From positions 620,001 through 684,000 of the forward strand of contig NZ_JACHGW010000002.1 of the NCBI RefSeq assembly GCF_014202505.1: a stretch of DNA of 64,000 bases, written 5' to 3'. This stretch comes from Armatimonas rosea (GTDB lineage: Bacteria; Armatimonadota; Armatimonadia; Armatimonadales; Armatimonadaceae). Made by a program: the position numbers and the translations under genes. The first letter of the stretch is position 1; each line of letters begins with the position of its first letter. The notes under the pieces were generated by a model. It searched no databases. It saw nothing but the letters and a program-made list of their open reading frames with translations, and was not told the origin of the DNA. This document shows, in pieces, positions 1-64,000 of the stretch.

Positions 1-228
1 GAGGTTCTCTTTGGTCTGGGTGGCGAGGTCCTTGCTCCGGGCGACCAGGTCACTGGTGGCCTCTTGCAGGCGGTCCATCGCCTCTTCCGTGCGATCCTTG
101 AGGTCCTCGCGTAGCTCGGAGCCGGGCTTGGGGGCAAAGAGCAGACCCAGGAGCCCTCCGGTCGCCAGACCCACCACGAAGCCCGCGGCAAGGTTCACAA
201 ACGTACTGTTATCGTCTTCTTCTTCCAT
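1..228 (-). CDS. YtxH domain protein (C-terminus cut by window edge)
   Basis: Reading the minus strand from the ATG at 228 gives an acidic start (MEEEDDN), then a glycine/alanine-rich hydrophobic segment (about residues 11-28) ending in FAPKPGSELR, and then a charged amphipathic helix. One membrane segment followed by an apolipoprotein-like helix containing 'FAPKSGxE' is the hallmark of YtxH/gas-vesicle-like stress proteins. The start lies 2 bases after the mnmA stop, so the two are probably co-transcribed. The protein runs off the left edge, so its full length is unknown. The YtxH family is well defined, but its molecular role is not. Confidence 0.75.
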   Translation of the reverse strand, partial: MEEEDDNSTFVNLAAGFVVGLATGGLLGLLFAPKPGSELREDLKDRTEEAMDRLQEATSDLVARSKDLATQTKENL

Positions 229-230
229 AC

Positions 231-1331
231 TTACCTAACTATTGTTCCGCCCCCGAGGAGCTGATCTGCCTGTGGCCCGACTCCGTAGAAAACCGCCGCC
301 TGGCCGGGAGCGACTGCCCGCAGGGGCTCGTCGAACGCCACCGAGACTGTCTCATCGGCGTGGCGTGTGAGCGTGGCGGGGCGGGAGTGCATATTGTAGC
401 GTATCTTCACCTCGCAGGGGATGGGCTCGCCCACGGGAGGCGGTGCCAGCGCGACCCAGTTGAGGTCCTCGACCTCGCAGCCCTCTGCCAGGAGCTCCTC
501 GTCCTTGCCAACCACGACGGTATTGGTCTCCGCCTCCACACGCAGGACATAGAGCGGGAGCGGGGAGCCGACATTGATGCGCTTGCGCTGCCCGACCGTG
601 AAGAACGCGGAGCCCTCGTGGCTGCCCAGCTTGTTGCCCTCGGCGTCCACAAAGGTCCCGGTCTGGAGGAGCTCGGGAGCCTCTTTTGCGAGAAACTCGG
701 TGTACTTGCCGCCCTGCACGAAGCAGATCTCCTGGGAGTCGGGCTTGTTGGCGACCAGCAGGCCGTACTGACGGGCCAGCGCACGGGTCTCGGCCTTGCT
801 ACTGAGCTCTCCCAGGGGCATGGTCATGTGCGCGAGCTGGTGCTGCTTGGTGGCGTAGAGGGCGTAGGTCTGGTCCTTGGTGCTATCGGAGGCGCGTGCC
901 AGCCCCCAGCGCCCGCTCTGCGTGTCGTGGAAGACCTTGGCGTAGTGGCCGGTCGCCAGCTTGCTCGCCCCTAGCTCTAGAGTTTTCTCCAAGAGGGCAT
1001 CGAACTTGATGTAGCGGTTGCAGTTGACACAGGGGTTGGGGGTGCGTCCGCGCCGGTAGTCCTCGATAAAGGGCTTGATCACGGCATCGGCGAAGGGCTG
1101 CTTGTAGTTGAGGACATAGTGGGGAATCCCGATCCGGGTGGCGACCCGGCGTGCGTCCTCGACCGCCCCGAGGGAGCAACAACCCGCGCCCTTTGTCTCG
1201 GTGGTGCTCTCCTGCCAGATCTGGAGGGTGATGCCGATAACATCGTAGCCCTGCTCGACAAGCAAGGCCGCTGCCACCGACGAGTCCACCCCGCCGCTCA
1301 TTGCCACAACTACTTTTTCACGAGCACTCAC
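231..1331 (-). CDS. mnmA: tRNA-specific 2-thiouridylase MnmA
   Basis: MnmA makes the 2-thio group of the wobble uridine (s2U34) in tRNA-Glu, -Gln and -Lys in the cytoplasm. The 366-residue length is typical. The PP-loop ATP-binding motif SGGVDSS is at residues 12-18. The two catalytic cysteines are visible in [12 protein letters not shown] (about residue 100) and SQEICFV (about residue 203). The C-terminal beta-barrel part includes FTVGQRK and ends in GGGTIVR. It is followed after 2 bases by the YtxH gene. Identification is secure from the motifs and length. Confidence 0.96.
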
Positions 1332-1354
1332 GGGCTCAGTATATCGCGTCGCGG

Positions 1355-1666
1355 TTAGCGTTTCTTTTTACGGAGATTGAGGGGCTTCAGGCTCTTGCCC
1401 GCCTGGTCGTGCTCCCGAAGATAGCGCTCGACAAACTTGGGGCCGCGGTCCTCCACCAGCTTCTCCAGCACGAGCCGCTTCTTGGCTTCGTGAAAGGTCA
1501 GCTGGTTGGCCTCGGCCTGGTCGGCGATGGCTTTCTCTAAGAAGGCAATGGAGGTCTCGGTCTGGGTGGCCATCCACTGTTGCCAGAGGGTGTCGATGCG
1601 CTCGGGGGTGCCGTAGAGCTGTGCGAAGCGCTCCCAGGCGCCAAGAACGGGGGATTCAGGGGTCAT
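1355..1666 (-). CDS. small charged hypothetical protein
   Basis: 103 residues, not recognised. The sequence is predicted to be mostly helical, with a tryptophan-rich N-terminal part ([19 protein letters not shown]) and a lysine/arginine-rich tail (LNLRKKKR) that could contact nucleic acid. There is no signal peptide or membrane segment. It lies 23 bases upstream of mnmA on the same strand and 10 bases after the preceding gene, so it is likely part of the same transcript. The compact spacing and host-like codon use support a real gene. Function unknown. Confidence 0.6.
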
Positions 1667-1676
1667 GGGCTCTATT

Positions 1677-2102
1677 CTACCGAAGATTCTGGTAGGATGC
1701 GGTCTTGACCAGGAGGTAGATCAGCGCCCCGAGAAGCACGAACGAGAGGGTGCCGCCGCCGATCTTCAGCAGGCGCTGGCGACGTTCTTGCCGGTCGCGC
1801 TCGGGGTTGGGCCAGCCGACCGCTTTGTAGGAGCTCGCGTAGGTGTAGAGCGCACTGTCTGCCGCTTGGCTGAGGGTATCGTCCGAGGTCGCGGCGATAT
1901 CGATTCGGACGCGCCCCTCGCGTCCCGGCTTCCAGGAGATACGGACATCCGCCGGTTCGCCATCAATACGGATTACGCCTGCGATCTGCGCTCCGGGCAG
2001 GTCTTGTTCCTTGACCTTGCCAATGCGTTTGAAGGCACGCAGGGCTCGCTCTCCCACGCGCTCCATCGTGCCGTCCACCGAAAGTTCTAAGTACCGACTC
2101 AT
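1677..2102 (-). CDS. hypothetical protein with C-terminal membrane anchor
   Basis: 141 residues. The N-terminal about 95 residues look like a small alpha/beta domain (SRYLELSVDGTMERVGERALRAF...). This is followed by an arginine-rich stretch and one hydrophobic helix (about residues 114-132, GGTLSFVLLGALIYLLV). The layout suggests a tail-anchored cytoplasmic domain. It sits 12 bases after the maf stop, in the run maf to mnmA. I do not recognise the family, and the domain description is inferred from composition only. Confidence 0.6.
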   Translation of the reverse strand: MSRYLELSVDGTMERVGERALRAFKRIGKVKEQDLPGAQIAGVIRIDGEPADVRISWKPGREGRVRIDIAATSDDTLSQAADSALYTYASSYKAVGWPNPERDRQERRQRLLKIGGGTLSFVLLGALIYLLVKTASYQNLR

Positions 2103-2114
2103 CTCTACCCTACA

Positions 2115-2732
2115 TTATGACCCAGGATTTGTCTCTCTGCCTTGCCAGAGCGGAATATTTGCCTGAGAAAGTAGCGTCGCCACGCTCCAGAGGGGGAGCC
2201 CGATCACATTGGAGGGGTCGCCGTCGATGTGGGTTACAAAGGGCATCGCGCCGCCTTGGATGCCGTAGCCACCGGCCTTATCGAGGGGCTCGCCTGTGGC
2301 AACATAGGCCGCGATTGCCTCGTCGGGGAGGGACGCCATGGTCACGCGGGTGGCGACCACGCAGGTCTCCTGGGCGACAATCTTGCCTGGCTCTGCGACC
2401 GTGAGCAGGGCGATTCCCGAGTAGACAGTGTGGGTCTTGCCCGAGAGCGAGCGGAGCATGGCGGTCGCTTCGGCATTGTCGGCGGGCTTGCCGAGGATCG
2501 TCCCATCGGGGGCCACCACATCGGTGTCCACCCCGAGAACCCAGCCCGCGTGGCGCTGGGCGATATCGTGTGCCTTCCCGAGTGCCGCCTGCTGGACATA
2601 CTCCTGCCCATCGGTGAGGTAGGCGAGCGAGTCTTCGTCGAACTGGCTCACCTGCACGATGAACTCCACCCCTAAAAGGGCCAGGAGCTGGCGCCGGCGT
2701 GGGGACGCCGACGCCAGGATGAGCTTACTCAG
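2115..2732 (-). CDS. maf: Maf-family nucleoside triphosphate pyrophosphatase, apparent CTG start
   Basis: Maf proteins hydrolyse non-canonical or modified NTPs and were first linked to septum formation. The family begins with a conserved SASPRR motif that binds the substrate phosphates. That motif is present here (KLILASASPRRRQLLALLG), but only upstream of the first GTG codon in frame (2669). The only initiator-like codon just before it is a CTG at 2730-2732 (CTG AGT AAG), which overlaps the stop of the upstream gene in the string GCTGAGTAA. This start gives 205 residues, the usual family length. Other family motifs are GVDTDVV and GKPADNAEA (family GKP motif). A start at 2669 would remove the active-site loop. 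Confidence 0.88.
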   Translation of the reverse strand: MSKLILASASPRRRQLLALLGVEFIVQVSQFDEDSLAYLTDGQEYVQQAALGKAHDIAQRHAGWVLGVDTDVVAPDGTILGKPADNAEATAMLRSLSGKTHTVYSGIALLTVAEPGKIVAQETCVVATRVTMASLPDEAIAAYVATGEPLDKAGGYGIQGGAMPFVTHIDGDPSNVIGLPLWSVATLLSQANIPLWQGRETNPGS

Positions 2733-3399
2733 CGCTTGCCTCTCCCTCAGGCTTTTTCTTGGTGCGCCGTGCGGCGGGCTTCTTCGGAGCCTCGACGGGG
2801 GGCACCTCTTCCGTGGGGGCTGGCGCTGCTTCTGGTTCCGCTGTTGCGACGGGAGCCGGCGGCTCGTCGTCTAGCTCTAGCATGGAGAACGGCGAGGCCT
2901 TCTCGGTGACCGGAGCGGGCGTGGCTTCAGGAGTATCCGCGATGGGATCGCTACTGACCTGCTGCTCCAGCTCACGCACCCGGTTCTCCAGCGCCTCAAT
3001 ATCGTCGAAGGCAGTCGGGTCCGACGCGGGGGAGTCGCCGGGCTTGGTCACTTTGTTGAAGACATCGGTGATGTTAAAGCCCTTGATGCTCTCGGTGAGC
3101 TTCTCCCGCACGGGGCGGCCCTTCTCCTCCATCTCGTTCAGAAACCCGGGGGCGTCCTGACGAATCTGGCGCACGGTGTCATCGAGCTGGCGTGCCGCTT
3201 GGTCGATCACATCCACCGCTGCCTTGCCCAGTCCAAAGGCAATATCGGTGACACGCTCGGCGGTCAGGGGGGGCAGGGTCTTCTGGGTCTCAGGGCTGGA
3301 CGTTGTCTCGGCAGTGGGTTCCGCCTGTGCTTCAGCTTCCACGGTGGTGGGCTCCTCCTCAGGAGTGGGATTTGTTTCAGGGGTAGATTCGTCGTTCAT
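2725..3399 (-). CDS. acidic Pro/Ala-rich coiled-coil protein
   Basis: About 224 residues from the ATG at 3399 (MNDESTPET). An in-frame extension to 3534 is less likely because it has unlike composition and would reach into the hpt region. The ends are low-complexity, rich in Pro, Glu, Ala and Thr. The centre (residues 45-150) is helical, with an amphipathic segment (FGLGKAAVDVIDQAARQLDD) and a short coiled coil (ALENRVRELEQQV). The tail is basic (KKPAARRTKKKPEG). The central part recalls phasin-like or YtxH-like helices, but I cannot assign a family. Its stop overlaps the start of maf, which suggests translational coupling. Confidence 0.6.
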   Translation of the reverse strand: MNDESTPETNPTPEEEPTTVEAEAQAEPTAETTSSPETQKTLPPLTAERVTDIAFGLGKAAVDVIDQAARQLDDTVRQIRQDAPGFLNEMEEKGRPVREKLTESIKGFNITDVFNKVTKPGDSPASDPTAFDDIEALENRVRELEQQVSSDPIADTPEATPAPVTEKASPFSMLELDDEPPAPVATAEPEAAPAPTEEVPPVEAPKKPAARRTKKKPEGEASAE

Positions 3400-3445
3400 A
3401 CGCTTTAGGACAGTAAAAACAGCGCTTCGGTTGCGTCTTTCGAAA

Positions 3446-4009
3446 CTAGAGCGGTCCGGCGTAGACATCGCGCTTGAGAATGCCGATGTAGGGCAGGTTC
3501 CGGTAGCGCTGGTTCCAGTCGAGGCCGTAGCCAATCACGAAGTCATCGGGGATGGTGAAGCCGACATAGTCTGCCTCCAGGGGCGAGCCACGGCGGGCGG
3601 GCTTGTCCAGGAACGTGACAATCTTCACCGAGGCAGGGGCGCGCTGGCGCAGGTTGCGCAGGACATAGCTGAGCGTGTTGCCCGTGTCGATAATGTCCTC
3701 GACAATCACCACATGCCGCCCCTCGATGGTCTCGTCGAGGTCCATCGTCACCCGCACCTCGCCGGTGGAGTGGATGCCCGCATACGACGAAACTCCCATC
3801 AGGTCCACGGTGAGTGGCAGGTCGATGGCGCGCATTAGATCGGCCAGAAACGGCAGCGAGCCCTTCAAAATCGTCACCAGGTGCAGGTCGCGCCCGGCGT
3901 AGTCCTCGGTCAGCTGCGCTCCCAGCTCGCGAACCCGCTGCTGGATCTGCTCCTGTGTGTAGAGAACCTCTTGAATGTCATCGTGCATAGGGTGGGACAT
4001 AGAAGCCAT
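3446..4009 (-). CDS. hpt: hypoxanthine(-guanine) phosphoribosyltransferase
   Basis: Purine salvage enzyme that transfers ribose-5-phosphate from PRPP to hypoxanthine or guanine. From the ATG at 4009 it has 187 residues, the usual bacterial length; the ATG at 4000 is an alternative start. The PRPP-binding loop is clear (VVIVEDIIDTGNTL), as are the early LVTILKGSLPFLADLMR segment, the base-binding region DFVIGYGLDW and the conserved YRNLPYIG end. An open frame continues 76 codons upstream, but it lacks family similarity. It is the first gene of the block running towards mnmA. Confidence 0.95.
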   Translation of the reverse strand: MASMSHPMHDDIQEVLYTQEQIQQRVRELGAQLTEDYAGRDLHLVTILKGSLPFLADLMRAIDLPLTVDLMGVSSYAGIHSTGEVRVTMDLDETIEGRHVVIVEDIIDTGNTLSYVLRNLRQRAPASVKIVTFLDKPARRGSPLEADYVGFTIPDDFVIGYGLDWNQRYRNLPYIGILKRDVYAGPL

Positions 4010-4046
4010 TGTACCCGAATCATCCCCGCCAAAAGATCGCGCTAAA

Positions 4047-4562
4047 TTATCGCATCCTGTCAATCGTCTGGAGATACCACGGGCCGTACCAGTGCTGATG
4101 CTTCGCCACGGGATTATCTGTGGGCGGTGAATCGGGGCAGTAGAGAAAGCCGCTTGTCTCCACCAGTCCACTATCGCCAAGATCGAACAACCAGCCGTAC
4201 TCCGTCTTGTAAATCCCCTCGAACCGATAGAGCCCAAGCATCATATTTTTGGCCTCTCGCGGATTTTTGGCATAGGCATTAAGCGCAGGCTTACTCAGGA
4301 GAAAACGGACGCTACGCAGGATAGGGCTAAGGGCCACAAAAGCCATAAGAATCGCAACCACTGCTTCCTTCACTAAGAGTTGCCGTCGCTCAGGTTGGTG
4401 CAGGGCTACGACTAAACGTGTGAACCAGAGCACAGCCAAGCCAATACAAGTCACTCCGAGAATCCAAGCAAGTCCCAAACTTACGGCGGGAGCACTGAAA
4501 ATAATGAGGCTCGCACCCCACCAGATACCTGCTAAACCCCACCATAGCCATGTCCAGTTCAT
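4047..4562 (-). CDS. hypothetical membrane protein
   Basis: 171 residues from the ATG at 4562, which overlaps the stop of the toxin-like gene upstream by ATGA. Two hydrophobic segments lie near the N-terminus (WLWWGLAGIWWGASLIIF and LGLAWILGVTCIGLAVLWF) and a third around residue 70 (VVAILMAFVALSPIL). A soluble C-terminal region with several aromatic residues (YGWLFDLGDSG, HQHWYGPWYLQ) follows. Family not recognised. The overlap suggests co-expression with the toxin gene, but nothing indicates a functional link. Confidence 0.6.
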   Translation of the reverse strand: MNWTWLWWGLAGIWWGASLIIFSAPAVSLGLAWILGVTCIGLAVLWFTRLVVALHQPERRQLLVKEAVVAILMAFVALSPILRSVRFLLSKPALNAYAKNPREAKNMMLGLYRFEGIYKTEYGWLFDLGDSGLVETSGFLYCPDSPPTDNPVAKHQHWYGPWYLQTIDRMR

Positions 4563-4999
4563 GGCATGACAGTCCAATCCGTGAAGCGTAGCATTGGGGC
4601 ATGTTCCGCAATTCGGGAAAAATCGCCTGTGTTTTGTGTGAGGAGAGTTGCGTCTGTTGCGAGGGCGATAGCCGCAATTTTTAGGTCCATGGTGCTGACT
4701 CGTATGCGCCGTAGCCAGAGCTCCTGGAAAATATCTAGTGCGGTTTGGTCAAATGGCAAGACCGTCAGGGAGTTGAAATTCTCAAGGAGAGTTTGGAGCC
4801 GCTGGTAGGCTTGGACATGTGCCTCTACAGATCGAAGCGAGGCAAGATACGACATCCATCCCCGAAATTCTTCTTCTAGGCAGACAATGGCTGTCGCCAC
4901 TTGCTCTGAGGGCACTTGTTCTAATCGAGCACTCAGGTACTCTTGAGCCGGGCCACGACGCTGGAGCTGGCTCAGGTGATTTGTGTCTAGCAGATACAT
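4559..4999 (-). CDS. PIN-domain toxin, VapC-like
   Basis: 146 residues. It starts MYLLDTNHLSQLQ, with the first metal-binding Asp of the PIN fold at residue 5. Further acidic active-site candidates are the Glu cluster in CLEEEF (about residue 42), the Asp in STMDLKIAA and the late TQNTGDFSRI. PIN toxins of VapBC modules are Mg-dependent RNases that cut tRNA or rRNA and are held in check by a small upstream antitoxin. That arrangement is present here: a 67-codon gene ends 2 bases before this start. Family call secure; substrate unknown. Confidence 0.85.
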   Translation of the reverse strand: MYLLDTNHLSQLQRRGPAQEYLSARLEQVPSEQVATAIVCLEEEFRGWMSYLASLRSVEAHVQAYQRLQTLLENFNSLTVLPFDQTALDIFQELWLRRIRVSTMDLKIAAIALATDATLLTQNTGDFSRIAEHAPMLRFTDWTVMP

Positions 5000-5001
5000 T
5001 G

Positions 5002-5205
5002 CTAGGGCTGTTTTTCGTCGTAGTTGGGTATCTGGGAGTTGCGATACTCTTTACCCAGTCGGATGATTTCGTCGAAGGCAGGATCATCGTCGAAGGTTCC
5101 TAGCAGACTGCGCCAGCCCGTTTTTTGGGCGGCGGGGAGCTGCTGGCGAAGCTCCTTGAGCTCTTCTTCGATAAGGGCAACACGCTCTTCTATGGTTTGT
5201 GGCAT
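5002..5205 (-). CDS. putative antitoxin of the VapC-like toxin
   Basis: 67 residues. An N-terminal acidic helix (TIEERVALIEEELKELRQQL) could form a dimeric coiled coil. The C-terminal part (WRSLLGTFDDDPAFDEIIRLGKEYR) resembles the toxin-wrapping tail seen in small antitoxins paired with PIN toxins. No classical AbrB, RHH or Phd DNA-binding motif is apparent. Position (2 bases upstream of the toxin), size and charge support the call, but it is mainly by context. Confidence 0.65.
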   Translation of the reverse strand: MPQTIEERVALIEEELKELRQQLPAAQKTGWRSLLGTFDDDPAFDEIIRLGKEYRNSQIPNYDEKQP

Positions 5206-5225
5206 TGGCTCACCTCCAGGCTATT

Positions 5226-6167
5226 TTATCGCTTTTTGCGGGCGGTGAGGTTGGCGAGCAGGACGGCTACGAGGAGCAGAATCCCGATGGCGGTGACTTG
5301 GTTTTCGGCCTTGACCCCCGCGACTCCCATGCCGGTCTGGACCACGCCGATCAGAAGAAGTGCGGCTAGGGAACCAAAGATCGTCCCACGCCCGCCGAAG
5401 ATGCTCGTGCCGCCCAGCACCACGGCGGTGATGGCATCGAGCTCAAGGCCGCGCGCGTGGTCGAAGCGGGCGACCCCGAGACGGGAGAGCATGGTCAGCG
5501 CGGCGATCCCGGCGACCGCGCCCGAGAGGACAAAGAGCTTCATCAGGACACCTGGCACAGGAACCCCGGAGTAGCGCGCCGCCTCGGCGTTGGTGCCCAC
5601 GGCATTGACATAGCGCCCAAAGACTGTTTTATGGAGCAGAAGACCCGCCGCAATCGCAAAGCCCAGAGTCAGAAAGAGCGGGGCGTGGAAGTAAGTGCGG
5701 GGGATCGCCAGCTTCTCGAAGTGCTGGAACGCTTCAGGGACGGGCAGGGAGTGGTCGCCTAGCAGAATCTGCGCCCCGCCCCGAAAGAGCGCCATGGTCC
5801 CGAGGGTGACCACCAGCGACGGCAACCGGCGCTTGGCGACCAGCCAGCCATTGACCGCGCCGAGCAGGCCGCCCAGCACGGGGGCGAGCGCGGCGCAGAG
5901 CCCAAACGGGAGCCCCTTGCTGTTTAGCGTCGTCACAATCGCCCCGACCAGCGCAAGAATCGCGGTGCAGGAGAGGTCGATGTGCCCCGCGACAATCACC
6001 AGCGTGAGCGCAATCGCCAGCAGAGCGGTCTCGGTGTAGAGGGTCGAGCGGTCGAAGAGATACGCCACATCCAGAAAGCGCGGCTCGCGGGCGGCGCTGA
6101 CAATAAAGGCGACAATCAGCAGGCCCACCGCGACCAGCTCGGGGATAAACGCACGAAGCTTTTTCAT
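5226..6167 (-). CDS. sugar ABC transporter permease (RbsC/BPD_transp_2 type)
   Basis: 313 residues and about eight to ten hydrophobic segments. It has the family signatures of ribose/rhamnose/AI-2-type permeases: ALTLVIVAGHIDLSC near residue 55, LGAVNGWLVAKRRLPSLVVTLGTMALFRG in the centre, and TAVVLGGTSIFGGRGTIFGS (the EAA-like cytoplasmic loop region) towards the end. It probably forms a heterodimer with the upstream permease, whose stop overlaps this start (TAATG). No ATPase or periplasmic binding protein is adjacent, so the substrate cannot be read from context. Confidence 0.9.
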   Translation of the reverse strand: MKKLRAFIPELVAVGLLIVAFIVSAAREPRFLDVAYLFDRSTLYTETALLAIALTLVIVAGHIDLSCTAILALVGAIVTTLNSKGLPFGLCAALAPVLGGLLGAVNGWLVAKRRLPSLVVTLGTMALFRGGAQILLGDHSLPVPEAFQHFEKLAIPRTYFHAPLFLTLGFAIAAGLLLHKTVFGRYVNAVGTNAEAARYSGVPVPGVLMKLFVLSGAVAGIAALTMLSRLGVARFDHARGLELDAITAVVLGGTSIFGGRGTIFGSLAALLLIGVVQTGMGVAGVKAENQVTAIGILLLVAVLLANLTARKKR

Positions 6168-7132
6168 TACTCTTCCCCCGTGGCGTTGAGCCGGAGCCGC
6201 CGGGCCGTGGCATCGTCGAAGAGGACGGCGGCGAGGATGACGAGGCCGTAGACCGCGGTCTGCCAGGTGTCGGCGATCTGCAAGACGGCGAGGGCGACAT
6301 TGATAACACCGAGAAGTACGCAGCCCAGAAACGCCCCCGTGGCGCTCCCGACCCCGCCGAAGATGCTCGTGCCCCCGATGACGGCGGCGGCGATCACGAG
6401 GAGCTCGAAGCCATTGCCGATACTCGCGGGGTTGACATTGCCAAAGCGGCTGGCGTAGAGGACGCCCGCCAGCCCTGCACCCATGCCGCAGAGCACGTAG
6501 GCCAGCAGGATCACCGGGCGCACCGGGACCCCACGGAGTGCAGCCGCATCCGGGTTGCCGCCGATGGCGTAGAGGTTCCGACCGATCCGCGTCCGCGTGA
6601 GGAACGCATGGGTGAGAAAGGCAACCAGCGCGGCCACTAAGACCACCCAGGGAAGCTTGTTGTTAAAGAGCCCGGTCGTGGTCCAGGCCGCCAGGGCCTT
6701 AGGGATTTCGTAGTCGTTGACCTGGACACCGCCGCTCACCACGAAGGTCAGGCCACGGTAGATTCCCAGCGTGGCGAGCGTCGCGACAATGGCGGGGACA
6801 CGGGCAAAGGCGATCAGCAGGCCATTGACCGCGCCGAGTCCCCCGCCAATCCCCGCCCCAATCGCGGCGGCGACAAACACGTTCAGGTCCTTGTGGTCCC
6901 GCAGGAGCATCGCGGTCAGCATCCCCGAGAGCGCCAGGGTCGAGCCCACCGAGACATCGATCCCCCGCGTCAGGATCACCAGCATCTGGCCCATGGCGCA
7001 GACTGCGATCAGCGGGAGCCAGAGCAGGACCGACTGAATCGACGACTCGGAGAGGAAGCGTGGCTGGATCACACTGACAACGACGATCAGGGCGATCAGG
7101 GCAACAGCGATAGGGAGCTCACGGCGAGGCAT
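6167..7132 (-). CDS. sugar ABC transporter permease (RbsC type), first of the pair
   Basis: 321 residues from the ATG at 7132 (MPRRELPIAV); an in-frame ATG at 7150 lies inside the apparent -10 element. It has the same family motifs as the following gene: MLVILTRGIDVSVGSTLALSG, LGAVNGLLIAFARVPAIVATLATLGIYRG and AAAVIGGTSIFGGVGSATGA. The two permeases share an overall layout and would build the membrane pore of a class II carbohydrate importer. Divergent from the carotenoid genes. The ATPase and binding protein must be encoded elsewhere. Confidence 0.9.
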   Translation of the reverse strand: MPRRELPIAVALIALIVVVSVIQPRFLSESSIQSVLLWLPLIAVCAMGQMLVILTRGIDVSVGSTLALSGMLTAMLLRDHKDLNVFVAAAIGAGIGGGLGAVNGLLIAFARVPAIVATLATLGIYRGLTFVVSGGVQVNDYEIPKALAAWTTTGLFNNKLPWVVLVAALVAFLTHAFLTRTRIGRNLYAIGGNPDAAALRGVPVRPVILLAYVLCGMGAGLAGVLYASRFGNVNPASIGNGFELLVIAAAVIGGTSIFGGVGSATGAFLGCVLLGVINVALAVLQIADTWQTAVYGLVILAAVLFDDATARRLRLNATGEE

Positions 7133-7140
7133 TGGCTTGC

Positions 7141-7148
7141 ATTGTACC
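7141..7148 (-). promoter_or_regulatory. extended -10 promoter for the permease pair
   Basis: On the minus strand the sequence reads TTTTGGTACAATG, a TGN-TACAAT extended -10 hexamer. The hexamer occupies 7141-7146. Transcription from it would begin about 7 bases downstream, practically at the ATG of the first permease (7132), so the mRNA may be leaderless. The -35 position carries only a poor match. Confidence 0.45.
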
Positions 7149-7210
7149 AAAAGAATGGGAACCGCAAAGGAAGTGGGAACCTATTAGGGATACTACCGTT
7201 GCAAGTGGCA

Positions 7211-8116
7211 ATGTGCACCAACTCTATGGAAGCGTCCTTGCCACGGGAAGTAAGCCCCACCCTTCGCGACGGCGATGTTGAGGTCGCTCGAAGCCTGAAT
7301 AAGAAGCATGGGACGAGCTACTACTTCGCCACGTGCTTCTTCCCACGGCACCTGCGGGAGGCGACCTTTGCGCTCTACGCCTTCTTCCGGGTCCCCGACG
7401 AGTTCGTAGACGACCGGGTGCTGGACGAGGGCGGGGAGGCCAAGGCCCGACTGCTCCTGGAGCACTGGCGTACCGACTGGCACAAGGCCTACGCCCTGGG
7501 AACCTCCCACGATCCGGTGCTCCGGCTCAACGCTGAGGTCTTCCACCGCTACCAGATTCCCTTTGCCTACAGCGAGTCGTTTTTAGAGGCGATGTTCCGC
7601 GATCTCTCGGACACGCGCTACACCACCTACGCCGAGCTGGAGCGCTACATGTACGGCTCCGCCGCTGTGGTGGGCCTCATGATGAGCCACGCGATTGGCT
7701 TCTCGGACCCCCGGGCGCTGGACTACGCCAAGAAGCTCGGCTACGCCATGCAGCTCACGAACTTCCTGCGCGATATCGACGAGGACTTCCAGCAGCGGGG
7801 GCGCATCTACCTGCCGCTCGACGAGCTCCAGCGCTTTGGGGTCAAGGAGACGCAGTTCGCGGAGCGCCGCTTCGATGCCAACTTCTACTCCCTGATGCAG
7901 TTTCAGATGCAGCGTGCCCACCAGCTCTACGAAGACGCCGAGCCGGGGATCGCGCTCCTCAACCCGGAAGGTCGCCGCGCGGTGCGAGTGGCGAGCGCAC
8001 TCTACCGGGCGATCCTGACCAAATTAGAAGAGCAGGGAAGCAACCCGTTTGCCGGTCGCGCTCGCACGAGCACGCTGGAGAAGGTACAACGCACCATGAA
8101 AGTTTGGAATGGCTAA
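7211..8116 (+). CDS. crtB: phytoene synthase (squalene/phytoene synthase family)
   Basis: Condenses two geranylgeranyl diphosphates to phytoene, the first committed carotenoid step. From the ATG at 7211 there are 301 residues; the ATG at 7226 is an alternative start. The two aspartate-rich Mg/diphosphate-binding motifs are visible: DEFVDD in FFRVPDEFVDDRV (about residue 65) and DIDED in LTNFLRDIDEDFQQRGRIYLP (about residue 190). YGSAAVVGLMM between them is also typical. The stop overlaps the start of crtI by 8 bases. A dehydrosqualene synthase would look similar, but the neighbours favour C40 chemistry. Confidence 0.92.
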   Translation: MCTNSMEASLPREVSPTLRDGDVEVARSLNKKHGTSYYFATCFFPRHLREATFALYAFFRVPDEFVDDRVLDEGGEAKARLLLEHWRTDWHKAYALGTSHDPVLRLNAEVFHRYQIPFAYSESFLEAMFRDLSDTRYTTYAELERYMYGSAAVVGLMMSHAIGFSDPRALDYAKKLGYAMQLTNFLRDIDEDFQQRGRIYLPLDELQRFGVKETQFAERRFDANFYSLMQFQMQRAHQLYEDAEPGIALLNPEGRRAVRVASALYRAILTKLEEQGSNPFAGRARTSTLEKVQRTMKVWNG

Positions 8117-9617
8117 GCAAAGCGCGATTATTATCGGCGGTGGGATCGGCGGGCTCGGAAGCGCCTGCCTGCTGGCGAAGGCGGGCTACTCGGTCGAGCT
8201 TTTTGAGAAGAACGAGATATTAGGGGGTTCCGCGGGGATCTTCTCCGCCGAGGGCTTCACGTTCGACATGGGCCCCAGCTGGTACCTGATGCCCGATGTC
8301 TTCGAGAACTTCTTCTCGCTTCTCGGGGAGAGGGTCGAGGACCACTTAGACTTAGTAAAGCTGGGGCCGTCGTACCAGATCTTCTTCAAAGACAAGGGCA
8401 AGAAAGTCAGCCTCTACTCCGATTTGGAGCGGGACATCCCAACTCTAGAGGCGATCGAGCCGGGCTGTGGCAAGGCGCTACGCGACTATCTGGAGCGCTC
8501 CAAGTTCCAGTACGAGATCGCGCTGGCGGGCTTCATGTACAAGAACTACGACACGGTCTTTGATTTCTTCAACCGCCAGACCATCCTCCAAGGCCCCAAG
8601 CTCCATGTCTTTGAGAAGATGAACAAGTATGTCGAGCGCTTCTTCTCCACCGACGAGATGCAGAAGATCATGGAGTACCAGCTGGTCTTTCTGGGCTCGT
8701 CGCCCTACGACACCCCCGCGCTCTACAACATCATGAGCCATATCGACTTCAATATGGGCGTCTATTATCCCATGGGCGGCATCCATGAGATTCCCAAAGC
8801 CTTCGTGCGGATCGGGGAGAAGTACGGTGCGAAGTACCACACGAATGCGCCCGCGGCGAAGATCTTGACCGAGAACGGGAGAGCGGTCGGGGTGCGGCTA
8901 CAAGATGGCACCGAGCACCGCGCGGACTTAGTGATCTGCAATGCCACCATCCGCCACGCGGAGACCCTCCTAGAGCCTAGCGAGCGCACCTTCACCGACG
9001 ACTACTGGGCACAGCGCACCCTAGCCCCCTCCGCCTTTATCCTCTACCTGGGGGTCGAGGGCAAGATTCCCAGCCTTACCCACCACAACCTGCTCTTTGC
9101 TCCAGACTGGAAAGCGGGCTTTGCGGAGATCTTCGACAACCCGAAGTGGCCCACGGACCCGTCGCTCTATGTCTGCGCCCCCAGTGTCACCGACCCGAAT
9201 GTCGCGCCGGAGGGGTGTGAGAACCTCTTTGTGCTGGTCCCCATGGCCCCCGGGATGAAGGCCACCGAGAGCGAGCTGGCCGCCTACGCCGATAAGACCT
9301 TGGCTCTGATGGAGCGCGAGATGGACATCCCCAACCTGCGCCAGCGCATCAAGTACCAGCGCATCTTCTGGGCAAAAGACTTTATCGAGCGCTACAACAA
9401 CGACCGCGGCACCGCGCTGGGCCTCGCGCACACGATGAACCAGACCGCGATTCTGCGGCCCAACAATGTCAGCAAGAAGGTCAAGAACCTCTACTACGCC
9501 GGAGCGAGCACCAACCCCGGGATCGGTATGCCGATCTGTCTCATCTCCGCCGAGCTCGCCTACAAGCGCATCATTGGGGATAAGACCGCGGGGCACATGA
9601 CGAAGCTTGCCCCCTAG
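8109..9617 (+). CDS. crtI: phytoene desaturase CrtI-type
   Basis: FAD-dependent desaturase that converts phytoene towards lycopene. 502 residues. The N-terminal dinucleotide-binding fold is clear (IIIGGGIGGLGSACLLAKAG, then a Glu in VELFEKNEILGG). The C-terminal carotenoid oxidoreductase signature is NLYYAGASTNPGIGMPICLISAELA. It overlaps crtB by 8 bases, so the two are translationally coupled. The TAG stop lies inside one arm of a GC-rich inverted repeat. Relatives include CrtD-type 3,4-desaturases. With only one desaturase gene visible, either it is multifunctional or a second copy lies elsewhere. Confidence 0.93.
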   Translation: MAKQSAIIIGGGIGGLGSACLLAKAGYSVELFEKNEILGGSAGIFSAEGFTFDMGPSWYLMPDVFENFFSLLGERVEDHLDLVKLGPSYQIFFKDKGKKVSLYSDLERDIPTLEAIEPGCGKALRDYLERSKFQYEIALAGFMYKNYDTVFDFFNRQTILQGPKLHVFEKMNKYVERFFSTDEMQKIMEYQLVFLGSSPYDTPALYNIMSHIDFNMGVYYPMGGIHEIPKAFVRIGEKYGAKYHTNAPAAKILTENGRAVGVRLQDGTEHRADLVICNATIRHAETLLEPSERTFTDDYWAQRTLAPSAFILYLGVEGKIPSLTHHNLLFAPDWKAGFAEIFDNPKWPTDPSLYVCAPSVTDPNVAPEGCENLFVLVPMAPGMKATESELAAYADKTLALMEREMDIPNLRQRIKYQRIFWAKDFIERYNNDRGTALGLAHTMNQTAILRPNNVSKKVKNLYYAGASTNPGIGMPICLISAELAYKRIIGDKTAGHMTKLAP

Positions 9618-9689
9618 CCCCCGCCCTGCGGGGGGAATATAAGGAATCCGATTCTGCTTTGTCTCCCCGTTCCACGGGGGTTAGGGGGC
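9609..9689. terminator. inverted repeat serving both converging genes
   Basis: The 15 bases at 9609-9623 and 9675-9689 are inverted copies with one mismatch. Each arm contains a stop codon: TAG of crtI (9615-9617) and, on the other strand, TAA of the UbiA gene (9681-9683). Smaller G/C-rich hairpins lie between (CCCGCCCTGCGGGGGG region). The structure probably ends transcription from both sides. Confidence 0.6.
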
Positions 9690-10511
9690 AAGCGCTGCGA
9701 AGAACAGCCCTGCGCCACAAAACGTATTAATCAGCGGGAAGTGTTTGTAGAGCCGCATCACGCCCTCTTCCGTTCCCGCGCGGAGCGAGAGCAGCATGAG
9801 GGTGGCGTAGACAAGCCCCAGCGGCACGGCGAGCCAGCCAATGGCGGGAAATGCCAATGCCGCTGCCGTGAGATAGAGCGCGAGACAGAAGAGCAGAGTT
9901 CCGCGCAGGCCCAGGGTTGTCGCAACCGTAAACGTGCTGCTCTCTCGGTCGGCGGTGATATCGGGGACCGCGGAGTAGGCCTGCATCGCCATCACCCAGG
10001 CCCAGCCGGCAAAGAGAGTCGGGAGCGAGAGCGTGGTTCCGCCCGCCAGAAAATAGGCCACGTAGCCGGGGCAGATGTAGAGCGCATTGAACGACGCATC
10101 GAGAAAGGGCTTGGACTTCGCCCGGATCGGCGGCGCGGAGTAGAATGCGGAGAGTAGTACAAACGCAACCAGGGCGAGCTGGGCGGGGCGCGGCAGAAAG
10201 TAGGCCGCGGCAAAGAACGGCAGGTTGGTGAGCGCAATCGCAAGGCTCAGAGCCTTACGCTGATCCGGTGGCACGAGCGCTTCGTAGCCCTGCTTCTTGG
10301 CGTTGAGGACATCGGTCTCGTAGTCAAAGATATCGTTGATGCCGTAGATCAGCAGGTTCGCCGGCAACAAAAAATACACCAGAAAGATCAGAGCGAGTGG
10401 CGAGTAAAAGACCGCCGGCGACTTCAGCGCCGCTAGCCCCACCACAAACGGGCCAAGGACATACATCCAAAATCGGGGGCGGCTTGTCTGCCAAAGGCGT
10501 GCCAGGGTCAC
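9681..10511 (-). CDS. UbiA-family prenyltransferase, probable lycopene elongase
   Basis: 276 residues with about eight membrane helices and a GTG start at 10511. The first aspartate-rich motif is intact (GINDIFDYETDVLNAKKQG, NDxxDxExD type). The second is SAVPDITADRES (DxxxD). UbiA enzymes move isoprenyl groups onto acceptors in the membrane. Members next to crtB, crtI and a CruF gene are the lycopene elongases of C50 carotenoid pathways (LyeJ in haloarchaea, CrtEb in actinobacteria). Substrate is inferred from context; a quinone or chlorophyll-type prenyltransferase is the alternative. The 5' end overlaps the start region of the divergent CruF gene. Confidence 0.8.
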   Translation of the reverse strand: MTLARLWQTSRPRFWMYVLGPFVVGLAALKSPAVFYSPLALIFLVYFLLPANLLIYGINDIFDYETDVLNAKKQGYEALVPPDQRKALSLAIALTNLPFFAAAYFLPRPAQLALVAFVLLSAFYSAPPIRAKSKPFLDASFNALYICPGYVAYFLAGGTTLSLPTLFAGWAWVMAMQAYSAVPDITADRESSTFTVATTLGLRGTLLFCLALYLTAAALAFPAIGWLAVPLGLVYATLMLLSLRAGTEEGVMRLYKHFPLINTFCGAGLFFAALAP

Positions 10512-11227
10512 GGCTTATTCTACCGTCTGCGCTGGCCTTCGCCGCCATCAGTGGTTTTTTTGTCGCGCGGTTCCCCGTCCGCCCCGAGCTGGCCATTGTC
10601 TCCGCGATCTTTGTCTTGGTCTTCGCCTGGCCGAGCTACGCGGCGATCGTGCGCTGGCTGGGGGTAAAACGCGGCGTTCGGCTCTTGGTCGTGCTGGGAG
10701 TCTATGCGCTGGTGCTGGAGACCGTTGCGGTGAAGACCGGCGTGCCCTACGGACGCTTCTCCTACGGCCCCAAGATCGGGAAACTTCTCTTTGACGCCGT
10801 GCCGTGGACCGTCCCCTTTTCCTGGACCCCGCTAGCGCTCTGGGCGCTCTGGCGTGCGCGGGGCAAGGCGATCCTGGCGGGAGTGCTCTTGGTCGCGGTC
10901 GATCTCTGCCTCGATCCGGGCGCGGTGGCCCAGGGGTTCTGGAGCTACGCGGCGGGTGGGGCGTACTTTGCGGTGCCGTTCTCGAACTTTGCTGGCTGGC
11001 TGCTCTCAGGAACCCTGGGCACCTGGCTCGGGCGGGGCTTGGACTGGCGCGAGGCACCTGCGGAGGTGCGCACCAGTGGCCTGCTGAGTATCGCCTTTTG
11101 GACCAGTGTCTGCCTGAACATGGGGCTCTGGGTTCCTGGCGTGGTCGGCGTCGCGCTGATTGTTGGGTCGGGGATTGGAAATCCCCGCCTGAGACATTCG
11201 GAGCGCCCCGAGGGCGCGGGGAGCTAG
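10499..11227 (+). CDS. cruF: CruF-type carotenoid hydratase (DUF422 family)
   Basis: From the GTG at 10499 about 242 residues; an in-frame ATG at 10397 would run deep into the opposite UbiA gene and adds a low-complexity, non-membrane leader, so it is less likely. About seven hydrophobic segments. The family core VLETVAVKTGVPYGRFSYGP is very clear, followed by VPFSWTPLALWALW and VAVDLCLDPGAVAQGFWSY. CruF adds water to the terminal psi-end double bonds of carotenoids: 1',2'-hydratase in Deinococcus and cyanobacteria, bacterioruberin 2'',3''-hydratase in haloarchaea. With the adjacent elongase the latter is favoured. Confidence 0.85.
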   Translation: MPGSRLILPSALAFAAISGFFVARFPVRPELAIVSAIFVLVFAWPSYAAIVRWLGVKRGVRLLVVLGVYALVLETVAVKTGVPYGRFSYGPKIGKLLFDAVPWTVPFSWTPLALWALWRARGKAILAGVLLVAVDLCLDPGAVAQGFWSYAAGGAYFAVPFSNFAGWLLSGTLGTWLGRGLDWREAPAEVRTSGLLSIAFWTSVCLNMGLWVPGVVGVALIVGSGIGNPRLRHSERPEGAGS

Positions 11228-11230
11228 GGG

Positions 11231-11611
11231 CTAGCTCATCTTTTTGAGGAGGTCCCGCCGAAAGGCGGGCCATGCCAGAGCCAGGGAGCACAGGAGGATG
11301 GCGCAGACTAGAATCCAGAAGTTGGTGAGCCAGGCACTCACAAGGGCGGAGCCGATCACCAGGAGCCGTGAGAGAGGATTCAGGAGCCAGTCCAGGGTGA
11401 AGAGTGCTTCGCCGTAGCTTGCGGCAAAGAGGAGCGCCACGCCAGTGAGGAGCCAGGTGTACAGACGGAGCCGCAACTTGGCAAGCCGGAGCTGGTACCG
11501 AGTGTAGCGCACCAGTCGAGGCAGCATCCAAGGGTGCTCGGTAAAGACAAGTGCAAGCCCCAGAAAGAGCCCCGCAGTGAGCCAGAAGCTGAGTTGGAGA
11601 CAATCCATCAT
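11231..11611 (-). CDS. small membrane protein, paralogue of the next gene
   Basis: 126 residues with three or four hydrophobic helices (FWLTAGLFLGLALVF, TWLLTGVALLFAASY, LLVIGSALVSAWLTNFWILVCAILLCSLALAW). The end segment SAWLTNFWILVCAILLCSLAL resembles SLWQHNAWIFVWVFLTCNGAL of the 92-residue gene just upstream, so the two are probably paralogues. The end lies 3 bases from the converging CruF stop. Family and role unknown; perhaps a two-component membrane complex. Confidence 0.55.
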   Translation of the reverse strand: MMDCLQLSFWLTAGLFLGLALVFTEHPWMLPRLVRYTRYQLRLAKLRLRLYTWLLTGVALLFAASYGEALFTLDWLLNPLSRLLVIGSALVSAWLTNFWILVCAILLCSLALAWPAFRRDLLKKMS

Positions 11612-11628
11612 ATTGCGATTGACCTAGC

Positions 11629-11907
11629 CTAAGTGGTGAGAAAGCGCATCTTTGCGTAGAGCAGGGCACCGTTGCAGGTGAGAAATACCCAGACAAAAAT
11701 CCAGGCGTTGTGCTGCCAGAGACTGACCAGAGCGGCGGTCAGGAGGACGGTGCGGGTGGCAGGGTTCTTCAAAAACGCCCACTCTTGTAGAGAGATCAGG
11801 AGAAGCGTGAGCATGCTGTAGAGGAACTCACCCAGGCTAACGACAACTTGGGTGAGCCCTGTCAGGACCATGCGAAGCCCTTGGAGAAACAACTTGAGGC
11901 GACGCAC
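11629..11907 (-). CDS. small membrane protein
   Basis: 92 residues with a basic N-terminus (MRRLKLFLQGLR) and three hydrophobic helices. The last segment matches the last segment of the neighbouring 126-residue protein in pattern and in the N-x-W-I-x-V core. Located 17 bases upstream of that gene and 5 bases after the zinc-ribbon gene, so probably the middle cistron of a three-gene minus-strand operon. Not recognised. Confidence 0.55.
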   Translation of the reverse strand: MRRLKLFLQGLRMVLTGLTQVVVSLGEFLYSMLTLLLISLQEWAFLKNPATRTVLLTAALVSLWQHNAWIFVWVFLTCNGALLYAKMRFLTT

Positions 11908-11912
11908 GTTTT

Positions 11913-12854
11913 TTACTTCCCAAAGAGCCCGGTGGGGAGCGAGGGAAGCTTGAGCTTGCTCTCCTCGGGGACGATATGAAAGTGGGCGGGGGTGAGGTCG
12001 GCGGGGATATCGCGGTAGCGGTTGCGGAGCTGCTCCAGTGCCAGGTTCGCCCCGTAGAAGCCGTCGTCGGCGCGGTTGGAGAGGGCTTTGTTGTCCCGCT
12101 GATCGGTGAGCCAGCTCAGAGTGGGCTGGGCAAGCTCTTCTTTATTTCTCTGCCCCGCGAGCTGCTTGATCGTCCCAACTGTCTTCTCGAGCACGGTTCC
12201 TAGAGCGCTCTTGGTCGTGGTGAGCGCGGTGCGGTAGCTCTGGGCGAGCTCCTGACACGCGGCGGGAACGGGCTGCTTGTCAAAGACCTCGACAGTCGCG
12301 CCCCAGCCCTTCACGACCGGGCTGACTCTCTCCTCGAAGCGCTTGGCGACCGCGAGCTCGGGCGGGCCCTGGATCGGGGGTGCGTCCTCGGAGAGCAGGT
12401 CGGCGTAGGCTGCGGTGGTGGCAAGCGGGGCCAGAGAGAAGACCTGATTGAGCTGCATCCGGTGGCGCTCGCTCTCAAACCACTTGAGCCAGCGCAGGTA
12501 GGCCACCACATCGGCGGGCATGGGCTGGCGTGCGGCAGTGAAGAGCCCCCCCGCCGAGCCGCTCTGCCGCTCCGAGCCCGGCGCAGAGAGAATCCCGCCC
12601 GGGTTGGTGGCTCGCCCAAGTAAATAGCTGGAGCTTCCGACAAGTGCGAGTAGCGAGAAGATCGCCACAAAGCCCTGGCGGCGGCGGTTTGGCCCCCCGG
12701 CCCCCAGGGAGGGGGGAGTGTGTGAGGTTTGTGTCTGCGGGGCAGGCGCTTGCAGGGGCGGGGCGCTTCGGCGCGGCGCGGGCGCGAGCCCACAGACGGT
12801 ACAAGGCGACGATGGTGAGGATTTTCGGGCTCCACAGCCTCCACAGCGGTTCAT
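11913..12854 (-). CDS. zinc-ribbon, single-pass membrane protein
   Basis: 313 residues from the ATG at 12854, with AGGAG about 10 bases upstream. The N-terminal 22 residues form a zinc ribbon (CGGCGAR then CTVCGLAP, two CxxC pairs). A proline-rich linker, one membrane helix (about residues 62-80, FVAIFSLLALVGSSSYLLG) and a helical extracytoplasmic region of about 230 residues follow. Proteins with a zinc ribbon, membrane helix and outer domain are common in bacteria, but I cannot assign this one. First gene of the operon with the two small membrane proteins. Divergent from the NAGPA-like gene. Confidence 0.65.
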   Translation of the reverse strand: MNRCGGCGARKSSPSSPCTVCGLAPAPRRSAPPLQAPAPQTQTSHTPPSLGAGGPNRRRQGFVAIFSLLALVGSSSYLLGRATNPGGILSAPGSERQSGSAGGLFTAARQPMPADVVAYLRWLKWFESERHRMQLNQVFSLAPLATTAAYADLLSEDAPPIQGPPELAVAKRFEERVSPVVKGWGATVEVFDKQPVPAACQELAQSYRTALTTTKSALGTVLEKTVGTIKQLAGQRNKEELAQPTLSWLTDQRDNKALSNRADDGFYGANLALEQLRNRYRDIPADLTPAHFHIVPEESKLKLPSLPTGLFGK

Positions 12855-12950
12855 AAAATCAGCACTCCTGGGAAATGGACGTTGGGAGGCTAGGGTTGGT
12901 TGCGGCTCCTGGCGGGGAATTTTTAGCGGAGTTTTTCGGTATTGACGCAC

Positions 12951-14060
12951 ATGGCAAAGAAAACTGGGGCGAAGAAACAACGCTGGTGGGTGGGGGTGAG
13001 TGTCGGGGTGGTGGTCTTTGTGGCGGGAGCGATCGCCAAGGCGCGCTTTGTGGGCGACCTGCACTTTCGCTCTGGCGAGGCGGTGGATGCGCCGCACCCT
13101 GAGGCGACCTGGCCGTGGCCCGCTGCTACCAAAGAGACCCTCTGGCCCGGTGTCACCCACTGGCACCAGATCTCGTCGCGCGATGCCACACGCCTGGAGC
13201 TCTTTGAGTTCGACTTGGCGGCCAATCCCAAGCTCCGTCTGGAGATCTACGACCAGGACGAAGACGATGACACTCCCTTTGACAACAAGGCCAAGATCTA
13301 CGAGCGGGGCGTGGCGCAGGTGGTCTCGCACTTGGAGCAGAAGGGGCGGGGGACGGTCCTGCTGGCCTGCAATGGGCTCTACTACGGCTACGATAGCAGC
13401 GGGCCGCGCGGGACGGCGTGGCATGTCTCGCCGGTGGTGCTCGGGGGGAAGTCGCACTACACCAATGGGGAGAACCACCGCTGGACCTTTGGGGTGCGCA
13501 ACACCGAGAGCGGGCCGGTCTTTACCCACCTGCGACGTCCCGACACGGCCACTATCGAGAGGACCTTTGATTTCTCATCTGGGGCGGCCCACTGCCTGGT
13601 GCTGGAGGGCAAGCCCTACGGTCTCGCGCCGCTCCCGAAAAAGCCTGGGCTCCAGGCCGATGGCAAGCCCTACACCGAGCTGGGCAAGAACTTTGAGTGG
13701 ATGCGCACCAGCCGCATCTCACTGGGCTGGACAAAGGACTCCAAGCGCCTGTACTTGCTGCTTGTGAAAGAGCCCGATGAAGAGGCGATCAGCAACTGGG
13801 CGGTCGAGTACGGCATCCCGCTCGGCGGGGGCTGGACCTTCACCGATCTGCAGAACTTCTGGCTCAAGCTCGGGGTCTGGGGGGCGATCAATAGCGATGG
13901 CGGCAATGTCGATCAGCTCACCTACCGGCAGGCCGATGGCAACTACTTCCTGATCCCGCCGATGGGAGTCTTTGCCGTGCCCCAGACCTACTCCCCGAGC
14001 TTTTCGGGCGCGCCCCATGCGGGCTCTCTTATGTACTGGGTCATCCGCGAACAAAAATAG
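12951..14060 (+). CDS. phosphodiester glycosidase (NAGPA) domain protein, membrane-anchored or secreted
   Basis: 369 residues from the ATG at 12951 (MAKKTGAKKQ). A basic start and one hydrophobic helix (VGVSVGVVVFVAGAIA) give an anchor or uncleaved signal. The rest fits the NAGPA-like fold: ARGT-type opening region VLLACNGLYYG (residue about 140), a mid-domain ISLGWTKDSKRLYLLLV strand and the diagnostic GAINSDGGNVDQLTYR near residue 320. Family members act on sugar-phosphodiester or envelope polymers. The substrate is not known here. Ends in a strong terminator hairpin. Confidence 0.75.
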   Translation: MAKKTGAKKQRWWVGVSVGVVVFVAGAIAKARFVGDLHFRSGEAVDAPHPEATWPWPAATKETLWPGVTHWHQISSRDATRLELFEFDLAANPKLRLEIYDQDEDDDTPFDNKAKIYERGVAQVVSHLEQKGRGTVLLACNGLYYGYDSSGPRGTAWHVSPVVLGGKSHYTNGENHRWTFGVRNTESGPVFTHLRRPDTATIERTFDFSSGAAHCLVLEGKPYGLAPLPKKPGLQADGKPYTELGKNFEWMRTSRISLGWTKDSKRLYLLLVKEPDEEAISNWAVEYGIPLGGGWTFTDLQNFWLKLGVWGAINSDGGNVDQLTYRQADGNYFLIPPMGVFAVPQTYSPSFSGAPHAGSLMYWVIREQK

Positions 14061-14099
14061 CCCTCTTCCCGTGAGCTTGCGAACAAGAGGGGAAGAGGG
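14061..14099. terminator. bidirectional terminator hairpin
   Basis: Perfect 10-base stem CCCTCTTCCC (14061-14070) with GGGAAGAGGG (14090-14099) and a 19-base loop. It starts directly after the TAG stop of the NAGPA-like gene and lies 37 bases from the end of the converging macroglobulin gene. Confidence 0.7.
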
Positions 14100-14135
14100 C
14101 AACGAGCCTAAGCGAGTGGGAGATGGCCGAAAGAG

Positions 14136-17100
14136 CTACTCGACGCGCACCCGGTCCGAGGCGCTACGGCCGAAGGTCTCGGGGGCGTACATCTCCTCGG
14201 CCTTGGCGGGGGGCGCGATAAAGCTTCCCGGGGTTGTGGCACGGCAGATATAGCTGTACTCGTAGGCCCCCTCCCAGAGGTAGGAGCAGAACGCCTCCGC
14301 CCGCTCGTCGCGCAGGTTCTGGTGCTCGTACCAGTTCCACCAGGACCAGTAGCGCCAGCCCCTTCCAACAATGGCTCCCCCATTCATGGGGGCGGGGGGG
14401 GCTTCGGTTCCGCGGAGCTCGGGGTTGAGTGCCTCGAAGCCGGCGGGCAGCGGGTCGGTGAGGGCGACATGGTAGCGGCGCGTGGTGGCGACCATGCTGA
14501 GCTTCACCCGAACCTTTGCCCCCGCCTTCACCACCCAGGTGCCGTCGGGGTCGCGGCGCACGTCGGCGGGGTTGTCGACTGCCTCGTAGGTGCGGCTGAC
14601 CGAGAACCCGTAGTCGGCGGCGGGAAGTGCCAGCGACTTGGGCGCGTAGCGCAGCCCGATGCGGTAGTAGAGCCGCCCAGGGCCGTCCTTGCCGATGGTG
14701 AGCGGCTGCATCCCCGGCTTCTCGGTGAGAGTCGCCATCGGGATCTTGGTCGCGATCCGGTCCGTGGTGCGTCCCTTGAAGGTGCCCTCCCCCGCGAATT
14801 TCTCACCGAGCCAGAGCCGGGCGACAAAGTCCGGAGTGACTCCCTCGAACTTGCGGAAGTAGCGGTCGAGCGCCAGCAAGATAAACGCATTCTCCTGCGT
14901 ATTGCCCCACGCGCCGCGCTTGCGACCATCGAGTAGACCGCGCACCAGCTTGGGAATCAGCTCGCTCTGGGGCTGGTCGGCGATCAAGGCATCGAGGATG
15001 ACACCATCGGCGCGGCGGTCCGAGTGGAGCACGAGATAGGCACTGTCTCTGTACGAGAACGTGTAGTGCGCCGCGCCCGCGGTCTCGGTGGCCTTGTTGT
15101 CGAGCCAGCGCCGGACATTGCCCAGCGATGGGTCCCCGGCCAGGACATTCAGGAGCCAGCCGATGGTCTCTGGGCCAAGTGCATCCAGCGAGGTCTCCCC
15201 CAGGAGGCTCTTGGCGCGGACCTTATCGCTATCGCCCGCTAGGTGCCGGACATAGAGAGCGTAGGCGATAATCATCCGGCGGCACGGGTAGGGATAGGTC
15301 TCGTCGAACTTGCTCTCAATAGCTTTCAGGTAGGCCATCGAGCGCTTGTAGGTCTCGTCGGGGACCGCAAACCCCTTCTGCTTGGCGCGCACCAGGGCAT
15401 GGGCGACATGCACCCCCAGATACGGCCAGGGGCGCTCGGTGCGCGACCAGAACCCGTAGCCCCCGTCGCTGTTTTGCAGTTCTCCCAGCCGCGCCAGATC
15501 GCGGGCCATTGCGGCGTCCATCTCGTCTTGTTTGGGCATCCCCGCCGCCTTGAAGGCCGAGAGGACATCTTTGAGGGCGGCGGTGGTGAGCACCCGGGAG
15601 CTGATCTGCTCGGCGCAGCCGTAGGGGTAGTGCGCCAGGTAGATGTAGGCATCGGTGAGCTCTTGGAGCGCGGTCGAGGACGTCGTCACCTCCAGCTCGC
15701 CAAACTGTGGTAGGGCATCGCTGGGGGCACGCACGGGCTGAACAATCGCGCCGCTATCAATCGTCCCGTAGGTCGCAAACGCCTCCGTGGTCGCCGGAGT
15801 CCAGACCGGGAGCGAGACCTCTGCCGAATCCGCAATAGTTCCCCCGCTTGTGGGGGCGGAGGGGGCCACGGCTGCGAACTGGAATCGTGCGGTGCCGGGC
15901 TTGGCGGACTCGGTGGGGAAGCGCACCTCGACCCGGTCGTTGGCGGGAATCTGGACGCGTCGCCCACGGCCATCGGTGAGGGTGGCGTTGGTGGCGCGCA
16001 CCGCGACATCGACTGTCATGGGGGAGTCGGTCTGGTTCTGGAGCACGACCGGAAGCTCGAACTTATCTCCGATATTGAGGAAGCGCGGCGCACTGGGGCG
16101 GGCCATGAGGGGCAGGCGCGCCGTCAGCGACGACTCCCCGCTCCCGCCACGGTCGGCGTCTGCGACGGCGACTGCGACAATCCGGTAGCGTGTCAGGTTG
16201 TCTGGGAGCTTGACCGTGACACGGGCCGTGCCATCGGAGTCTGTGACGACACTGGGGGTAAAGTGCGCCAGCGGGTCGAAGTTGGAGCGCACCGCGATGG
16301 CGGGCTCGGGGGCTTCGGGAGCGCCCGGCTTGTTGTCCACTGCCCCCTTCATCTTCGCCATCTTCGGCATGGGCTTGGCTGCGAAAAGTGCCATGCCGGA
16401 CTCCGCAGGGGCTGCCGCTGCATCGGCCATCATGCCCCGCCCTCCGCCTCCAAAGCCACCGCCACCGGTTAGCCCCCCGAAGCGATTTGCACGTCCCGTA
16501 TCTTTATCTTTCTTGTCGGACTCGCTACTAGACACGCGGAGGGGATCTTCTAGCTTGACATAGCTGCGCAGGTGCCAGTCGTTGACACCAGAGCCGTGGC
16601 TGGGGTGGAACGCGGCGACAATATCGCCCATGCTCCAGCCCGCCAGTGCCTGCACCGACTCATCGACCACGGCGATAGCGACCTCGCCGCCGGCTACGGG
16701 CTTGCCGCTGGCGTCTTTGACGCTCACGGCAACCTCGGTCTCGCCGCCGGGAGCCAGTGCGGCCACTTTGGGGTGGGCGAGCACGGTGAGCTTCTTACTG
16801 GCAGTCGAGACCGCCAAGTTCAGCTCGCCGCTGGCGAACGCCGGACGCTTGGCGAGTTTTTGTAACGGCTTGCCCTCATCGTCGGTGCGGGCTGCGGCTC
16901 CCACCAGCTCGACATGGGCAAAGAGATTGGGAAGGTAGCTCGCCTGGATCGGAATCTTGAGGGTGTGGGTGGGGCCGCTGACCGTGAAGCGCTCGGTCTT
17001 GAGGACCCCGTCACGGCGCAGGGTGAGGACCCCCTCTGCGGGGTAGAACGGTGCCTGCACCAGTAGCTCGGCGGTCTGGCCGGGCGTGTACTCCTTGGCG

Positions 17101-20100
17101 CTGGGAATCAGCGTGACTTGCTCCTGCGAGAGATCACGGCGTGGGCTGGGCTTGCCCCCCGCCACCCAGAGAGTCAGCTCGCTCTCGTTGGGGCGCTCTT
17201 TGCTGTCGCGCACCGTGGCGGCGACTTTCCACTGCCCGCCCTCTTTGGGGAGAAACTCCGCAGTCACTTCTTTCTGCCCAGAGCGCACGGTCCACTCCTT
17301 GACCTCTTTCTCCACCGACTGGTAGCGGCCCTTGACCCACTCCCACTCGGAGCGGCTGGCCCGGAGCTGAATCTCTTGACCCGCCTCGGCCTTGCCGTCG
17401 ATATCGCAGACAATCGCCTCGATACTCAGCGGCTTGCCCTTCTCGACAAACGTGCGCTTGCTCTTGAGGCCGACATAGCGCGCCGACGGATGCACGAGCA
17501 CCGATGTACTCGCGGCCCAGGTCTGGCGGTTGACATCCTGAACCGCGGCCTGGGCGCTGATCGTGTAGGGACGTGCGGGCTTGACGCCATCAAAGTCCAG
17601 GTGCAGGCGATGCACACCCGTGGGGTCGGTCTGCCCGGCGAAGGTCTGGCTGAGGTTGGCCTGGCGCCCCGGTCGGCCCGAGAAGCCGCCGCGACGGAAC
17701 GGGGTGACTTCGTCGAAGCCGCCGTAGCTCCACCAGGGCACCCACTTGCCAAACGTGAACTCGCTGCGTCCCGGCGGGGTGTAGCTGGTCGGGCTGGCGG
17801 TGGCGGTCCAGGTCACTTGTGCGCCGGGGAGGGGGCCGCCGGCGTAGTAGGCCGCCTTAGTCGAGAGCTCGGCACCCTTGGGATCGGCGACAATGTGCGG
17901 CCCGGTACTCTCGTTCTTTGCCGTTACCTCAAACTCGGGACGGCGGAACTCCTGGACACTGAAGCTATGGCCCGCGCCCCCACCGGGGCCGCTGAAGCTC
18001 ACGCTTGCCTGCCCGAGGTTCATGGTCTTGGGGAGAGAGAATGCCACATCGAAGCCGCCCCAGGCATTGAGCTTGGTCTGGCCTTTAGCGATCTCATTGC
18101 CCCGGCTATCGCGAAGCTGCCAGCTTAGGTCCGAGCCCGTGGGGACAATCACCGTGGCGAGCTTGGTGCCGGGGAGCTGCCGGAGCCAGCCCTTGAGGTG
18201 GACACTCTCGCCGGGTTTGTAGAGCCCACGGTCATCGAAGATAAACGAGAGGTTCTGCACCCCACGGCCTTGCTTGCGCCAGCTGCTCTCGTCCCAGCGC
18301 CAGAACCGTGCGGGTAGAAACGCCGTGTCGTTGCCCCGCTTGGCCGTGAGGATCGTCCCCAGCTTGTCGCTGAGAGGAAGCCTCACGAGGCCGTCTTTGT
18401 CGGTCTTGGCGCTCTGCCCGCCGCCCATCAGGCCGACCTCGGCACCGGAGAGAGGCTTGCCGGTCGCCAGGTCGGTCACCAGAGCGTAGAGGTCGTCGCT
18501 GTCTCCAAAGGCTGTGAGCCCGAGCTTTGTGCCTTGGACCCAGGTTGCGCCGCGCGGGGGCTCGTCGTACTGGTTGCGTTTTTTCCAGCCGGTTGCCTCC
18601 CACCAGACCACGGTACTGCCGCTCATGGGGAGCATCAGCTCGTTCTCATGGAGCGTGTCCTCGGTGCCCTTGAGCGCCAGGTCCAGCTCTTTGATAAGCT
18701 TGCCGGGTGGGGTTGCGCCCTTGCGACGCTCCTCCCAGTTGCTCTGCCAGGTGCGCCAAGCGTCCCAGTCGGTGGGGCTGACACGGTAGAGCTTTACCTT
18801 GACACTGGGAAGGTTGACACTGCTAAAGACCACGCGCGGCGCTGCGGCGGGATCGGGGATGAGCAGGGCCTGCTGTGGCCCGGAGAGCTGCTGCTCTGCG
18901 GGCCCCACGGTGAAGACCGCAGGCTCCGCGCTCTCTAGGGTCTGCCCGTAGATATCCTTGAGCTTGGGCGAGACAGTCACTTTATAGGTTGTACGGGCCT
19001 TCGGGCTGCCATAGAGGTTGATAAAGTTGCCGCTTGCATTGACTTTGACCCCGGGAGCCGCTGGGGAGATACTCACCCAGGCCGGGTCGAAGGCGTCGGA
19101 GTCGAGCGCGTTACTAAAACGCAGGCTCCAGCCGTTGCTGGGCGGGACACTGCGTCCGCGCTCGGGCTGTTGCTCGACCAGCTTGAGGGGGCCGTAGGTG
19201 CGGAACGAGAAGCTCTGCGCCGCCTCGGTGACCCGGGGGCCCTCGGCGCTGGGGGTTCCAGGACCGACCTCGACGGTGATCTGTGTATCACTCGGAAGCA
19301 GCTCGACCGGCTTGAGTGCCAGCCAGCGCTCGGGTGTCTCGCTCTTACCGACGGCTTTCTCCAGCTCGGCTTGGCTGGCACGCTGCACACGGACGGGCTT
19401 GCCGCTGGCGAGCACCTTGACGGTCTTGAGGACGGCATCGGGGGCGATCTTTTGGTCGAAGCTCAGCCAGATCAGGGGATCGCGGCGCTGGCCGGTGCTG
19501 CCGTTGCCGGGGCCGTAGCCCAAGAGACGGGTCGCGGGGGTCTTGAAGGTAAAGCTCTGGGCGCTCTGTAGGACGCCGCCGGTGACGGACTTCGTGCCCG
19601 CGGGGATATGGACCGCAAACTCGGTCGCCATGGGGAGGCGCTTGCCGGAGCCGGCATCAAAGATCAGGGTCTGGGTGCCTAGCCAGCGCCACTTGCCCGG
19701 CACCGCCGGTGTGAGGGTGACAGGGACACGCGCCGCGGCGTCTTCCTGGCCCGTGACCGCGACCATGGGCTGGGAGAAGGTCAGGCTGATGCGGTCGGCG
19801 AGCGGGACCTCGCCCTCGGGCTGGAAGCGGCGCAGGGTCAGTGCCCCCGACTCCACGATTGGCGCGGCGGCCTGGGTGGGCTTGGGCGGAAACTCGGTGG
19901 TGAGGGTCTGCCCGGCGCGCGGTGCGGGCAGCGATGCCTCTCGAAGCGCAAAGGTTTTTTCATCGTCGGGCTGGGTCTCGATCGCCTTGACCCGTGCCAG
20001 GATCTTGTCGGCGTCGGTATCGGAGAGCTTCTGGACAGGGGCGATGGGGTTGCGCTCTGCGGGGCTCGTCCCATCGCCGAGCTTGCCCGCCGACAGCCGG

Positions 20101-20234
20101 AACCGTAGCCCCTCTATCTCCTCGCCCGCCTCGGCTGCCCTGACGGCACCGGTGCCACGAAGGTAGCTGGCCCCGGCGGCACTGGCGAGCACGGCGGCGC
20201 TGATGGCGGCCCAGCGCGTCGTTTTTCTTGTCAT
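14136..20234 (-). CDS. bacterial alpha-2-macroglobulin family protein
   Basis: 2032 residues. Bacterial alpha-2-macroglobulins sit in the periplasm or on the surface and trap foreign proteases through a thioester. Visible marks: an N-terminal hydrophobic signal/anchor (residues 8-24, no lipobox cysteine), the MG2-type segment DDRGLYKPGESVHLKGWLR near residue 668, a Gly/Ala/Met-rich flexible stretch near 1250-1290 that could be the bait region, and the thioester motif YGCAEQ near residue 1538 followed by the TED-type helices (GGYGFWSR). ATG at 20234 with AGGAAAG just upstream. The usual partner penicillin-binding protein PbpC is not adjacent. Very strong family call. Confidence 0.92.
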   Translation of the reverse strand: MTRKTTRWAAISAAVLASAAGASYLRGTGAVRAAEAGEEIEGLRFRLSAGKLGDGTSPAERNPIAPVQKLSDTDADKILARVKAIETQPDDEKTFALREASLPAPRAGQTLTTEFPPKPTQAAAPIVESGALTLRRFQPEGEVPLADRISLTFSQPMVAVTGQEDAAARVPVTLTPAVPGKWRWLGTQTLIFDAGSGKRLPMATEFAVHIPAGTKSVTGGVLQSAQSFTFKTPATRLLGYGPGNGSTGQRRDPLIWLSFDQKIAPDAVLKTVKVLASGKPVRVQRASQAELEKAVGKSETPERWLALKPVELLPSDTQITVEVGPGTPSAEGPRVTEAAQSFSFRTYGPLKLVEQQPERGRSVPPSNGWSLRFSNALDSDAFDPAWVSISPAAPGVKVNASGNFINLYGSPKARTTYKVTVSPKLKDIYGQTLESAEPAVFTVGPAEQQLSGPQQALLIPDPAAAPRVVFSSVNLPSVKVKLYRVSPTDWDAWRTWQSNWEERRKGATPPGKLIKELDLALKGTEDTLHENELMLPMSGSTVVWWEATGWKKRNQYDEPPRGATWVQGTKLGLTAFGDSDDLYALVTDLATGKPLSGAEVGLMGGGQSAKTDKDGLVRLPLSDKLGTILTAKRGNDTAFLPARFWRWDESSWRKQGRGVQNLSFIFDDRGLYKPGESVHLKGWLRQLPGTKLATVIVPTGSDLSWQLRDSRGNEIAKGQTKLNAWGGFDVAFSLPKTMNLGQASVSFSGPGGGAGHSFSVQEFRRPEFEVTAKNESTGPHIVADPKGAELSTKAAYYAGGPLPGAQVTWTATASPTSYTPPGRSEFTFGKWVPWWSYGGFDEVTPFRRGGFSGRPGRQANLSQTFAGQTDPTGVHRLHLDFDGVKPARPYTISAQAAVQDVNRQTWAASTSVLVHPSARYVGLKSKRTFVEKGKPLSIEAIVCDIDGKAEAGQEIQLRASRSEWEWVKGRYQSVEKEVKEWTVRSGQKEVTAEFLPKEGGQWKVAATVRDSKERPNESELTLWVAGGKPSPRRDLSQEQVTLIPSAKEYTPGQTAELLVQAPFYPAEGVLTLRRDGVLKTERFTVSGPTHTLKIPIQASYLPNLFAHVELVGAAARTDDEGKPLQKLAKRPAFASGELNLAVSTASKKLTVLAHPKVAALAPGGETEVAVSVKDASGKPVAGGEVAIAVVDESVQALAGWSMGDIVAAFHPSHGSGVNDWHLRSYVKLEDPLRVSSSESDKKDKDTGRANRFGGLTGGGGFGGGGRGMMADAAAAPAESGMALFAAKPMPKMAKMKGAVDNKPGAPEAPEPAIAVRSNFDPLAHFTPSVVTDSDGTARVTVKLPDNLTRYRIVAVAVADADRGGSGESSLTARLPLMARPSAPRFLNIGDKFELPVVLQNQTDSPMTVDVAVRATNATLTDGRGRRVQIPANDRVEVRFPTESAKPGTARFQFAAVAPSAPTSGGTIADSAEVSLPVWTPATTEAFATYGTIDSGAIVQPVRAPSDALPQFGELEVTTSSTALQELTDAYIYLAHYPYGCAEQISSRVLTTAALKDVLSAFKAAGMPKQDEMDAAMARDLARLGELQNSDGGYGFWSRTERPWPYLGVHVAHALVRAKQKGFAVPDETYKRSMAYLKAIESKFDETYPYPCRRMIIAYALYVRHLAGDSDKVRAKSLLGETSLDALGPETIGWLLNVLAGDPSLGNVRRWLDNKATETAGAAHYTFSYRDSAYLVLHSDRRADGVILDALIADQPQSELIPKLVRGLLDGRKRGAWGNTQENAFILLALDRYFRKFEGVTPDFVARLWLGEKFAGEGTFKGRTTDRIATKIPMATLTEKPGMQPLTIGKDGPGRLYYRIGLRYAPKSLALPAADYGFSVSRTYEAVDNPADVRRDPDGTWVVKAGAKVRVKLSMVATTRRYHVALTDPLPAGFEALNPELRGTEAPPAPMNGGAIVGRGWRYWSWWNWYEHQNLRDERAEAFCSYLWEGAYEYSYICRATTPGSFIAPPAKAEEMYAPETFGRSASDRVRVE

Positions 20235-20315
20235 CTCATCTTTCCTTTAAACACTGCTAGTATACGGCTCTGCCCCTTTGGTTCCTCGGGGAGTGACAAG
20301 GGTTCAAAAAGAAAC

Positions 20316-20341
20316 AAGCCAGGGTGCGAGCACCCCGGCTT
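20316..20341 (-). terminator. Rho-independent terminator
   Basis: On the minus strand the stem AAGCC/GGCTT continues as GGGTG/CACCC around a 4-base loop, with a single mismatch, and is followed by GTTTCTTTTTG. It lies 24 bases past the stop of the proline-rich envelope gene. Confidence 0.75.
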
Positions 20342-20364
20342 GAGGACATGGCAATCGCTCGCTT

Positions 20365-21606
20365 CTAGAAGCGGAAGCCCGCCGCGATATAGGTGTTGTT
20401 GAGGTTGACCTTCTTGGCAGGGTTCCCCAGGATCGGCTGCTGCTTCAGTATCTGCTGGCCCAGCTCGATAAACGTGTGTCGGCGTGTCTCTAGGCCCACA
20501 AAGAGCTTGCCACCGAGCCCTGATGGCTTCCCAATGGTCTGCTGGGGAAGGGTCTGGTACAGCGACTTGTAGTTGCCGATGCCTGCGCCGTAGAAGGGAC
20601 GCGTGGCCTGTTGGACACAGTGCAGGTAGACACGGCGCTCGATTCCATAGCCCAGGGACTCCGAGCAGATCGCCTGGTGCGAGTTGCGGACGTAGTCAGC
20701 GTAGAGGCTCGTGGCGGTGCGGGGGCTCTGCTGGATATCAAAGCTAACCCCAAACAGGCCGGTCTGGTTCTTGGCACCGAACTTGTCGTTTTTGCTATCG
20801 GCGTAGTTGACCTTGCCGTACTTGAAGTTAAAGCGGGTCTTGGCGCCGGCCGAGAGGAGCGTACAAGGATCGACTAGCGGAAGCACGGGCTTGGGGGCCT
20901 CGACTGCCTTCTGGACGGGAGGCTTAGGCGGCTCTACCGGCTTAGGAGCGGGCGGCGGGGTCGGCTTCTCGACCACAACGGGCTTCTCCACAACAACGGG
21001 CTTCTCGACCACGGGCGGGGGCGGGGGAGGCGGTGCGGGCTTCTCGACCACGACCGGCTTCTCCACGGGCTTGGGCTTCTCGACAACCACCGGCTTCTCG
21101 ACCACCACGGGGGGCGGGGGAGGCGGCGGGGCGACACGCTTCACGGGGGCGGGTGCCTTGGCCACCGGAGCAGGAGGCGTGGGAAGCGTCATGGTGATGG
21201 GGTTGGTACAGATCCACTTGATGACCGGCTTGCCATCGCGGGTGGCCCAGACCTTCAGACCGGGCTTGAAGGTGGAGATCTTGTAGTACATGTAGCCCTT
21301 GGGAGTGAGGCCGTAGTTGGGAACCTTGATGGTGGTGGTGGTGGTGGTTAGGACAAGGTTGGTACGGATATAGTCTAGCAGAGCCGCTTCCGAGACCTTG
21401 AAGTGCTTGGCGATCGCCTTGCGAGCGTGGGCATCTTTAGCAAGCGCATCGGCCAGCTCACCGGGGGTGTTGTACTGGACATGCATAAAGGCGTCTTTCG
21501 ACGTCGGCAAGTGCAGGGCTTGTGCATGTACAAGAGTGGGTGTAATAAGTCCTAAACCTAGGGATAGGCTCATTAGACGTATATTATTAGTACTATTATT
21601 GGACAT
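20365..21606 (-). CDS. secreted proline-rich repeat protein, possible outer-membrane domain
   Basis: 413 residues. It has a signal peptide (MSLSLGLGLITPTLVHAQA, cut near residue 30), then a small domain of about 110 residues (ELADALAKDAHARKAIAKHF...). A Pro/Val/Lys/Glu repeat spacer based on VVVEKP runs from residue about 160 to 240. The C-terminal domain of about 165 residues ends AAGFRF, a terminal Phe preceded by alternating residues as in outer-membrane beta-strands. The spacer would span peptidoglycan, as in TonB-like or OmpA-like proteins. Not assigned to a family. Ends in a good terminator. Confidence 0.65.
   Translation of the reverse strand: MSNNSTNNIRLMSLSLGLGLITPTLVHAQALHLPTSKDAFMHVQYNTPGELADALAKDAHARKAIAKHFKVSEAALLDYIRTNLVLTTTTTTIKVPNYGLTPKGYMYYKISTFKPGLKVWATRDGKPVIKWICTNPITMTLPTPPAPVAKAPAPVKRVAPPPPPPPVVVEKPVVVEKPKPVEKPVVVEKPAPPPPPPPVVEKPVVVEKPVVVEKPTPPPAPKPVEPPKPPVQKAVEAPKPVLPLVDPCTLLSAGAKTRFNFKYGKVNYADSKNDKFGAKNQTGLFGVSFDIQQSPRTATSLYADYVRNSHQAICSESLGYGIERRVYLHCVQQATRPFYGAGIGNYKSLYQTLPQQTIGKPSGLGGKLFVGLETRRHTFIELGQQILKQQPILGNPAKKVNLNNTYIAAGFRF
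20930..21130 (-). repeat. in-frame VVVEKP / poly-Pro coding repeats
   Basis: The region codes for tandem degenerate copies of (V)VVEKP separated by runs of seven prolines. The nucleotide unit (minus strand GTGGTCGAGAAGCCC-like) recurs at least seven times. Such repeats can change copy number by slippage and set the length of a rigid wall-spanning spacer. Confidence 0.7.
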
Positions 21607-21730
21607 ATCTCTTCTTTACTACCTCTGAATGGATGTTTAACCGCGGGGTTCTGCTCTTGGATGAGTATACGGTAGAAATTGTTCCGGTGGTGTATTTCAC
21701 AACAAAAGTCGGTGCTGGAGGGGAGTGGGG

Positions 21731-21736
21731 TATAAT
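21731..21736 (+). promoter_or_regulatory. -10 element of the lyase gene
   Basis: TATAAT consensus 29 bases upstream of the ATG at 21765, in an otherwise gene-free divergent interval. The -35 position is not convincing, so an activator may be needed. Confidence 0.5.
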
Positions 21737-21764
21737 AAACCGGTTGTTTTGCCGGGGGACCACG

Positions 21765-23522
21765 ATGAAGCTATTTTTATCTATCGGACTTTTGTGCTTG
21801 GGACTGGCCAGTAGCGCCACGGAGCCGCCCGCCGCACTGCGGCAGCGGGAGGCGCTGGACCGAGGGCTGGTGGCGGTGCGCGATAGCACGGGCAGTGCTT
21901 TTGTGAGCTGGCGGCTCCTGGCAACCGATTCTCCGACCACCGGCTTTACGCTCTGGCGCGATGGTAAGAAACTCACACCCAAGCCCCTGACTGGTGCCAC
22001 TTGCTTTGTCGACCCCAAGGCCCCCCGTGGCGCACGCTACACGGTCCAGGCCGGCACGGGGGCACAGAGCAAGCCCGTGACTCTCTCCGAGACTCCCTAC
22101 CTCAGCATTCCCCTCCGCACCCCGCCGGGCTACACCCCCAACGACTGCTCGGTTGGGGATCTGGATGGGGATGGGAGCCTGGAGCTGGTGGTCCACATGA
22201 CGGGGCGCTCGAAAGATAACTCCCAGGCCGGCCCCACCGATCCGCCAATTCTCCAGGCCTACAAGCTGGATGGGACTTTTCTGTGGGAGATCAACCTCGG
22301 GAAGAATATCCGCGAGGGAGCTCACTACACCCAGTTCCTGGTCTACGACTTCGACGGCGATGGCAAGGCGGAGCTGGCCTGCCGGACGGCGGATGGGACG
22401 GTCGATGGTACGGGGAGAGTACTTGGGAATGTGAGCAAGAGCTGGGCCAACGACAAGGGCTATATCCTCGATGGCCCGGAGCGTCTGACGGTCTTCGAGG
22501 GGAAGACGGGCATGGTGCTCGCCTCGACCGACTATGCCCCTGAGCGCGGCAAGGTTGCGGACTGGGGCGATAGCTACGGCAACCGGGTGGATCGCTTCCT
22601 GGCCTGTGTGGCCTACCTCGATGGCAAGCGCCCCAGCCTGGTCTTCTGCCGGGGCTACTACACCCGCACCGTGCTGGCCGCCTGGGACTGGCGCGATGGC
22701 AAGCTCTCACAGCGCTGGGTCTTCGACTCGGACAAGCAGGCCGACCCCAAGAAATGGCGTGGCCAGGGCAACCACAATGTCTCGGTGGGGGATGTGGACG
22801 GCGACGGCAAAGACGAGATTATCTACGGCGCGATGGCAATCGACGACAACGGGACGGGGCTCTACTCCACGGGTCTGGGCCACGGCGATGCGCTCCACCT
22901 CTCGGATATCGACCCCAGCCGCCCCGGGCTAGAGGTCTTTGATATCCACGAGCACAACAACCACCAGTCTGGCGCGGAGTTTCGCGATGCCCGCACCGGC
23001 GCACTGCTCTTTGGCAAGCCCTGCCCCGATGTCGGCCGTGGTGTCGCCTTCGATATCGACCCGCGCCACCCCGGCTATGAAATGTGGGCGTCGGGCGAGG
23101 GCCTCAGCGGTGTCTGGAATGTCAAGGGGGAGCAGATCTCCAAGGCGAAGCCGCGCTCCTGCAACTTCGGGGTCTGGTGGGACGGCGACTTCCTGCGCGA
23201 GCTGCTCGATGGCAATAAGATCACCAAGTGGGACTGGACCACCGAGACCGAGAAGCCCCTGCTCACCGCCGATGACTGCACCAGCAACAATGGCACCAAG
23301 TCCAACCCCGCCCTCTGCGCTGATATCCTAGGCGACTGGCGCGAAGAAGTGGTCCTGCGCACGACCGACAACAAGTCCCTGCGCATCTACACGACCACGA
23401 TTCCCACCGGCCATCGCCTCACCACACTCCTCCACGACCCGCAGTACCGGCTGAGCGTTGCCTGGCAGAATGTTGGCTACAACCAGCCCACCCAGCCCGG
23501 CTTCTATCTGGGAGAGAAGTAG
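21765..23522 (+). CDS. secreted rhamnogalacturonan lyase, PL11-like
   Basis: 585 residues from the ATG at 21765 (MKLFLSIGLLCLGLASSATE, signal peptide). An upstream in-frame ATG at 21633 precedes the promoter and has no signal sequence. The body is an eight-bladed propeller of the PL11 family, which cleaves the rhamnogalacturonan I backbone of pectin by beta-elimination. It contains repeated Asp-rich calcium loops (VGDLDGDGSLELVV, YDFDGDGKAELACR, VGDVDGDGKDEIIYG) and the conserved GHGDALHLSDIDPSRPGLEVFDIHEH region. Other typical segments are ADWGDSYGNRVDRFLA and ILGDWREEVVLRT. Plant-polymer use fits the nearby secreted esterases. Monocistronic. Confidence 0.9.
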   Translation: MKLFLSIGLLCLGLASSATEPPAALRQREALDRGLVAVRDSTGSAFVSWRLLATDSPTTGFTLWRDGKKLTPKPLTGATCFVDPKAPRGARYTVQAGTGAQSKPVTLSETPYLSIPLRTPPGYTPNDCSVGDLDGDGSLELVVHMTGRSKDNSQAGPTDPPILQAYKLDGTFLWEINLGKNIREGAHYTQFLVYDFDGDGKAELACRTADGTVDGTGRVLGNVSKSWANDKGYILDGPERLTVFEGKTGMVLASTDYAPERGKVADWGDSYGNRVDRFLACVAYLDGKRPSLVFCRGYYTRTVLAAWDWRDGKLSQRWVFDSDKQADPKKWRGQGNHNVSVGDVDGDGKDEIIYGAMAIDDNGTGLYSTGLGHGDALHLSDIDPSRPGLEVFDIHEHNNHQSGAEFRDARTGALLFGKPCPDVGRGVAFDIDPRHPGYEMWASGEGLSGVWNVKGEQISKAKPRSCNFGVWWDGDFLRELLDGNKITKWDWTTETEKPLLTADDCTSNNGTKSNPALCADILGDWREEVVLRTTDNKSLRIYTTTIPTGHRLTTLLHDPQYRLSVAWQNVGYNQPTQPGFYLGEK

Positions 23523-23531
23523 CCCTCTCCC
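23510..23531. terminator. terminator hairpin between converging genes
   Basis: GGGAGAG (23510-23516) pairs perfectly with CTCTCCC (23525-23531) around an 8-base loop that contains the lyase stop codon. A run of six T follows at about 23541. Confidence 0.6.
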
Positions 23532-23537
23532 AGACAC

Positions 23538-25451
23538 TCACTTTTTTAGAGTCGCCTCGATTGCCTTGGCACGCTCGAGATACTCTTGCGCCCGGTCTTC
23601 TTGGTTTTGGTAGCTCAGAATGGCTGCGATACTACGCAGGACGACCGCTTCATTGGATCTGTCCTTCGCCTCTTGATAAAGAGCAAGCGCTTTTTCAAGC
23701 GTGTCGAAGGCTTTATCGTACTGCTCGTCATTCCCTTGGATCTGTGCCAGGTAGTGGAGTGCCACTGCCTGCTCACGAACCGCCTTGCTCTCGCGCAGAA
23801 GAGGCAGGGCTTCCTCAAGGAGGCGCTGTGCGGCATCGAATTTTTCATCCTTGATGAGATAAGCCACAAGGCTCGTCAACGTAGTGCCCGCTACCTTGGG
23901 CTTGCCTTGCTTCACGAAGAGAGCCGCACTCTTCTTGCTACACTCTTCCATCTGGTTGTACTGGTCGACATTGTAGTGGTAGACCGCAAGCTGGGCGAGC
24001 GCACTGGCCTCCTCATCGATGAGTCCCGCCTCATGGTAGAGGCCAACGGCTTGCTCCATCACCACGACCGCTTCCTGATCTTTATCCTGTGAGCTAAGGG
24101 TTGAGGCGCGGAGCATCAGGCCATACCCCTCCGATTTTTTATCCCCGATCTTCTGTGCAAGCGTCACGAGCTCCACCGAAGTGGCGAGGGCGCGATCATA
24201 GTTTTTCGCCTGCACCTGAAGGCCGATGAGGGTCATGAGAGGAGTCGTTTTCTCTTTCGCCAGCTTGATACGATCTATCGACTTCCGAAGCGTGCTCTCC
24301 GCCAGGTCATGTTGGCCTTTCTGGCTATAGATACCCGCAAAGACTATAGCCAGGTAGGAAGATAAGTCGTCGTCGGGGTACTTCTCGAGCAGAGCCTCCG
24401 CACGCTTGGCTGTCGCGAGCGCACTCTCGGCCTGGTCGGAGGCGTACTCACACATGGCAAGGGTTGTGAGCCCCCGTAGCTGCATCCGGGGATACCCATG
24501 CTTATCCGCGAGGACAACCGACTGGCGCGCGGTATCGGCCGCCTCTTTATCCCGATCGCTGTGTGACAGAGCCATTGCCTGCATAACCGTTGCATTGATC
24601 TCGTCCCACCGCGAGCCCGTCTTCCGGGCGAGGCTCAGTGCCTCGGTTGCGCTCGCAAGGGCACTCTCCCCCTGCTTCAGATCGTCGTAGAGATTTGCCA
24701 GGAGGAGGAGCACGAGCGACTCAATCCGTGTGGCTCCTGCGGCTTGTGCTTTCTTCCGAGTACGATTGAGCTGGATCAGGGCCTGGGCAAGCTGTTTTTT
24801 CTTGAGCGAGAGCTGAGCTTGGGACAGCGAGTAGTAGATATCCCCGAGGACAGATGGTTTTCGCACCAAGGTCTGCGAGAGCTGTGCCAGTACCTGCTCT
24901 GCCTGCGAGAACTCTTCGTTTTCTCGGTGGAAGTCGTGGAGATGGAGCAGGACAAAGCAAAGGTCGGTTGGATCGCTCTTCTGGGCTAGGGCTAGGGCTT
25001 CTTGAAAGTAGCTCCTCGCTCGCTCCGGCTCCCCCTGATCCTGGTAAGCCTCTCCTTGTCTGCCTAGAGCCATGATCTCCAAAGAGCGATCCATGAGCTT
25101 TCGTGCAAGTGCCAGAGACTCCTTGAGCAGGGGGATGGCCTCGGCGTTTTGTCCCATCTCATTGCGCAGCGATCCCAGAAAGTAGAGAGCGTGTGCCTCG
25201 GCCAGGGGCGCAGGTGCCATTCGGGCGAGAGTGAGGGCTTTGTCAAAGTAGGGCTCTGCCTGGTTACCATCGGTCTGCCGGTCTATGGCGACACCCAGAG
25301 CGACAAGGAGGAGGGCCTCCTCCGCACGGTCTCCACGCTTCTGCGCGGCAGCGATGCCGTCGGTGGTGATCTTCTGACTCTCCGTAAAGCGGGCTTGACG
25401 ACGCGCTTCTGCGGCTTGGTCAAAGGCGAGACGAGAGGGGGAGTTTTGCAT
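23538..25451 (-). CDS. tetratricopeptide-repeat protein
   Basis: 637 residues built almost wholly from TPR helices. Typical A/B helix pairs recur about every 40 residues (for example AEALLEKYPDDDLSSYLAIVFAGIYSQKGQHDLAEST and EKALALYQEAKDRSNEAVVLRSIAAILSYQNQEDRAQEYLERA). There is no signal peptide, membrane segment or attached enzymatic domain, so it is a cytoplasmic scaffold. ATG at 25451 preceded by AAAGGTAAC. Partner unknown. Confidence 0.85.
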   Translation of the reverse strand: MQNSPSRLAFDQAAEARRQARFTESQKITTDGIAAAQKRGDRAEEALLLVALGVAIDRQTDGNQAEPYFDKALTLARMAPAPLAEAHALYFLGSLRNEMGQNAEAIPLLKESLALARKLMDRSLEIMALGRQGEAYQDQGEPERARSYFQEALALAQKSDPTDLCFVLLHLHDFHRENEEFSQAEQVLAQLSQTLVRKPSVLGDIYYSLSQAQLSLKKKQLAQALIQLNRTRKKAQAAGATRIESLVLLLLANLYDDLKQGESALASATEALSLARKTGSRWDEINATVMQAMALSHSDRDKEAADTARQSVVLADKHGYPRMQLRGLTTLAMCEYASDQAESALATAKRAEALLEKYPDDDLSSYLAIVFAGIYSQKGQHDLAESTLRKSIDRIKLAKEKTTPLMTLIGLQVQAKNYDRALATSVELVTLAQKIGDKKSEGYGLMLRASTLSSQDKDQEAVVVMEQAVGLYHEAGLIDEEASALAQLAVYHYNVDQYNQMEECSKKSAALFVKQGKPKVAGTTLTSLVAYLIKDEKFDAAQRLLEEALPLLRESKAVREQAVALHYLAQIQGNDEQYDKAFDTLEKALALYQEAKDRSNEAVVLRSIAAILSYQNQEDRAQEYLERAKAIEATLKK

Positions 25452-25522
25452 ACAAGTTACCTTTAGGAGTCTTGATGCTATGTACTTGTAATCGTGATAT
25501 TTAGTTCCTGATTTAAATTTCG

Positions 25523-27379
25523 CTAGTTGGTACTTACCGGACGAAACTGTTTTTGGTAGAGCTCGGCATAGAGGCCGTTTTTTGCCAGGAGTGCTTCGTG
25601 CGGTCCCACCTCCACCACATGTCCATGCTCCAAGACCACGATCTTATCGCACGTTCGGATGGTGGAGAGCCGGTGGGCGATAATCAGCGCGGTGCGGTTC
25701 TGAAGCAGGGTCTCCAGCGCCTCTTGAATGAGCGACTCCGAGGTCGCGTCCAAGCTACTCGTCGCCTCGTCCAAGATCAGCAGCTCTGGGTTCTTCAGCA
25801 GCGCGCGCGCAATCGAGAGCCGCTGGCGCTCCCCGCCCGAGAGCCGAAACGCCCGCTCCCCCACGATTGTGTCGTAGCCATCGGGGAGGGCGGCGAGGAA
25901 GTCGTGGATATGGGCGGACTTGGCGGCGGCGGTCAGCTGCTCCTCCGTGGCGTCCGGGCGGGCGTAGAGCAGGTTTTGTTTGACACTCGCGTGGAACAGA
26001 AAGGTCTCCTGGGTCACCATCCCAATCCGGGCGCGCAGGCTCTCTAGCGTAATTTCACGAAGGTCCAGGCCATCCAGGGTGATCTTCCCCTCCGTGGGAT
26101 CGAAGAAGCGCGGCAGGAGATACGTGATCGTGGTCTTTCCCGCCCCGCTCGGCCCCACCAGCGCCACCCGCTCGCCCGGCGCGATCGTAAACGAGAGCTC
26201 CGAGAGTGCGGGCGTCGCCGCATTGGGGTACGAGAAGCCGACACTCTCAAAGCGCACCTCGCCGCGGGTCTGGGTGAGAGTCTTGGCCCCCGGCGCATCG
26301 GCGATCTCGGGGTCATGGTCCAGCAGCGAGAAGATACGCTCAAAGATCGCCAGCGCCGCCTGGATATCGACATAGACATTGGCGAGATTGGCTAGCGGCC
26401 GGTAGAGGTTCGCCAGGTAGGCCACGATAGCGATAATGCTCCCTAGAGTCAGTCGGTTGTTGAGCGCCTCGATCCCGCCAAAGAGATAGATCAGTGCGGG
26501 GCCGGCCACCGAGAAGACACTCAGGCTCATGAACAGCCAGCGCCCCGCCAGCGTTTGTTTGAGGTTGAGTGCCTTCACCCGCTGCGTGAGTTTCTCGAAC
26601 GCGCTCGCATCCGCAGGAGCCTGGCCGTAGAGCTGTGTCAGGAGCATCCCCCCGACATGTAGGCGCTCCTGCACAAAGGCCAGCAGGTCTGCCTGTGTCT
26701 CTTGCGCCTCTGCGGAGAGCTTGCGCCGTAGCTTCCCGACCAGCTTGGTCGGCAGGTAGAGCCCCGGCACGACAACGAGCGCCAGGAGCGCCAGGCGCGG
26801 GTTCATCCCAAAGATGACGACAATAGTGGCAATAACGGTCAAGAGATTGTTGGCAATGCTAATCACCGTACCGGTCGCCACCCCCTGCACCGCCCCGACA
26901 TCGCTGCTCACCCGCGCGACAATCTCCCCGGCGCGGGTCGTGGTGTAGTAGGAGAGCGACATCTGCTGCAAGCGCAAGAACAAGCGATTGCGCAGGTCGT
27001 AGAGCAGGCCCTCGCCCACTTGCGCGCTCAAAAAGCTCTGCAAGACCCCGAGCAGGCCCATGACGAGATTGACCCCGATAATCCCGCCCACAAGCCCAAA
27101 CAGCAAGGTCGGCTGGTGCTTGGGGATGGCATCGTCGAGGATTCCGCGCACCAGGAGCGGTGGCACGACCCCAAGCGCCGCCGTGGCACCCAAGCAGGCA
27201 AAGATCCCCACCCAGAGAGTCTTGTAAGGCGAAAGACAGGTCAAGACGCGCCGGAGTAGCACGCGATCCAGCGGCTTCTGTGGGCCATCGCCGCCCGTGT
27301 TCCGGTTCTGCAACCCAAACGTCCGGGGCAGCCCCCCCAAGCTCTGATCCGGTCCGCGCCAGCCGCCTCCTACACCCAT
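25523..27379 (-). CDS. ABC transporter, fused membrane and ATPase domains (MsbA/LmrA type)
   Basis: 618 residues. The N-terminal half carries six membrane helices (ABC_membrane). The ATPase half has Walker A GPSGAGKTT (about residue 405), signature LSGGERQRLSIARALL, Walker B LLILDEATSSLD and the H-loop IIAHRLSTI. Such half-transporters work as homodimers and export lipids, peptides or drugs. The N-terminal about 35 residues (Gly-rich) may be cytoplasmic, and a later start is possible. Divergent from the SthA-like gene, with a palindrome between the two. Substrate cannot be deduced. Confidence 0.92.
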   Translation of the reverse strand: MGVGGGWRGPDQSLGGLPRTFGLQNRNTGGDGPQKPLDRVLLRRVLTCLSPYKTLWVGIFACLGATAALGVVPPLLVRGILDDAIPKHQPTLLFGLVGGIIGVNLVMGLLGVLQSFLSAQVGEGLLYDLRNRLFLRLQQMSLSYYTTTRAGEIVARVSSDVGAVQGVATGTVISIANNLLTVIATIVVIFGMNPRLALLALVVVPGLYLPTKLVGKLRRKLSAEAQETQADLLAFVQERLHVGGMLLTQLYGQAPADASAFEKLTQRVKALNLKQTLAGRWLFMSLSVFSVAGPALIYLFGGIEALNNRLTLGSIIAIVAYLANLYRPLANLANVYVDIQAALAIFERIFSLLDHDPEIADAPGAKTLTQTRGEVRFESVGFSYPNAATPALSELSFTIAPGERVALVGPSGAGKTTITYLLPRFFDPTEGKITLDGLDLREITLESLRARIGMVTQETFLFHASVKQNLLYARPDATEEQLTAAAKSAHIHDFLAALPDGYDTIVGERAFRLSGGERQRLSIARALLKNPELLILDEATSSLDATSESLIQEALETLLQNRTALIIAHRLSTIRTCDKIVVLEHGHVVEVGPHEALLAKNGLYAELYQKQFRPVSTN

Positions 27380-27391
27380 GCGCTCATCATA

Positions 27392-27412
27392 CCGCCCAAT
27401 CGAATTGGGCGG
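27392..27412. promoter_or_regulatory. palindromic operator candidate
   Basis: CCGCCCAAT and ATTGGGCGG flank a 3-base centre (CGA) inside the 46-base interval between two divergent genes (ABC exporter and SthA-like enzyme). A perfect 9-base dyad in this position is a good repressor site candidate for both. Confidence 0.5.
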
Positions 27413-27425
27413 GTACGATAAGGGT

Positions 27426-28829
27426 ATGGAAGAAACGACGCGCTATGATTTGATCGTGATTGGCTCCGGCCCGGCGGGGGAGAAAGGGGCGGCGCAGGCG
27501 GCGCTCTTGGGCAAGCGGGTGGCGCTGATCGAGAAGGGGCAGCACCTCGGGGGGGCGGCGGCCAATACGGGCACACTACCCTCGAAAACACTGCGGGAGA
27601 CCGCGCTCTTTCTCTCGGGGTTTCAGCAGCGGGAGCTCTACGGCATGGACGCTTGCCTGCGTGACAAGGCGACTGTCCAGGACTTCCTGCGGCGCGAGCG
27701 GCGGGTGGCCGAGACCGAGCGCCAGCGGATCGCGGGTAGTATCGGCAGCCATGGGATCGAGCTGATCCGCGGGGCGGCATCGTTTGTGGATGCCCACACG
27801 GTCAAGGTGGCGGGGGAGAGCGAGCGGGTCCTGCGGGGCGATATTGTCTTGGTGGCGACAGGCTCGCGGCCCTGGCACCCGCCGGTCTTTCCCTGGGGGC
27901 AGCCCGATATCTACGACTCGGACACGATCCTGAACCTGGAGCGCATCCCCCAGAGCCTGATTGTAACGGGCGGCGGGGTGATCGGCTGTGAGTATGCCTG
28001 CCTCTTTGCGACTCTGGGTGTGAAGGTGACCGTGATCGAGGCGCGCGATGAGCTGCTCGCCTTCCTGGACCGCGATCTCTCCCGCGCCCTCAAAGAGCGC
28101 ATGGTGGCGCTGGGGATTGTCTTTCGGATGCCCGATGAGATCGAGAACGTTGCGCGCGACGACGAAGGCGAGGAGGTGGGGTGGCGCTGCGCCCTGCGCT
28201 ACGGCGGCTCGATTGTCGCCGACACGATCCTGATCGCGGCGGGGCGCAGTGGCAACACGGAGAGCCTGAACCTTGCCGCCGCCGGGCTGGAGGTGGGCAA
28301 GCGCGGCCTGCTGACGGTCAATGAGTCCTTCCAGACCGCGGTGCCCTCGATCTACGGCGCGGGCGATGTGGTCGGGTTTCCGTCGCTGGCATCGGCCTCG
28401 ATGGAGCAGGCACGCCTGGCGATGTGCCATGCCTTTGAGAGCAACTTCACCGGCCACCTCGCCCCGATCCTCCCCTACGGGATCTACACCATCCCCGAGG
28501 CAAGCAGCGCGGGGGAGACCGAGCAGAGCGCCAAAGAGAAGGGGCTGGATATTGTCTGCGGGCGCGCCAGCTTTGCGGCCAATGCCCGTGGGCAGATTAT
28601 CGGGGAGCAGTTTGGCTTTATCAAGCTGGTGTTCCGGCGCGACGACATGCGGCTTATCGGGGTGCATATTATCGGGGAGAGCGCCTCGGAGCTGGTGCAT
28701 ATCGGCCTGACCGCCATGCTCGCCGAGCAAGGTGCCGAGCTCTTTGTGCGCACCTGCTACAACTACCCCACCCTCTCCGAGGCCTATAAGTACGCGACCT
28801 ACGATGCCTTAAAACGTCGCAGTTGCTGA
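27426..28829 (+). CDS. SthA-like pyridine nucleotide-disulfide oxidoreductase
   Basis: 467 residues from the ATG at 27426. FAD fold at the start (LIVIGSGPAGEKGAAQAALLG), NAD(P) fold in the centre (LIVTGGGVIGCEYACLFATLGVKV), FAD ribityl site (VPSIYGAGDVVGFPSLAS) and the dimerisation domain to the end (YNYPTLSEAYKYA). This is the overall layout of soluble transhydrogenase (SthA/UdhA) and dihydrolipoyl dehydrogenase. The redox loop reads GGAAANTGTLPSK, so both cysteines of the dithiol (CxxxxC) are replaced. E. coli SthA has lost one. That favours NADPH/NAD transhydrogenation through FAD alone over disulfide chemistry. Confidence 0.85.
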   Translation: MEETTRYDLIVIGSGPAGEKGAAQAALLGKRVALIEKGQHLGGAAANTGTLPSKTLRETALFLSGFQQRELYGMDACLRDKATVQDFLRRERRVAETERQRIAGSIGSHGIELIRGAASFVDAHTVKVAGESERVLRGDIVLVATGSRPWHPPVFPWGQPDIYDSDTILNLERIPQSLIVTGGGVIGCEYACLFATLGVKVTVIEARDELLAFLDRDLSRALKERMVALGIVFRMPDEIENVARDDEGEEVGWRCALRYGGSIVADTILIAAGRSGNTESLNLAAAGLEVGKRGLLTVNESFQTAVPSIYGAGDVVGFPSLASASMEQARLAMCHAFESNFTGHLAPILPYGIYTIPEASSAGETEQSAKEKGLDIVCGRASFAANARGQIIGEQFGFIKLVFRRDDMRLIGVHIIGESASELVHIGLTAMLAEQGAELFVRTCYNYPTLSEAYKYATYDALKRRSC

Positions 28830-28832
28830 TAT

Positions 28833-28841
28833 TGCTATAAT
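28833..28841 (+). promoter_or_regulatory. extended -10 promoter of the esterase genes
   Basis: TGCTATAAT, a TG-N-TATAAT extended -10 with the hexamer at 28836-28841, just behind the SthA-like stop. Transcription from it would give a leader of about 80 bases containing the hairpin at 28877-28898. Confidence 0.55.
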
Positions 28842-28876
28842 TGCTTGGCATGACTCTTGCTCTGGGAAGGGGAAGC

Positions 28877-28898
28877 CCACCTTGAGACCTTAAGGTGG
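28877..28898 (+). promoter_or_regulatory. leader hairpin with following T-run
   Basis: CCACCTT pairs with AAGGTGG around an 8-base loop, and six T follow at about 28906. It lies in the untranslated leader between the promoter and the first esterase ATG (28932). It may be an attenuator, or a terminator of the upstream gene. Confidence 0.45.
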
Positions 28899-28931
28899 AC
28901 TCGCCATTTTTTCCTCAAGAGACTTGCCATC

Positions 28932-30017
28932 ATGACAACTTCCTCTCGCTACTACCTCCGTGGAGGGGCGCTCGCCGCCGGAGCGCTCCTCCTCGGCACC
29001 GCGGCACAGGCCCAGGATCTCCTGAGCCCTCTCCTCGCACGGACCTTTGTGGATAGCTCCGGCCTCAACCTGCCCTACCGGCTCTATGTCCCCGAAAACT
29101 ACGACCCGTCCCAGAAGTACCCGCTTGTGCTCTTTCTCCACGGGGGCGGGGAGCGTGGCACGGACAACGTGTCTCCCTTGCTCAACGAGCCCTTTGCCCA
29201 GACATTTTTCTCGCCCGAGGTCCAGGCCGCCCACCCGAGCTTCTTTCTGGTGCCCCAGTGCCCCCTCGAAATTATCGGGGGCGATCCACAGGGGGAGTAC
29301 TGGGTCAATAACTTTGAGAACTATGCCGATGGAACCCCGCACCCTGGGTTTGCCTGGGACTCCTACCTGCTCGCCGATTACCCCGTCTCGACCAGCTTGC
29401 GTGCGGTCACCAATCTCCTCCCCGCCCTGCAGAGCGAGTTCTCCATCGACAGTAGTCGCCTCTACGCCACGGGCTGGTCGATGGGAGGCGATGCTACCTG
29501 GGACCTGCTCATGCGCAACCCAGGGCTCTTTGCCGCAGGCGCTCCGATTGCGGGCATCGGGGACCCGACCCAGGCTGCCAGCCTCGCAAGCACACCGCTC
29601 TGGGTGTTCCACGGGGCGCAAGACACCGCCGCCCTACCAAGCGGCTCTCAGCAGATGGTGGCGGCGATCCAGGCGGCAGGTGGCAATATTCGCTACACGG
29701 AGTACGCCGACGGTACGCACTACATTGGTGCCGATGCCTATAGTGAGGCGGGGTTTATGGACTGGCTCTTTGCCCAGAGCCTCCCCAACACCGCAACACC
29801 CGTTCCTGTCCCCGCCCCGACCCCCGAGCCCACGCTGCTTCCTCCGCCGCCCCTTGCTCCCAACCCCACTCCCGCGACCCCTGAGCCGGGGCCTGTCGCT
29901 CCCAATAGTGTCCCGGAGCCAGGGACACTGGGCCTCCTGGCGCTAGGGCTCCTGGTAGGGCGGTCTCGCCCACGAAGTGCCCCCGGTGTCGCTGCTGAGG
30001 AGACCGAGACACCCTAA
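28932..30017 (+). CDS. secreted alpha/beta-hydrolase (prolyl-oligopeptidase-like esterase) with PEP-CTERM tail
   Basis: 361 residues from the ATG at 28932. Signal peptide (YYLRGGALAAGALLLGTAAQAQ). The catalytic domain starts with YRLYVPENYDPSQKYPLVLFLHGGGERG (oxyanion region), has the nucleophile elbow GWSMGGDATW (Ser about residue 182), a candidate Asp in VFHGAQDTAALP and the His in YADGTHYIG. A Pro-rich linker leads to VPEPGTLGLLALGLLVGRSR, a PEP-CTERM sorting signal (VPEP, helix, Arg cluster). Similar secreted enzymes remove acetyl or feruloyl groups from plant polymers. The neighbouring gene is a paralogue. Confidence 0.85.
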   Translation: MTTSSRYYLRGGALAAGALLLGTAAQAQDLLSPLLARTFVDSSGLNLPYRLYVPENYDPSQKYPLVLFLHGGGERGTDNVSPLLNEPFAQTFFSPEVQAAHPSFFLVPQCPLEIIGGDPQGEYWVNNFENYADGTPHPGFAWDSYLLADYPVSTSLRAVTNLLPALQSEFSIDSSRLYATGWSMGGDATWDLLMRNPGLFAAGAPIAGIGDPTQAASLASTPLWVFHGAQDTAALPSGSQQMVAAIQAAGGNIRYTEYADGTHYIGADAYSEAGFMDWLFAQSLPNTATPVPVPAPTPEPTLLPPPPLAPNPTPATPEPGPVAPNSVPEPGTLGLLALGLLVGRSRPRSAPGVAAEETETP

Positions 30018-30030
30018 CGAAGAAGAGAGA

Positions 30031-30055
30031 GCCTGCCGATAGGTTCTTGGCAGGC
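30031..30055 (+). promoter_or_regulatory. intergenic hairpin between the two esterase genes
   Basis: GCCTGCC (30031-30037) pairs with GGCAGGC (30049-30055) around an 11-base loop, 28 bases before the GTG start of the second esterase. No T-run follows, so it is probably an mRNA-stabilising or processing element and not a terminator. Confidence 0.4.
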
Positions 30056-30082
30056 ACAGTTCTTGCAGAGGGGCTCTCCGTT

Positions 30083-31087
30083 GTGAACTACCTAAAATTT
30101 GTTGTTGCTTTCTTCGTAATCGGGCTTACCTCCTGGGGCGTGCGGGCGCAGCCGCTGGAGAGTAGCCTGAAGGTAGTGAACTACACCTACAGCTACACCA
30201 CGGCGGGGGGGGCATCGGTAACCCGCACGATCCCTGCGAAGATCTATGTCCCCGCGGCGGGAACCTACGATCCGCTTGTCCCCCTGCCCATCGTGATGTA
30301 CCTCCATGGCTCGGGCGAGCGCGGCAATGGGATCGATGTGGACGGCCTCGCAGGGATCGATAGCTGGGCCTTCTCCGACTCTCTCCAGCTCCTGGACCGG
30401 CCGGCGATCTACGTGGCCCCTCGCGGGATCAAGGACCTTGCCACGACCGATGCGGAGTACCTGGAGAACCTCGCCCGCTACGGCTCGGACTACGCCAGCT
30501 CCGGGGAGTACTGGCTCAATAACTACGGCTCCACCGACTCCTACGACCACAATGCCTTCCCGGTCTCCGCGAGCCTGCGCGGCGCGATGAGCCTGGGAGA
30601 CACGCTCCTCACAACGCCTACCTTCACCAACCTGGTGGATGGAACAAACTTCACCCTCCCCAGTGTGGATGTCAATCGCCAGTACCTGGTCGGCTGGTCT
30701 GCCGGGGGCGATGGGGTCTGGGATGCGATTGTGCGCAACCCGCTGAAGTACGCCGCGGCCATCCCGGTCTCCGGTGTCGGTGATCCCGGTGCCTTTGCGA
30801 GCACGCCTGCCCTTGCCGCCCAGCAAGTGCGGGCCTTTGCCGCCGATGGAGACTTCACCGACCAGCAGAGCGCGATCGCAAAGATGAAGGCGGCGATGGG
30901 CAACGCAGGCGGCGTGGGGACCGCAGACCTCGTCGCGGGCACGAACCACTACACGGTCTCCAATGCAGTCTTTGGGAGCTTGGACAACCGAAACTGGCTC
31001 TTTGCCCAGTCGCTTGTCCCCGAGCCGAGCTCACTTCTCCTCGGGAGTCTTGGCCTCCTGGCCCTCTGGCGTCGCCGCCGCGCTTGA
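30083..31087 (+). CDS. secreted esterase-like hydrolase with PEP-CTERM tail, paralogue of the preceding gene
   Basis: 334 residues from a GTG at 30083, with AGAGGGG 9 bases upstream. The signal peptide begins directly there (VNYLKFVVAFFVIGLTSWGVRAQ), so the more upstream in-frame start is unlikely. It has the same layout as the preceding enzyme: IVMYLHGSGERGNG, nucleophile GWSAGGDGVW (Ser about residue 206), AADGDFTD and GTNHYTV. It ends VPEPSSLLLGSLGLLALWRR, a textbook PEP-CTERM signal. The stop codon lies inside the -35 element of the tRNA-Glu promoter. Confidence 0.85.
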   Translation: MNYLKFVVAFFVIGLTSWGVRAQPLESSLKVVNYTYSYTTAGGASVTRTIPAKIYVPAAGTYDPLVPLPIVMYLHGSGERGNGIDVDGLAGIDSWAFSDSLQLLDRPAIYVAPRGIKDLATTDAEYLENLARYGSDYASSGEYWLNNYGSTDSYDHNAFPVSASLRGAMSLGDTLLTTPTFTNLVDGTNFTLPSVDVNRQYLVGWSAGGDGVWDAIVRNPLKYAAAIPVSGVGDPGAFASTPALAAQQVRAFAADGDFTDQQSAIAKMKAAMGNAGGVGTADLVAGTNHYTVSNAVFGSLDNRNWLFAQSLVPEPSSLLLGSLGLLALWRRRRA

Positions 31088-31112
31088 CGACACCCCTGAG
31101 ACACGATATACT
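31084..31112 (+). promoter_or_regulatory. tRNA-Glu promoter
   Basis: TTGACG (31084-31089), 17-base spacer, TATACT (31107-31112), with the tRNA starting 11 bases further. Near-consensus housekeeping promoter that overlaps the stop codon of the second esterase. Confidence 0.75.
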
Positions 31113-31122
31113 CCCGACGTTT

Positions 31123-31195
31123 GGCCCGTTGGTCTAGCGGTTAGGACGCCTCCCTTTCACGGAGGAGACCAGGGGTTCGATCCCCCTACGGGCTA
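31123..31195 (+). tRNA. tRNA-Glu (UUC)
   Basis: 73 bases. Acceptor GGCCCGT pairs with ACGGGCT (first pair G-U), discriminator A. The anticodon stem CCTCC/GGAGG encloses the loop CTTTCAC, giving anticodon TTC. The T-arm carries GGTTCGATCC. CCA is not encoded. MnmA (231-1331) acts on this tRNA. A tyrosine recombinase begins 110 bases downstream, so the 3' end of this gene is the likely island attachment site. Confidence 0.95.
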
Positions 31196-31305
31196 TAAAA
31201 ACCTGATAGACTAAAAAAACTGATCCCTGCTTGTGGTGAGTAGTATCAGTAACTCTCAACAATAAAGTGTGTTTTGTCTCCTCAGTCTTGGACTGAAGAA
31301 ACAAA

Positions 31306-32319
31306 ATGCAAAAAAGTACACATCTTTTATCGAAAAACCGCTCGCCGGAAAACTCTATCTCGGCGAGTGTTCTTTCGCGTCTGCTCGATTCCTACCTATT
31401 GGCTTGCGACATTGCAAGCCATAGCGACCGCACCATCCAAAACCGTCGCGAACGCATCCGTGGACTCTTGTGGTTCCTAGGAAAGCGTGGGCTTGAGACC
31501 TGTGGTTTGGATGAACTGCGTCAGTTCATGCACTACCTCGGTCATGGCCACGAAGAGCCAGGGGGACGATTTGGCTGTGCCCGCCTGACAAAAGCCTCGT
31601 CACCAGGTACCATCAAGAGCTACCACTCAAGCCTTCGTACATTCTTTAACTGGCTTGTGGAAGAAGGTGAGCTTGAATCAAGCCCTATGGAGCGCATCAA
31701 GCCTCCGATAGATCGTCCTGACCAGATCCAGCCCTTCAGCAACGATCAGCTTCGTAAACTGCTTCTTGCCGCCAAGAAGACAACTCACCCACGCCGTAAC
31801 GAGGCGATCTTGCTCTTGTTGCTCGATACGGGAATTCGCGCCAGTGAAATCTGCTCGCTTCGTGTCTGTGATCTGAGCCTACAAGAAGGGAGCATTCGTG
31901 TGGAAGGAAAGGGAGGCAAGAAGCGCTCTCTCCACTTCGACCGAGAGACTAAGAAGGCGCTCTACCTCTACCTCGCTGAGGAAGAACGTCACGCAGACCA
32001 GGCGCTCTTTCTCTCTGACCGTGGGCGCGATGCAGGAGAAGGGCTCACCCGTCAAGGCTTACTCGTCGCAATCAGACGCATGGGTAAACAGGCAGGCATC
32101 GCCTCAGTGCGCTGTTCGCCTCACACATTTCGCCACACCTTCGCCATCTCGTTTCTGCGTGCTGGAGGCAATGTCTTCACCCTCAAGGAACTGCTGGGGC
32201 ATACATCTCTGGCCATGACCAACCGCTACGTATCTGTCGCCCAAGCTGACCTCTCTGAAGCTGCTCGACGCTTTTCACCCGTTGCCCACTTGAAACGTGG
32301 GAAATTGACTCAATCTTAG
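31306..32319 (+). CDS. tyrosine recombinase / integrase (XerC/D-like)
   Basis: 337 residues. The N-terminal SAM-like core-binding domain (about residues 20-130) is followed by a catalytic domain. Active-site residues are visible: Arg in GIRASEIC (about 178), Lys in GKGGKKR, HxxR in PHTFRHTFA (about 273-276), His in LLGHTSLAMTNRY, and the nucleophile Tyr about residue 308. Located 110 bases behind tRNA-Glu and reading away from it, as expected for an integrase at an attachment site. Probably catalyses integration and excision of the island. The size is like XerC/D, without the arm-binding domain of phage lambda-type integrases. Confidence 0.9.
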   Translation: MQKSTHLLSKNRSPENSISASVLSRLLDSYLLACDIASHSDRTIQNRRERIRGLLWFLGKRGLETCGLDELRQFMHYLGHGHEEPGGRFGCARLTKASSPGTIKSYHSSLRTFFNWLVEEGELESSPMERIKPPIDRPDQIQPFSNDQLRKLLLAAKKTTHPRRNEAILLLLLDTGIRASEICSLRVCDLSLQEGSIRVEGKGGKKRSLHFDRETKKALYLYLAEEERHADQALFLSDRGRDAGEGLTRQGLLVAIRRMGKQAGIASVRCSPHTFRHTFAISFLRAGGNVFTLKELLGHTSLAMTNRYVSVAQADLSEAARRFSPVAHLKRGKLTQS

Positions 32320-32340
32320 AAAATAACAAGGAGTGCTGAT

Positions 32341-33576
32341 ATGAATAAAAATGAACCTATATATATAGAAAGTATATTGATGGAAAACAACCCACGATAT
32401 TTCTATGCTGCAGAAGCTTTTTTGAAAAGTGAAAATATGAAAGAGTCATTATTTTTAAGTCGGGAATTTGAAATTAATGAATGTTTTTCCAGATATGAAA
32501 TTGATAATGATTATAGAGATGATATTAATGTTTATGTTCAAAAACAAAAAATACAATACGAAGATATGTACACGAGAATTTGTAATAGCTATAAGAATGG
32601 TGAAGATTTTCTTGAAATTGCTTCTTCTGAATGTAAAAAAATCAATGCTTCTCATTTGACATCGTTCTGTGAATTTAAAAAATGTTACGGAAATATCTTT
32701 AATGAAGTAGATATGTTGGATGATAAAAAAAATTATGTATTTATGCTCAAATATACAACGCAGTTGATTGAATCTCTGTTCTTAGCTTATATGATGTTAT
32801 CACTTATGAATGCTCATAAATCGGGTGATTCTGTTTCAGATGTAACGTTGTATTTAAATGACGATGAAGACCCTGTTTTTAGATTGATGAAATTTGATTA
32901 CTATATTAAATATAAATATAATATTAGGATGTTAGTTTATATGCGAAAAATATTTAATAATATATCACCTGAAGGGTGGGTTTATGCAGTTTACGAATTG
33001 GATAAAAAATTATGGGACGTCTACTACGAAGTAAGTATCGAAGAATGGAGGGATATTAGAGATTGTTTTCGCGCTGCTATGGTAGCTACTGTATGGACAG
33101 CGTCAAAAAAAATGCGTAAAGAGGTATGGAATGCCCTTGCTGATCAAACTCAAGGACAGGGAATGCGAGAAATATTACACGAAATTCTTATGACCGCTGT
33201 AGCATATGTTGATATTGATAGAAGTGGTGAGTTTATAGCAGGCAGATTGCCTTCACGGATTCTGGATAAGATACGATCAGCGTTTCGTACTAAGCGTAAG
33301 CGCGAAGTTGAGATGTCGGATGACATTGAAGACCTAGTTGCCTGTGAACCCTCGCCAGCTTCGGTTTTGAACTTGGAGTCTTTGCTGCCTAAGCTAACAC
33401 CTTCACAGAGGAGATTGATTGAAGCAATGGTGCAGCTATCTGACTCAGGCGAGAAGTTGACTCATGCGAATATTGCCCGATTAACAGGTCGATCCCAGCA
33501 AGCGGTCTCAGCTATGTTGGAGCGTATCCAGATAGCACTTCAGGTAGATGAAAAAAAGAAAAAACTTTTAGAGTGA
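32341..33576 (+). CDS. AT-rich gene with C-terminal sigma-region-4-like helix-turn-helix
   Basis: 411 residues. The N-terminal two thirds are AT-rich and strongly charged, and I do not recognise them. The C-terminal part (about residues 340-400: LESLLPKLTPSQRRLIEAM..., LTHANIARLTGRSQQAVSAM) has the shape of a sigma-70 region 4 or similar HTH that binds DNA. It may be an island-specific transcription regulator or an atypical sigma factor. The composition changes inside the gene, from very AT-rich to near 45-50% GC at the end, which hints at a mosaic origin. Starts 21 bases after the integrase. Confidence 0.65.
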   Translation: MNKNEPIYIESILMENNPRYFYAAEAFLKSENMKESLFLSREFEINECFSRYEIDNDYRDDINVYVQKQKIQYEDMYTRICNSYKNGEDFLEIASSECKKINASHLTSFCEFKKCYGNIFNEVDMLDDKKNYVFMLKYTTQLIESLFLAYMMLSLMNAHKSGDSVSDVTLYLNDDEDPVFRLMKFDYYIKYKYNIRMLVYMRKIFNNISPEGWVYAVYELDKKLWDVYYEVSIEEWRDIRDCFRAAMVATVWTASKKMRKEVWNALADQTQGQGMREILHEILMTAVAYVDIDRSGEFIAGRLPSRILDKIRSAFRTKRKREVEMSDDIEDLVACEPSPASVLNLESLLPKLTPSQRRLIEAMVQLSDSGEKLTHANIARLTGRSQQAVSAMLERIQIALQVDEKKKKLLE

Positions 33577-33594
33577 TGTTGTGAAAACGCCTTT

Positions 33595-33615
33595 CTCAAA
33601 TCCTTTAGATTTGAG
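33595..33615 (+). promoter_or_regulatory. hairpin touching the ribosome binding site
   Basis: CTCAAATC (33595-33602) and GATTTGAG (33608-33615) form a perfect 8-base stem with a 5-base loop. The 3' arm ends in GAG of GAGAGG, the Shine-Dalgarno-like stretch of the small gene starting at 33627. The stem may control translation or end the upstream mRNA. Confidence 0.45.
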
Positions 33616-33626
33616 AGGTGATTAAA

Positions 33627-33851
33627 ATGCATATTTATGCAGCAGTGTGCGTGTCGAGTGAGCCGGGAGAAAATGGCTTCATTCTGAGGAGAACAGACGA
33701 TCCTGCCGTCGTCAAGGCATTGCGATTGATGATAGGCCAGATCAAAGTATTAGAGGCTACACACGAGATGGGGGCTATACGGCCATCGGGTGGGAGCTCC
33801 AGGGCAGATAGTGAGAGTGGTTCACGCTCGCCAAAGAAAGGCAAGCGATGA
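33627..33851 (+). CDS. small island protein, partner of XRE regulator
   Basis: 74 residues from the ATG at 33627 (GAGAGG about 9 bases upstream; a GTG at 33618 is in frame). Short N-terminal beta-like part (MHIYAAVCVSSEPG), a helix (PAVVKALRLMIGQIKVLEA) and a basic Ser/Arg/Lys-rich end (SGSRSPKKGKR). Not recognised. The stop overlaps the start of the XRE gene by ATGA, so both are made together. Confidence 0.5.
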   Translation: MHIYAAVCVSSEPGENGFILRRTDDPAVVKALRLMIGQIKVLEATHEMGAIRPSGGSSRADSESGSRSPKKGKR

Positions 33852-34042
33852 CTAGGATGGCAATCCGATCTAGCGCGGGCTTCACTTTGGAGCAAGCAGC
33901 AAAGCGCGTTCGGGTTGGGGTGGAGTATCTGAAGCGATTGGAGCGTGGGGGGCGAATCCCCTACGCCCTAGCTTGCCGGTTGGCCGCGCTCTATGGTGTT
34001 GGTCTTGACAATCTCGTAATCGGCCCTGTGAAGGGCAGCTGA
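33848..34042 (+). CDS. small XRE-family HTH regulator
   Basis: 64 residues, almost exactly one Cro/CI-type helix-turn-helix domain: FTLEQAAKRVRVGVEYLKRLERGGRIPYALACRLAALYGVGLDNLV. Probably a repressor of an island promoter, perhaps of the replication genes that follow. The start overlaps the preceding small gene (ATGA). The following 170 bases contain two hairpins and no gene. Confidence 0.75.
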   Translation: MTRMAIRSSAGFTLEQAAKRVRVGVEYLKRLERGGRIPYALACRLAALYGVGLDNLVIGPVKGS

Positions 34043-34144
34043 AGGAGTACAAACACACTTTAGGTTGAGAGATCCTTACGCTGTTTTTTCCACCAGGGAT
34101 CACCACTCCCGAAAGCTTCCAGAAGCACCACGGCTGGAAACGAC

Positions 34145-34198
34145 GAAGCCTGCCTTGGTGGAGGCAGGCTTCAAAGTAAAGTTGCTGCTAACAACTTT
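34145..34198 (+). promoter_or_regulatory. two tandem hairpins ahead of the replication genes
   Basis: First hairpin: GAAGCCTGCC (34145-34154) with GGCAGGCTTC (34163-34172), a perfect 10-base stem. Second: TAAAGTTG (34177-34184) with CAACTTTA (34192-34199). The second ends 14 bases before the ATG at 34213. The first could terminate the XRE transcript; the second could act on translation of the next gene. Confidence 0.5.
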
Positions 34199-34212
34199 AG
34201 AAACACAATTCG

Positions 34213-34626
34213 ATGAAAGTATATCTTAAACGCCGCTCATCGGCAACATATCGTCCTCGTCTACGCCTAGTCGCTGGAATCCCAGGTTACCGGCGTTTGG
34301 CAATTCGGCCACTTGTGGACTATCAGCGTCCACAGGCTGTAGGGCGCTACATTGATGAGTCCAACTGTTGCATCCGTTTTGGGCACTTTCGTGGACGTCA
34401 TATCGATGATGTACCACCACGCTATCTCATGTGGGTGCTGACGAGTAGCAAGGAGCTGAATAGTCGCGAGCGTCATGTCGTTGCCTATCATCTCCACCGT
34501 CATCATGGGTTGCCTTATGAGCTTGATGGGGGACTAAGCGACCCATCAAGCTACCAGGCGCATGTCGTGAAATTTCAGGCAGAAGCTTTGGGGAAAGTTA
34601 GCTGCACAGAAGGATCGATCCGATGA
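34213..34626 (+). CDS. DUF3820-like (QSregVF) domain protein
   Basis: 137 residues. The central block IRFGHFRGRHIDDVPPRYLMWVL closely follows the 'FGK(Y/H)KGxxixxvPxxYLxWl' pattern of the DUF3820/QSregVF family, small domains often found beside phage and plasmid replication or exonuclease genes. The basic N-terminus (VYLKRRSSATYRPRLRL) may bind nucleic acid. The stop overlaps the start of the primase gene by ATGA, so it is likely an accessory replication factor. Confidence 0.6.
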   Translation: MKVYLKRRSSATYRPRLRLVAGIPGYRRLAIRPLVDYQRPQAVGRYIDESNCCIRFGHFRGRHIDDVPPRYLMWVLTSSKELNSRERHVVAYHLHRHHGLPYELDGGLSDPSSYQAHVVKFQAEALGKVSCTEGSIR

Positions 34627-37166
34627 GCCCTATGCAGCCAATGACTCCTCTACAGAACGTCCTCACTCGTCTGGAGCGGGTGAGGATTCAAGGCAGTTGT
34701 CACACAGCTAAGTGTCCGGCTCACGACGACGAACGGGCAAGCCTAAGCGTTTCAGAGGGAAAGGATGGTCAAGTACTTCTGAAGTGCCACGCCGGTTGCG
34801 AATGGCGACAGGTTGTCGAAGCACTCGGGCTTACCATATCCGATCTGTTTCCACCTCGGGAGCAGGCTGCGCCGAGCAGCTTGCCGAAGAAGATTCTAAC
34901 TAACCAGTACGATTACATAGACGAATCCGGAAAATTGCTCTATCAGGCGCTACGTTATCAGCCCAAGGAATTCCGACAACGTGCCCCTGATGGCAAAGGA
35001 GGCTGGTCTTGGAGCCTTCAAGGGGTGCGACGGGTACCTTACCGCCTTCCGAAGGTGATTGAGCAAGCCAATGCGGGCAAGACGGTTTTCATCGTAGAGG
35101 GTGAGAAAGATGCCGATGCCTTGGGGGAACTTGGCCTAACTGCCTCGACGAATGCGGGAGGGGCTGGTAAGTGGCTGGAGGGCTTTGGAAAGTACCTCTC
35201 TGGGGCTCATGTGATCATCTTGCCTGACAATGACGAGCCTGGTACGAAGCACGCCCGAGAAGTCGCTATGTCTTGTCTTCCCTATGCAGCTAGTGTGCGT
35301 ATCGTGGAACTGCCGGGGCTCCCTGTTAAGGGAGATGTGAGTGACTGGTTAAAATTGGGAGGCCAACGTAAGAGCCTGCTTGATCTTGTGAAAGCAAGTC
35401 CAAGACTCACACAGGAAGACATGGAAAATGTTTCTGACTCCTCTGAGTCAGGGCGCTACAGAACCTACAAAAATACCGCTCTGGGGTCTGACGGTGAGAG
35501 CTGTGCCAGTTCGGAGATTACGGAAGATAACTCGCCGCCCGTTTTCAATTCATTACCTTCCTCTCTAGAGGCTGAGCTTTTGCCTGTCTCCCAACTCACG
35601 CCGGAAATGCTACCTCCGTCTCTTCGTGCCTGGCTGTTGGATGTTGCCCAGAGACTCTCTTGTCCACTGGAGTATGTCGCCATCCCAGCCATTGTGGCGG
35701 TCGGAGCGGTGATTGGTAAAAAGATTGGTATCCAGCCCAAGCGCTACGATGACTGGAGGGAGTATCCCAACCTCTGGGGGGCAATTGTGGGCCGACCAGG
35801 GGCACTCAAAACGCCAGCTATCTCTGAAGCTCTCAAGCATCTGTATCGTCTAGAGAAGCGTACAAGAGAGAAACACGAGGAGCTGCGTAAATTTTGGGCA
35901 GTAGAATCACTAATCAAGAAAGGCGAGGCAGAGCGTGCCCGTACTGAGCTAAAGAACAAGAACTTGACCGCGGCGCGGAAATACGAGCTCGCAGAGCAGG
36001 TTCTCCAAACCGAGGACGAAGAGCCCAACTGTCCGCGTTGGATTATCAACGATACGACTATCGAGAAACTCGGGGAGTTGCTCAAGGCCAACCCAAATGG
36101 CATGCTTCTGTATCGTGACGAGCTCATGGGGTTTCTGCGCACCTTGGAGCGGCAGGGGCACGAGTCAGATCGCGCGTTTTACCTAGAGGCTTGGAATGGG
36201 AAGGGGTGCTTCACGTACGACCGTATCGGTCGTGGAACAGTATTCATCCCCTCCGTATGCCTTTCTTTAGTCGGGAGCATTCAGCCTGGGCCGCTGTCTA
36301 GCTATCTGAGAGCTTCATCCGAGGAGAGAGGGGACGATGGATTCACTTCGCGTTTTCAGCTTCTAGTTTGGCCAGATCCCGCTGGCTATCATCTCGTGGA
36401 TCGTTGGGCTGATGCGGAGGCAAAGAAAAGAGTCGCCCAAGTTTTCGATGCTCTTGCCGAATGGGCAATGAGTAAGACGGACATTGAAGCAGATGAAGAA
36501 TCTGTCGCCTGCTTGCGATTCGCTCCCGAGGCACAGCAACTCTTCTACACTTGGTTGGAGAGTCTGGAGTATCGAATGCGTGACAGTGGGGAGACAGCCC
36601 TCATGGAAACGCATCTCTCAAAATACAGAAAACTTGTGCCTGCCTTGGCCTTGATCTTTCACTTGCTGGAGAGCATTGATTCCCTGACAGCAGAGCTTCC
36701 TCCCGTATCCCTCGACTCGCTAGAGCGTGCCTTGGCTTGGGCAGAGTTTCTGGAGACTCATGCACGGCGGATTTATCAGGCTGTGGGGGAGGGGGATCCA
36801 GAAGCTGGTCAGCGATTAGGGCAACGCATTAAGCAGAGCCTCCCCAATCCGTTTACGGTTCGTCAGGTTGTCCAAAAGCACTGGGCTGGACTCTCAACAA
36901 CAGATGATGTCGAACGCGCGATAGGGCTCCTCGAAGAGCGTGGTTGGGTTCAAACCCGCGGCGTTCAGAAAGCAGGCGGTGGTCGCCCTTCTGTTCAGAT
37001 CTGGATCAATCCGGCTCTCTTAGGAGCGAATAAAAAATCTTCTGTGTCTGGGGGGAAGACGCTACAAAACCTACAAAACCAGATCTCGGATAGCTCTTTT
37101 GGTTTTATAACGTCTGCGACTGATGATGGCGGTGAAGAGATTCAGTATGAGGAGGGGGAGATTTGA
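34623..37166 (+). CDS. DNA primase / DUF3987 replication protein
   Basis: 847 residues. Order of parts: a CHC2-like zinc finger (HTAKCPAHDDERASLSV ... LLKCHAGCEW, residues 24-60), a TOPRIM domain (TVFIVEGEKDADALGELGL, near 155, with VIILPDNDEPG), a linker rich in Ser/Glu, and from about 320 a DUF3987 region with a P-loop-like GRPGALKTP, LYRDELMGFLRTLERQG and FIPSVCLSLVGSIQPG. Such primase-DUF3987 proteins are the replication initiators of many integrative elements. A C-terminal winged-helix part is suggested by PFTVRQVVQKHW. Strong family call. Confidence 0.88.
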   Translation: MSPMQPMTPLQNVLTRLERVRIQGSCHTAKCPAHDDERASLSVSEGKDGQVLLKCHAGCEWRQVVEALGLTISDLFPPREQAAPSSLPKKILTNQYDYIDESGKLLYQALRYQPKEFRQRAPDGKGGWSWSLQGVRRVPYRLPKVIEQANAGKTVFIVEGEKDADALGELGLTASTNAGGAGKWLEGFGKYLSGAHVIILPDNDEPGTKHAREVAMSCLPYAASVRIVELPGLPVKGDVSDWLKLGGQRKSLLDLVKASPRLTQEDMENVSDSSESGRYRTYKNTALGSDGESCASSEITEDNSPPVFNSLPSSLEAELLPVSQLTPEMLPPSLRAWLLDVAQRLSCPLEYVAIPAIVAVGAVIGKKIGIQPKRYDDWREYPNLWGAIVGRPGALKTPAISEALKHLYRLEKRTREKHEELRKFWAVESLIKKGEAERARTELKNKNLTAARKYELAEQVLQTEDEEPNCPRWIINDTTIEKLGELLKANPNGMLLYRDELMGFLRTLERQGHESDRAFYLEAWNGKGCFTYDRIGRGTVFIPSVCLSLVGSIQPGPLSSYLRASSEERGDDGFTSRFQLLVWPDPAGYHLVDRWADAEAKKRVAQVFDALAEWAMSKTDIEADEESVACLRFAPEAQQLFYTWLESLEYRMRDSGETALMETHLSKYRKLVPALALIFHLLESIDSLTAELPPVSLDSLERALAWAEFLETHARRIYQAVGEGDPEAGQRLGQRIKQSLPNPFTVRQVVQKHWAGLSTTDDVERAIGLLEERGWVQTRGVQKAGGGRPSVQIWINPALLGANKKSSVSGGKTLQNLQNQISDSSFGFITSATDDGGEEIQYEEGEI

Positions 37167-37744
37167 TGGGCGGATCTTCTCCTAAAATCATGGATACTCT
37201 CGGCTACCTGACAACCTTGAAAAACCAGGGGATCGTCCTCTGGCGTGAGGGGGACTGTGTGCGCTTTCGAGCGCCTGCGGGCACACTAACGGCTCCGATT
37301 CGAGCAACGATCACCGCAGCTCGGTCAGAGATTCTCCATGTACTCCCTGACACCCCAGATCAGCCTGATTTGGTTGTGGAGGTGCCAATCGCCGAAATTG
37401 AACGAGACATTGCACTCGCCGCGCGAACGCGTCAGGGCTTGCTTCCACCACTTTACTGCTCTGAGGATAAGCGCCAGGTTTTGCTAGACTGGGTTACTAC
37501 GATGATCCATCTTGGCGGATTGCCACTGCTCACTGATAGTGAGACGATTCACCTTCCCAGTGGCGGAGTCGTAGGAGTTGACCTGATCGAGTGGTGGACC
37601 GCTACCTATCGTCGTTGTTGTCGTCTTCAGGCTCAGCCTTTCCCGGATTGCCAGAGCGCTGCGGTTCTTTTGCGAAACGATCTAAAGAGTTTAGCTGTCC
37701 TGTTTGCCGATCAATGGCACAGGTCGCATAGTAGCGGCCAGTAA
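37163..37744 (+). CDS. TubC-docking-domain-like replication accessory protein
   Basis: 193 residues. The first 50 (LGYLTTLKNQGIVLWREGDCVRFRAPAGTLT..., ITAARSEILHVL) match the small fold called TubC N-terminal docking domain, which is frequent in short proteins encoded beside primase genes of mobile elements. The remainder (LLDWVTTMIHLGGLPLLT...) is unrecognised. The start overlaps the stop of the primase gene (ATGA). Probably helps replication or regulation of the element. Confidence 0.6.
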   Translation: MMGGSSPKIMDTLGYLTTLKNQGIVLWREGDCVRFRAPAGTLTAPIRATITAARSEILHVLPDTPDQPDLVVEVPIAEIERDIALAARTRQGLLPPLYCSEDKRQVLLDWVTTMIHLGGLPLLTDSETIHLPSGGVVGVDLIEWWTATYRRCCRLQAQPFPDCQSAAVLLRNDLKSLAVLFADQWHRSHSSGQ

Positions 37745-37827
37745 GAAAAAAGCGGTTCTACAGTCACGCATGCGGCATGATCAGACAATTTCCTAATGAT
37801 TTCGTATCGGAATGGAGCTGAGATGTC

Positions 37828-38403
37828 ATGATTGGTGCCACGGAAAAGGTTGAGGAACACCTCTGCTTGAGCGTAAAGGTGCTTCAGCGGGCTGGGATCG
37901 CGGCGGGCTACCAGGGAAGTATCACTTGGTGGCGGACGAGTAGCTTTGAAGGGCGTAAGCAGACGAACTGGCTGGAGTATGAAGTCAGCGAGGTTCTTCA
38001 TGAAGATTGCCATCGTCCCGTCAGATTGACGCTGAAGTACCTGATTGAGGGGTGCAACTATCGAGTTCCTCTTGACTTTGACTGGACACCATGCCACTAT
38101 GGGGGCTATCGCCCTTGGCTAAACTGTCCCACTTGTCATGTGCGCTCTGGAACCCTCTTCTATGTTTCATGGGAACTTTGGGAGTGTCGCCGTTGCTTGA
38201 ACCTGGCCTACACCTGCCAAAGTGAGGGACATAAATCACGTCTGCTCCGTAAAATACTGAAGTTGCGCGGCCAACTTGGTCAGGAGTCGGGTGGCATTCA
38301 CGCGCCACTCCCACTTGCCCCACCACCTGGTTGGCATAGCCGCAGATTCAACAAAAAAATTCGTGAAATTATTGTTGCAGAGGCTAATTATTGGAAGGGG
38401 TAA
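37828..38403 (+). CDS. zinc-ribbon hypothetical protein
   Basis: 191 residues. Two CxxC pairs (CPTCHVRSGTLFY ... WECRRCLNLAYTCQSEG, about residues 108-137) form a zinc ribbon of the type common in mobile-element proteins where the second half reads 'C(R)xCxxLxYxSQ'. N-terminal part is beta-rich (GSITWWRTSSFEG, LTLKYL). No enzymatic motif. It follows the replication genes on the same strand. Role unknown. Confidence 0.65.
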   Translation: MIGATEKVEEHLCLSVKVLQRAGIAAGYQGSITWWRTSSFEGRKQTNWLEYEVSEVLHEDCHRPVRLTLKYLIEGCNYRVPLDFDWTPCHYGGYRPWLNCPTCHVRSGTLFYVSWELWECRRCLNLAYTCQSEGHKSRLLRKILKLRGQLGQESGGIHAPLPLAPPPGWHSRRFNKKIREIIVAEANYWKG

Positions 38404-38458
38404 TGGTATTTAGTGGTACAGACGGGCAACTCATGGTTTGGCCTCTGTCGAAACGTTC

Positions 38459-38767
38459 TTACTGCCGATGACGAAGTGTTTTGCTGAAGTCGGGATTACG
38501 GAAGGTTGTGATAAGTGAGCCGTCTGCACTGACCACAACCGCTGTGCCTTGTGCACGGTCGGCGAGCTGGGGAGCGATCCCCTGTGGGAGTTGTCTTCGT
38601 CCCAGGAAGAAGACGCGATCCCCTCCTTTCTCGTAGAAACGACGCCCAAATTTCAAGGCTAGGATTACCACCTGATCTCGAATGCCACGCTGGACTTGAC
38701 GACGTTCAAAATGAACTGTCTTTTGAAACCCCATCTCTGAAAAGACATCACACTGCTGTAACACCAT
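38459..38767 (-). CDS. DUF4258-like small protein on the opposite strand
   Basis: 102 residues. A very good Shine-Dalgarno (GGAGGAGGAAG) lies 5 bases before the ATG at 38767. The sequence HFERRQVQRGIRDQVVILALKFGRRFYEKGGDRVFFLGRR and the end TAVVVSADGSLITTFRN have the pattern of DUF4258 or toxin-like proteins (HxxxRxxxRGI, then a beta-strand pair). These are small RelE-like folds of uncertain function. It is the only minus-strand gene in this plus-strand arm. Confidence 0.65.
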   Translation of the reverse strand: MVLQQCDVFSEMGFQKTVHFERRQVQRGIRDQVVILALKFGRRFYEKGGDRVFFLGRRQLPQGIAPQLADRAQGTAVVVSADGSLITTFRNPDFSKTLRHRQ

Positions 38768-38834
38768 TTCGTCTTCCTCCTCCGCCGAATTACCCTTACA
38801 TTCGCTGGGAGGAGTACAAGTACGACATCGCGAA

Positions 38835-39482
38835 ATGGAGTTCGTTGTGAACCAAAGGTACCAAGAGTTATGGGAGGAGCTGCGGGGAGGGCATCCGACA
38901 GCTCCTGATCGGTTCTATGTCGCAGTGGCTCCTGTCCTCGTAACTCGGCTTATCCGGTGGGGCAAACTTCAGTTTCCCCGCGAGATCATTGAGGATGCGG
39001 TCACAGATGTCCTTCTTGGGTTAATTCAAGCACCAGAGCGTTTTGACCCGAGTAAGAGTAGCATACTTGGCTATCTTCAGATGATTGTTACGCGGCGTCT
39101 GATAGATCGCCTTAGGCGGCAAGAGAGAAGGCAAACAGAGAAAATAATTTTTCTGGAAGATGTCGCACTTGCCGAGCCTATAGCGAATAGCCTTACAGAA
39201 GATCCGGAACGCGTTGCTCTGCATTCCGGACGTGATCCTGCTTTGGAGTACTCCCCAGAGCTTGAGAATTTGATGGAAGAGCTGCTGCCTGATATACGAG
39301 ATCGGCTTCTTGCGACAGAGTTCTTAGCAGGAAGGCTCTCGGTAGAGATATTTGTCCAAGTCTATGCTTTAGAGAGTCTACCCTTGGCAGAACAGCAACG
39401 TGAGATGAAACGGAACCGTGATCGTGTGATGCTGCGACTCAAGCGCAATCGAGAAAAACTCTGGGAGGCCATCCATGGCTGA
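38835..39482 (+). CDS. ECF-like sigma-70 family factor
   Basis: 215 residues. Region 2 is clear: IIEDAVTDVLLGLIQAPERFDPSKSSILGYLQMIVTRRLIDRLRRQERR (about residues 50-100), with the 'FDPxxSxxxGYL' core that binds the -10 element and core polymerase. Region 4 is less typical, but LPLAEQQREMKRNRDRVMLRLKRNREKL at the end can serve as its recognition helix. The stop overlaps the next gene by 8 bases (ATGGCTGA). First gene of the run to the end-processing cluster, so it probably transcribes that cluster. Confidence 0.75.
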   Translation: MEFVVNQRYQELWEELRGGHPTAPDRFYVAVAPVLVTRLIRWGKLQFPREIIEDAVTDVLLGLIQAPERFDPSKSSILGYLQMIVTRRLIDRLRRQERRQTEKIIFLEDVALAEPIANSLTEDPERVALHSGRDPALEYSPELENLMEELLPDIRDRLLATEFLAGRLSVEIFVQVYALESLPLAEQQREMKRNRDRVMLRLKRNREKLWEAIHG

Positions 39483-39876
39483 GGAATCCACTGTACTGCG
39501 ACGGCTCCGTGATCGAGCGGTTGCTTACGCACAAGAAGATCAACGCACGGATCTTCTCATTTCCTCACTGTCTCTCTGGATGGAGAGTGAGAGTCAAACA
39601 CCAGAGGCACTGGCGCAGTTCCTCGGCACGGATGCAACAGGACTTAGCCGCCTTGCTCTCTGCCGACCTCCTCGCCAAAGTGCGTACATAGAAGATATTG
39701 AGGTGATCGCAGGGTACTCCGGATGCCGTATTGAGCCACTACGACATCTTCTACGACGCCTGGAGGTGTTAACGACTCTGGCGGGGTCTGCACCGACTAC
39801 TGGGCAATTGCCGAACTCGGTCACTCAAGCGATCTTATTAGCAGCACGTGATCGGGAGCTCGGCCCCGATGCCTGA
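39475..39876 (+). CDS. small HTH-like partner of the sigma factor
   Basis: 133 residues. The centre (TPEALAQFLGTDATGLSRLALCRPPR) reads like a helix-turn-helix, followed by YIEDIEVIAGYSGCRIEPLRHLLRRLEVL. No membrane segment and no zinc motif, so not a classical anti-sigma factor. It overlaps the sigma gene upstream and the metallopeptidase gene downstream by 8 bases each. By position it may be the inhibitor of the sigma factor and the substrate of the protease; this is inference only. Confidence 0.6.
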   Translation: MAEESTVLRRLRDRAVAYAQEDQRTDLLISSLSLWMESESQTPEALAQFLGTDATGLSRLALCRPPRQSAYIEDIEVIAGYSGCRIEPLRHLLRRLEVLTTLAGSAPTTGQLPNSVTQAILLAARDRELGPDA

Positions 39877-40603
39877 CGCCTTTTCACAGACACTTGTCCT
39901 GGCGACTCGCTTACGCGAAGAACTGGGGATGGTCCCAACAGAGGTCTTTGATCCTATTGCGGTGTTGGAGTCAGCCTATCCCGTGGCGTGTGTTGCCATA
40001 CCCAGCCTATGTGTGGGGGCTATCCGACAGTGGCTGGAGCAGCGTGTAGAGTCGTTTCCTGCTCAGCTTTTACTCGCAGAACAGGAAGATCGTCCGCTAC
40101 ATGGTGCCGTCCTCGCGTGGCGTGGCGTAGGGCTCTTGCTTGCGGACGAACACGACCCCTGGATCGAGCAGCGCTACACCTATGCGCATGAAGGTGCGCA
40201 TTTCCTTCTTGAGCATTACTTTCCACGCCAAGAAGCCTTGCGCTGCTTGGGAGAGCGAATCCGTCCTGTCTTGAATGGGGAACGCCCCCCGACTCTTGAG
40301 GAGCGCTCCGACGCACTGCTGAGAAACACTGCTCTGGCATGGCATGCACACCTGTTTCCAAAAGACGCCCAGGGTCGCCAGTTTGCCGAAGAGCGAGCCG
40401 ACTGGCTGGCTTGTGGCCTACTGGTGCCTCCAGAAGTGATTCTACAAGGTGAGCAAAAGCAGGTCAGTGCTGATGAGGTCGCGGATACCTACCAGATTCC
40501 TCTCGCGATTGCCAAGGAGTATGTTCTACGCCTATCCTATGAACAAAGACCCAAGAACAATTGTGTGCTCCTAGAGCGCCTCGCATCATACAACCATATA
40601 TAA
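39869..40603 (+). CDS. ImmA/IrrE-family metallopeptidase
   Basis: 244 residues from the ATG at 39869 (overlap ATGCCTGA with the gene before; a GTG at 39848 is in frame but less likely). Zinc-protease motif HEGAHFLLEHYF (HExxH, about residue 105), followed by a later Glu in GRQFAEERADWLACGLLVPPEV, the third ligand region typical of ImmA/IrrE. Family members cleave a specific repressor after DNA damage (IrrE on DdrO in Deinococcus; ImmA on ImmR in ICEBs1). Its position before the repair-type genes fits such a switch. Confidence 0.85.
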   Translation: MPDAFSQTLVLATRLREELGMVPTEVFDPIAVLESAYPVACVAIPSLCVGAIRQWLEQRVESFPAQLLLAEQEDRPLHGAVLAWRGVGLLLADEHDPWIEQRYTYAHEGAHFLLEHYFPRQEALRCLGERIRPVLNGERPPTLEERSDALLRNTALAWHAHLFPKDAQGRQFAEERADWLACGLLVPPEVILQGEQKQVSADEVADTYQIPLAIAKEYVLRLSYEQRPKNNCVLLERLASYNHI

Positions 40604-40655
40604 TGTTTTATTAAATTGTCGCACTGTGTCTGAAGAGAACGAAGCAATACTGTAG

Positions 40656-41834
40656 ATGGAAGAAGAAAGCCTGACGGCAACATTGGGAGAGCCACTTGAC
40701 AGTGTGTTGGACCTTACCTCCTGGAGAGACGGAAGAGATCAAAGTGTACTTTATGAGCAATTAAGGACAGTCGTTGCGGAGAGTGTCGCCCAGAGCGAGC
40801 GGACTCGTCAACCAATTCGCGATATCGTCGTCAAGCGATTACGGGCAAGTGCGGGTACAGGTACCTCACCCAAGGAAGCGGGGCTGTACTCCCTTAATCC
40901 GGGGGATATCGCGGAGGTTCATCGCCAGCTACTTTTTAACGGAGCGGCAGAAGCCTGTGATGGCACGGTCATCGCACATGACTCCCTCTTGCTAACCGTG
41001 GCACAGATCGGCGTCGCTCTCGTTGCCTACCAAGGAGGCACTGGCTCCTGGGTTCAGCGGCTCTACCGACGGGACCTACGGGAGACCTACGAAGACCCTG
41101 TTGAGGAAGCCATAGCTTTACTGGAGCGCCGGAGCCGAAGTGATAGTGCCGATGCGGATGACACGCGTGATCCGGTCAGCCGTCTGCTACGTCGTGGGTT
41201 GATGGAGTACGCTGAGCGTGCCATCTTACTACATCGCTCCACTGCCCCTTGGCGCATTGGTCATGGTCACCCAGTGACAACGACAATTCTGCTGCCGACA
41301 ACTCGCTCGCTTTTCCTGGCATCTCTAGACGTACTCCGTGGACTTTTGCTAGATCATAAGAAGTTTCTCTATGTGGCAAGTAGCCCAGCAGATCGTTTGG
41401 CTCGCACAATCGGAGACTCGCTCTATCCTCTCGAATATGCTGTGATCGGAAGTTTGGCTGATTCATTTAACGATCATCACATTGATAGCCTGACGAGTAA
41501 GTCAACGGGCCACCCTCAAGAGCGAATAGCACTACGGCAGTTTCTTGTTGATGTTCGGACAGAGATTGTCTATGGAGTCTACCGAGTTACCGACTACTCA
41601 CCCGCGCAGGTTTTCTACGCCCATAAAGATCACGTTCACACCGCGGCGTCACTGGCAATGGCAGATAGCGTCTTACAGCCCCACCGGGGCTTTCCGATGT
41701 TGATTGACCTAGCCGATCTAGTCTGCCGAACGACGTTTGATGGGGGAAGCTTCGCAGGTTTGGTGCACTCTGCTTACGCTGCGGCTGGGGCACCCGTTCG
41801 TTATTTAGGAGAGCGCGAGACACGCTCGCGCTAG
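40656..41834 (+). CDS. nurA: NurA-like nuclease
   Basis: 392 residues. NurA is a 5'-3' nuclease that works with HerA. Here the gene lies 20 bases before HerA. The first acidic motif of the fold is recognisable (ACDGTVIAHDSLLLTVAQIGVALV, Asp about residue 101). A late Asp/His-bearing region is found around LIDLADLV and GLVHSAYAAAGAPVRY. Central segments LPTTRSLFLASLDVLRGLLLDHKKFLYVASSPADR resemble the NurA core. Sequence identity to known NurA looks low, so the call leans on context. The N-terminal 90 residues are helical and unassigned. Confidence 0.65.
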   Translation: MEEESLTATLGEPLDSVLDLTSWRDGRDQSVLYEQLRTVVAESVAQSERTRQPIRDIVVKRLRASAGTGTSPKEAGLYSLNPGDIAEVHRQLLFNGAAEACDGTVIAHDSLLLTVAQIGVALVAYQGGTGSWVQRLYRRDLRETYEDPVEEAIALLERRSRSDSADADDTRDPVSRLLRRGLMEYAERAILLHRSTAPWRIGHGHPVTTTILLPTTRSLFLASLDVLRGLLLDHKKFLYVASSPADRLARTIGDSLYPLEYAVIGSLADSFNDHHIDSLTSKSTGHPQERIALRQFLVDVRTEIVYGVYRVTDYSPAQVFYAHKDHVHTAASLAMADSVLQPHRGFPMLIDLADLVCRTTFDGGSFAGLVHSAYAAAGAPVRYLGERETRSR

Positions 41835-41854
41835 GGTTAGGAGAGATAAAGGAA

Positions 41855-43687
41855 ATGACTATGGAGCAAGAAGAGAGCAGAGGCGCACTGCGCGTTTTTG
41901 ATCAGGTTCAGGAGGAGATGCGGGAGGATGCTGCCCTCCGAGGGGGAGCCTACACCGTTCCTGTAGATCGTGCCAACGCAGCTGGGTTCACCATGTTCGA
42001 TACGCCCAATAGCGACGACAATTTGATCGAGGTACTGGTACCCAAAGATCGGATCGAGCGTCTGCCTTCTCAAGCGAGTGTGCGTATCCGGAGTCGGGAT
42101 GGGCGGGTTTATCTGGGAACGGTGGTTCGTGGCCCCTATGCCCTCCCCGATGGGCTTCGGGCGGATGCCCCGCCGGTTGTGGCGACGGCGCTACATGGCT
42201 CTGTTTTCTTACCGGAATACCATGGCCTAGTGTCTGTCGAGCTGGCAGGAGAAGAGCGAGATGGTGCACTGATGCCTCATCGGTTCCGCCCTCTGCCAAA
42301 TAGCCCGGTGGAGGCACTGGAAGACGCGGAGATCGAAGCCTTCTGGAAGACCGGGGGAAATGTGCGTCTTGGAGCTGCGTTTGGCCACGAAGATCTAGCT
42401 GTCTCGTTCGATCTGATGCGCAAAGAGGTGCTCCCACGTCACACGGCGATCCTTGGAACCACGGGTGGAGGTAAGTCCACAACCGTTGCAGGCATGGTTC
42501 ATAAGCTCCAGAACGCAGGCGCGGCGGTGATTCTCTTGGATACGGAGGGTGAGTATACAGAGATGAACCTCCCAACAGAAGACCCACGCATGGAGGCGGC
42601 TCTAGAGCGACTGGGCCGTAAGCCCGAGGGTGTCGCCGATACCCATGTTCTGTATCTGGTAGGGCGCGACGCTGCCAACCCTCTTCATCCCGATTGCCGT
42701 CCCTTCTCCCCATCATTTTCGCGGATCTCGCCCCATGCAGCGATGGAGATTTTCGATCTCAATGAAGCCCAGGAAGAGCGCTTTCAGAAAGCCGTCACCA
42801 CAACCGCGCGACTGCTCGATGAGCTTGATCTTTGGACTGAGGAAAACCGGCAGTACGCAAAAGAGGCGATGGACGAGTTCGATGAAGGTTGGCCCAAGAT
42901 GCGCCTCTCGCAAGTCTATGATGTCGCCCGCTGTATCGCGGATGTGCTGCAGAATGGCTCCGTTCAAGAAACAGCTTTGCGGTCGCCAGATTTTCATAAC
43001 CAGCGCGCCAAATTTGTGGGAATTATTCAAGAGGCCGCTAAGGACGAAACAAAACATTGGCAAAGCTGGCGCAAGGTGCAGGGACGGATTGGACGGATCG
43101 AGCGGCTTGGGCTTTTTGATAACCCGAGAGCCACTTCACTGGATGCTAGGCAGATGCTTCAGCCTGGGCGGGTGACTATCATTGACCTCTCAGATTCTGA
43201 ATCTACTGTGGTGAACAACCTCGTGATCAGTGAGCTTCTCCGCGAAGTACAGCGCCAGCAGGAAGAAGCCTACCAAGAGGCCGAGGATATGGGACGGGAG
43301 CCTACGCCTGTTGTCGTCATGATTGAAGAGGCACACGAGTTTCTCTCTAGCGCCCGAATCGCACGCATGCCGATTCTGCATCAGCAGGTAGCCCGCATCG
43401 CGAAACGAGGCCGTAAGCGCTGGCTGGGACTGGTGTTTATCACACAGCTGCCCCAGCACTTACCTGATGAGATGCTTGGGTTGGTCAATAACTACATCCT
43501 TCATAAGATCGGCGACACCGGCGTCGTGAGCCGTTTAAAGCGCACGATTGGCGGGATGGATGACTCGCTCTGGGGACGCGTTTCTCGCCTTGCACCAGGG
43601 CAGGCCATTGTGTCCCTCTCTAGCCTGACCCGCCCCCTTCTGACCGCGATAGATCCGGCTTCCTGCCGGTTGAGGATGATCCGTTGA
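41855..43687 (+). CDS. herA: HerA-type DNA translocase/helicase
   Basis: 610 residues. The N-terminal beta-barrel region (HAS-barrel-like, residues about 40-160) is followed by a FtsK/HerA ATPase core: Walker A LGTTGGGKSTT (about residue 201), VILLDTEGEYTEM, Walker B VVVMIEEAHEFLS (about 488), then ARIAKRGRKRWLGLVFITQLPQHLP with the sensor and arginine-finger region. HerA hexamers pump DNA into NurA and cooperate with Mre11-Rad50 in end resection in archaea. The TGA stop is inside TTGATAA, overlapping the TTG start of the next gene. Excellent family match. Confidence 0.92.
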   Translation: MTMEQEESRGALRVFDQVQEEMREDAALRGGAYTVPVDRANAAGFTMFDTPNSDDNLIEVLVPKDRIERLPSQASVRIRSRDGRVYLGTVVRGPYALPDGLRADAPPVVATALHGSVFLPEYHGLVSVELAGEERDGALMPHRFRPLPNSPVEALEDAEIEAFWKTGGNVRLGAAFGHEDLAVSFDLMRKEVLPRHTAILGTTGGGKSTTVAGMVHKLQNAGAAVILLDTEGEYTEMNLPTEDPRMEAALERLGRKPEGVADTHVLYLVGRDAANPLHPDCRPFSPSFSRISPHAAMEIFDLNEAQEERFQKAVTTTARLLDELDLWTEENRQYAKEAMDEFDEGWPKMRLSQVYDVARCIADVLQNGSVQETALRSPDFHNQRAKFVGIIQEAAKDETKHWQSWRKVQGRIGRIERLGLFDNPRATSLDARQMLQPGRVTIIDLSDSESTVVNNLVISELLREVQRQQEEAYQEAEDMGREPTPVVVMIEEAHEFLSSARIARMPILHQQVARIAKRGRKRWLGLVFITQLPQHLPDEMLGLVNNYILHKIGDTGVVSRLKRTIGGMDDSLWGRVSRLAPGQAIVSLSSLTRPLLTAIDPASCRLRMIR

Positions 43688-44883
43688 TAAAAGCAATTGT
43701 TGTATCTGACTGCCACCTGGGAACCTACTACGCCCGGTTTCGCCCTGAGCGCTTGGAGCAGCGACGACGCCAGCTCCAGCAGGGATTTGCTAAGACGGTT
43801 CAAGCAGCACTGGACCATGACGTAGAGCTCTTCCTCATCGCGGGAGACCTTTTTGATCGTCCCGATCCGCGCAATGCAGACCGGCACTTTGTTGCACTGC
43901 AACTTGGTCGACTAGCAGCGGCGAAGATCCCCGCAGTGGCAATTGCAGGTAACCATGACAGCCCTCGCTCCTACGGCTATGACGGCGGTATTGTTCCCTT
44001 GCAGGAGATGCACGCGCTGGGCGGTGTCCAGCTCCTCCGACAGGACGATGTTATGCAGGGCGTCCAGATAACGGTGCGAAGCGGAGCCACTGTATCGGTT
44101 CGGGGGATGAGTGCCTCGTTCCAGCACGACGATGGTAGCTGCCCACTTAGTACCCTCGCCGCTGACAAGCGAGGCGGTGCACTGGATATTGTCCTGCTCC
44201 ACTATGGTGTCGAAGGCTGGTCTGGTGAGAACTTCCAGGAACCACGTCTAGCCCTAGAAAATCTAGAGAAGCTTGATACGGATGTTATTTGTGTGGGGCA
44301 CCTCCACCGACGCAACGAGCGCCGACTCCAGAGTGGTGCACTTCTGCTGAACCCAGGCTCGACAGAGCACATTCACTTTGGTGAGGAAAAGCTTGACTGT
44401 GGCTGCTATCTTCTGACGCTCGCCACTGGGCAACCGGCGAAGGCAGAGTACCTGCGCCATACCGTTCAGCCGATGCGCACCCTAGAAGTTTCAGGCGAAA
44501 CGTTGGACGAAACCGATCCCCAGGCGGATCTGGAGAGACGAATCGCCGAGGCCACGAGCCCAGAGACTCTCTTCCGGCTGACCTTGACGGGGGAACTTCG
44601 TCAGGAGGTCTATGAGCTGGTGGATCTCAACCGTTTGCAGACGTTTGCGAGTGAGCGGTCCTTTCACTCACAGATACAAACGGATGATCTTGCGATCCGC
44701 TATCCCTTTGGGGAACTTGTTTTCTCCTCGGGGGGCTTTGAGCTTAATGAGGTACTCAGCGAGGTAGCACAGGCTATGGAACTATCCGCAACGGATGAAG
44801 AGCAGCGTGCACTCTGCCGCGAGGCGCGGGAGGCGATCCTGGCCTCGTATCAGCGACTGCGTGGAACGGGGGTGGCAGCATGA
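43684..44883 (+). CDS. Mre11/SbcD-like exonuclease subunit
   Basis: 399 residues, starting with TTG at 43684 (overlaps the HerA stop). Calcineurin-like phosphoesterase motifs in order: SDCHLG (DxH), IAGDLFDRPD (GDxxD), IAGNHDSPR (GNHD), LLHYGVEG (His) and CVGHLHRRN (GHxH). These ligate two metal ions for the DNA nuclease. A capping domain of about 150 residues follows (LTGELRQEVYELVDL). The stop overlaps the Rad50-like ATG (ATGA). Closest in layout to SbcD, Mre11 and YhaO. Confidence 0.92.
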   Translation: MIKAIVVSDCHLGTYYARFRPERLEQRRRQLQQGFAKTVQAALDHDVELFLIAGDLFDRPDPRNADRHFVALQLGRLAAAKIPAVAIAGNHDSPRSYGYDGGIVPLQEMHALGGVQLLRQDDVMQGVQITVRSGATVSVRGMSASFQHDDGSCPLSTLAADKRGGALDIVLLHYGVEGWSGENFQEPRLALENLEKLDTDVICVGHLHRRNERRLQSGALLLNPGSTEHIHFGEEKLDCGCYLLTLATGQPAKAEYLRHTVQPMRTLEVSGETLDETDPQADLERRIAEATSPETLFRLTLTGELRQEVYELVDLNRLQTFASERSFHSQIQTDDLAIRYPFGELVFSSGGFELNEVLSEVAQAMELSATDEEQRALCREAREAILASYQRLRGTGVAA

Positions 44884-47800
44884 TTCTTCTACACCGGCTA
44901 GAGGCCGAAAACTTCAAGCAGTTCGAGAAGATCGAGCTGGATTTCCCCGAGCGTGGTGCTGTGCTCATCGAGGGGCACAACGAGGCAGGTAAGTCCTCGC
45001 TCTTTGAAGCCGTTTACTTTGCACTCTACGGTAAGGGGCTGGGTGGATTAGATGTGGGAGACCTCAAGCGCTACCACGCAGATCAGATGAAGGTCACCCT
45101 CAGATTCTCTGTGGAAGGACGTCAATTCACCGTGGAGCGTCGCCTTGCATCCAGCCAAAAAGTGACTCTCACGTGCCCTGTGGGTTTAGATGGTCAGGTA
45201 GAGGTTATCAAGACATTGACTCCTGCCAATAAGCGCATCATTGATGAACTGGGTATGAGTGACGCGTCGCTTCTCAATACCTGCTTCGTCGAGCAGAAAC
45301 GCCTAGAGCGGATTGAGTCTGCAAAGCCCGAAGAGCGTAAGCAAACCATCAATGAGCTCCTAAACTTGAAGTCACTCTCGATGCTGGAGTCGGAGTTCAA
45401 GGTAGTACGGGCAGATAAAGACGCTGTTCTAAGGGCTAAGGAGCGGGTTGATATCGCGAATTTGGATGGGCTACTTTCCGCACTTCAGGAAAAAGAGCAG
45501 CGGATGAAGACTTGCTGCCAGCTTTCTCGTTGGCAAGAAGCGGATCGTGAACACTCCCGGATACAACTGCGCCAAGGAGAAATTGCGACGGAGCAAGACA
45601 AGATAAAAACGCGCCTCAGAGAAATCAAAGCAAAATTCGATACTATCAATCGGCTTGAGGCGAGAGCCCAGGCTATTGCGAGACAACTGGCACCTCTGGC
45701 ACGCGCTTGGCAGGATGGTGAGCATCGAATTGCTGAGGCCGAGGCCGCCGTTACTGCCGCGAAGAACGCCGCGCTACAAGCCACGGAGCTTAAGGAAAAC
45801 CTGAAGCAGGCAGAAATGCATCACAAACAGCTTGTCGAGGCGCTGGAGTTTGCAAAAGCCCATCGCGCTTGGGAGGACTATCACCAAGCGCAGAACCAGC
45901 AACAGGAAGCGCTGACCAAGATTGAGTCCCTGAAGCAAAAGGTTGAAGAGGCTGAGCGGGCGGAGGGGCTCGCACAGGTAGCACTGGCAGGAGCGGAGCA
46001 GAAACTGACTCTGCGAACAGCTCTCCAAGATTGGGCTAATGCCTCTGAAAACCTCACGAAGCTCCAGAGTATCGAGATGGATCGTGCCCGCTTCGTTCAG
46101 GAACAAGAAGCCACACGAACCCAGCGTATGCAGGAACTGGAAGCGAATCATACTCAGCTCACTCAGCAGCTAGAGACTGTGCGTACTAAAAATATTCAGG
46201 AGCTTCGCGAGTTGGAGGCGGCTCACGTCACGGCAATTCGGGAGTGGGAAGCGACGGTAGCTAAAACAGGTCAAGAGCTACTTGCTGCACAAGAGCGCAT
46301 GAAGAAGGGGCAGACTTCTCTACCCATAATGTCACTGGTTGGGGTACCGAGCTGGAGTGTTATGGGGCTCGGACTAGCACTCACGCTTGGTGGTTTGAAA
46401 GTAGTCCCACTTCTCTTGATTGGTCTAGTTCTTCTTCTTGTCGGAGTGGGCTTGGCCTTTCAGAAGATCAGTACAGCCCGGAAAGCCTCCGAGGGACAAG
46501 CGATACAGCTATCGCAAGAAGTGGGGCGGCTTGAGCAAGTACAGAAAGCCGCAAAAGACCAGCGAACCGCCCTTGAGCAACAGCAAGCCCAGCACCTCAA
46601 GATGGCGCGGGAACAACACCGTATATTGGAGCAAGGGCTTCTTCAGCAGCAAGCGCAAGTGCTCGAGCAGAAGCGCCAGGCGGAACAGAAAGCGGCGGGC
46701 CATCATGGCAGTGGCCAGGTCACGGCGCTTCCGGAGGCACAGAAGCAAGAAAAGGAATGCAGAACCACACTAGAACACCTGATTGGGGATGCCCCTTTCC
46801 CCACGGATACTGATGCAGCGCGTACCAGTGCTGAGGCTATTACCCATGCGCTTGAGCCCATTCGTACTAGGGCACGGGAAGCCCAAGAAGAGAGTAAGCG
46901 CCTGAATCACAGCTTGATTGCCACACAGTCTGGAGTCAAGCAAGCTCCTATACCAACTGTGCCACAACCAACGGATACAGAGCGCCAGCTCTTGGCTCAG
47001 GTACAAGCGGGGCTTTCACAAGCTAAATTGCCCTCGGAGCCAAGTTCTCTTGCCAGTGTGATTGGCCAGCTCAAACAGAAAATGCAAGGGCAAGAGGAGC
47101 TTGCTGCGACACTTCCCACTTGCGAACAAGCTCACCAAGCAGCAGTGCTGGCGCGGGATCAGCGGCGGGATGCTTTTCATGAGGCTTGCCAGAATCTACT
47201 GACGGAAAATGTCGTGATTCCCAGCGAGGTGGTTCAGGTACTGGAGGTTTTCTTGCCTGAACAAGAACAAGCAGTTCGCATGGCACTTCAGGTATTCGAT
47301 CCCTCCGCGCTTCGGATTGAGCAAGACCAGCATAGGGAGGCGGAGGCGAGTCTACAACAGGAGCAGGGGCGACTTCGGCAACAGGAGAGTGATGTGACGA
47401 AGCAACGCGAGGCGGCGCAGGAGGCGCTTGCGACTGATTCAGCTGGAGTGACAGCGCTTCTCCAGAGTCACCCTGAGGTTACCTCTCGTACCAGCGATTT
47501 CTGGCAAGCGGAGGCTCTTGGCGCAGGTGAGAATGTACTGGAGAACCGGAGTCGTCGAAAGGCACTAGCGGATCGTCTCGGACTGACAGATGAGCTCTTG
47601 GAGAGTACGGTAGAGTCACTGGCGCTGCAAACCGCCCAGCGAGCTTTGCGACGTAAAGAGCTCGCTAGTAAGATCGTTGAGGAGTCCCGCAAGCAGATAC
47701 TAGACCGCGTGATGCCCTCGACTGAGATCTGGGTGAAGAAATTACTGCCTCTCTTGACAAACCACCGCTACCGGGACATTAAGTGGAATTCCGAGGAAAA

Positions 47801-48137
47801 CAAAGTCTCTGTACTAGATTCCCGTAAGGGAGAATACGTCGAGAAGAGAGTTTTTTCTGGAGGTGCACGTGACCAGATATCATTGGCATTGAGACTTGCA
47901 TTTGCTCTTGCTACTCTGCCAGGAGAAAGCGCCACCCGTCCTGGCTGGTTATTCCTAGATGAGCCACTTTCCTCATTCGACGAAGCGCGTACACTATCAT
48001 TGATCGACTTGTTAACGAAAGGCTTGATACATAAACAGTTCCAACAGATCTTTCTAGTTTCTCATAGTAAGTCCTTTGATCCGGACAAGTTCCCCCATCG
48101 TATCACGATGGAAGCGGGACGGATTGTATCGAGTTAA
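44880..48137 (+). CDS. Rad50/SbcC-like SMC ATPase with hydrophobic hairpin at the coiled-coil apex
   Basis: 1085 residues. Walker A EGHNEAGKSSLFEAVYF (about residue 35), Q-loop region CFVEQKRLERIES, long coiled coils (180-480 and 535-960), signature FSGGARDQISLALRLAFAL (about 990) and Walker B GWLFLDEPLSSFDEART. The usual CxxC zinc hook is absent. In its place residues about 480-530 form two hydrophobic stretches (MSLVGVPSWSVMGLGLALTL and VVPLLLIGLVLLLVGVGLAF) separated by a short turn, enough to cross a membrane twice. YhaN-type proteins are known to have such apex segments. The gene overlaps the Mre11 stop. ATPase and motifs strongly supported. Confidence 0.9.
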   Translation: MILLHRLEAENFKQFEKIELDFPERGAVLIEGHNEAGKSSLFEAVYFALYGKGLGGLDVGDLKRYHADQMKVTLRFSVEGRQFTVERRLASSQKVTLTCPVGLDGQVEVIKTLTPANKRIIDELGMSDASLLNTCFVEQKRLERIESAKPEERKQTINELLNLKSLSMLESEFKVVRADKDAVLRAKERVDIANLDGLLSALQEKEQRMKTCCQLSRWQEADREHSRIQLRQGEIATEQDKIKTRLREIKAKFDTINRLEARAQAIARQLAPLARAWQDGEHRIAEAEAAVTAAKNAALQATELKENLKQAEMHHKQLVEALEFAKAHRAWEDYHQAQNQQQEALTKIESLKQKVEEAERAEGLAQVALAGAEQKLTLRTALQDWANASENLTKLQSIEMDRARFVQEQEATRTQRMQELEANHTQLTQQLETVRTKNIQELRELEAAHVTAIREWEATVAKTGQELLAAQERMKKGQTSLPIMSLVGVPSWSVMGLGLALTLGGLKVVPLLLIGLVLLLVGVGLAFQKISTARKASEGQAIQLSQEVGRLEQVQKAAKDQRTALEQQQAQHLKMAREQHRILEQGLLQQQAQVLEQKRQAEQKAAGHHGSGQVTALPEAQKQEKECRTTLEHLIGDAPFPTDTDAARTSAEAITHALEPIRTRAREAQEESKRLNHSLIATQSGVKQAPIPTVPQPTDTERQLLAQVQAGLSQAKLPSEPSSLASVIGQLKQKMQGQEELAATLPTCEQAHQAAVLARDQRRDAFHEACQNLLTENVVIPSEVVQVLEVFLPEQEQAVRMALQVFDPSALRIEQDQHREAEASLQQEQGRLRQQESDVTKQREAAQEALATDSAGVTALLQSHPEVTSRTSDFWQAEALGAGENVLENRSRRKALADRLGLTDELLESTVESLALQTAQRALRRKELASKIVEESRKQILDRVMPSTEIWVKKLLPLLTNHRYRDIKWNSEENKVSVLDSRKGEYVEKRVFSGGARDQISLALRLAFALATLPGESATRPGWLFLDEPLSSFDEARTLSLIDLLTKGLIHKQFQQIFLVSHSKSFDPDKFPHRITMEAGRIVSS

Positions 48138-48161
48138 GTGTATAGGAATAGGGTGTTAAAA

Positions 48162-48803
48162 TTGAAAAACAAAGAAATGCTTCTCCTGAGTTTTCTTATG
48201 CTTAGTGGGTGTAATCAGTCGCGCCCTCTACCAACTGTACAGAAGCCAGAAGACCCTGTCTTGAATGTGGTTGCGATAGACCGCAGTGGTAGCACAGCGA
48301 ACATGCGTGAGACTCAGCTGCTGGCGTTAAAATCTGCTTTCGCCAGAGCTGCCGATTGGGGTGAAGAAGTTGCTATCTACATGGTTGACAGAGAGATTAC
48401 CTGCTTACTTCCAGCCGAAAAGATCAATGACGACTCTCGAATCAAAAAACGCGTTTTTGATCAGTTGAAGGAATTAGATGCTTTACGTTCTCAAGGTACA
48501 CGTCCTTATAACTTATGGAAAGAAATGGAGAAGCTATATGCAGGTAAACAAAAGAGTGTTCGTATTCTTTATCTGACGGATGGAGATAACGATTGGAAAG
48601 ATGATGAAAGGCTAATAAGTAGAGCTTTGCTAAGTATTTCTAAGAATTCAAAAATAACAATTGCAATACTTGGATTGAATAAGGATACAGAAGAGGGACT
48701 TAAATCCCAGTTTTCCTGTTTTGGAGGTCGAGTGACATTATCAGTAGGTAAAGAAAAATCTACCATTGCTGCCGGGATCACTAAGTGGAGAGAGAAAAAA
48801 TAA
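48162..48803 (+). CDS. VWA-domain lipoprotein
   Basis: 213 residues from a TTG at 48162 (ATAGGG 9 bases upstream; an in-frame GTG at 48138 adds 8 basic residues). Lipobox FLMLSGC, so membrane-anchored on the outer face of the cytoplasmic membrane. The VWA metal site is visible as AIDRSGST (DxSxS), with the Thr/Asp pair in YLTDGDNDW. Typical VWA strands are NVVAIDRS and ILYLTDG. VWA proteins bind partners through a metal. The stop overlaps the start of the next gene (TAATG). AT-rich relative to the rad50 gene. Confidence 0.75.
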   Translation: MKNKEMLLLSFLMLSGCNQSRPLPTVQKPEDPVLNVVAIDRSGSTANMRETQLLALKSAFARAADWGEEVAIYMVDREITCLLPAEKINDDSRIKKRVFDQLKELDALRSQGTRPYNLWKEMEKLYAGKQKSVRILYLTDGDNDWKDDERLISRALLSISKNSKITIAILGLNKDTEEGLKSQFSCFGGRVTLSVGKEKSTIAAGITKWREKK

Positions 48804-51751
48804 TGGTAAATGTTGCAACAGTACCTCTCACGGAGGCAGAGTCTCCCGTTATTGAGACCGAAGCGATTGAAGGAGAGTTGATTGATGCTAGTGGTGAGGT
48901 TCCCATCCCTGATGACCTTCTTAGTGATGAGGAAGGGAGCCCCCGGTATTCACTACCAAATGAGCTAGTCAAGGTGCAGTATGACATGGTGCCGGTGGCC
49001 ACGGTACCACAAACGGTTGGGCTGAGCGAGCGGATTGTCATTTCTGCTCCCTCGTCCCGGCAGTCGAATCCCTACGACCTCGGTGCCTATGAAGAAGCGG
49101 TTCAGGATCTGAATACGCGGTTTGCGTTGCGTGTTGCCCACGTCCGTGAGGCACGTTTCCGGCTCGTAGCAGCGGGAGAGCGCCATCAGCGGCTATTTGC
49201 CCTTAAGGAGCTCGAACGTCAGAACTTGAACTGGCGTAACCAGGTCAATAATACTCGTCTGGATGAAGAGCTCGCAAGTTTGCGTAAATGGTGGGAAGAA
49301 ACACGTAAGAGCTATAATGATGAAATTAAGCGCATCGAGGAAGACCGCATTACATACCGCATGGAGCGGCACTCTGAGATCGAGGCGGCCCGTAGTGTTT
49401 ACTGGGAGGTGCAAGAGCGGTGTGCCAAAGAGCGTGATATTCGGGACCAAGAACGCCGTCAGTTTGAGAAAGGGCAAGAACGGGACTACCAAAAACATGT
49501 TGATGAGCTCACAAAGCAACGTGATAAACAGCTCTTTGAGGAGCAGCAGGAGGCACGTGAGCGTGAGAAGGCCCTTCAAGAAGAGGTCTTAAAAACACGT
49601 GAAGCGCGGCGTGTGGCTGCACTGCAAGCTGCCGAGGAAGCAGAAGCCAGTGCCGAAGCTGCCGAGCTAGCGAAACAACAAGTTGAGGCTGAGGTTATTG
49701 CTCGGTTCCAGGAACAGCTAACTGCGGCGTCCGAAAAGTACCAGAAAATCTTTGAGGAAGCGGTCACGCGGGTCGAGATGATGGAAGCAGAGCTCCGCGA
49801 GGCTGCCGATAAGATCGAGGCCGAGCTACTTTCTGAGCGAAGTCAGCGCGAAGACTGGTTGCACTCCATAGCGAAAGAGACCGCTGAAGAAGCGGCTCGA
49901 CAAAATGACACAGTTCATGCTGCGCGTCGGACTTTCAATACCACTGTCAGCTCGCAGGCAAAGTTGCCTGGCTTGTCTTCACTGAACAAAGAAGGTGCTG
50001 GTGATATCGTTACCGCACAGACGAACACTGCACATCTTTCTTTTTCAAATCGTCACCATGGATTTAAAAAATATCTTCATAATGTCGGGGATTTTGTTGC
50101 ACATATTGCTCTTGGTAGTATTTTTGGACTAAGCTTGGGACTGCTGACAAAATTTGCTAGGTTGGATGCAGAAAGTATACAGAAATTTGGATATAATTCG
50201 GTCTATGTTTCTTGTGTATTTGGAATATTTATCTTCTTTTTGATTGGTCGTCTTGCATTGAAAGCGAGTACATTTGCCACTGAAGAGATGGATGCATCCA
50301 GAAAATCCGACGAAAAAAATCGAGGTGTGATTGCAGTTGTCTTAGCTTATCTGGTTCTAGTTGGCGTTGTTATCCTAGAAGCTAGTGTCGAGCGCTTTGG
50401 TTTAGGTGAGATCATCCGCAAACAGATGGAATTGAATATGGAATCCGGAGTTCCTAATAAGTATCAGGAGTTCTCTCTCTGGGTCATAGCCTTTATTGTC
50501 TCTGCTCCATTTATGATCTACCATGCCTATGAAGGGGCGATGGAGACGCGCTACCGACTGGGAGAAAAGCAGCATCAGAGCTTACTCGCTGTGCAGCGTT
50601 ATGAGCTGGAAAAAGAAGAGGAGCGACTCAATGAAGAGCGACTCCTAAAGGCTCAGGTTGCCAAGGGTACGCTTGATGCAGAGGAGGCACAGTTGCGGCT
50701 GCTTGGGGAAGGACTTCACCATCCACGACGTGAAGCAGAGCGGCGCATTGAGGAAATCAATGCACTACTGACGACACATCCCGATATTGTCCGGTGGCAG
50801 GAATTTGTTGCGAGACGTGATGCACATTTGTCAACCGATCCACTTCTGATGGAAGCAAAGGCTCAGTGGGATCGTGTAAAGCAAAGCCTCGACTCTGATC
50901 CACGTCTCAAGAGTGCGCGGCTTCTTGCGGAAGAAGCGCGGTTTGCGGCAAATGATGCCCATCGCAAAGCAGAGAGCGCCGAATCAGAGCTGGCCTTTGC
51001 ACTGGAAGACGCGGCTCGACAGCTCATCACTAGGACAGGTTCCAGTGTTGCGGAAGCACTCGGTCAAAAATCGGGCGAGCTTGTCTCAGGAGCGCTGAAC
51101 CTGGCATCGCAGGCGGCCCGTGGTGGTTTGGGCGGGGCTACCTCACCATTTGGTATCGCAGCAACTATAGCCGAGAAAGCTCTTATTCCATCCAATACGG
51201 CGGGTACAGAAGTTGAAACCTGGGAAGAGACGATGGCACGCGAACGGTGGAATAGTTTACGTGGGGCCATTGCAAACGACCCTAAGATCCGTTTCTATGC
51301 AGCACGTGTCTCCTCGCTCCAGAGCATGATCCGAAGTCTGGATACCCAGTATGGTAAGCGGAGAAAGCAACTCATGGATCAGAAGCGCGCGATTGAAGTT
51401 CGCTTGCTTGAAGATGAACATTCCAACCGAATGAGTGAGGCGATGCGCTCGGCCCTCCACGAGGCAGAGCTTGATGTGCAGTCAGCACAATTGAATTTTA
51501 ATGAAGAGATTGATCGGTTGATGAAGCTTCATGCCACACCGTCGTTTCTCCGCTGGATCACCGCCTATTTACAGAATAGGGACAGCCAGTCAAAGAGGCA
51601 GATGGAAGCATCTAGTAGAGCCAAGCCTTTATTGCCAAGTTCTTATCGGACGAGTGAGAATAATGCTAGGGAGATTCCTCCCAAAGGGGGTTCCACAGAT
51701 GTATCTGTACAGGATCGCCCAAACGAAGCCACCATGGTAGGGAGCCGATGA
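48803..51751 (+). CDS. 982-residue membrane coiled-coil protein
   Basis: From the ATG at 48803 (GGAGAGA upstream). Acidic N-terminus, a long coiled coil (about residues 90-385, charged heptads such as EEDRITYRMERHSEIEAAR), then four membrane helices at about 432-585 (FVAHIALGSIFGLSLGLL, VYVSCVFGIFIFFLIG, GVIAVVLAYLVLVGVVIL, FSLWVIAFIVSAPFMIY), then a second coiled coil of about 350 residues with a Pro/Ser tail. Not recognised. By position and shape it may hold the Rad50-like complex at the membrane or sense envelope change. Last gene of the operon. Confidence 0.7.
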   Translation: MVNVATVPLTEAESPVIETEAIEGELIDASGEVPIPDDLLSDEEGSPRYSLPNELVKVQYDMVPVATVPQTVGLSERIVISAPSSRQSNPYDLGAYEEAVQDLNTRFALRVAHVREARFRLVAAGERHQRLFALKELERQNLNWRNQVNNTRLDEELASLRKWWEETRKSYNDEIKRIEEDRITYRMERHSEIEAARSVYWEVQERCAKERDIRDQERRQFEKGQERDYQKHVDELTKQRDKQLFEEQQEAREREKALQEEVLKTREARRVAALQAAEEAEASAEAAELAKQQVEAEVIARFQEQLTAASEKYQKIFEEAVTRVEMMEAELREAADKIEAELLSERSQREDWLHSIAKETAEEAARQNDTVHAARRTFNTTVSSQAKLPGLSSLNKEGAGDIVTAQTNTAHLSFSNRHHGFKKYLHNVGDFVAHIALGSIFGLSLGLLTKFARLDAESIQKFGYNSVYVSCVFGIFIFFLIGRLALKASTFATEEMDASRKSDEKNRGVIAVVLAYLVLVGVVILEASVERFGLGEIIRKQMELNMESGVPNKYQEFSLWVIAFIVSAPFMIYHAYEGAMETRYRLGEKQHQSLLAVQRYELEKEEERLNEERLLKAQVAKGTLDAEEAQLRLLGEGLHHPRREAERRIEEINALLTTHPDIVRWQEFVARRDAHLSTDPLLMEAKAQWDRVKQSLDSDPRLKSARLLAEEARFAANDAHRKAESAESELAFALEDAARQLITRTGSSVAEALGQKSGELVSGALNLASQAARGGLGGATSPFGIAATIAEKALIPSNTAGTEVETWEETMARERWNSLRGAIANDPKIRFYAARVSSLQSMIRSLDTQYGKRRKQLMDQKRAIEVRLLEDEHSNRMSEAMRSALHEAELDVQSAQLNFNEEIDRLMKLHATPSFLRWITAYLQNRDSQSKRQMEASSRAKPLLPSSYRTSENNAREIPPKGGSTDVSVQDRPNEATMVGSR

Positions 51752-51809
51752 TAGATCATAAGGGGCATGATGAATTCTCTAGTCGTTTCGTGAAGATGGC
51801 TTTGGGAGT

Positions 51810-52553
51810 TTAGTGTAGGCGTAGGATTGGCTCGACAGAATCGTAGCCCTCATGCTCTACCTGTGCTTCCAAGCGCTCTACCTCGGCTTGGAGCACTGTC
51901 GTATCTTCTCCATTGGAGCGGGCTGCGTGGAGCTTGAGCTTTGTGAGCGAAAGACACGGCAGCGGGATAAAGCCTTGATGCGTGTGCCAGGCCACACTGG
52001 GCTCGTTGGCGGGATGGTAGGTGGTGAGAAGCTCTGTGGCCCCTTCGGCGAGGAGCTGAGGAATCACGTAGCGCAGAAGATAGGTCGCCACGCCCTGGTG
52101 CTGATAGCGTGGGCGCACGGCGAGGGTATCGAGAAGGAAACCACTGGCGGTTTTCTTGACCAGTAGCAGAGCCGCTACAGAGCGCGGATGCCGCTTGGGG
52201 CGCAGGATTCGTGAAGTGGGATGGGCACGGGCGATATCTTGGGTGAGCCAGCGCCGGATCTCACGCTCCAGAATCTCTCCGACATAATCACAGAGGTCAG
52301 GCGTATCACGAAATGCCGCGCGGTAGAGCTGGGCCAGTGCCTCTGGTGTGGCATTGGCGAGGGGGGCAAGCACCAGCCCGGCGGGGGGCGTGCTACTTGG
52401 CTCGGGAATGTTGTGGAGTGGTAAGGCACCAACTACTGCTAGCTCACGGGGGCGGATGTGCACGGTGCCATCCCAGTACTCGTACTTCCAGGCGTAGTGA
52501 CGGTGTAGAGCATGAAACTCGTCGATGGGCATCGGAATGTGCTGGGTTCTCAT
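51810..52553 (-). CDS. GNAT-family N-acetyltransferase
   Basis: 247 residues. The acetyl-CoA site is visible in LDTLAVRPRYQHQGVATYLLRYVIP (RxxGxA-like, QHQGVA). Early part FHALHRHYAWKYEYWDGTVHIRP is unassigned. The last part is charged. It overlaps the start region of the PD-(D/E)XK gene by 4 bases and ends the minus-strand defence run. Function unclear: it may act as a tRNA- or protein-acetylating toxin, but no antitoxin is visible. Confidence 0.8.
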   Translation of the reverse strand: MRTQHIPMPIDEFHALHRHYAWKYEYWDGTVHIRPRELAVVGALPLHNIPEPSSTPPAGLVLAPLANATPEALAQLYRAAFRDTPDLCDYVGEILEREIRRWLTQDIARAHPTSRILRPKRHPRSVAALLLVKKTASGFLLDTLAVRPRYQHQGVATYLLRYVIPQLLAEGATELLTTYHPANEPSVAWHTHQGFIPLPCLSLTKLKLHAARSNGEDTTVLQAEVERLEAQVEHEGYDSVEPILRLH

Positions 52554-53680
52554 CGTATGCTTTGAATGGCTTGGTTCAAAAGAGGCAAATCTCCCGTGAG
52601 GAAGGACTCCCAGCTGGCGTGGAGCTCGTCGAGGATCTGCTCTAGTGTCTTCTTGGTATAGGAGCGCGGCGCGATAAGCTCGCGTGAGTAGAGGATAGTC
52701 CAGGCAGCATTGCGTGCGTTTGGTTTAACGGTGAAGGGAGCTCCTTGTGCCTCGGCGAGCGCGATGAGCCGCGCACGATCTGCGGGATCGGTCCCGGCAC
52801 TGATCTGAAGACTAAGACGCAACGACTGAGGCTGGTTGGAGAACCAGAACAGCAGAACACGCCCCTCCGCAGACCACTTACAGGGCCGCCTGCGAGGCAG
52901 AAAGTCATCCCACACAACAGGAACAAAACTCACTTGTGACCGGGCGGCGGGCTTTGCATAGTCGAGAACAAAGATAGAGTTCGCCTTCACAAGCGATTCC
53001 AGCTCTTCACGAATTCGAGTCTGGGGGTCAGCGCGGCGGGCGTAGAGATAGTCGAGGGCGCGGTGGTGGCGCTGGTAGAGCTGGATGCAGAGCGCATCGA
53101 GCTCGTTCTCGTGGAGTACCTGCCGTCGGAGAGTGGCGGTGTAGTGAGTCAGGAGAGTCAATACTTCAGGCTGAAGACTAGGGAGATTCGTTGCCCCCTC
53201 AAGTAGTGTGATGATAGTACTGTACTCGGCGAGCAGGTAGTCAGGGTCTGAGGCGGGTGCTCCTAGTGGTGAGAGGAAGACAAAGACCACCTTCCAGCCC
53301 GCGAAGTGGCGTGCGGCCAGCTCCTTGTAGCGCTTGAGCTGATCGCCGTGCTCTCCTGCCCCGATCTTGTTCTCGATGACCACTGCTAGCCGGGCACGAG
53401 GACAACGGATGAGGATATCTATCCGCTCCCATTCGGTGCGCACTTCTGTATCGGAGAGGTCGGCTGGTTCAGTGAGGCCAAGGTGATGGAGGAAGCCGCG
53501 TAGGAAATGCTCGCCCAGTCCATGTGTCTGGTGCGGGTCCAGCAGGAAGGCGAGGGCTTTGGAGTGGATAACCTCCTGCCGAGCTATCCCCATGGCCTCG
53601 AAGAGATTGAATTGCTGGAGTGCCTGCTCTAGTGCAGCAAGATCAGGGTCGTAGTTTAGGGCTTCTAGCTCAGAGATCAT
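52550..53680 (-). CDS. PD-(D/E)XK nuclease superfamily protein
   Basis: 376 residues. The catalytic core is clear: WERIDILIRCPRARLAVVIENKIGAGEHGDQLKRY (Asp in IDI, then E-N-K, with Gln-Leu-x-x-Tyr after) near residues 88-120, as in the PD-(D/E)XK nuclease family found in defence islands. Early part FNLFEAMGIARQEVIHSKALAFLLDPHQTHG is family-typical. The remainder is helical. Likely acts on invading DNA alone or as a domain of a complex with its neighbours. It ends in the GNAT start (overlap). Confidence 0.85.
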   Translation of the reverse strand: MISELEALNYDPDLAALEQALQQFNLFEAMGIARQEVIHSKALAFLLDPHQTHGLGEHFLRGFLHHLGLTEPADLSDTEVRTEWERIDILIRCPRARLAVVIENKIGAGEHGDQLKRYKELAARHFAGWKVVFVFLSPLGAPASDPDYLLAEYSTIITLLEGATNLPSLQPEVLTLLTHYTATLRRQVLHENELDALCIQLYQRHHRALDYLYARRADPQTRIREELESLVKANSIFVLDYAKPAARSQVSFVPVVWDDFLPRRRPCKWSAEGRVLLFWFSNQPQSLRLSLQISAGTDPADRARLIALAEAQGAPFTVKPNARNAAWTILYSRELIAPRSYTKKTLEQILDELHASWESFLTGDLPLLNQAIQSIR

Positions 53681-53691
53681 GGTGTGAGTTC

Positions 53692-55497
53692 TTAGTATTT
53701 CGTCGTAGCGACCAGAGACATCGTGGCGGTTACGATCTGATCTGGCATCGTTGTATCCTCATGCCCATCTGTCGGGCGGGGCCGCAGTGCGACGTTCCAG
53801 AGGGATGGGGCTAATCCACATTCCTCAAGGACACTCTGTACTGTCGAGCCGTCTTTGATGAGTAGGTTGAAGATTTCCACGTATCCATCGGAGCGGTGCA
53901 TCTCAACGGTGAAGGGGAAGAACTCTGCTGAGAGCATTTCTTGGATGGGGAGTTTATCGGAGGTGATCATCTCCAATATCTGGGGATCGATGATACAAAG
54001 CTCGATTTCTTCTAGTGCTCCCCCGGGGCTGGTTCGTTCAAACTGGCGAATGCCCCGCAAAGTCTGCGCGAAGGGGTGGATGGGATGCCAGAGATTCCTC
54101 GCGGAGAACCCGGAAGCGATGGAGCCAAGAAAGACCCGTGAAAATCCCTGCTGGGCAATCACAGCAAGTCCAGCCGCCACCGCCTCGGGCACCACGGCTA
54201 AGTCACGATAATCACTGTCCCCTTTAGGGCGGCGCGCTGCGATGGCAAAGAGTGGCTCGTTATTGTACTGAAATATATTGGCATTGGTTGTGGAGTCGAG
54301 TGGTTTCCAGAGACTGGACTTGTTTACTCGCCCCGTTGCGGCAAGGTACCCGGTTCCAAAGTTCCCTAGAACCGGTCGGTTATTGCGACGCCCAGCACTG
54401 ACGACAACCGCCGCTCCCTCAGGAATACTAACAGGTGTCGTTCGATGGGAGAGCAAGACTCTTAAGTTGTGCGGGGAAAGAGTGTAGGTTCGAGAGGTGA
54501 GCGCCGTTCTGCCTTGGGGCAACCCTGATACTGGGGAATAGGAGACTTTCAACTCAGCTCGGAGCTGGCTTAAAAAATCGGGAATGTCATCGTGGCTCGT
54601 GGTGAAGAGTGGCGTGATTCCAAGGCGTGTCTGTAAGAACCGCACATCGAAGCGCCCACTGTCGCGCTCAGACGCAGGCAGGAGTGCAAAGTGTGGAAAA
54701 GCACTCGGGCCATGGTTGTAGATGATCTCGCTAAACAGGTTCAGCAAGTAGTCTTCGAGAATCCCTGAGCCAACAAAGAAGAAGGAGCGGCGGCGATAGA
54801 CTTCCGCGAAGGCTCGGCGAAAGTGTGTGTCTCCGTTAATTGCTTGCTGGTACTGCTGGTGCCCAACGACCACCTGGCTTTCCAACTGCAACCGCCGATC
54901 TGGGTCAGGAATGATCTCTTCTGGCGGATTGTGCTGCCCTCCCAGGAACCCCTGAAGTGCCCAGTAAAGAGGCGGTGCGATTCGGTCCAGGGAGCGTAGA
55001 ACCCTGTGACAGTCCTCTAGGCCACGGCCCACGATCTCGGGCATCTGGCGCTCATGCGAGCGGACAATATCGGATGCTACCTGTGAGCGCTCCTTGCAGG
55101 CTGCCCAGTAGAGGTCATCGTAGTTGGTGGTGAGCACCAGCGGCCAGTATAGACCGTTTGTGAGTGCCTTCATCTGTGCGGGAATCGCTTGGCTCCCGAC
55201 AGGGTGATTGTGTATCCCCTCCCGATAGCGCCGCGCTTTTTCCTCGGGTGGTAGAGCGTGCATCTTGTGGACAACGGTGTCGGCGATTCGGTAGAGGGCG
55301 GCGCTCTCCAGAGTTACTGTCGCGTCCGTAAGCTTTCTGGCATCATCGTCCATCCCAGCCTGGTATGCAAGTGTAGCTAGGAACTCGTTCCAGCTCGTGC
55401 ATGTGGTGCGGCTCATGCCGGAGCCGATGAACGGAACCAGGAGGCCACGCTGGTAGAGCGTGACGAGGTTAGGAATCAGGCTATTATCGAGGGGCAT
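53692..55497 (-). CDS. SIR2-domain protein with extra C-terminal modules
   Basis: 601 residues. SIR2-like NAD-binding opening LLVPFIGSGMSRTTC (about residue 20), LVLTTNYDDLYW (about 118) and FFFVGSGILEDYLLNLFSEII (about 245). From residue about 340 a second module contains VVVSAGRRNNRPVLGNFGTGYLAA and VAAGLAVIAQQGFSRVFLGSIASGFSARNLWHPI, which I would compare with macro-type ADP-ribose binders. The last 80 residues (EIFNLLIKDGSTVQSVLEECG) look like a ubiquitin-like beta-grasp. SIR2 defence proteins deplete NAD after infection. The two C-terminal assignments are inference. Confidence 0.8.
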   Translation of the reverse strand: MPLDNSLIPNLVTLYQRGLLVPFIGSGMSRTTCTSWNEFLATLAYQAGMDDDARKLTDATVTLESAALYRIADTVVHKMHALPPEEKARRYREGIHNHPVGSQAIPAQMKALTNGLYWPLVLTTNYDDLYWAACKERSQVASDIVRSHERQMPEIVGRGLEDCHRVLRSLDRIAPPLYWALQGFLGGQHNPPEEIIPDPDRRLQLESQVVVGHQQYQQAINGDTHFRRAFAEVYRRRSFFFVGSGILEDYLLNLFSEIIYNHGPSAFPHFALLPASERDSGRFDVRFLQTRLGITPLFTTSHDDIPDFLSQLRAELKVSYSPVSGLPQGRTALTSRTYTLSPHNLRVLLSHRTTPVSIPEGAAVVVSAGRRNNRPVLGNFGTGYLAATGRVNKSSLWKPLDSTTNANIFQYNNEPLFAIAARRPKGDSDYRDLAVVPEAVAAGLAVIAQQGFSRVFLGSIASGFSARNLWHPIHPFAQTLRGIRQFERTSPGGALEEIELCIIDPQILEMITSDKLPIQEMLSAEFFPFTVEMHRSDGYVEIFNLLIKDGSTVQSVLEECGLAPSLWNVALRPRPTDGHEDTTMPDQIVTATMSLVATTKY

Positions 55498-55521
55498 TGG
55501 GAGGGGTACTACCTTTCAGCT

Positions 55522-56223
55522 CTATGGATTCAGAGAGACGCTCTCGAATGAGAACTGGACTTGATAGGCGATCAGCGTGAGGTTCGAGATCGCACTAGCG
55601 GCGTAGCGTGTGCCTTCGGGGAAGTGTCTAGCCACCAGAATCCCACGGGGCGGCTTGCCGTCGGTCTTGGCATACCAGCCGAGATACCGGGCGATCTGGC
55701 CAACGGCAGCGTCTTTGGCATCGCCTACTTTCACTTCGATCACGACCCGCTCCCCACTAGCATCTTCGGCTAGGATATCAATGCGGCCCACATCGGTCGT
55801 CACCTGCCGACCGATGAACTTCAGCCCCGGCTCCAGAGCATCGAGATGATGAATGAGGTGGTCTTCAATATCACGTTCCAAGCTAATGGAGGTTTCGAAG
55901 TACTGAACGGCGGATGGTGCCAGCGTCAGCTCATCCCCTTCCCCATCACCCTCAGATTCTGGCTCCCACTCGTTTGGCCCATGCAGTTCCTCGGAGTAGA
56001 GTTCCATGCTGCCATCACTGTAGCGGTAGAGGAACTTTGGTGTAGAGGCGTGGTGAATGTAGGCTTTGGGGTTGTTGACCGCGCAGGCATAGAGGTGCGC
56101 CGTGAGAGTACCTGGTCTCCAGCGACCTGGATACTCCGTGTTAATATGGCGTGTCACTGCCTCCGCAGTCACTTTGCCACCTTGGGCTTCTACATAGGCA
56201 CGGATCGCCTGAGACATTGTCAT
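55522..56223 (-). CDS. NucS-like endonuclease domain protein
   Basis: 233 residues. N-terminal about 80 residues look like a winged helix (SQAIRAYVEAQGGKVTAEAVTRHI, PGTLTAHLYACAVNNP). The C-terminal half has the NucS-type PD-(D/E)XK core: IGRQVTTDVGRIDILAEDASGERVVIEVKVGDAKDAAVGQIARYLGWYA (Asp in RIDIL, E-V-K, Gln later). NucS enzymes cut mismatches or branched DNA. Here a restriction role is suggested by position between an HNH gene and the SIR2 gene, 24 bases from the latter. Confidence 0.8.
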   Translation of the reverse strand: MTMSQAIRAYVEAQGGKVTAEAVTRHINTEYPGRWRPGTLTAHLYACAVNNPKAYIHHASTPKFLYRYSDGSMELYSEELHGPNEWEPESEGDGEGDELTLAPSAVQYFETSISLERDIEDHLIHHLDALEPGLKFIGRQVTTDVGRIDILAEDASGERVVIEVKVGDAKDAAVGQIARYLGWYAKTDGKPPRGILVARHFPEGTRYAASAISNLTLIAYQVQFSFESVSLNP

Positions 56224-56245
56224 AATATATCTAAATACTCCAAAT

Positions 56246-57349
56246 TTATGTTTGATTATACGAGGCAGGAATCGATATATGTGACGGTATGAATCCTTGT
56301 AATTCCACAGAATTACTCAATAAGTAATCTATATAGCCAGAATACAAAAAAGAATACGGCCATTTCCCTTTATTATTATCATGATCTGTTTTTATATATT
56401 GTATATGAGGAAGTAAATCTGAAAAATCTAAATGTTTATTCGCTCGTAATTGCTTGTTGATTTCATGTTTTATTCTGCCAACTACATGCTCCATAACGAT
56501 ATATCTCCATTGATCTTCAATTTCAAAAAGATACATGAAGTTTTTGGTGCGGTTTGAATGCCCTCCATTGCTTTCGATGACTTCTATATTGAGTACACCG
56601 TTCTGATTGCGACTGAATTTAACTTTGGCAACATTAGACACGGATTCATGGAACGGCAAGAAACTATCAGGTAGCCCATTTCCATACTTTATAGGATGTT
56701 TAGTACCTTTCAATGTACTGTTACAATGATGACAAGCAGGTAAAAAATTTTCAGGATGAATCGAGAGAAATGGAAAGGTGGCTTTTGGAAAAAAATGATC
56801 TAATGTGTGTGCTGAATGATTATTCTTCGGAGGAGGCATAAGTTGATCACATACAGGACAGACTAGTAGGTCTCTATTATGAATCGAAAAATCGTATACA
56901 AAGTTTGATCGATTGGATACCTTCAGGGGATTTACATTGAAACCTGGCTTGCCGTCAAAGACATCTGAGTATAGATAAACCATTAATTCTTGAATCGTTC
57001 TGTCAAACCATGGACTATCTTTCGTTACAACAAATTTAAATATAAAACTCGGATCATTTATATGTTTCCTAAATTTAATATCATGACAAAAATCGTCAAT
57101 AATAGAATATATGCGTGGTGATCTTGGCATGCACTGAGCTGCCTCTACGGAACTACTTAACAATTTCCGAAGTTTTGGTTTATTCCATATCCATTTTTTT
57201 GTATCATCGCCAAAAAAATTGGCTAGTTGATTTTCATCAAGTGGAAATATTGTAATTGGATCAACGATAAATTTCAGTATTTTTTTCTGAAGCTTTAACG
57301 TATACATCACATTTTTATGATTAATAGGGCGATAAATTTCATGTAGCAA
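56246..57349 (-). CDS. HNH endonuclease, Septu PtuB-like
   Basis: 367 residues. HNH core: CPVCDQLMPPP ... HTLDHFFPKATFPFLSIHPENFLPACHHCNSTLKG (two zinc CxxC pairs, catalytic His in LDHFFP, Asn in PENFLPACHHC), about residues 165-215. The ends are helical and unassigned. The gene is much more AT-rich than its neighbours. With the ATPase gene ending 14 bases upstream it has the composition of Septu (PtuA ATPase, PtuB HNH). An alternative start is the ATG at 57307 (MYTLK). Confidence 0.8.
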   Translation of the reverse strand: MLHEIYRPINHKNVMYTLKLQKKILKFIVDPITIFPLDENQLANFFGDDTKKWIWNKPKLRKLLSSSVEAAQCMPRSPRIYSIIDDFCHDIKFRKHINDPSFIFKFVVTKDSPWFDRTIQELMVYLYSDVFDGKPGFNVNPLKVSNRSNFVYDFSIHNRDLLVCPVCDQLMPPPKNNHSAHTLDHFFPKATFPFLSIHPENFLPACHHCNSTLKGTKHPIKYGNGLPDSFLPFHESVSNVAKVKFSRNQNGVLNIEVIESNGGHSNRTKNFMYLFEIEDQWRYIVMEHVVGRIKHEINKQLRANKHLDFSDLLPHIQYIKTDHDNNKGKWPYSFLYSGYIDYLLSNSVELQGFIPSHISIPASYNQT

Positions 57350-57363
57350 CTGTGGGGATCCTT

Positions 57364-59253
57364 CTATTCTAAATCAGTATTGTTTCTTATTGCAATTAGT
57401 CGTTGGTGAAATTCAAATCGATAGTATCCAGATCCAAGTTTGTTATAAAGGAGTTCGATTGCTATGGCTATGTTTTTACTACTCAGTTCTCCTAGTGCAC
57501 GAAGAACTTCAGGAATTCGTTTTTGAAGATCACTTTCCGAGGGGGCAGGTACACGTCTGGCACGATATGCGTTCTCAACTGATTTTATAAATTTGGCAAG
57601 AGTATCATTACTCTCATTATTCCACCAAAGTTCAATATCCTCCGGGTTCTCAGCAAGGACAAGCACCATATCCAAGTACTCTGAGGCGCGCTGACCGATG
57701 CTGTCGGGCGCGTTGAAGACATCCTGGAGGATCTCGGTGGGCGAGGCTCCGAAAGTCTGAATGCGAGGCTGATTGGCAGTGACTTGCCCGTTGTCGTTTT
57801 GCAGCACGGTGACCTCGCTGGTGAAGGCGTCGGTGAGGGCAATGCTGGAGTGGGTAGTGAGCACGACATCGTTGGGATCGTCACCGAGGCTGTCGTCTAC
57901 GATGTCCACCATCTGGCGCTTCCAGAAGTCGTTGAAGTGGGTCTCGGGCTCATCGAGGAGCACGAGAGCGTCTTTCTCGTCGCGTAGGAGGTAGAAGAGT
58001 GCCATCCGGCCCACGAAGACACGCTCACCATCACTGAGAGAGTCGAGCAGCAGTAGGTTCTCCACGCCATGTTTTCGTAAGACTAGCTGCATATCGTGTA
58101 GGTTAATCAGGCCACGTAGGTGCCATTCGTGAATGGTTTTGAAGGCTAAGAACGCCGTTCCGCCTAGTGCATTTAAGATGGCTCGTGCGGTATTATTCTC
58201 GCCGTCTGTTTCTTCACCTCGGTACATCGCCCTAAGATCAAAGAAGAGTGAGCGAGGATTGGCGAAGCTGCTATCATCAGGCATACCGGGTTCACTGAGG
58301 CGGCTGGTTGCGATGCCGATAAGTTTTTCCCAAGGTCCTTTTCGTCGTTCAGATTCGTCCTCGCGACCACCTGGAAAAGCGCTGTCAGGCTCCTCGACAT
58401 GGATTTTGAGGGTGACGGGCCATAGGTAGCCAATCGTGTCAAGAATCCCCCGGAATCCACTGATGCGTTGCCCACCATCAGATTCGTCGCGCTCTTTCAG
58501 AAACTTCTGGCGCAGTTCGTCGGTCTTGAGAGTACTCTCGAACTCCTCAGCAGCTTGCGAGATGGCCATGACGATCATAGCGAGGCGGAGGGCATTATGG
58601 GTGACATGTAGGCCGATGCTGGCCTCCGTTATATTGTTGGGACGTGGGTTGAGGGAGATAGCATGGGGGGAGAACTCCTCTGCATCGTTGGAGGGGGCGA
58701 AATCTTCCTCTAACCCGCGTCGGTGCGACCCAAAGAGACTCTCCCAGGCTCGCGTATTACCTGATGTGTAGGAAAGCATCACCCGAGGTAAAAAACCTGT
58801 ACTGCCAGGAAAGCTTCCCATATAAACATTACTAAATCCTCCACGTGCGATTAATGCTTCCTGAACGGATTGTGTTGGCCCTTCAAAGTGAATATTATCA
58901 AAATCTCTGATTTTATTTTTTAGTATCTCTGGAGAAAGAATTTGGAGACTCTCCATTAGTACTGCTCGGGATTTAAGTCCGTAACGCGAATGTAAAATAA
59001 GTGTGCGATTATCACTTTTATCTGTCGCTCCTATATCCCATGCCAAAGTAACTGGGAATGGCGGGACTGTACGGCTTTCCAACGACAGAAAAACATCGGC
59101 AATTGCCTGGAGCAAACGACTCTTTCCGCTTCCATTAACTCCAACAACAAAATGAATCGCACCTGGTCGCCCTAAAATCTCCTCATGCCCAAACGTTAGA
59201 GTTACATCACTTAGTGGGGGAAGATTTTCGACATGGAAATAGCGTAGTCTCAC
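57364..59253 (-). CDS. AAA/ABC-type ATPase, Septu PtuA-like
   Basis: 629 residues, GTG start at 59253. Walker A VVGVNGSGKSRLLQAI (about residue 38), signature-like LSDGERVFVGRMALFYLL, Walker B ALVLLDEPETHFND (about 434), and a switch His in VLTTHSSIALTD. Architecture as in AAA_21-type defence ATPases (PtuA, GajA-like N-terminal part, retron ATPases) but without a TOPRIM domain. The start overlaps the hsdS stop (GTGA), so it is translated together with the type I specificity subunit, a notable coupling. Confidence 0.88.
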   Translation of the reverse strand: MRLRYFHVENLPPLSDVTLTFGHEEILGRPGAIHFVVGVNGSGKSRLLQAIADVFLSLESRTVPPFPVTLAWDIGATDKSDNRTLILHSRYGLKSRAVLMESLQILSPEILKNKIRDFDNIHFEGPTQSVQEALIARGGFSNVYMGSFPGSTGFLPRVMLSYTSGNTRAWESLFGSHRRGLEEDFAPSNDAEEFSPHAISLNPRPNNITEASIGLHVTHNALRLAMIVMAISQAAEEFESTLKTDELRQKFLKERDESDGGQRISGFRGILDTIGYLWPVTLKIHVEEPDSAFPGGREDESERRKGPWEKLIGIATSRLSEPGMPDDSSFANPRSLFFDLRAMYRGEETDGENNTARAILNALGGTAFLAFKTIHEWHLRGLINLHDMQLVLRKHGVENLLLLDSLSDGERVFVGRMALFYLLRDEKDALVLLDEPETHFNDFWKRQMVDIVDDSLGDDPNDVVLTTHSSIALTDAFTSEVTVLQNDNGQVTANQPRIQTFGASPTEILQDVFNAPDSIGQRASEYLDMVLVLAENPEDIELWWNNESNDTLAKFIKSVENAYRARRVPAPSESDLQKRIPEVLRALGELSSKNIAIAIELLYNKLGSGYYRFEFHQRLIAIRNNTDLE

Positions 59254-61349
59254 AGGTCACCTATTTCGGTTTTTATGTAACCAATGGCTCTCAACAGATT
59301 TGCTCCAAGTAAGTCGGCATTATCTAAGTTTGCCCCTCGTAAATCAGCATTCTCCAGGTCTGCACCTGTTAGAGTTGCATAAGATAAATCAGCATTTCGA
59401 AGATTCGCCCATCGCAAATCGGATTGCTTCAGGTTTGCTCCACGCAAATCCGCACTTTCGAGATCAGCACGATTTAAAATCGCACCAGACAAATCGGCTC
59501 TTCGGAGATCTACCATCCGCAATTTGAGCCCAGCCAGATTTCTATTTCGAAGATCGCCTTTAGGCAAGATGTCATTGTATTGTAAGTGTTCATCGTTTCG
59601 AATTGCTCTATAAACGATCATATAACTTTGTTTGTCAAAAACAGTTTGACTTGGTAGTTCTTTTCCAACTGCAACAATTAATCCAGCTTCAGAAAGCGTT
59701 TCCAATGCCCGCTGGATCATAGGAATCTGGCTGCGCTGAAGCGGCTCACGCTGTGCTAGGAGCTCTGCTGTCCAATACCGCGACGCATTTTCGGTTATAC
59801 CAGCCAAAACCAACTCTTCCAAAGACCCCTTTATCTCCGCCAGCGCCTCGGGCCGCCTTGCCTTCAGCGGTAGATGCTCACGCCACCTATTCATCGCGTA
59901 AACATGAAAGAACTCCTCGATCTCCATGGGCTCATCGTCCGGCTCCTTGGTCCAAGATGCTTGCGAAGAAAAATCGCTTTCCACATCAGCCAAAAGCCAG
60001 CGAGACTCACCTTCAAAATCAGATTCGTTTTGTGAATCAATCTTCTGTTGAGTAACCGAAACCGCTTCCTGTTTCTCCGGTGTACTCTTACGCCAAGCCT
60101 CAGTAAGATTACCTAGGAATGCGTTTATTGCAACTGACTGAATTAGTTTGTCCGCTTCAGATAAACCATTTTGAATAAAATCGAATATTTCACGCGTCCA
60201 ACGCGCACTATCAACAAATGAATCTTGTAATTTTCTGGGGGGAATCAGAAATGGCAAAGCGGCAAAGCGTGATGCGCCAAGATGAGCGATACTAGAAGTT
60301 TTCGAGCCAATGCGAGCAAATTCTCCACGTCGATAATAATATAAGAAAAGAGACAAGGCAAAAACAGGAGTAACTTCATCTGATTTTCCGCGAAAACGAA
60401 TCAGAGTATTCTGAAAACAACAATCTGGAATCTCACCTCTCCACATGGCAGGACGCCCTACAAGTTCAGAACTCTGTCCCTCATTTAGAAGAATATCACC
60501 ATACTCTAAACGATAGATTTTAAAGTCTCGATCATCAAAATCCATTTGAAGTACATCAGATATATCAATGCGATCCTCAAAAACATTTGCAACACGGAGA
60601 TATGGCTTAAAATGTTGTCCTGTTTGGTATTGAGGTGTTCGTTGCCGCCCTAGTTGCACTAAGCCAGCATCACCCACGCGAACCTTCTGCCAACCTTTTG
60701 GGTTTTCGGTTGGATCTCCAAACATTTCATGAAACAGCGCAGGCATCAGGTCCCGCGCTCCCCAGACTCGTTCCTTCTTCCCCTCGCGCTCCACCCAACC
60801 CCCTTCTAGCATGAGCCGTCGGTCGTCGCGGATTTCTTCGGCGAGGGAGAGGATTTCAACGATGCGGCGCTGCTCGGCGAGAGGGGGAAGAGGAATTTTT
60901 ACGCTCCGTACATCGGCGTCGCTCACTGCCGGATACGTTTGCCCACGCTCAAGCTTTGCGAGGTTCTCTATGAACTGTGCCGTTCGCACAAAAGAAAACA
61001 AAAATGTGGGATCAATGAGCGAAGTGTCAGGTCTGAGAACGCAAAATCCCGTAGAGCAAATCTCACCATCTAAATCTTCGGGCACCAGTGTAACGGCATT
61101 GAGACGAGGACGAACAGTGGAAACCAGTACATCGCCCGCGCGAACAACCTGCCGAGCTCTGCTTGGTGCTTCCAAGTTCTGAACTTCTTGAGCCGCTGTG
61201 ATGCGCTTCGATACAGAGTCTAACGACGAAATATCGATATAGCGAAAAGTTCCCTCTCCCTTACTGGCAGGATTTATTGAATCCACTGATGAGCAGAGAT
61301 GGCCCAAAGGGGGCATGAGCCAGGAATCAGGAAGCTTTGGCCGTTTCAC
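59250..61349 (-). CDS. hsdS: type I specificity subunit HsdS with pentapeptide-repeat tail
   Basis: 699 residues, much longer than the usual about 400. Two target-recognition domains: SWLMPPLGHLCSSVDSINPAS... with VVRAGDVLVSTVRPRLNAV (residues 10-165) ending in PLPPLAEQRRIVEILSLAEEI, and a second from about 215 (WQKVRVGDAGLVQLGRQRTPQY, FARIGSKTSSIAHL). A linker with winged-helix look (FFHVYAMNRWREHLPL, PMIQRALETLSEAGLIVAVG) follows. The end (about 600-690) is a run of pentapeptide repeats (ADLSGAILNRADLESADLRG). ATGA overlap with hsdM. The tail is unusual. Confidence 0.88.
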   Translation of the reverse strand: MKRPKLPDSWLMPPLGHLCSSVDSINPASKGEGTFRYIDISSLDSVSKRITAAQEVQNLEAPSRARQVVRAGDVLVSTVRPRLNAVTLVPEDLDGEICSTGFCVLRPDTSLIDPTFLFSFVRTAQFIENLAKLERGQTYPAVSDADVRSVKIPLPPLAEQRRIVEILSLAEEIRDDRRLMLEGGWVEREGKKERVWGARDLMPALFHEMFGDPTENPKGWQKVRVGDAGLVQLGRQRTPQYQTGQHFKPYLRVANVFEDRIDISDVLQMDFDDRDFKIYRLEYGDILLNEGQSSELVGRPAMWRGEIPDCCFQNTLIRFRGKSDEVTPVFALSLFLYYYRRGEFARIGSKTSSIAHLGASRFAALPFLIPPRKLQDSFVDSARWTREIFDFIQNGLSEADKLIQSVAINAFLGNLTEAWRKSTPEKQEAVSVTQQKIDSQNESDFEGESRWLLADVESDFSSQASWTKEPDDEPMEIEEFFHVYAMNRWREHLPLKARRPEALAEIKGSLEELVLAGITENASRYWTAELLAQREPLQRSQIPMIQRALETLSEAGLIVAVGKELPSQTVFDKQSYMIVYRAIRNDEHLQYNDILPKGDLRNRNLAGLKLRMVDLRRADLSGAILNRADLESADLRGANLKQSDLRWANLRNADLSYATLTGADLENADLRGANLDNADLLGANLLRAIGYIKTEIGDL

Positions 61350-63826
61350 GAAACTCCCTCCACCATCTCCAGCAGGCGTTTTAGCTTCTCCTGAATCTGT
61401 CCTTCCATCGCCTGAAGCCCCTTGATAATCTCCGCAGGCGGCGCGTACTCCTCGGTGTCTAGGTTCAGTGGACGGTAGCGCCCCGCCGAGAGATTCAGAT
61501 CGTCTGCCTCAATGCAACCCCGCTCAAGATACACCGACTTTACCGTGCCATCAGGGTTGTAGATGCGATCATCGGCCAGAAACTCGGGGCGTAGGTTGCC
61601 ATTAGCATCATGGCTCCCCTTGATCGTCTCCTCCTTGTTGGTCCACTCATCGTGCCGCGCCAACACGCGGACATCCACCCACCAGGAGCGCACCTTCTTC
61701 TTCTCCGGCTTCAGCGATGGTGCGACGGCACGTGAGCGTAGGAGTTGGACGTTGTAACCATCCAGCTTCATGAAGAGCTTGATCACTTCAAGCTGGTTGA
61801 AAAAGACGTGGTGCTCTGCCGTGAATCCGACACTGTGACCTGATTGCGGCCCCTCAAAAAGGTTCGTCGGTTGGGGGTGGTTGTACTTAGGAAGTCCCTC
61901 AGTGATAAACGCTGGTAACGTGTATAAATCCTCGTCCACAGAGTCGGCAGGAAGTACACGCTGGTCCAATAGATCAAGGGCTGCTCTAAGTGCTTTCCAG
62001 GCATGTTCCTCACTTCCATCGCCACGCTCCAGATTATTCTTGATCTTGCTATTCGTCCCAGTCAAACCAGCACGCAGATCCTTTAGTGCCGTTTGAAGCA
62101 TTGCCTTCTCACTTGATTTGCGTCCCCGTTTGTTCGCATTAGCAGCCAGGACCAAACCATAATGTAGAATGACCAGCTCATCGAGAATGGGTATCGCAGC
62201 CTCGGAGACAGACCTGGTTGTCTCTGCAAGATCCTCGGGCAGATCGCGCCAAAGCTCTGTGATGCCACGGATCTGCCCTTCTTCAGGAGCCAAATGAGAG
62301 TACGAGGCGATCAGGTTGGTATCCACCGTGCGCCAGCGGGCTTGGTAGACCTCCGGCTGGAAGTACTCCTCCGACTCGCCCAGCGTCTCCCGGTTGCGGA
62401 ACTTATGTAGCGCATCCCACAAATCGTTATCCCCGGTCGGTTGCCCGTTGCGCTTTGCATCCAGCGAGTAGCCATCCGACTCCACCTCGTAGAACCAGAC
62501 ACGCTTTGTGCGTGGCATCTCCTCACGCTTGTGCTTCTGCCCCACCTTCTGAAAGATCAAAACTGACGTTTTTACCCCCGTATAGGGCTGGAACACCCCA
62601 CCTGGGAGTGAGATCACCGCCTCCAGTTCGTGCTCAAAGAGCAACTGACGGCGCAACTCGCGGTGAGCTCCAGCCGAGCCAAATAGCACTCCCTCGGGAA
62701 TGATCACCGCCGCACGGCCACCCGTCTCCAGCAGATCAAGTAGTAACCAGACAAAGAGCAGCTCTGTCTTATTGGTTAATGCAACTTTGTTTTTCTTACC
62801 TGCCACCAGGAAGCGCTCGTGCAGATCTTCTTCATCAATGCTACCCGTGAACGGCGGATTAGCCAGTGCCAGGGAATACTCCGCCTGATCCATCAGCTTC
62901 GGCCCTAGCGCATCACGCAGGACAATCTCCGGATTCTCGATGCCGTGGAGGATCAGGTTCATCCACCCGATTCGTACCATCGTCCGGTCATTGTCGTAGC
63001 CCACAAAGTTACGGCCTGCTAGCGACTGCTCCGTCCCGATTCCCCCCGTGTAACGGTGCGGCGTACCGTCCCACTCGTAGACCACGCTTTCCGAGTCTGA
63101 GGCTTGCACCAGCAAGTGCTGGATCGTGTTGATCAGAAAGCCACCCGAACCTGCGGCAGGGTCTACCACCCGCTGGCTTGGCTTCGGATCGAGCAACTCC
63201 ACCAGAAAGCGGATGATATGGCGTGGCGTGCGGAACTGCCCGTTCTTGCCAGACGTGCTGATCTCGCTGAGCAAGTGCTCGAAGATATCGCCCATCAAGT
63301 CCGCGTTGGCCCCACGCTTCCCCACCGCGTCAAAGAGTCGATTAACCATGCCAACTGCTTTGATTAGTGTGCTTGCCTTTTCAGGAGGAAGCCCAAAATA
63401 GGCATCTTCCAAATAACCGGCAACCCTTCGTTGGCTCTCGGCAGCTCCATTGCCCATTACCTCAAATGTCTCATCAAGGCGTCTCAACCATGGGAATACA
63501 TATTGACTTAAGAGGTCGTGCTCTGGGTCTTGAGAAAATACTGACCAGCGACATGAATTATGGCCAGGGCAAATCCCATCAACTACTTCCCCATCAAGAA
63601 TGGGATGGTGAGGCAACGTACAATTGCGACGTGAGCCGTACAATGAGGGCTTACCTTGTCCGCCTTTTTCAATCGGCTTGACTCGTTCATCGTCGAGTCC
63701 CTCCAAGCGCTTCAGAAGGATCAGATAGGTAATCTGCTCGATTGCCGTCAATGGGTTGGTCATCCCACTGGACCAAAACATCTCCCAAAGGTCATTGACC
63801 TGACTGCGTAGTTGTGGTGATAACAT
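61346..63826 (-). CDS. hsdM: type I DNA methyltransferase subunit HsdM
   Basis: 826 residues. N6-adenine methylase motifs: SAM site VVDPAAGSGGFLINTIQH (about residue 225) and catalytic NPPF in ALANPPFTGSIDEED (about 325). N-terminal helical HsdM_N domain (LRSQVNDLWEMFWSSGMTNPLTAIEQITYLILLKRL). A C-terminal extension of about 250 residues beyond the usual length contains QLEVIKLFMKLDGYNVQLLRS and ends in a coiled coil (EIIKGLQAMEGQIQEKLKRLLE) that should contact HsdS. It starts 11 bases after the HsdR stop. Confidence 0.93.
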   Translation of the reverse strand: MLSPQLRSQVNDLWEMFWSSGMTNPLTAIEQITYLILLKRLEGLDDERVKPIEKGGQGKPSLYGSRRNCTLPHHPILDGEVVDGICPGHNSCRWSVFSQDPEHDLLSQYVFPWLRRLDETFEVMGNGAAESQRRVAGYLEDAYFGLPPEKASTLIKAVGMVNRLFDAVGKRGANADLMGDIFEHLLSEISTSGKNGQFRTPRHIIRFLVELLDPKPSQRVVDPAAGSGGFLINTIQHLLVQASDSESVVYEWDGTPHRYTGGIGTEQSLAGRNFVGYDNDRTMVRIGWMNLILHGIENPEIVLRDALGPKLMDQAEYSLALANPPFTGSIDEEDLHERFLVAGKKNKVALTNKTELLFVWLLLDLLETGGRAAVIIPEGVLFGSAGAHRELRRQLLFEHELEAVISLPGGVFQPYTGVKTSVLIFQKVGQKHKREEMPRTKRVWFYEVESDGYSLDAKRNGQPTGDNDLWDALHKFRNRETLGESEEYFQPEVYQARWRTVDTNLIASYSHLAPEEGQIRGITELWRDLPEDLAETTRSVSEAAIPILDELVILHYGLVLAANANKRGRKSSEKAMLQTALKDLRAGLTGTNSKIKNNLERGDGSEEHAWKALRAALDLLDQRVLPADSVDEDLYTLPAFITEGLPKYNHPQPTNLFEGPQSGHSVGFTAEHHVFFNQLEVIKLFMKLDGYNVQLLRSRAVAPSLKPEKKKVRSWWVDVRVLARHDEWTNKEETIKGSHDANGNLRPEFLADDRIYNPDGTVKSVYLERGCIEADDLNLSAGRYRPLNLDTEEYAPPAEIIKGLQAMEGQIQEKLKRLLEMVEGVS

Positions 63827-63837
63827 AATTCTTCTTT

Positions 63838-64000
63838 TTAGTTTCCATCGGCCAAGCGCTGTGCCAGGCTCAGGATCTCCTCTACACCACTGGCAGAGAA
63901 GAGGCGAGCCACCGGCCCGACCCGTGAGAACGGCGGCTGAGCCAAGTCGTCCTCGGAGAGCTGGGCTCCCTGGAGCACGGCATGGCGCACCGTACGGATG
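63838..64000 (-). CDS. hsdR: type I restriction subunit HsdR, C-terminal end (partial)
   Basis: Only the last 53 codons are in the window, stop TAA at 63838-63840. The sequence VLQGAQLSEDDLAQPPFSRVGPVARLFSASGVEEILSLAQRLADGN carries the pattern of the EcoEI-type HsdR C-terminal domain (short helices, 'F..G....LF'). Its place 11 bases before hsdM on the same strand is exactly that of hsdR in hsdRMS operons. Too short for certainty alone, but the context is strong. Confidence 0.75.
   Translation of the reverse strand, partial: IRTVRHAVLQGAQLSEDDLAQPPFSRVGPVARLFSASGVEEILSLAQRLADGN

What the first reader, a model, noticed from the sequence alone, without database searches (positions are those of the whole stretch)
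38835..51751. Candidate new system: sigma/protease switch feeding a NurA-HerA-Mre11-Rad50 machine with membrane parts
Eight of nine genes on one strand run with overlaps or short gaps: ECF sigma, small HTH-like protein, ImmA/IrrE protease, NurA-like nuclease, HerA translocase, Mre11-like, Rad50-like, VWA lipoprotein and a 982-residue membrane coiled-coil protein. NurA-HerA-Mre11-Rad50 is a known archaeal resection set; combining it with an ImmA/IrrE protease, a dedicated sigma factor and two membrane proteins on an island is not an arrangement I know as a named system. Inference: a damage- or invader-triggered, membrane-tethered DNA end-processing or defence module.
Basis: partly seen in the sequence, partly recalled or inferred. 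Interest (0 to 1): 0.92.

Follow-up and report, generated by a model that had tools for sequence, protein, structure and literature searches.

The report
Protease-sigma switched NurA-HerA DNA-degrading cassette

Summary
All nine genes are real and on one strand, but they are not one module. Homologous loci separate three blocks. (1) ECF-type sigma, small regulator, CapP/IrrE-like protease, divergent NurA, HerA: same order in 18 of 20 loci (3 Armatimonadota, 15 Chloroflexota; the other two are one contig-cut locus and one whose trio lies on another contig). Among the Chloroflexota sampled, every genome with a strong NurA hit also has the regulator (18 of 18). (2) Mre11 and Rad50 adjoin block 1 in only 2 of these loci. 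This Rad50 lacks the zinc hook and carries a predicted membrane hairpin instead. (3) The VWA lipoprotein and coiled-coil membrane protein adjoin only here; elsewhere they form a pair without HerA. The NurA fold is supported by structure (Z 14.5 to NurA) although Pfam misses it. In Chloroflexota a DNA methylase sits beside the sigma gene in 11 of 13 testable loci, and cas genes lie close in 7. Here the operon rides a 36.8-kb island between 48-bp repeats of tRNA-Glu, with other defence genes. Best reading: an ssDNA- or damage-triggered, sigma-amplified anti-invader nuclease. No family library or paper I searched describes this cassette.

The parts
31150..31197 (.). left copy of a 48-bp perfect direct repeat covering the 3' end of tRNA-Glu; probable att site. 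Second copy at G000:C2:687928-687975, about 4 kb beyond the window
31306..32319 (+). tyrosine recombinase of the island
   Evidence: Phage_integrase 2e-35
38835..39482 (+). core gene 1: ECF-type sigma factor, region 2 plus a conserved region-4-like C-terminus
   Evidence: profile hits RpoE 2q1z 9e-4, CnrH; conserved in 18 loci
39475..39876 (+). core gene 2: small HTH-like regulator with a conserved C-terminal LxAARD tail
   Evidence: family alignment; weak XRE match 2ef8 E 0.04; strong family hits in Chloroflexota only at the cassette or at contig breaks
39848..40603 (+). core gene 3: ImmA/IrrE/CapP-like metalloprotease, HEGAH (HEXXH) plus EXXAD
   Evidence: HEXXH and downstream Glu invariant in 16 sequences; CapP 4.5e-5
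40656..41834 (+). core gene 4: divergent NurA-fold nuclease, invariant Asp102
41855..43687 (+). core gene 5: HerA translocase, Walker A GTTGGGKS
   Evidence: DUF87 2.9e-22; 9x1l 2.7e-35, 4d2i 1e-33
43684..44883 (+). optional add-on: Mre11-like nuclease, phosphoesterase motifs intact
   Evidence: present in window and L006 only among cassettes
44880..48137 (+). optional add-on: Rad50-like ATPase with a predicted transmembrane hairpin (about aa 483-526) and no CXXC hook
48138..48803 (+). neighbouring independent pair, gene 1: lipoprotein with VWA-like DxSxS
48785..51751 (+). neighbouring independent pair, gene 2: coiled-coil protein with four predicted TM segments
52550..63826 (-). other defence-type genes of the island: PD-(D/E)XK nuclease (PDC-S26), SIR2_2 protein, NucS-like nuclease, Septu-like PtuB and PtuA, HsdS, HsdM

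Best explanation
The functional unit is the five-gene cassette sigma, HTH-like regulator, CapP/IrrE-like protease, NurA, HerA: an inducible anti-invader DNA-degradation module. In the resting cell the small regulator keeps the operon off, either as a repressor or by holding the sigma factor (inferred). ssDNA or damaged DNA from phage attack, plasmid entry or repair activates the protease, which cuts the regulator, perhaps near its conserved LxAARD tail (inferred by analogy with PprI-DdrO and CapP-CapH). The freed or derepressed sigma then drives its own operon (inferred). HerA, a hexameric pump (family shown, oligomer inferred), threads duplex DNA into the NurA nuclease, which destroys it from ends (inferred from studied HerA-NurA). 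In Chloroflexota an adjoining DNA methylase may mark self DNA (inferred). In this island Mre11 and a Rad50 with a membrane hairpin have been added, probably to open blocked ends or to hold the reaction at the membrane where DNA enters (inferred). The VWA/coiled-coil pair is a separate neighbour.
For: Fixed gene order in 18 of 20 loci at about 25-60% identity. Regulator and NurA strong hits coincide in 18 of 18 Chloroflexota genomes; the one extra regulator locus (G327) ends at a contig break just after the protease. Catalytic protease residues invariant, nearest solved relatives CapP and IrrE. NurA fold: Z 14.5 to 2ygk, with other NurA chains and the nuclease of TdpAB next; Asp102 invariant in 18 sequences. 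HerA profile hits archaeal HerA and solved HerA of other complexes. N6/N4 DNA methylase beside sigma in 11 of 13 testable Chloroflexota loci. cas genes within about 13 kb in 7 loci; for Cas1 alone 6 of 15 genomes, P about 3e-9 under random placement. Mobile island with several other defence-type genes. Literature: ssDNA activates PprI and CapP cleavage of their repressors (PMC10904395); T. kodakarensis HerA-NurA cleaves both strands and is proposed to be antiviral (PMC12977600).
Against: No experiment exists. The methylase is absent next to all three Armatimonadota cassettes, and G000 has no Cas1 match, so neither is needed. HTH assignment of the small protein is weak. The NurA model is only medium confidence (mean pLDDT 72.7). 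No sigma-70-type promoter stands out above shuffles in the operon region. A DNA-repair role under damage control would look much the same.
Confidence: 0.5

Rival explanations
1. Inducible DNA-repair cassette: a PprI-DdrO-like damage response driving end resection by NurA-HerA (with Mre11-Rad50 where present) for homologous recombination, not defence.
For: PprI-DdrO controls repair genes in Deinococcus (PMC10904395); NurA-HerA resection roles in Deinococcus and Sulfolobus (PMC9960219, PMC4351679); a Pfam-recognisable NurA-HerA-Mre11-Rad50 operon exists in G057, G031 and G044.
Against: Patchy distribution (3 of 301 genomes around the window; 18 strong of 350 Chloroflexota), position on a tRNA island among defence genes and frequent methylase or cas neighbours fit mobile defence better.
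Confidence: 0.25
2. CRISPR-auxiliary machine: the cassette makes DNA fragments or clears targets for spacer acquisition, as RecBCD/AddAB do elsewhere.
For: cas genes close in 7 loci, of I-D, I-G-like and III-B types; Pyrobaculum nurA-csm6-herA near CRISPR, proposed for adaptation (PMC3396285); NurA/HerA listed as putative CRISPR auxiliary genes (PMC10910872).
Against: G000 has no Cas1; most cassettes are not beside cas; neighbouring CRISPR types differ, as expected for general defence islands.
Confidence: 0.15
3. The first reader's nine-gene membrane-tethered machine.
For: Tight spacing through all nine genes on one strand.
Against: Blocks separate cleanly elsewhere.
Confidence: 0.05

Closest known systems
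Archaeal NurA-HerA-Mre11-Rad50 end-processing set
   Same: same four protein kinds; HerA and Rad50 heads clearly homologous
   Different: NurA too divergent for Pfam; Rad50 lacks the zinc hook and has a predicted TM hairpin; Mre11-Rad50 optional; sigma/regulator/protease trio added
CapH-CapP control of CBASS and DdrO-PprI/IrrE of Deinococcus
   Same: HEXXH protease of the IrrE/CapP kind encoded beside a small putative regulator, ahead of effector genes
   Different: an ECF-type sigma factor is part of the unit; the regulator is not recognisably the same family; the effector is NurA-HerA
HerA-nuclease anti-phage systems (SIR2-HerA, DUF4297-HerA, TdpAB)
   Same: HerA-type pump paired with a nuclease; the nuclease of TdpAB matches the NurA model structurally (Z 12.7)
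   Different: different nuclease in SIR2/DUF4297 systems; dedicated control trio; a base methylase beside many copies, where Tdp uses phosphorothioation (my knowledge)
CRISPR-associated nurA-csm6-herA of Pyrobaculum
   Same: NurA-HerA pair near CRISPR arrays
   Different: archaeal, contains csm6, no sigma or protease reported (PMC3396285)

Membership tests
NurA nuclease | NurA fold | tested here: met
   Foldseek rank 1 is 2ygk; VIA Z 14.5 over 258 residues, top six rows all NurA; rmsd 5.7 A, so a distant member
NurA nuclease | Pfam NurA (PF09376) sequence match | tested here: not met
   no hit for window, L086 or L087 proteins, while the canonical L053 NurA scores 1e-20; so it is filed only as a NurA-fold nuclease
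NurA nuclease | catalytic Asp (D49 in T. kodakarensis) | tested here: inconclusive
   Asp102 invariant in 18 sequences at the end of an early strand; residue-level superposition not available
HerA translocase | DUF87 domain and Walker motifs | tested here: met
   2.9e-22; GTTGGGKS and VVVMIEE
Mre11-Rad50 | ABC head motifs and phosphoesterase motifs | tested here: met
Mre11-Rad50 | zinc hook CXXC in the Rad50 coiled coil | tested here: not met
   no CXXC; hydrophobic hairpin instead, also in L006; G146 SbcC keeps CPVC
CapP/IrrE protease | HEXXH with a downstream Glu | tested here: met
   invariant in 16 sequences
CapH/CapP CBASS control | located in a CBASS operon | tested here: not met
   no CBASS effector or cyclase among the PADLOC matches of the operon
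XRE/DdrO/CapH repressor | HTH fold of the small protein | tested here: inconclusive
ECF sigma factor | sigma region 2 | tested here: met
   Sigma70_r2 8e-12
ECF sigma factor | sigma region 4 | tested here: inconclusive
   conserved region-4-like C-terminus and profile matches reaching the C-terminus of 4cxf and 3mzy, no Pfam hit
Anti-phage defence system | protection from phage | not testable with these tools
   needs an assay

The most novel reading that the evidence does not exclude
A new class of inducible immunity in Chloroflexota and Armatimonadota in which a CapP-like protease releases a dedicated sigma factor on sensing invader ssDNA; the resulting NurA-HerA burst destroys unmethylated DNA and feeds fragments to neighbouring CRISPR adaptation, with a membrane-anchored Mre11-Rad50 in the island version.
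Probability: 0.15. Interest if true: 0.88.

Novelty: new variant of a known kind. Interest (0 to 1): 0.66.

Why it matters
It would join two known themes, protease-triggered control of defence operons and HerA-nuclease DNA destruction, through a dedicated sigma factor, in phyla where defence is little studied. It makes a testable case that bacterial NurA-HerA can be an immune rather than a repair machine, and it points to a hookless Rad50 with a membrane hairpin, so that membrane anchoring of DNA-end processing can be tested directly.

Tried and rejected
The nine-gene module was rejected on synteny. NurA by sequence: no NurA hit in Pfam, NCBIfam, PHROGs or the PDB, and profile-profile comparison with the canonical Armatimonadota NurA failed; only structure worked, after a first model with five sequences was poor. 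No relatives in viral contigs or plasmids; one viral scan and the plasmid collection only, phage records were not searched. CRISPR arrays: my simple finder saw none inside the fetched stretches, so the CRISPR link rests on cas genes only. Papers on phosphorothioate and BREX-related HerA capture systems do not mention NurA or this trio. YhaN/YhaO as relatives of the hairpin Rad50 came from memory; the literature search gave nothing useful.

Full report
Observation. The nine genes exist as described, on the + strand and tightly packed. Pfam supports sigma region 2, HerA, a Mre11-like phosphoesterase and a Rad50-like ATPase; the protease is just under cut-off, the VWA is weak, and NurA and the small protein get no usable hit.

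Host and context. The window is G000:C2:620001-684000 of a 6.3-Mb genome. Its phylum is probably Armatimonadota: the public record of G146, counted as 'same phylum', is labelled Chthonomonadales; the record of G024, also 'same phylum', is labelled Actinomycetota, so the name rests on inference. The operon lies on an island beginning at tRNA-Glu with a tyrosine recombinase. A 48-bp perfect copy of the tRNA end lies 36.8 kb downstream, so the island runs from window 31150 to about 4 kb past the window. Besides the operon it holds a primase/helicase-like gene, a PD-(D/E)XK protein, a SIR2-like protein, a NucS-like nuclease, a Septu-like pair and type I restriction-modification genes.

Decomposition by synteny. 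The NurA-like protein was found in 3 of 301 genomes, the window's own included, in two Chloroflexota records through genome contigs, and in 19 of 350 Chloroflexota genomes, of which 18 are strong and one (G312) is a distant canonical-like pair. I fetched the neighbourhoods and searched them with iterated profiles of each protein. The order sigma, small regulator, protease, NurA, HerA is complete in 18 of 20 loci (in L100 the regulator is diverged but recognised). L088 is cut by its contig. In L010 the NurA-HerA pair stands without the trio, which sits at the end of another contig of the same genome. Mre11 and Rad50 follow only in the window and L006. The VWA and coiled-coil genes follow only in the window.

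Are the regulators dedicated? A search of 301 Chloroflexota genomes with the small-regulator family gave 19 strong loci (E below 1e-20). They cover all 18 genomes with a strong NurA hit plus G327, whose trio stops at a contig end. So the trio is not a general switch found with other effectors in this sample.

The other blocks. A full-length coiled-coil homologue with a VWA partner lies in G158 with no HerA nearby, and further VWA/coiled-coil pairs occur in other Armatimonadota. Mre11-Rad50 of the same kind stands alone in G022, and a four-gene NurA-HerA-Mre11-Rad50 operon with a Pfam-recognisable NurA but no trio is found in G057, G031 and G044. The island therefore looks like an assembly of the five-gene cassette, a Mre11-Rad50 add-on and an unrelated pair.

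Protein evidence. NurA: with 18 sequences AlphaFold gave mean pLDDT 72.7. Foldseek ranks NurA first (E 2e-3) and VIA-align gives Z 14.5, 14.3 and 14.3 for three NurA structures, then the nuclease of TdpAB (12.7) and Deinococcus NurA (10.5); endonuclease V and Argonaute rows follow at about 10. The rmsd is 5-6 A, so this is a distant NurA. Protease: HEXXH and the downstream Glu are conserved in all 16 sequences, with CapP the best solved relative. Rad50: Walker and signature motifs are intact, but there is no CXXC; a strongly hydrophobic hairpin lies at about 483-526, and a similar one in L006. In five related proteins (L053 to L057) one strong hydrophobic segment was detected; in G022 none passed the threshold. 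Hydropathy alone supports this; topology was not tested.

Neighbours in Chloroflexota. A DNA methylase (N6_N4_Mtase) adjoins the sigma gene in L009, L089, L090, L092, L093, L094, L096, L097 and L098, with diverged ones in L091 and L100: 11 of the 13 loci with enough upstream sequence. cas genes lie close in L009, L086, L087, L090, L091, L092 and L099. For Cas1 within 13 kb, 6 of 15 genomes were seen where random placement would give 0.15; P about 3e-9, or 3e-8 after collapsing close relatives. This may reflect defence islands in general rather than a CRISPR function.

Mechanism. Shown: the gene set, order, protease motifs, HerA family, NurA fold, mobile context. Inferred: ssDNA sensing and cleavage (from PprI and CapP, PMC10904395), sigma release or derepression, end-degradation by HerA-NurA (from PMC12977600 and PMC9960219), self-marking by the methylase, membrane tethering. 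Defence is preferred to repair because of distribution and neighbours, not because of any assay.

Novelty. HerA-nuclease defence, protease-controlled defence operons and NurA-HerA near CRISPR are each known (PMC11291478, PMC10904395, PMC3396285, PMC10910872). I found no paper or family model for the sigma-regulator-protease-NurA-HerA unit; the searches were limited to open-access papers and a few libraries. Hence a new variant of a known kind.

Noticed in passing
window 31150-31197 and G000:C2:687928-687975: 48-bp direct repeats of the tRNA-Glu 3' end bound a 36.8-kb integrative island carrying many defence-type genes.
   Followed up: yes
window 56246-59253 (-): Septu-like PtuB/PtuA pair next to HsdS/HsdM; a further large restriction-type gene (G000:C2:683838-686570) lies just beyond the window.
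   Followed up: partly
L053, L054, L055: Four-gene NurA-HerA-Mre11-Rad50 operon in three genomes of one Armatimonadota genus, with a hydrophobic segment in the Rad50 coiled coil; no sigma/protease trio.
   Followed up: partly
L025, L029, L030, L031: Lipoprotein VWA plus coiled-coil membrane protein form a conserved pair of unknown function in Armatimonadota.
   Followed up: partly
regulator family, alignment A8, window 39475-39876: The C-terminal LxAARD tail is the best conserved part of the small regulator; candidate cleavage or sigma-binding site.
   Followed up: no
window 53692-55497 (-): SIR2_2 protein of 601 aa with a long unassigned C-terminal part; only a weak LmuA match.
   Followed up: no
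window 37828-38403 (+): 191-aa protein just upstream of the operon with paired cysteines (zinc-ribbon-like), no family match.
   Followed up: no
L101 8211-10879: Distant NurA-HerA pair in a Chloroflexota genome without the trio; its NurA scores just under the Pfam cut-off.
   Followed up: no

Follow-up and report, generated by a model that had tools for sequence, protein, structure and literature searches.

Overall organization of the locus

The window, by which we mean the whole 64,000-nucleotide stretch of DNA that was analysed, carries three overlapping forward-strand genes encoding a sigma factor, a small middle protein and an ImmA/IrrE-type metallopeptidase, followed on the same strand by genes for a NurA-like nuclease, a HerA-type translocase and SbcD- and SbcC-like proteins (Table 1). 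The HerA, SbcD-like and SbcC-like genes are linked by 4-base overlaps, as given by their coordinates. The first-pass annotation had placed the three leading reading frames here with an 8-base overlap at each junction, and the sequence and ORF coordinates confirm the frames, their positions and the junctions. The second overlap is conditional on the protease starting at ATG 39869, the longest open reading frame beginning at GTG 39848; the ATG is preferred because the protease of two relatives begins at an ATG in a 4-base overlap. Among the seven loci with a readable sigma/middle junction, the overlap measures 8 bases in four, 4 bases in two and, from coordinates, 17 bases in one. Overlapping junctions of this kind suggest translational coupling; they point to coupling rather than to stoichiometry, and the earlier statement that the three proteins are made in ratio is unsupported. 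The trio itself stands, but it heads a longer operon with five or more conserved genes, of which it supplies three; the likely target operon had been overlooked.

Table 1 Features of the module in the window and the basis of each assignment.
Feature	Position	Strand	Basis
ECF-like sigma-70 family sigma factor, 215 aa	38835..39482	+	Sigma70_r2, TIGR02937, PDB profile matches
8-base overlap, sigma stop / middle start, ATGGCTGA	39475..39482	+	sequence
Middle protein, 133 aa; probable degenerate XRE-type HTH core ~28-104, flexible linker ~105-113, C-terminal helix with LLAARDR	39475..39876	+	AlphaFold, hhalign
8-base overlap, middle stop / protease start, ATGCCTGA	39869..39876	+	sequence
ImmA/IrrE (M78) metallopeptidase, 244 aa; HEGAH at residues 107-111, Glu174, long insert between the two	39869..40603	+	PF06114 family, motif
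NurA-like nuclease, 392 aa	40656..41834	+	fold of low-confidence model; gene context
HerA-type translocase, 610 aa	41855..43687	+	DUF87 E 2.9e-22
SbcD/Mre11-like phosphoesterase, 399 aa	43684..44883	+	Metallophos E 2.1e-14; same position in L007
SbcC/Rad50-like ATPase, 1085 aa	44880..48137	+	SMC_N E 8.7e-11, SbcC_Walker_B 3e-4; same position in L007

Proteins of the trio

The window sigma protein matches Sigma70_r2, a domain matched in four of the seven sigma family members, above the Pfam cut-off (E 8.3e-12), and it aligns with TIGR02937 over residues 36–209 at 35 bits, under the cut-off of that model. No Pfam match to sigma-70 region 4 was found among the seven members. A profile built from seven rows of the family recovers the ECF factors RpoE (2q1z, E 2.6e-5) and SigK (4nqw) from the PDB. 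The sigma subfamily was looked for outside the trio in one search only, a tblastn of plasmids, which gave no match.

The middle protein of the window has no match in Pfam, NCBIfam or PADLOC. Within its family, HTH_19 matches one of seven members (E 0.058), and no curated Pfam HTH family matches above threshold. An AlphaFold model from a seven-row alignment predicts a core of five helices at residues ~28–104 (pLDDT ~90), beyond which a low-confidence linker leads to a C-terminal helix bearing the conserved LLAARDR-like motif. Foldseek places XRE-type regulators (C.EcoT38IS, DdrO and CapH) among the top matches, none of them significant (best E 0.4), with DdrO 6rnx at rank 2 (E 0.69, likewise not significant) and CapH at rank 25, and VIA-align returns XRE proteins mixed with SRP54 M-domains at equal Z, to a maximum of 4.7. 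In a profile comparison, hhalign aligns the middle-protein profile in register with that of four XRE domains taken from fused XRE–M78 proteins over 61 columns (probability 52.6, E 1.4e-4), the three control alignments giving probabilities of 0.1–0.65. With moderate confidence, the middle protein is thus probably a degenerate XRE-type helix-turn-helix protein, as judged from the profile and the predicted fold. The HTH-like partner proposed on first reading is borne out to the extent of this XRE-like look in hhalign, which resembles the substrates of ImmA/IrrE proteases. The middle protein is acidic in seven of the eight loci (pI 4.5–5.4), and this acidity, together with its place right after the sigma gene, is compatible with an anti-sigma role; its XRE-like profile is compatible with a repressor role.

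Peptidase_M78 matches the window protease at E 0.0011 and 19.2 bits, just under the cut-off of 22, and PF06114 is found in all seven protease family members scanned (E<=1), the best at 2.9e-10. At the level of the family, these matches make a firm prediction of M78 (ImmA/IrrE) membership. The HExxH motif and a downstream Glu on an ExxAD-like helix are kept in all eight proteases, 67–74 residues apart. The sole PADLOC match of the window protease is capP (E 3.5e-4, 18.1 bits), and the PDB structure of CapP (7t5t) is matched by a seven-row protease profile at E 0.11. The ImmA/IrrE proteases IrrE/PprI and CapP are described as cleaving XRE-type repressors and as being activated by single-stranded DNA (PMC10904395; PMC13373217). 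The family proteases measure 244–275 aa, against 291–301 aa for IrrE and CapP chains, and because the chain is shorter, the sensing of single-stranded DNA may not carry over to the trio protease. In the genome G333 (locus L021), the middle and protease parts form a single reading frame at 7955–9079 with HELGH intact. This fusion links the middle protein with the protease, with the qualification that it is seen on one contig and may be an assembly artefact.

The downstream operon

The 392-residue product of the gene that follows the trio has no sequence match of note in Pfam or elsewhere, and the Pfam NurA family (PF09376) is negative; that family detects 41 of the 291 own-phylum genomes, with the window gene not among its matches. 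For the predicted fold, which comes from a poor model (pLDDT 52), the nine top PDB entries are all NurA, HerA–NurA or TdpAB (Z 8.4–5.9), and the next entry lies at 4.2. Asp102-Gly103 is invariant in all eight NurA-like proteins, and hhalign places the pair, at low probability, on the D-G motif of NurA (acidic motif I). We treat the protein as a putative diverged NurA-like nuclease on the strength of this predicted fold and motif.

Two further genes lie after SbcC (48138–51751, + strand), one encoding a 221-aa protein that looks VWA-type by eye and the other a 988-aa coiled-coil, membrane-type protein with no Pfam match; neither is seen in L007.

Conservation of the module

The order sigma / middle / M78 protease is found in eight loci, namely the window, two further own-phylum genomes, three genomes found by way of Actinomycetota, and two contigs of (pro)phage-like character from IMG/VR. 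The NurA-like gene directly follows the trio in all eight, HerA comes next in each of the seven in which the contig continues, and SbcD and SbcC come after HerA in two. Among the 291 own-phylum genomes, the window protease as query matches three, that of the window, G030 and G211. In both G030 and G211 the sigma, middle and protease genes stand in the same order and are followed by NurA-like and HerA genes, with SbcD and SbcC also present in G211. Profiles of the middle protein and of the NurA-like protein recover the same three genomes, two weak extra matches of the middle profile (L011, E 3.2e-4; L012, E 0.0055) having been dropped, since in other frames these two loci encode sensor-kinase and ferredoxin-type genes and they contain none of the module. 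Across loci, the middle protein is 21–36% identical to the window copy, too low a value for the arrangement to have been copied recently as a block.

The queries from the NurA/HerA side are blind to the presence of the trio, and four of the five loci that they found carry it (L018, G333, L024 and G647), the exception being G389 (L022). On the protease side, three of three finds have the other trio genes and NurA/HerA; a scan of genome contigs with the protease yielded at least one locus, L013, which belongs to an Actinomycetota MAG and carries the complete set of five genes. G647 is the sole locus added by class-level sampling, and on the L024 contig the sigma gene is present as its C-terminal part only. 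Initial viral scans gave no match for the protease, one for the NurA-like protein (L018) and two for HerA, and later scans repeated these two contigs. Plasmids and GenBank phages gave no match to the protease or NurA-like queries, and plasmids gave none to the middle and sigma queries. Seven of nine genomes with protease matches were not counted, as these matches (E ~2e-5 to 9e-5) cover just 35–109 positions; those with readable ORFs are M78 proteins of a generic kind, in several of which an XRE HTH is fused to the protease. A hypergeometric value of 7e-12 for co-occurrence of the protease and the NurA-like protein was set aside as partly circular, the profiles including loci already found.

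Co-conservation of the trio in other genomes, which the first reading had named as a check on its proposal, is thus seen in eight loci and in one middle–protease fusion. Trio genes occurring apart from one another, which would have spoken against that proposal, were not encountered in the searches run, except at the one diverged locus L022. There, positions 1–4278 hold a diverged NurA-like / HerA / DNA methyltransferase locus with no visible trio; the contig begins at the NurA-like gene, the upstream part lying off it, and a search of the genome at E<=1e-4 finds no protease of the family. This locus suggests that the effector part may occur with other control genes.

Genomic setting and promoter region

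The setting of the module is mobile defence islands. In the window, a tyrosine integrase at 31306 opens the island, and SIR2, Septu-like and type I restriction genes come later. Two loci lie on phage-like contigs, L024 with a tail protein (E=0) and an endolysin, and L018 with an integrase and an endolysin. A DNA methyltransferase (N6_N4_Mtase) is encoded beside the module in four of the eight loci (L013, L018, L021 and L024) and also adjoins the L022 genes. In the three own-phylum genomes no such neighbour of the module was found; methyltransferase matches there occur only at other places in the genome, the best in G211 (E 3.9e-29).

Promoter and terminator scans at the module stayed at chance level, and neither a promoter motif nor a significant operator emerged. 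A perfect 8-base inverted repeat, TGTCTTTT-N15-AAAAGACA, lies at 38717–38747, 88 bases upstream of the sigma start; repeats of this kind are near chance expectation, and we do not claim it as an operator.

Model for the control of the operon

Gene order, its conservation, the protein families and the one middle–protease fusion make up the observed part of the model that we favour. To this model we give about an even chance: the trio would be the control head of a mobile, protease-triggered NurA–HerA DNA-processing operon, most likely acting against invaders or in a damage response. At rest, the XRE-like middle protein would hold the operon off by sequestering the sigma factor, by covering the promoter, or by both. 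Foreign or damaged DNA would yield a signal, possibly single-stranded DNA as with IrrE/PprI and CapP, upon which the ImmA/IrrE protease would cleave the middle protein, and the freed sigma factor would guide RNA polymerase to the operon and lead to the making of NurA–HerA. Cleavage of the middle protein, the signal, the sigma targets and the defence purpose are what we infer from the arrangement. Support comes from the trio with its NurA-like gene in eight of eight loci, the fusion, the XRE likeness, the phage-like contigs, the relatives activated by single-stranded DNA and the CalpL/CalpT/CalpS triad discussed below; the model is weakened by the non-significant fold matches of the middle protein, the shorter protease, the lack of a promoter motif or operator in the scans, and the trio-less L022. 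The switch proposed in the first-pass annotation, in which the middle protein would be both substrate of the protease and inhibitor of the sigma factor, is plausible.

The XRE likeness also fits a classical ImmA/IrrE logic, in which the middle protein would repress the operon by binding DNA, as DdrO and CapH do, until removed by the protease, and the sigma gene would be the first gene derepressed, with no contact between middle protein and sigma factor. The in-register profile match and the occurrence of DdrO and CapH among the fold matches argue for such a repressor, as do known XRE/M78 pairs, which are described as governing adjacent immune operons (PMC13373217). It would leave the constant sigma gene in need of another role, and it sits less easily with a middle protein that is acidic in seven of eight loci, that matches no Pfam HTH above threshold and that has no clear operator upstream of the sigma gene; we consider it possible, at a probability well short of even. 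The purpose of the operon may also lie elsewhere. In archaea, HerA–NurA with MRE11/RAD50 is described as resecting DNA ends and making 3′ single strands (PMC8910471), and with SbcD–SbcC present in two loci the operon could be a damage-induced one for DNA repair by HerA–NurA–Mre11–Rad50 end resection, not directed against invaders. Its patchy occurrence (three of 291 own-phylum genomes), the phage-like contigs, the adjoining restriction systems and the methyltransferases in half of the loci argue against this repair function, which we consider about as probable as the repressor reading. We think it very improbable that the middle protein and protease are a toxin–antitoxin-like pair stabilising the mobile element, with sigma and NurA–HerA as mere neighbours: in Brucella, a ZnMP/HTH-Xre pair is reported to form a type II toxin–antitoxin system (PMC10538038) and the modules are located on mobile elements, but the order with sigma, NurA-like and HerA genes is constant in spite of the low identity of the middle proteins.

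Comparison with known systems

The protease-triggered model resembles, in its protease / inhibitor / sigma logic, two arrangements from immunity: CalpL/CalpT/CalpS, described as a protease / anti-sigma / sigma triad (PMC12751052), and type III-E CRISPR, in which a protease is described as cleaving a sigma-factor inhibitor (PMC11291478). General annotation of the window ORFs and the family matches, as distinct from a dedicated CRISPR search, brought up no CRISPR effector gene. CalpL is a Lon-SAVED protease and that of type III-E CRISPR is not known to be M78, unlike the protease here, so that the trio shares a likeness of working, not membership. A bolder form of the model, which we put forward tentatively, would make the module a CRISPR-free counterpart of these type III CRISPR triads: an M78 protease, probably sensing single-stranded DNA, would cut an XRE-derived anti-sigma factor and free a dedicated sigma factor for an anti-invader module of NurA–HerA, with Mre11–Rad50 or a methyltransferase, on prophages and islands, and resection by NurA–HerA would add to the signal and latch the switch.

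CapH–CapP is similar in having an HTH-like gene adjoining an M78-type protease ahead of a DNA-targeting operon, a likeness that extends to the PADLOC match, but it differs in that a sigma gene leads the unit here and in that the operon is NurA–HerA here and CBASS in CapH–CapP. The spacing from HExxH to Glu is also different, being roughly 30–35 residues in CapP, as read off an alignment, compared with 67–74 in the trio protease. DdrO–IrrE (PprI) of Deinococcus likewise has an XRE-like partner and an M78 protease, whereas here the pair shares an operon with a sigma factor and the genes that this factor likely controls. HerA–NurA, TdpAB and DUF4297–HerA share with the module a HerA-type ATPase and an adjacently encoded nuclease; in contrast to them, the nuclease here is missed by Pfam NurA and the operon has a dedicated sigma/HTH/protease head. 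A sigma–HTH–ImmA/IrrE unit with HerA–NurA was not found described in the literature, judged mainly from titles and abstracts and with few subscription papers covered. If the model holds, proteolytic sigma release would be a general principle of immune control beyond CRISPR, a protease of the type that senses single-stranded DNA would be paired with a machine that makes it, and a sigma-factor type would join CapW, CapH+CapP and CapK+CapS among the controls of immune operons. The module would then offer a compact test case for an XRE-like protein as an anti-sigma factor.

Other genes on the island

Beside the integrase, a 411-aa protein (32341–33576, + strand) has a C-terminus resembling sigma-70 region 4 (Pfam E 0.0088; PHROG sigma factor E 1.9e-4) and these matches suggest that the island with the trio encodes another sigma-like regulator. 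The run of defence genes at 52550–63826 (− strand) comprises a PDC-S26-like gene, SIR2_2, a NucS_C-like nuclease and a pair of HNH/PtuB-like and PtuA-like ATPase genes, as well as, by Pfam, a type I restriction S subunit that carries pentapeptide repeats; the gene at 61346–63826 (− strand) probably encodes a type I M subunit, judged on sequence alone. Primase-like genes that resemble each other in their zinc-finger/toprim start occur in the window island (34623–37166, + strand; DUF3987) and, as seen by eye, on the phage-like contig L018 (20396–21131).

Follow-up and report, generated by a model that had tools for sequence, protein, structure and literature searches.

In this study we describe a Rad50-like ATPase of Armatimonas rosea that bears a hydrophobic hairpin at the apex of its long arm and no CxxC motif. 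The protein is homologous to Rad50, its gene stands in one operon with genes for Mre11-like and HerA-type proteins, and the apex hairpin is conserved among its relatives. Judged from its sequence, the apex of the arm is probably anchored in the membrane by this hairpin, a reading to which we give a probability of about 70%. The operon would then most likely encode a candidate membrane-tethered Mre11-Rad50 end-processing complex and, because dozens of related bacterial proteins carry the same apex segments, tethering to the cell membrane probably extends to the whole branch of hairpin-bearing Rad50 machines. We see an even chance for the wider proposal of a monophyletic Mre11-Rad50 branch, in Chloroflexota and other phyla, in which the hook was replaced by a membrane hairpin that anchors and dimerises Rad50 and brings end processing to the membrane, in some lineages together with HerA. 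We found no description of a membrane-hairpin Rad50 in the literature; a survey of ABC ATPases (10.1093/nar/gkaa726) may hold an earlier one. Positions refer to the window, the stretch of 64,000 nucleotides that we analysed (Table 1).

Table 1. Genes and protein segments discussed, with their positions in the window.
Feature	Position	Strand	Evidence or remark
M78 (ImmA/IrrE-like) metallopeptidase, HEGAH motif	39848-40603	+	module starts here; Pfam M78 at 19 bits, cut-off of 22 not reached
NurA-position protein, 392 aa, ACDGT motif	40656-41834	+	place next to HerA; no Pfam family above threshold
HerA-type ATPase	41855-43687	+	PF01935 80 bits; NCBIfam HerA 95 bits, far below equivalog cut-off
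Mre11/SbcD-like nuclease, TTG start	43684-44883	+	PF00149 55 bits; NCBIfam Mre11_Sulfo 79 bits
Rad50-like ATPase, 1085 aa	44880-48137	+	phmmer against solved Rad50s E 2e-17; Foldseek Rad50/SMC; NCBIfam archaeal Rad50 93 bits
Apex hydrophobic hairpin, residues 481-527	46320-46460	+	hydropathy, shuffles, homologue comparison, AlphaFold2 model
Second, stronger transmembrane candidate, residues 509-527	46404-46460	+	KD19 2.89 at 508-526; model helix from 509
VWA lipoprotein	48138-48803		zero gap after the Rad50-like gene
Coiled-coil membrane protein, 988 aa	48785-51751		about four central transmembrane segments

The arm apex and its conservation

The nearest solved relatives of the protein are Rad50s by sequence and Rad50 and SMC proteins by fold. 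It has the bipartite ABC head of this group: we read the motifs GHNEAGKS (Walker A), CFVEQK, SGGARDQ (signature) and DEPLSSFD, and Walker A, Q-loop, signature, Walker B and H-loop align across the family. The original prediction, that the coiled coil has no CxxC, extends to the entire protein, whose seven cysteines lie at residues 99, 135, 212, 213, 627, 748 and 770, so that it lacks the motif of a zinc hook. The two hydrophobic stretches with a turn that had been proposed for the apex, at 46320-46480, were located correctly within seven codons. They occupy residues 481-527 (LPIMSLVGVPSWSVMGLGLALTLGGLKVVPLLLIGLVLLLVGVGLAF). Counting D, E, K, R, N, Q and H as strongly polar or charged, this block of 47 residues contains a single one, K507, against 49% in the adjoining arm. 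The highest 40-residue Kyte-Doolittle mean of the protein is 2.04; 3000 shuffled versions of it reached at most 1.85, and none equalled the block in a window of either 40 or 47 residues. Outside the hairpin the top 19-residue window reaches 1.23. With its KD19 of 2.89 the second stretch (508-527) is a strong transmembrane candidate, and its GES and Kyte-Doolittle values are those of transmembrane helices. The first stretch (482-503, KD19 about 1.7), a moderately hydrophobic helix that contains P490 and glycines, is weaker in the Armatimonas protein; in most relatives both are strong.

An AlphaFold2 model (42-sequence alignment, mean pLDDT 77) shows a single helix from residue 177 to 479, a low-confidence break at 480-508 with a short helix at 492-502, and the next helix from 509. 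As the arm helix of about 300 residues ends at the hydrophobic stretch, the stretch is the apex of the arm in this model. The check by AlphaFold that had been suggested with the original prediction therefore places the turn at the apex; the confidence there is low (pLDDT 38-48), so the model does not prove a hairpin.

A search with an eight-sequence alignment against 84,980 species genomes gave 76 loci, mainly in Chloroflexota and also in Armatimonadota, Caldisericota and scattered bins with possibly wrong labels. Among evenly drawn Chloroflexota genomes roughly 46 of 301 have the family, counting strong hits only. The hydrophobic hairpin is present in 60 of the 68 homologues placed in the family tree and absent in eight, near-copies being included in these rows so that they do not amount to 60 independent events. 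On this tree the hairpin states need three changes and, with a midpoint root, they fit an ancestral hairpin that would have been lost in L047 and inside one Chloroflexota clade. L047, one of the two closest relatives, has neither hairpin nor CxxC and yet adjoins Mre11, hence the hairpin is dispensable to the ATPase. None of the 68 homologues has the usual CxxC at its apex, and among full-length members a CxxC of any kind occurs only in L111 (residue 59, in the N-terminal part) and in L058. The latter (10001-13879), a hairpin-less member, has CEAC at residue 467 inside its arm, which could be a hook remnant, hook-like or due to chance.

We then asked where the most hydrophobic 40 residues lie anywhere between landmarks in the N-lobe and the C-lobe, without favouring the middle. 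In 36 scorable hairpin proteins the hairpin has a relative position of 0.413 (SD 0.012), while the N-arms range from 143 to 604 residues and correlate with the C-arms at r = 0.97. An element that sits at the apex of an antiparallel arm should keep such a constant relative position while the arms vary. At the extremes, L107 (7092-12200; 1703 aa) has arms of about 600-800 residues with the hairpin still at the apex, and L057 and L060 retain it on arms of about 145-200 residues. In eight SbcC controls, seven from the phylum and one from the Armatimonas genome itself, the CxxC lies at 0.46-0.48, on a scale slightly different from that of the hairpin, and none has a hydrophobic stretch (maximum 0.44). 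The 12 residues on each side of the hairpin contain on average 3.4 and 3.1 K/R and 1.4 and 0.9 D/E, with 0.5 and 0.08 in its core (the same 36 proteins). By the positive-inside rule, a membrane hairpin whose two ends lie in the cytosol should have such flanks, with many K/R and few D/E.

Operon partners

The genes for M78, the NurA-position protein, HerA, Mre11 and Rad50 follow each other at spacings of 52 and 20 bases and then with two overlaps of 4 bases, between herA and the start of mre11 and between the 3' end of mre11 and the Rad50-like gene. The Mre11-like protein shows the motifs SDCHLG, GDLFD, GNHD and GHLH, and an Mre11 gene is adjacent in most homologous Rad50 loci. M78, the NurA-position gene and HerA are a conserved module: M78 homologues adjoin the other two in L048, in L061 and in 11 of 12 further Chloroflexota loci, and NurA-position homologues adjoin HerA in all 12 of these. 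The NurA-position gene also co-occurs with the Rad50 family (8/15 against 46/301 Chloroflexota genomes; Fisher p 5e-4, kinship ignored). All five genes in one order were seen only in the Armatimonas window and in L048, L061 having them nearby in another arrangement, and in most of the homologous Rad50 loci HerA and the NurA-position gene were not found inside 10 kb. True NurA (PF09376, 75 bits) with HerA and Mre11 stands upstream of hairpin Rad50s in L096, L114 and L037, L096 and L114 sharing their contigs with L035 and L036. HerA, often with NurA or the NurA-position gene, is thus a recurrent partner, and most homologous loci show Mre11 only.

The original prediction had combined the hairpin Rad50 with HerA, NurA and a lipoprotein. 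HerA in the same operon and a hairpin at the site of the hook stand, and the hairpin, conserved and with positive flanks, is consistent with the membrane anchoring that the prediction had suggested. For NurA, position and size fit; the protein has no match in Pfam, in the PDB or in profile-profile comparison, even with 11 homologues. Alignment with true NurA by hhalign gave 0-0.2%, and an assignment as NurA by sequence is unsupported; the AlphaFold model was too poor for use (pLDDT 48). The family, for which Pfam has no model, shows an invariant C-D-x-T motif (alignment A6). Perhaps the protein is a very divergent NurA.

The lipoprotein probably belongs outside the Rad50 complex, and we rejected it and the coiled-coil membrane protein as Rad50 partners. 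Together the two genes form a module of their own in at least four other genomes of the phylum (G043, G048, G049 and G050), none of which gave a match to the hairpin Rad50, and a look through the homologous Rad50 loci revealed neither of them. Given the zero gap, the pair may be co-transcribed with the Rad50-like gene. The metal site of the lipoprotein VWA domain is apparently intact (DRSGS, TDGD).

Membrane tethering, repair and defence

In the mechanism that we propose, the Rad50-like protein would be the ATPase of a DNA-end-processing complex of the Mre11-Rad50 type, with a two-helix membrane hairpin as the tip of its arm. Both halves of the arm would lie in the cytosol, and the hairpin would dip into the inner membrane and return, anchoring the apex and probably also joining two Rad50 chains within the membrane as a substitute for the hook. 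ATP-driven engagement of the heads would control cutting by Mre11 at DNA ends, and the heads would be able to reach DNA as far from the membrane as the arm is long, which for its roughly 300 residues comes to about 45 nm if all of them are helical. HerA and the NurA-position protein, its presumed nuclease partner, could lengthen the cut into resection. Relatives of M78 such as PprI sense ssDNA (PMC10904395), so that by analogy with PprI/IrrE the M78 peptidase might plausibly serve as a damage-responsive regulator. Membrane insertion, which hydropathy does not prove, dimerisation through the hairpin, joint action with HerA and a role in repair or defence are what we infer.

The hook might instead have been replaced without any membrane, if two hairpins bury each other in the cytosol as a four-helix bundle. 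In Rad50 and SMC proteins the hook and the hinge can stand in for each other as dimerisation modules (PMC6969161), and in four hairpin-less homologues of the Chloroflexota clade with the presumed loss (L071, L074, L085 and L121) the apex stretch is moderately hydrophobic and non-transmembrane, maybe a small folded domain and possibly a third type of apex in Rad50, which would make the apex a swappable module. We nevertheless regard a soluble apex as unlikely: a single strongly polar residue in 47 is fewer than is usual for soluble helical bundles, the second stretch has the hydropathy of transmembrane helices, and the charges are distributed over core and flanks as one would expect of a membrane hairpin. 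It is less likely still, and indeed very improbable, that the protein is a plain member of the YhaN (SbcE) family, which is known for transmembrane segments in the arm. Its match to AAA_27 (33 bits) does exceed the cut-off of 22, and the YhaN-like precedent named in the original prediction is real, the hairpin being present in two of three Chloroflexota YhaN-like proteins (L175 and L176, not L174); such a device is therefore either familiar in its general form or has evolved repeatedly. However, these YhaN-like proteins reach 87-225 bits with AAA_27, and in the Rad50-like protein SMC_N and AAA_15 outscore that model. A tree of head sequences separates the hairpin family (support 97/98), SbcC and YhaN (100/99) into three groups, the joins between them being unsure owing to long YhaN branches. 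With this caution about long branches we rejected YhaN membership, and by its head sequences the hairpin family appears as one clade apart from zinc-hook SbcC and YhaN. The 68-protein tree covers the hairpin family only.

Another possibility concerns the role of the complex and competes with repair, not with anchoring: a membrane-tethered HerA/Mre11/Rad50 might be an anti-invader machine that attacks phage or plasmid DNA. The island that holds the operon also contains an integrase (31306), a DUF3987 protein, a sigma factor, SIR2, a PDDEXK_4 protein of the candidate defence group PDC-S26, a NucS-like protein, an AAA_21 ATPase and type I restriction genes, and the integrase, SIR2, PDDEXK_4, AAA_21 and restriction neighbours speak for defence. 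At 59250-61349 we noted a type I restriction specificity-like protein with an apparent pentapeptide-type repeat end (ADLRGANL). The scattered distribution, with the system absent from the other searched genomes of the same genus and family, points the same way, as do the match of the Rad50 head to the LmuB profile (82 bits) and the genome itself (6.3 Mb), which retains a normal zinc-hook SbcCD (L143, CEFC at 425), so that the hairpin Mre11-Rad50 is an addition there. On the other side, LmuB is outscored by archaeal Rad50 models (82 vs 93 bits), and the homologous loci that we examined share no conserved effector. Furthermore, no SbcD above the cut-off was found in 13 of 15 relatives checked, in which divergent Mre11-like genes do exist, hence the hairpin complex may be their principal Mre11-Rad50. 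We hold a defence role to be a serious possibility and lean slightly against it.

What the hook of Rad50 contributes besides the joining of two arms is still debated. A natural family with a predicted membrane hairpin at the hook site, in which heads and Mre11 are kept and arm length varies fourfold, would provide a ready-made test. Is joining at the apex the sole need, is the distance from the membrane relevant, and can DNA-end processing in bacteria be membrane-bound?

Comparison with known systems

In Lamassu, LmuB is likewise Rad50-like, many but not all of its members having a zinc hook (PMC10586767), and the head here matches its profile. LmuB has about 650 aa and short coils (PMC10586767), against 1085 aa here. 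A PADLOC scan found neither LmuA nor LmuC in the operon, the only trace being a weak 21-bit LmuA match in a SIR2 protein on the opposite strand. The archaeal Rad50 carries a zinc hook. In Sulfolobus the genes for HerA, NurA, Mre11 and Rad50 form one operon and HerA-NurA performs resection (PMC4351679); here, too, the HerA, Mre11 and Rad50 genes overlap or are adjacent, whereas the gene in the NurA position is not recognisably NurA and an extra M78 gene is present. Bacillus YhaN carries membrane segments. YhaN/SbcE with YhaO/SbcF resembles our system in the apex hydrophobic hairpin of some members and in having a metallophosphatase partner gene, but the heads group separately and the partner gene here is Mre11/SbcD-like. 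With Rad50/SbcC the protein shares the ABC head, the signature motifs, the long arm and the overlapping Mre11 gene, and it differs at the apex, where a CxxC stands in those proteins and a 47-residue hydrophobic hairpin stands in this one.

What the first reader, a model, noticed from the sequence alone, without database searches (positions are those of the whole stretch)
48162..51751. VWA lipoprotein paired with a giant membrane coiled-coil protein
The two genes overlap (TAATG) and follow the Rad50-like gene directly. Both are membrane-bound, one on the outer face. This is a possible trans-envelope link between an outer signal and the DNA machine. The 982-residue protein has coiled coils on both sides of four membrane helices and resembles no family I know.
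Basis: partly seen in the sequence, partly recalled or inferred. Interest (0 to 1): 0.68.

Follow-up and report, generated by a model that had tools for sequence, protein, structure and literature searches.

The report
Membrane sensor-like gene pair in defence islands
Two overlapping genes make an outward-facing ligand-binding protein and a large membrane protein with long arms inside the cell; the pair is found across one little-studied bacterial phylum, and one branch of it keeps turning up on mobile DNA and beside systems that handle foreign DNA or RNA, so it may carry a signal from the cell envelope to such systems.

Summary
A VWA lipoprotein gene (48162-48803) overlaps by one base (TAATG) a 982-aa four-TM protein with long helical arms (48803-51751; "TMCC"), 24 bp after a Rad50-like gene. 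TMCC matches no Pfam or PADLOC family and only one NCBIfam model, far below its cut-off. The pair is a genuine two-gene module: 44 of 291 genomes searched in the phylum have TMCC, and 46 of 48 loci read have a VWA gene beside it.
The proposed tie to the HerA/Rad50 machine is not general: two other genomes have HerA genes of this set without the pair beside them, and the pair mostly lives elsewhere. But the tree splits in two. One clade is a quiet chromosomal VWA-TMCC-C3 operon. In the other, 14 of 23 loci sit on mobile elements or beside type III CRISPR/CARF, HerA-Rad50 or helicase-nuclease genes. The window's copy lies on a 36.8-kb island in tRNA-Glu with exact 48-bp ends, loaded with restriction and nuclease genes.
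Best reading: a portable trans-membrane sensor/scaffold recruited to foreign-nucleic-acid loci, Zorya-like in logic but not a Zorya member. Function untested.

The parts
48162..48803 (+). VWA lipoprotein, 213 aa from TTG 48162 (or 221 aa from GTG 48138); lipobox LSGC, Cys codon 48210-48212; MIDAS residues D40, S42, S44, T113, D140
   Evidence: (D40, T113, D140 invariant in 25 aligned sequences)
48803..51751 (+). TMCC: 982-aa protein with four TM segments flanked by long predicted helices
   Evidence: no Pfam or PADLOC match, one sub-cut-off NCBIfam match
49079..49954 (+). TMCC N-terminal helical arm (residues 93-384), cytoplasmic by inference
   Evidence: low-confidence model; heptad test not significant
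50093..50527 (+). TMCC four-TM core (residues 431-575); conserved G438, F441, S444, G446, G474, F478, G482, E526, V529, E530, G533, W560, P569 among the first seven aligned
   Evidence: net charge of loops fits N-in/C-in
50558..51616 (+). TMCC C-terminal helical arm (residues 586-938)
   Evidence: low-confidence model
44880..48137 (+). Rad50/SbcC-like ATPase, 1085 aa, ends 24 bp before the VWA start at 48162
   Evidence: Pfam SMC_N E 8.7e-11, SbcC_Walker_B; spacing
43684..44883 (+). Mre11/SbcD-like phosphoesterase, overlaps both neighbours by 4 bp
   Evidence: Pfam Metallophos E 2.1e-14; solved SbcD/Mre11 relatives
41855..43687 (+). HerA-like ATPase
   Evidence: Pfam DUF87 E 2.9e-22; solved HerA E 3.4e-24
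40656..41834 (+). 392-aa protein in the slot where archaeal operons have NurA; NurA identity not shown
   Evidence: no NurA match in Pfam or in the PDB by profile
39848..40603 (+). IrrE/M78-like protein, part of the same gene set in L072
   Evidence: Pfam Peptidase_M78 E 0.0012, below cut-off; relative in L072
31122..31196 (+). tRNA-Glu (TTC), insertion site of the island
   Evidence: ARAGORN
31150..31197 (+). left end of the island: 48-nt tRNA-Glu 3' sequence, repeated exactly at genome C2:687928-687975 (window coordinate 67928, outside the window)
   Evidence: no intact tRNA at the right copy
31306..32319 (+). tyrosine integrase at the left end of the island
   Evidence: Pfam Phage_integrase E 2.1e-35
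51810..63826 (-). other cargo of the island: GNAT, PDDEXK_4, SIR2_2, NucS-like, unassigned 367 aa, AAA_21, HsdS-like with pentapeptides, HsdM
   Evidence: HsdM

Best explanation
The two genes form one trans-inner-membrane unit. The VWA lipoprotein sits on the outer face of the inner membrane (or in the outer membrane) and binds a partner or envelope ligand through its metal site; the four-TM protein crosses the membrane with both long helical arms in the cytoplasm and turns an outside event into a change in, or a docking platform for, cytoplasmic proteins. One clade is a resident chromosomal operon with a third membrane protein (C3); the other clade is portable and has repeatedly been taken up by mobile elements and by loci that recognise or degrade foreign nucleic acid (type III CRISPR/CARF, HerA-Mre11-Rad50, a helicase-nuclease). 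In the window it is cargo of a 36.8-kb tRNA-Glu island and is probably co-transcribed with the HerA-Mre11-Rad50 genes, to which it may pass an infection or DNA-entry signal. Shown: module, architecture, metal-site conservation, clade split, contexts, island ends. Inferred: topology, complex formation, signalling, defence role, coupling to HerA-Rad50.
For: Pairing in 46 of 48 loci. D40, T113 and D140 invariant in 25 of 25 aligned VWA sequences; the VWA is anchored outside by a lipobox or, in most C3-clade members, an N-terminal hydrophobic segment. TM loop net charges fit N-in/C-in. Tree split 97/98 between the C3 clade (25 rows) and the accessory clade (23 rows). Foreign-DNA or mobile contexts in 14 of 23 against 1 of 25, Fisher p 2.2e-5. 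Type III loci confirmed by family models: G014 (Cas1, Cas2, Csx7-like and TIGR03986 RAMPs, a weak Cas10 match, CRISPR array), G036 (Cmr2, Cmr3, Cmr4, Csx14-like, TIGR02221, arrays 233 bp after TMCC), G045 (weak Cmr2, RAMPs, TIGR03986), G158 (TIGR02221 directly downstream); the tree needs at least 4 separate changes for CRISPR adjacency. Seven loci beside a TrwB/HerA-like ATPase, Replic_Relax and zinc-ribbon gene. Island ends. Closest relative of the window's TMCC is the CARF-associated one of G158 (support 99/96, 72).
Against: No functional test exists. 33 of 48 loci have no recognised foreign-DNA neighbour, and the HerA-Rad50 juxtaposition is seen once. The TrwB-type element has the pair within 10 kb in only 8 of 62 places (0 of 20 others that I read), and TIGR02221 genes occur in 40 of 291 genomes but only two places lie beside the pair, so the pair is not a core part of either. 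Fisher's test ignores relatedness, the context labels are mine, and G014, G036 and G045 are long branches. TMCC has no CARF or enzyme domain detected, so how it would act is unknown. Coiled coils were not clearly shown.
Confidence: 0.45

Rival explanations
1. Independent cargo: the pair is one of several unrelated modules that piled up on a defence-rich tRNA-Glu island and has no working link to HerA-Mre11-Rad50.
For: HerA genes of this set occur without the pair beside them in G024 and G146; no close relative of the window's HerA lies at any other pair locus searched; the VWA gene (GC 40.8%) differs from Rad50 (53.5%) in composition, although the TM part of TMCC is equally AT-rich while its arms are not.
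Against: Same strand, 24-bp spacing after Rad50 and a one-base overlap inside the pair look like one operon, and promoter-like or terminator-like patterns there are no more frequent than in shuffles. All 3 genomes with the HerA gene also carry a VWA-TMCC pair somewhere against 44 of 291 overall.
Confidence: 0.4
2. Resident envelope-maintenance or stress module: the original and main job is in the cell envelope (VWA-TMCC-C3), and the mobile copies are stray paralogues with the same job.
For: 22 of 48 loci have the three-membrane-protein operon; the neighbours tested there are housekeeping genes; C3 has a weak DUF2135-like domain (32) and hydrophobic segments seen by eye in its sequence.
Against: The portable clade is separate (97/98) and enriched beside mobile or foreign-nucleic-acid genes.
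Confidence: 0.25
3. DNA-transfer platform: TMCC anchors a HerA/VirD4-type DNA pump to the membrane and the VWA protein faces the recipient or the envelope; in the window HerA would be the pump.
For: Seven loci lie beside a TrwB/HerA-like ATPase plus Replic_Relax; in three of them the ATPase match lies 578-664 bp from the TM-core match.
Against: The same ATPase-Replic_Relax set lacks TMCC within about 6 kb in 20 of 20 other places read, and only 8 of 62 places have it within 10 kb (106, 113); CRISPR-side loci need no pump.
Confidence: 0.1
4. Type III CRISPR membrane effector: TMCC is a membrane-disrupting effector switched on by the neighbouring CARF proteins, like Cam1 or Csx23.
For: Four independent type III or CARF neighbourhoods; membrane effectors of type III systems are known (PMC11229360, passages read).
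Against: No CARF, SAVED or other nucleotide-sensing match in TMCC or VWA; most TIGR02221 genes of the phylum have no pair beside them; 44 of 48 loci have no CRISPR neighbour that I recognised.
Confidence: 0.1

Closest known systems
Zorya ZorA-ZorB (PMC11890865; abstract and passages read)
   Same: Inner-membrane pair: outside domain on one protein, long cytoplasmic rod on the other, found with a nuclease effector; proposed to sense phage entry at the envelope
   Different: ZorA-ZorB resembles MotAB ion-driven motors and ZorB has a peptidoglycan-binding domain; here a VWA lipoprotein and a four-TM protein without any Pfam match
TerY-type VWA modules of CoCoNuT and Ter systems (PMC11090510; passages read)
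   Same: VWA domain with MIDAS, next to FtsK/HerA-type ATPases, CARF proteins and coiled-coil proteins
   Different: TerY-P is a VWA-phosphatase-kinase triad; here the VWA is of the exported, lipid- or TM-anchored type, with no phosphatase-kinase triad (G014 has a lone kinase nearby)
Type III CRISPR membrane effectors Cam1, Csx23, Cam2, Cam3 (PMC11229360; passages read)
   Same: TM proteins encoded in or next to type III loci
   Different: No CARF or other sensor domain detected in TMCC; no VWA partner is described in that paper's main text (0 occurrences of Willebrand or VWA)
Archaeal HerA-NurA-Mre11-Rad50 resection operon (PMC2288612, PMC5715905; search listing and abstract starts only)
   Same: HerA, Mre11 and Rad50 side by side in the window and in G024
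   Different: 392-aa protein in the NurA slot without detectable NurA similarity; VWA-TMCC appended; carried on an island

Membership tests
VWA domain | VWA fold | tested here: met
   profile against PDB best E 8.5e-5; model against PDB best Foldseek E 3.1e-8
VWA domain | MIDAS metal site DxSxS...T...D | tested here: met
   D40, S42, S44, T113, D140 present; D40, T113, D140 invariant in 25 of 25; metal binding itself not testable here
Bacterial lipoprotein | signal peptide with lipobox and Cys | tested here: met
   LSGC at residues 14-17 after a hydrophobic stretch; pattern match only, no signal-peptide program run
Zorya | MotA/ExbB-type ZorA | tested here: not met
   no Pfam match for TMCC; no PADLOC match
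Zorya | peptidoglycan-binding ZorB | tested here: not met
   partner is a VWA domain
Type III CRISPR ancillary effector | regular location in type III loci | tested here: inconclusive
   4 of 48 loci; absent beside most TIGR02221 genes
Type III CRISPR ancillary effector | cyclic-nucleotide sensor domain | tested here: not met
   no CARF/SAVED-type match in TMCC or VWA
HerA-NurA-Mre11-Rad50 operon | HerA, Mre11 and Rad50 homologues adjacent | tested here: met
   spacing
HerA-NurA-Mre11-Rad50 operon | NurA nuclease | tested here: not met
   no Pfam or PDB-profile match of the 392-aa protein
Integrative genomic island | integrase next to a tRNA and flanking direct repeats | tested here: met
   tRNA-Glu (116), integrase, exact 48-bp repeat 36.8 kb apart
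TerY-P triad | VWA, PP2C-like phosphatase and kinase together | tested here: not met
   no phosphatase 2C or kinase match among the window proteins scanned between 27378 and 63826

The most novel reading that the evidence does not exclude
VWA-TMCC is a previously undescribed, portable envelope sensor of immunity: one trans-membrane front end that different back ends (type III CRISPR/CARF, HerA-Mre11-Rad50, helicase-nucleases, element-borne ATPases) have independently plugged into, so that DNA entry or envelope damage is reported to the cytoplasmic machine before nucleic acid is recognised.
Probability: 0.2. Interest if true: 0.88.

Novelty: new variant of a known kind. Interest (0 to 1): 0.62.

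Why it matters
Few systems are known that couple an event at the cell envelope to nucleic-acid defence; Zorya is the best-worked example I know. A second, unrelated protein pair that recurs beside type III CRISPR, HerA-Rad50 and mobile-element genes would suggest that envelope sensing is a reusable front end of immunity, and it gives a concrete gene pair, with an obvious metal-site mutant, to test. It also gives boundaries to a conserved membrane family without a Pfam or PADLOC model in a poorly studied phylum.

Tried and rejected
Searches that found nothing: TMCC in IMG/VR viral contigs, PLSDB plasmids and phage records (TM core only). The genome-contig scan with patterns from window plus G158 found only G158's contig, CAIXIX010000418.1. 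HerA and the 392-aa protein found nothing in plasmids.

Structure: the TMCC model (mean pLDDT 48.4, pTM 0.23) is too poor for a fold search, so none was run on it. A simple heptad-periodicity test gave no clear signal. Profile A5 has no convincing PDB relative (best E 0.28).

Rejected: NurA for the 392-aa protein. TMCC hit L074 in G104, in a 647-aa ORF that reads like an ABC-F ATPase (named by eye), dropped from all counts. L119 was labelled 'none' when the tree was built and moved to the mobile group; the first Fisher value, 13 of 23 against 1 of 25, p 7e-5, became 14 of 23, p 2.2e-5. Four weakest places (G144, G205, G236, G237) were not fetched, so 48 of 52 places were read. The idea that the pair belongs to the TrwB-Replic_Relax element was checked in reverse and weakened. 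The Poisson estimates of chance CRISPR adjacency (p 0.0018, 0.019, 0.066 for assumed means 0.5, 1, 1.5) rest on my assumed means and are not used as proof.

Literature: no paper in the held library with 'von Willebrand' + 'type III CRISPR' + membrane + ancillary, Armatimonadetes + CRISPR + von Willebrand, replication-relaxation + von Willebrand factor, or von Willebrand factor + lipoprotein + antiphage defense + coiled-coil; 'VWA domain' + 'type III CRISPR' gave 3 papers, of which I read passages of the CoCoNuT paper only. These searches do not prove that the pair is unpublished.
Full report
WHAT IS THERE. The window is G000:C2:620001-684000 of a 6.3-Mb genome; the phylum is not named by the tools, but the nearest full-length relative is an 'uncultured Chthonomonas' contig, so I take it to be Armatimonadota (inference). 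The Rad50-like ORF ends at 48137; the VWA ORF runs to 48803 from GTG 48138 or the in-frame TTG 48162; TMCC starts with the ATG that shares base 48803 with the VWA stop, TAATG, and ends at 51751. HerA/Mre11 and Mre11/Rad50 overlap by 4 bp and Rad50-VWA are 24 bp apart. Promoter-like and terminator-like patterns between 47800 and 52000 are about as frequent as in shuffles (3 against 4.2, and 4 against 3.3). One operon is likely but not shown.

THE TWO PROTEINS. The VWA protein has a lipobox (LSGC) and the full MIDAS set; D40, T113 and D140 are invariant in the 25 aligned sequences. Its single-sequence Pfam score is below cut-off (E 0.065), but a family profile finds solved VWA domains (best E 8.5e-5), and the model (pLDDT 69.5, pTM 0.71) matches VWA structures first. 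TMCC has four hydrophobic segments; the first-round relatives show the same four-segment pattern, with segments under or over threshold in a few, such as G158 (L008) and L073. The charge balance (K+R minus D+E) over 25 proteins is N-flank +1.8, loop 1 -4.7, loop 2 +4.4, loop 3 -3.8, C-flank +5.6 per 100 residues, which fits both ends inside. Long helices flank the core, but the model is poor, and heptads were not clearly above shuffles, so 'helical arms' is safer than 'coiled coils'. TMCC has no match in Pfam or PADLOC; its only NCBIfam match is far below cut-off.

HOW WIDESPREAD. The window's protein alone found 7 of 201 genomes, the seven-sequence profile A1 24 of 291 (one of them, G104, judged a false match), and the TM-core profile A5 44 of 291, at 52 places. 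I read 48 of the 52 places. A VWA gene lies beside TMCC in 46 of 48: 27 of 28 first-round loci (L009 is cut by its contig end) and 19 of 20 second-round loci (none found in L127). It comes first in 44 and second in two (L073, L117). So the pair is one module. No relatives were found in viral contigs, plasmids or phage records. Other phyla could not be searched by profile, so how far the family extends outside this phylum is open.

TWO CLADES. A tree of 48 TM cores splits with 97/98 support. One clade of 25 holds all 22 loci with a third gene, C3 (369-521 aa, with an N-terminal hydrophobic stretch, a weak DUF2135-like domain and further hydrophobic segments), plus G084, G024 and G045. Neighbours tested there are housekeeping genes such as RuvB, QueF, EngA-like GTPase, NADH dehydrogenase subunits and purine synthesis (10 neighbours of 6 or more kinds; not all loci were scanned). 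In most members of this clade the VWA protein has an N-terminal hydrophobic anchor instead of a lipobox. The other clade of 23 includes the window.

CONTEXTS OF THE SECOND CLADE. (a) Seven loci (L060, L116, L118, L119, L120, L122, L123) lie beside a TrwB/HerA-like ATPase, a Replic_Relax protein and a zinc-ribbon membrane protein; in five of the seven an integrase or serine recombinase was confirmed nearby (L060; L116, L118, L120, L123). (b) Two loci (L073, L117) have TMCC first, with ArdC-type anti-restriction genes, one also with a serine recombinase. (c) Three are beside type III CRISPR or CARF genes. In G014: VWA-TMCC-kinase-(FHA/RT/primase)-Cas1-Cas2-array-CARF-like-Cas10-like-RAMPs, all genes on one strand (the CARF label for the 376-aa protein is from a motif I recall, no model matched; the Cas10-like protein is a weak match, E 0.00028). 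In G036: Cmr2-Cmr3-Cmr4, a Csx14-like gene and TIGR02221 lie upstream and arrays begin 233 bp after TMCC. In G158: TIGR02221 is directly downstream and a 120-aa CARF-like fragment upstream (motif only). A fourth type III neighbour, G045 (Cmr2-like weak, RAMPs, TIGR03986), falls in the C3 clade on a very long branch. CRISPR adjacency needs at least four separate changes on the tree. (d) G125 has a PD-(D/E)XK plus AAA_11/12 helicase-nuclease directly downstream. (e) The window has HerA-Mre11-Rad50. (f) Nine have nothing recognised. That is 14 of 23 against 1 of 25 in the C3 clade (Fisher p 2.2e-5); rows are related and labels are mine, so this is a guide, not a proof.

THE WINDOW'S COPY IS ISLAND CARGO. 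A tyrosine integrase at 31306 follows tRNA-Glu at 31122-31196. The last 48 bases (31150-31197) recur exactly at genome C2:687928-687975, with no intact tRNA there. The 36.8-kb stretch between has lower GC than its flanks (GC3 0.27-0.65 for island genes against 0.72-0.85 for five genes outside it). Besides the HerA set and the pair it carries PDDEXK_4, SIR2_2, NucS-like, AAA_21, HsdS-like and HsdM genes and, beyond the window, HsdR-like and Fic-like ORFs (named from motifs I recall, not scanned). It is an integrated, defence-rich island.

THE LINK TO HERA-RAD50. HerA (E <= 1e-40) and the 392-aa gene occur in 3 of 291 genomes. G024 has the whole M78-392-HerA-Mre11-Rad50 set without the pair; G146 has 392-HerA without Mre11, Rad50 or the pair in the stretch read. 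Both have VWA-TMCC on another contig. The seven-gene arrangement is therefore seen once. The pair and the HerA set are separable; a working link here is possible but unproven.

HOW IT MIGHT WORK. Shown: an exported-type VWA with a conserved metal site is made with a four-TM protein with long arms. Inferred: the VWA binds the outside loops of TMCC or an envelope ligand; binding changes the packing of the four helices; the arms recruit or activate a cytoplasmic machine. Zorya works on such a plan (membrane complex, outside sensor domain, long cytoplasmic rod, nuclease effector; PMC11890865, abstract and passages read), but TMCC and VWA show no match to its families. Cytoplasmic-type VWA modules next to FtsK/HerA ATPases and CARF proteins are described for CoCoNuTs (PMC11090510, passages read; that they are cytoplasmic is my reading); here the VWA is of the exported type.

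AGAINST OVERREADING. Most TIGR02221 genes (40 of 291 genomes have one; two places lie beside the pair) and most TrwB-type loci (8 of 62 with TMCC within 10 kb; 0 of 20 others read) lack the pair, so it is neither a core CRISPR component nor a core part of those elements. Recurrent company in defence islands can come from island biology alone. I give 0.45 to the sensor/scaffold reading and 0.4 to no working link with HerA-Rad50 in this window; these two overlap and are not exclusive.

VERDICT. Observation confirmed; interpretation partly supported; a new membrane module whose portable branch is associated with mobile and foreign-nucleic-acid loci. Interest 0.62.

Noticed in passing
window 31150-67975 (right end outside the window): 36.8-kb island in tRNA-Glu with exact 48-bp ends, tyrosine integrase and a stack of restriction, nuclease, SIR2 and AAA genes; HsdR-like and Fic-like ORFs beyond the window.
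   Followed up: yes
window 40656-41834; L072:14533-15723; L071:7931-9073: 392-aa protein, 53-54% identical in three genomes, always before HerA, with no NurA or other family match: a possible new HerA partner.
   Followed up: partly
L128:2619-5570 (G014): 983-aa ORF with FHA, reverse transcriptase and TOTE-type primase domains just before Cas1; its start codon was not checked.
   Followed up: no
L060, L116, L118, L119, L120, L122, L123, L130 and 20 loci: TrwB/HerA-like ATPase plus Replic_Relax plus (in most) zinc-ribbon membrane protein: a widespread mobile module in this phylum (ATPase at 62 places in 41 of 291 genomes).
   Followed up: partly
C3 gene, e.g. L063:7120-8328, L047:8317-9456: Unnamed membrane protein family with a weak DUF2135-like domain that follows TMCC in 22 loci.
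   Followed up: partly
window 56246-57349 and 32341-33576: Two genes of 33-34% GC in a 57% GC window, the first unassigned, the second with a weak sigma-70 region 4 match.
   Followed up: no
L012, L013, L010: The long-form pair of three genomes of one genus is convergent with a sigma-factor-like gene of 254 aa (named by eye).
   Followed up: no
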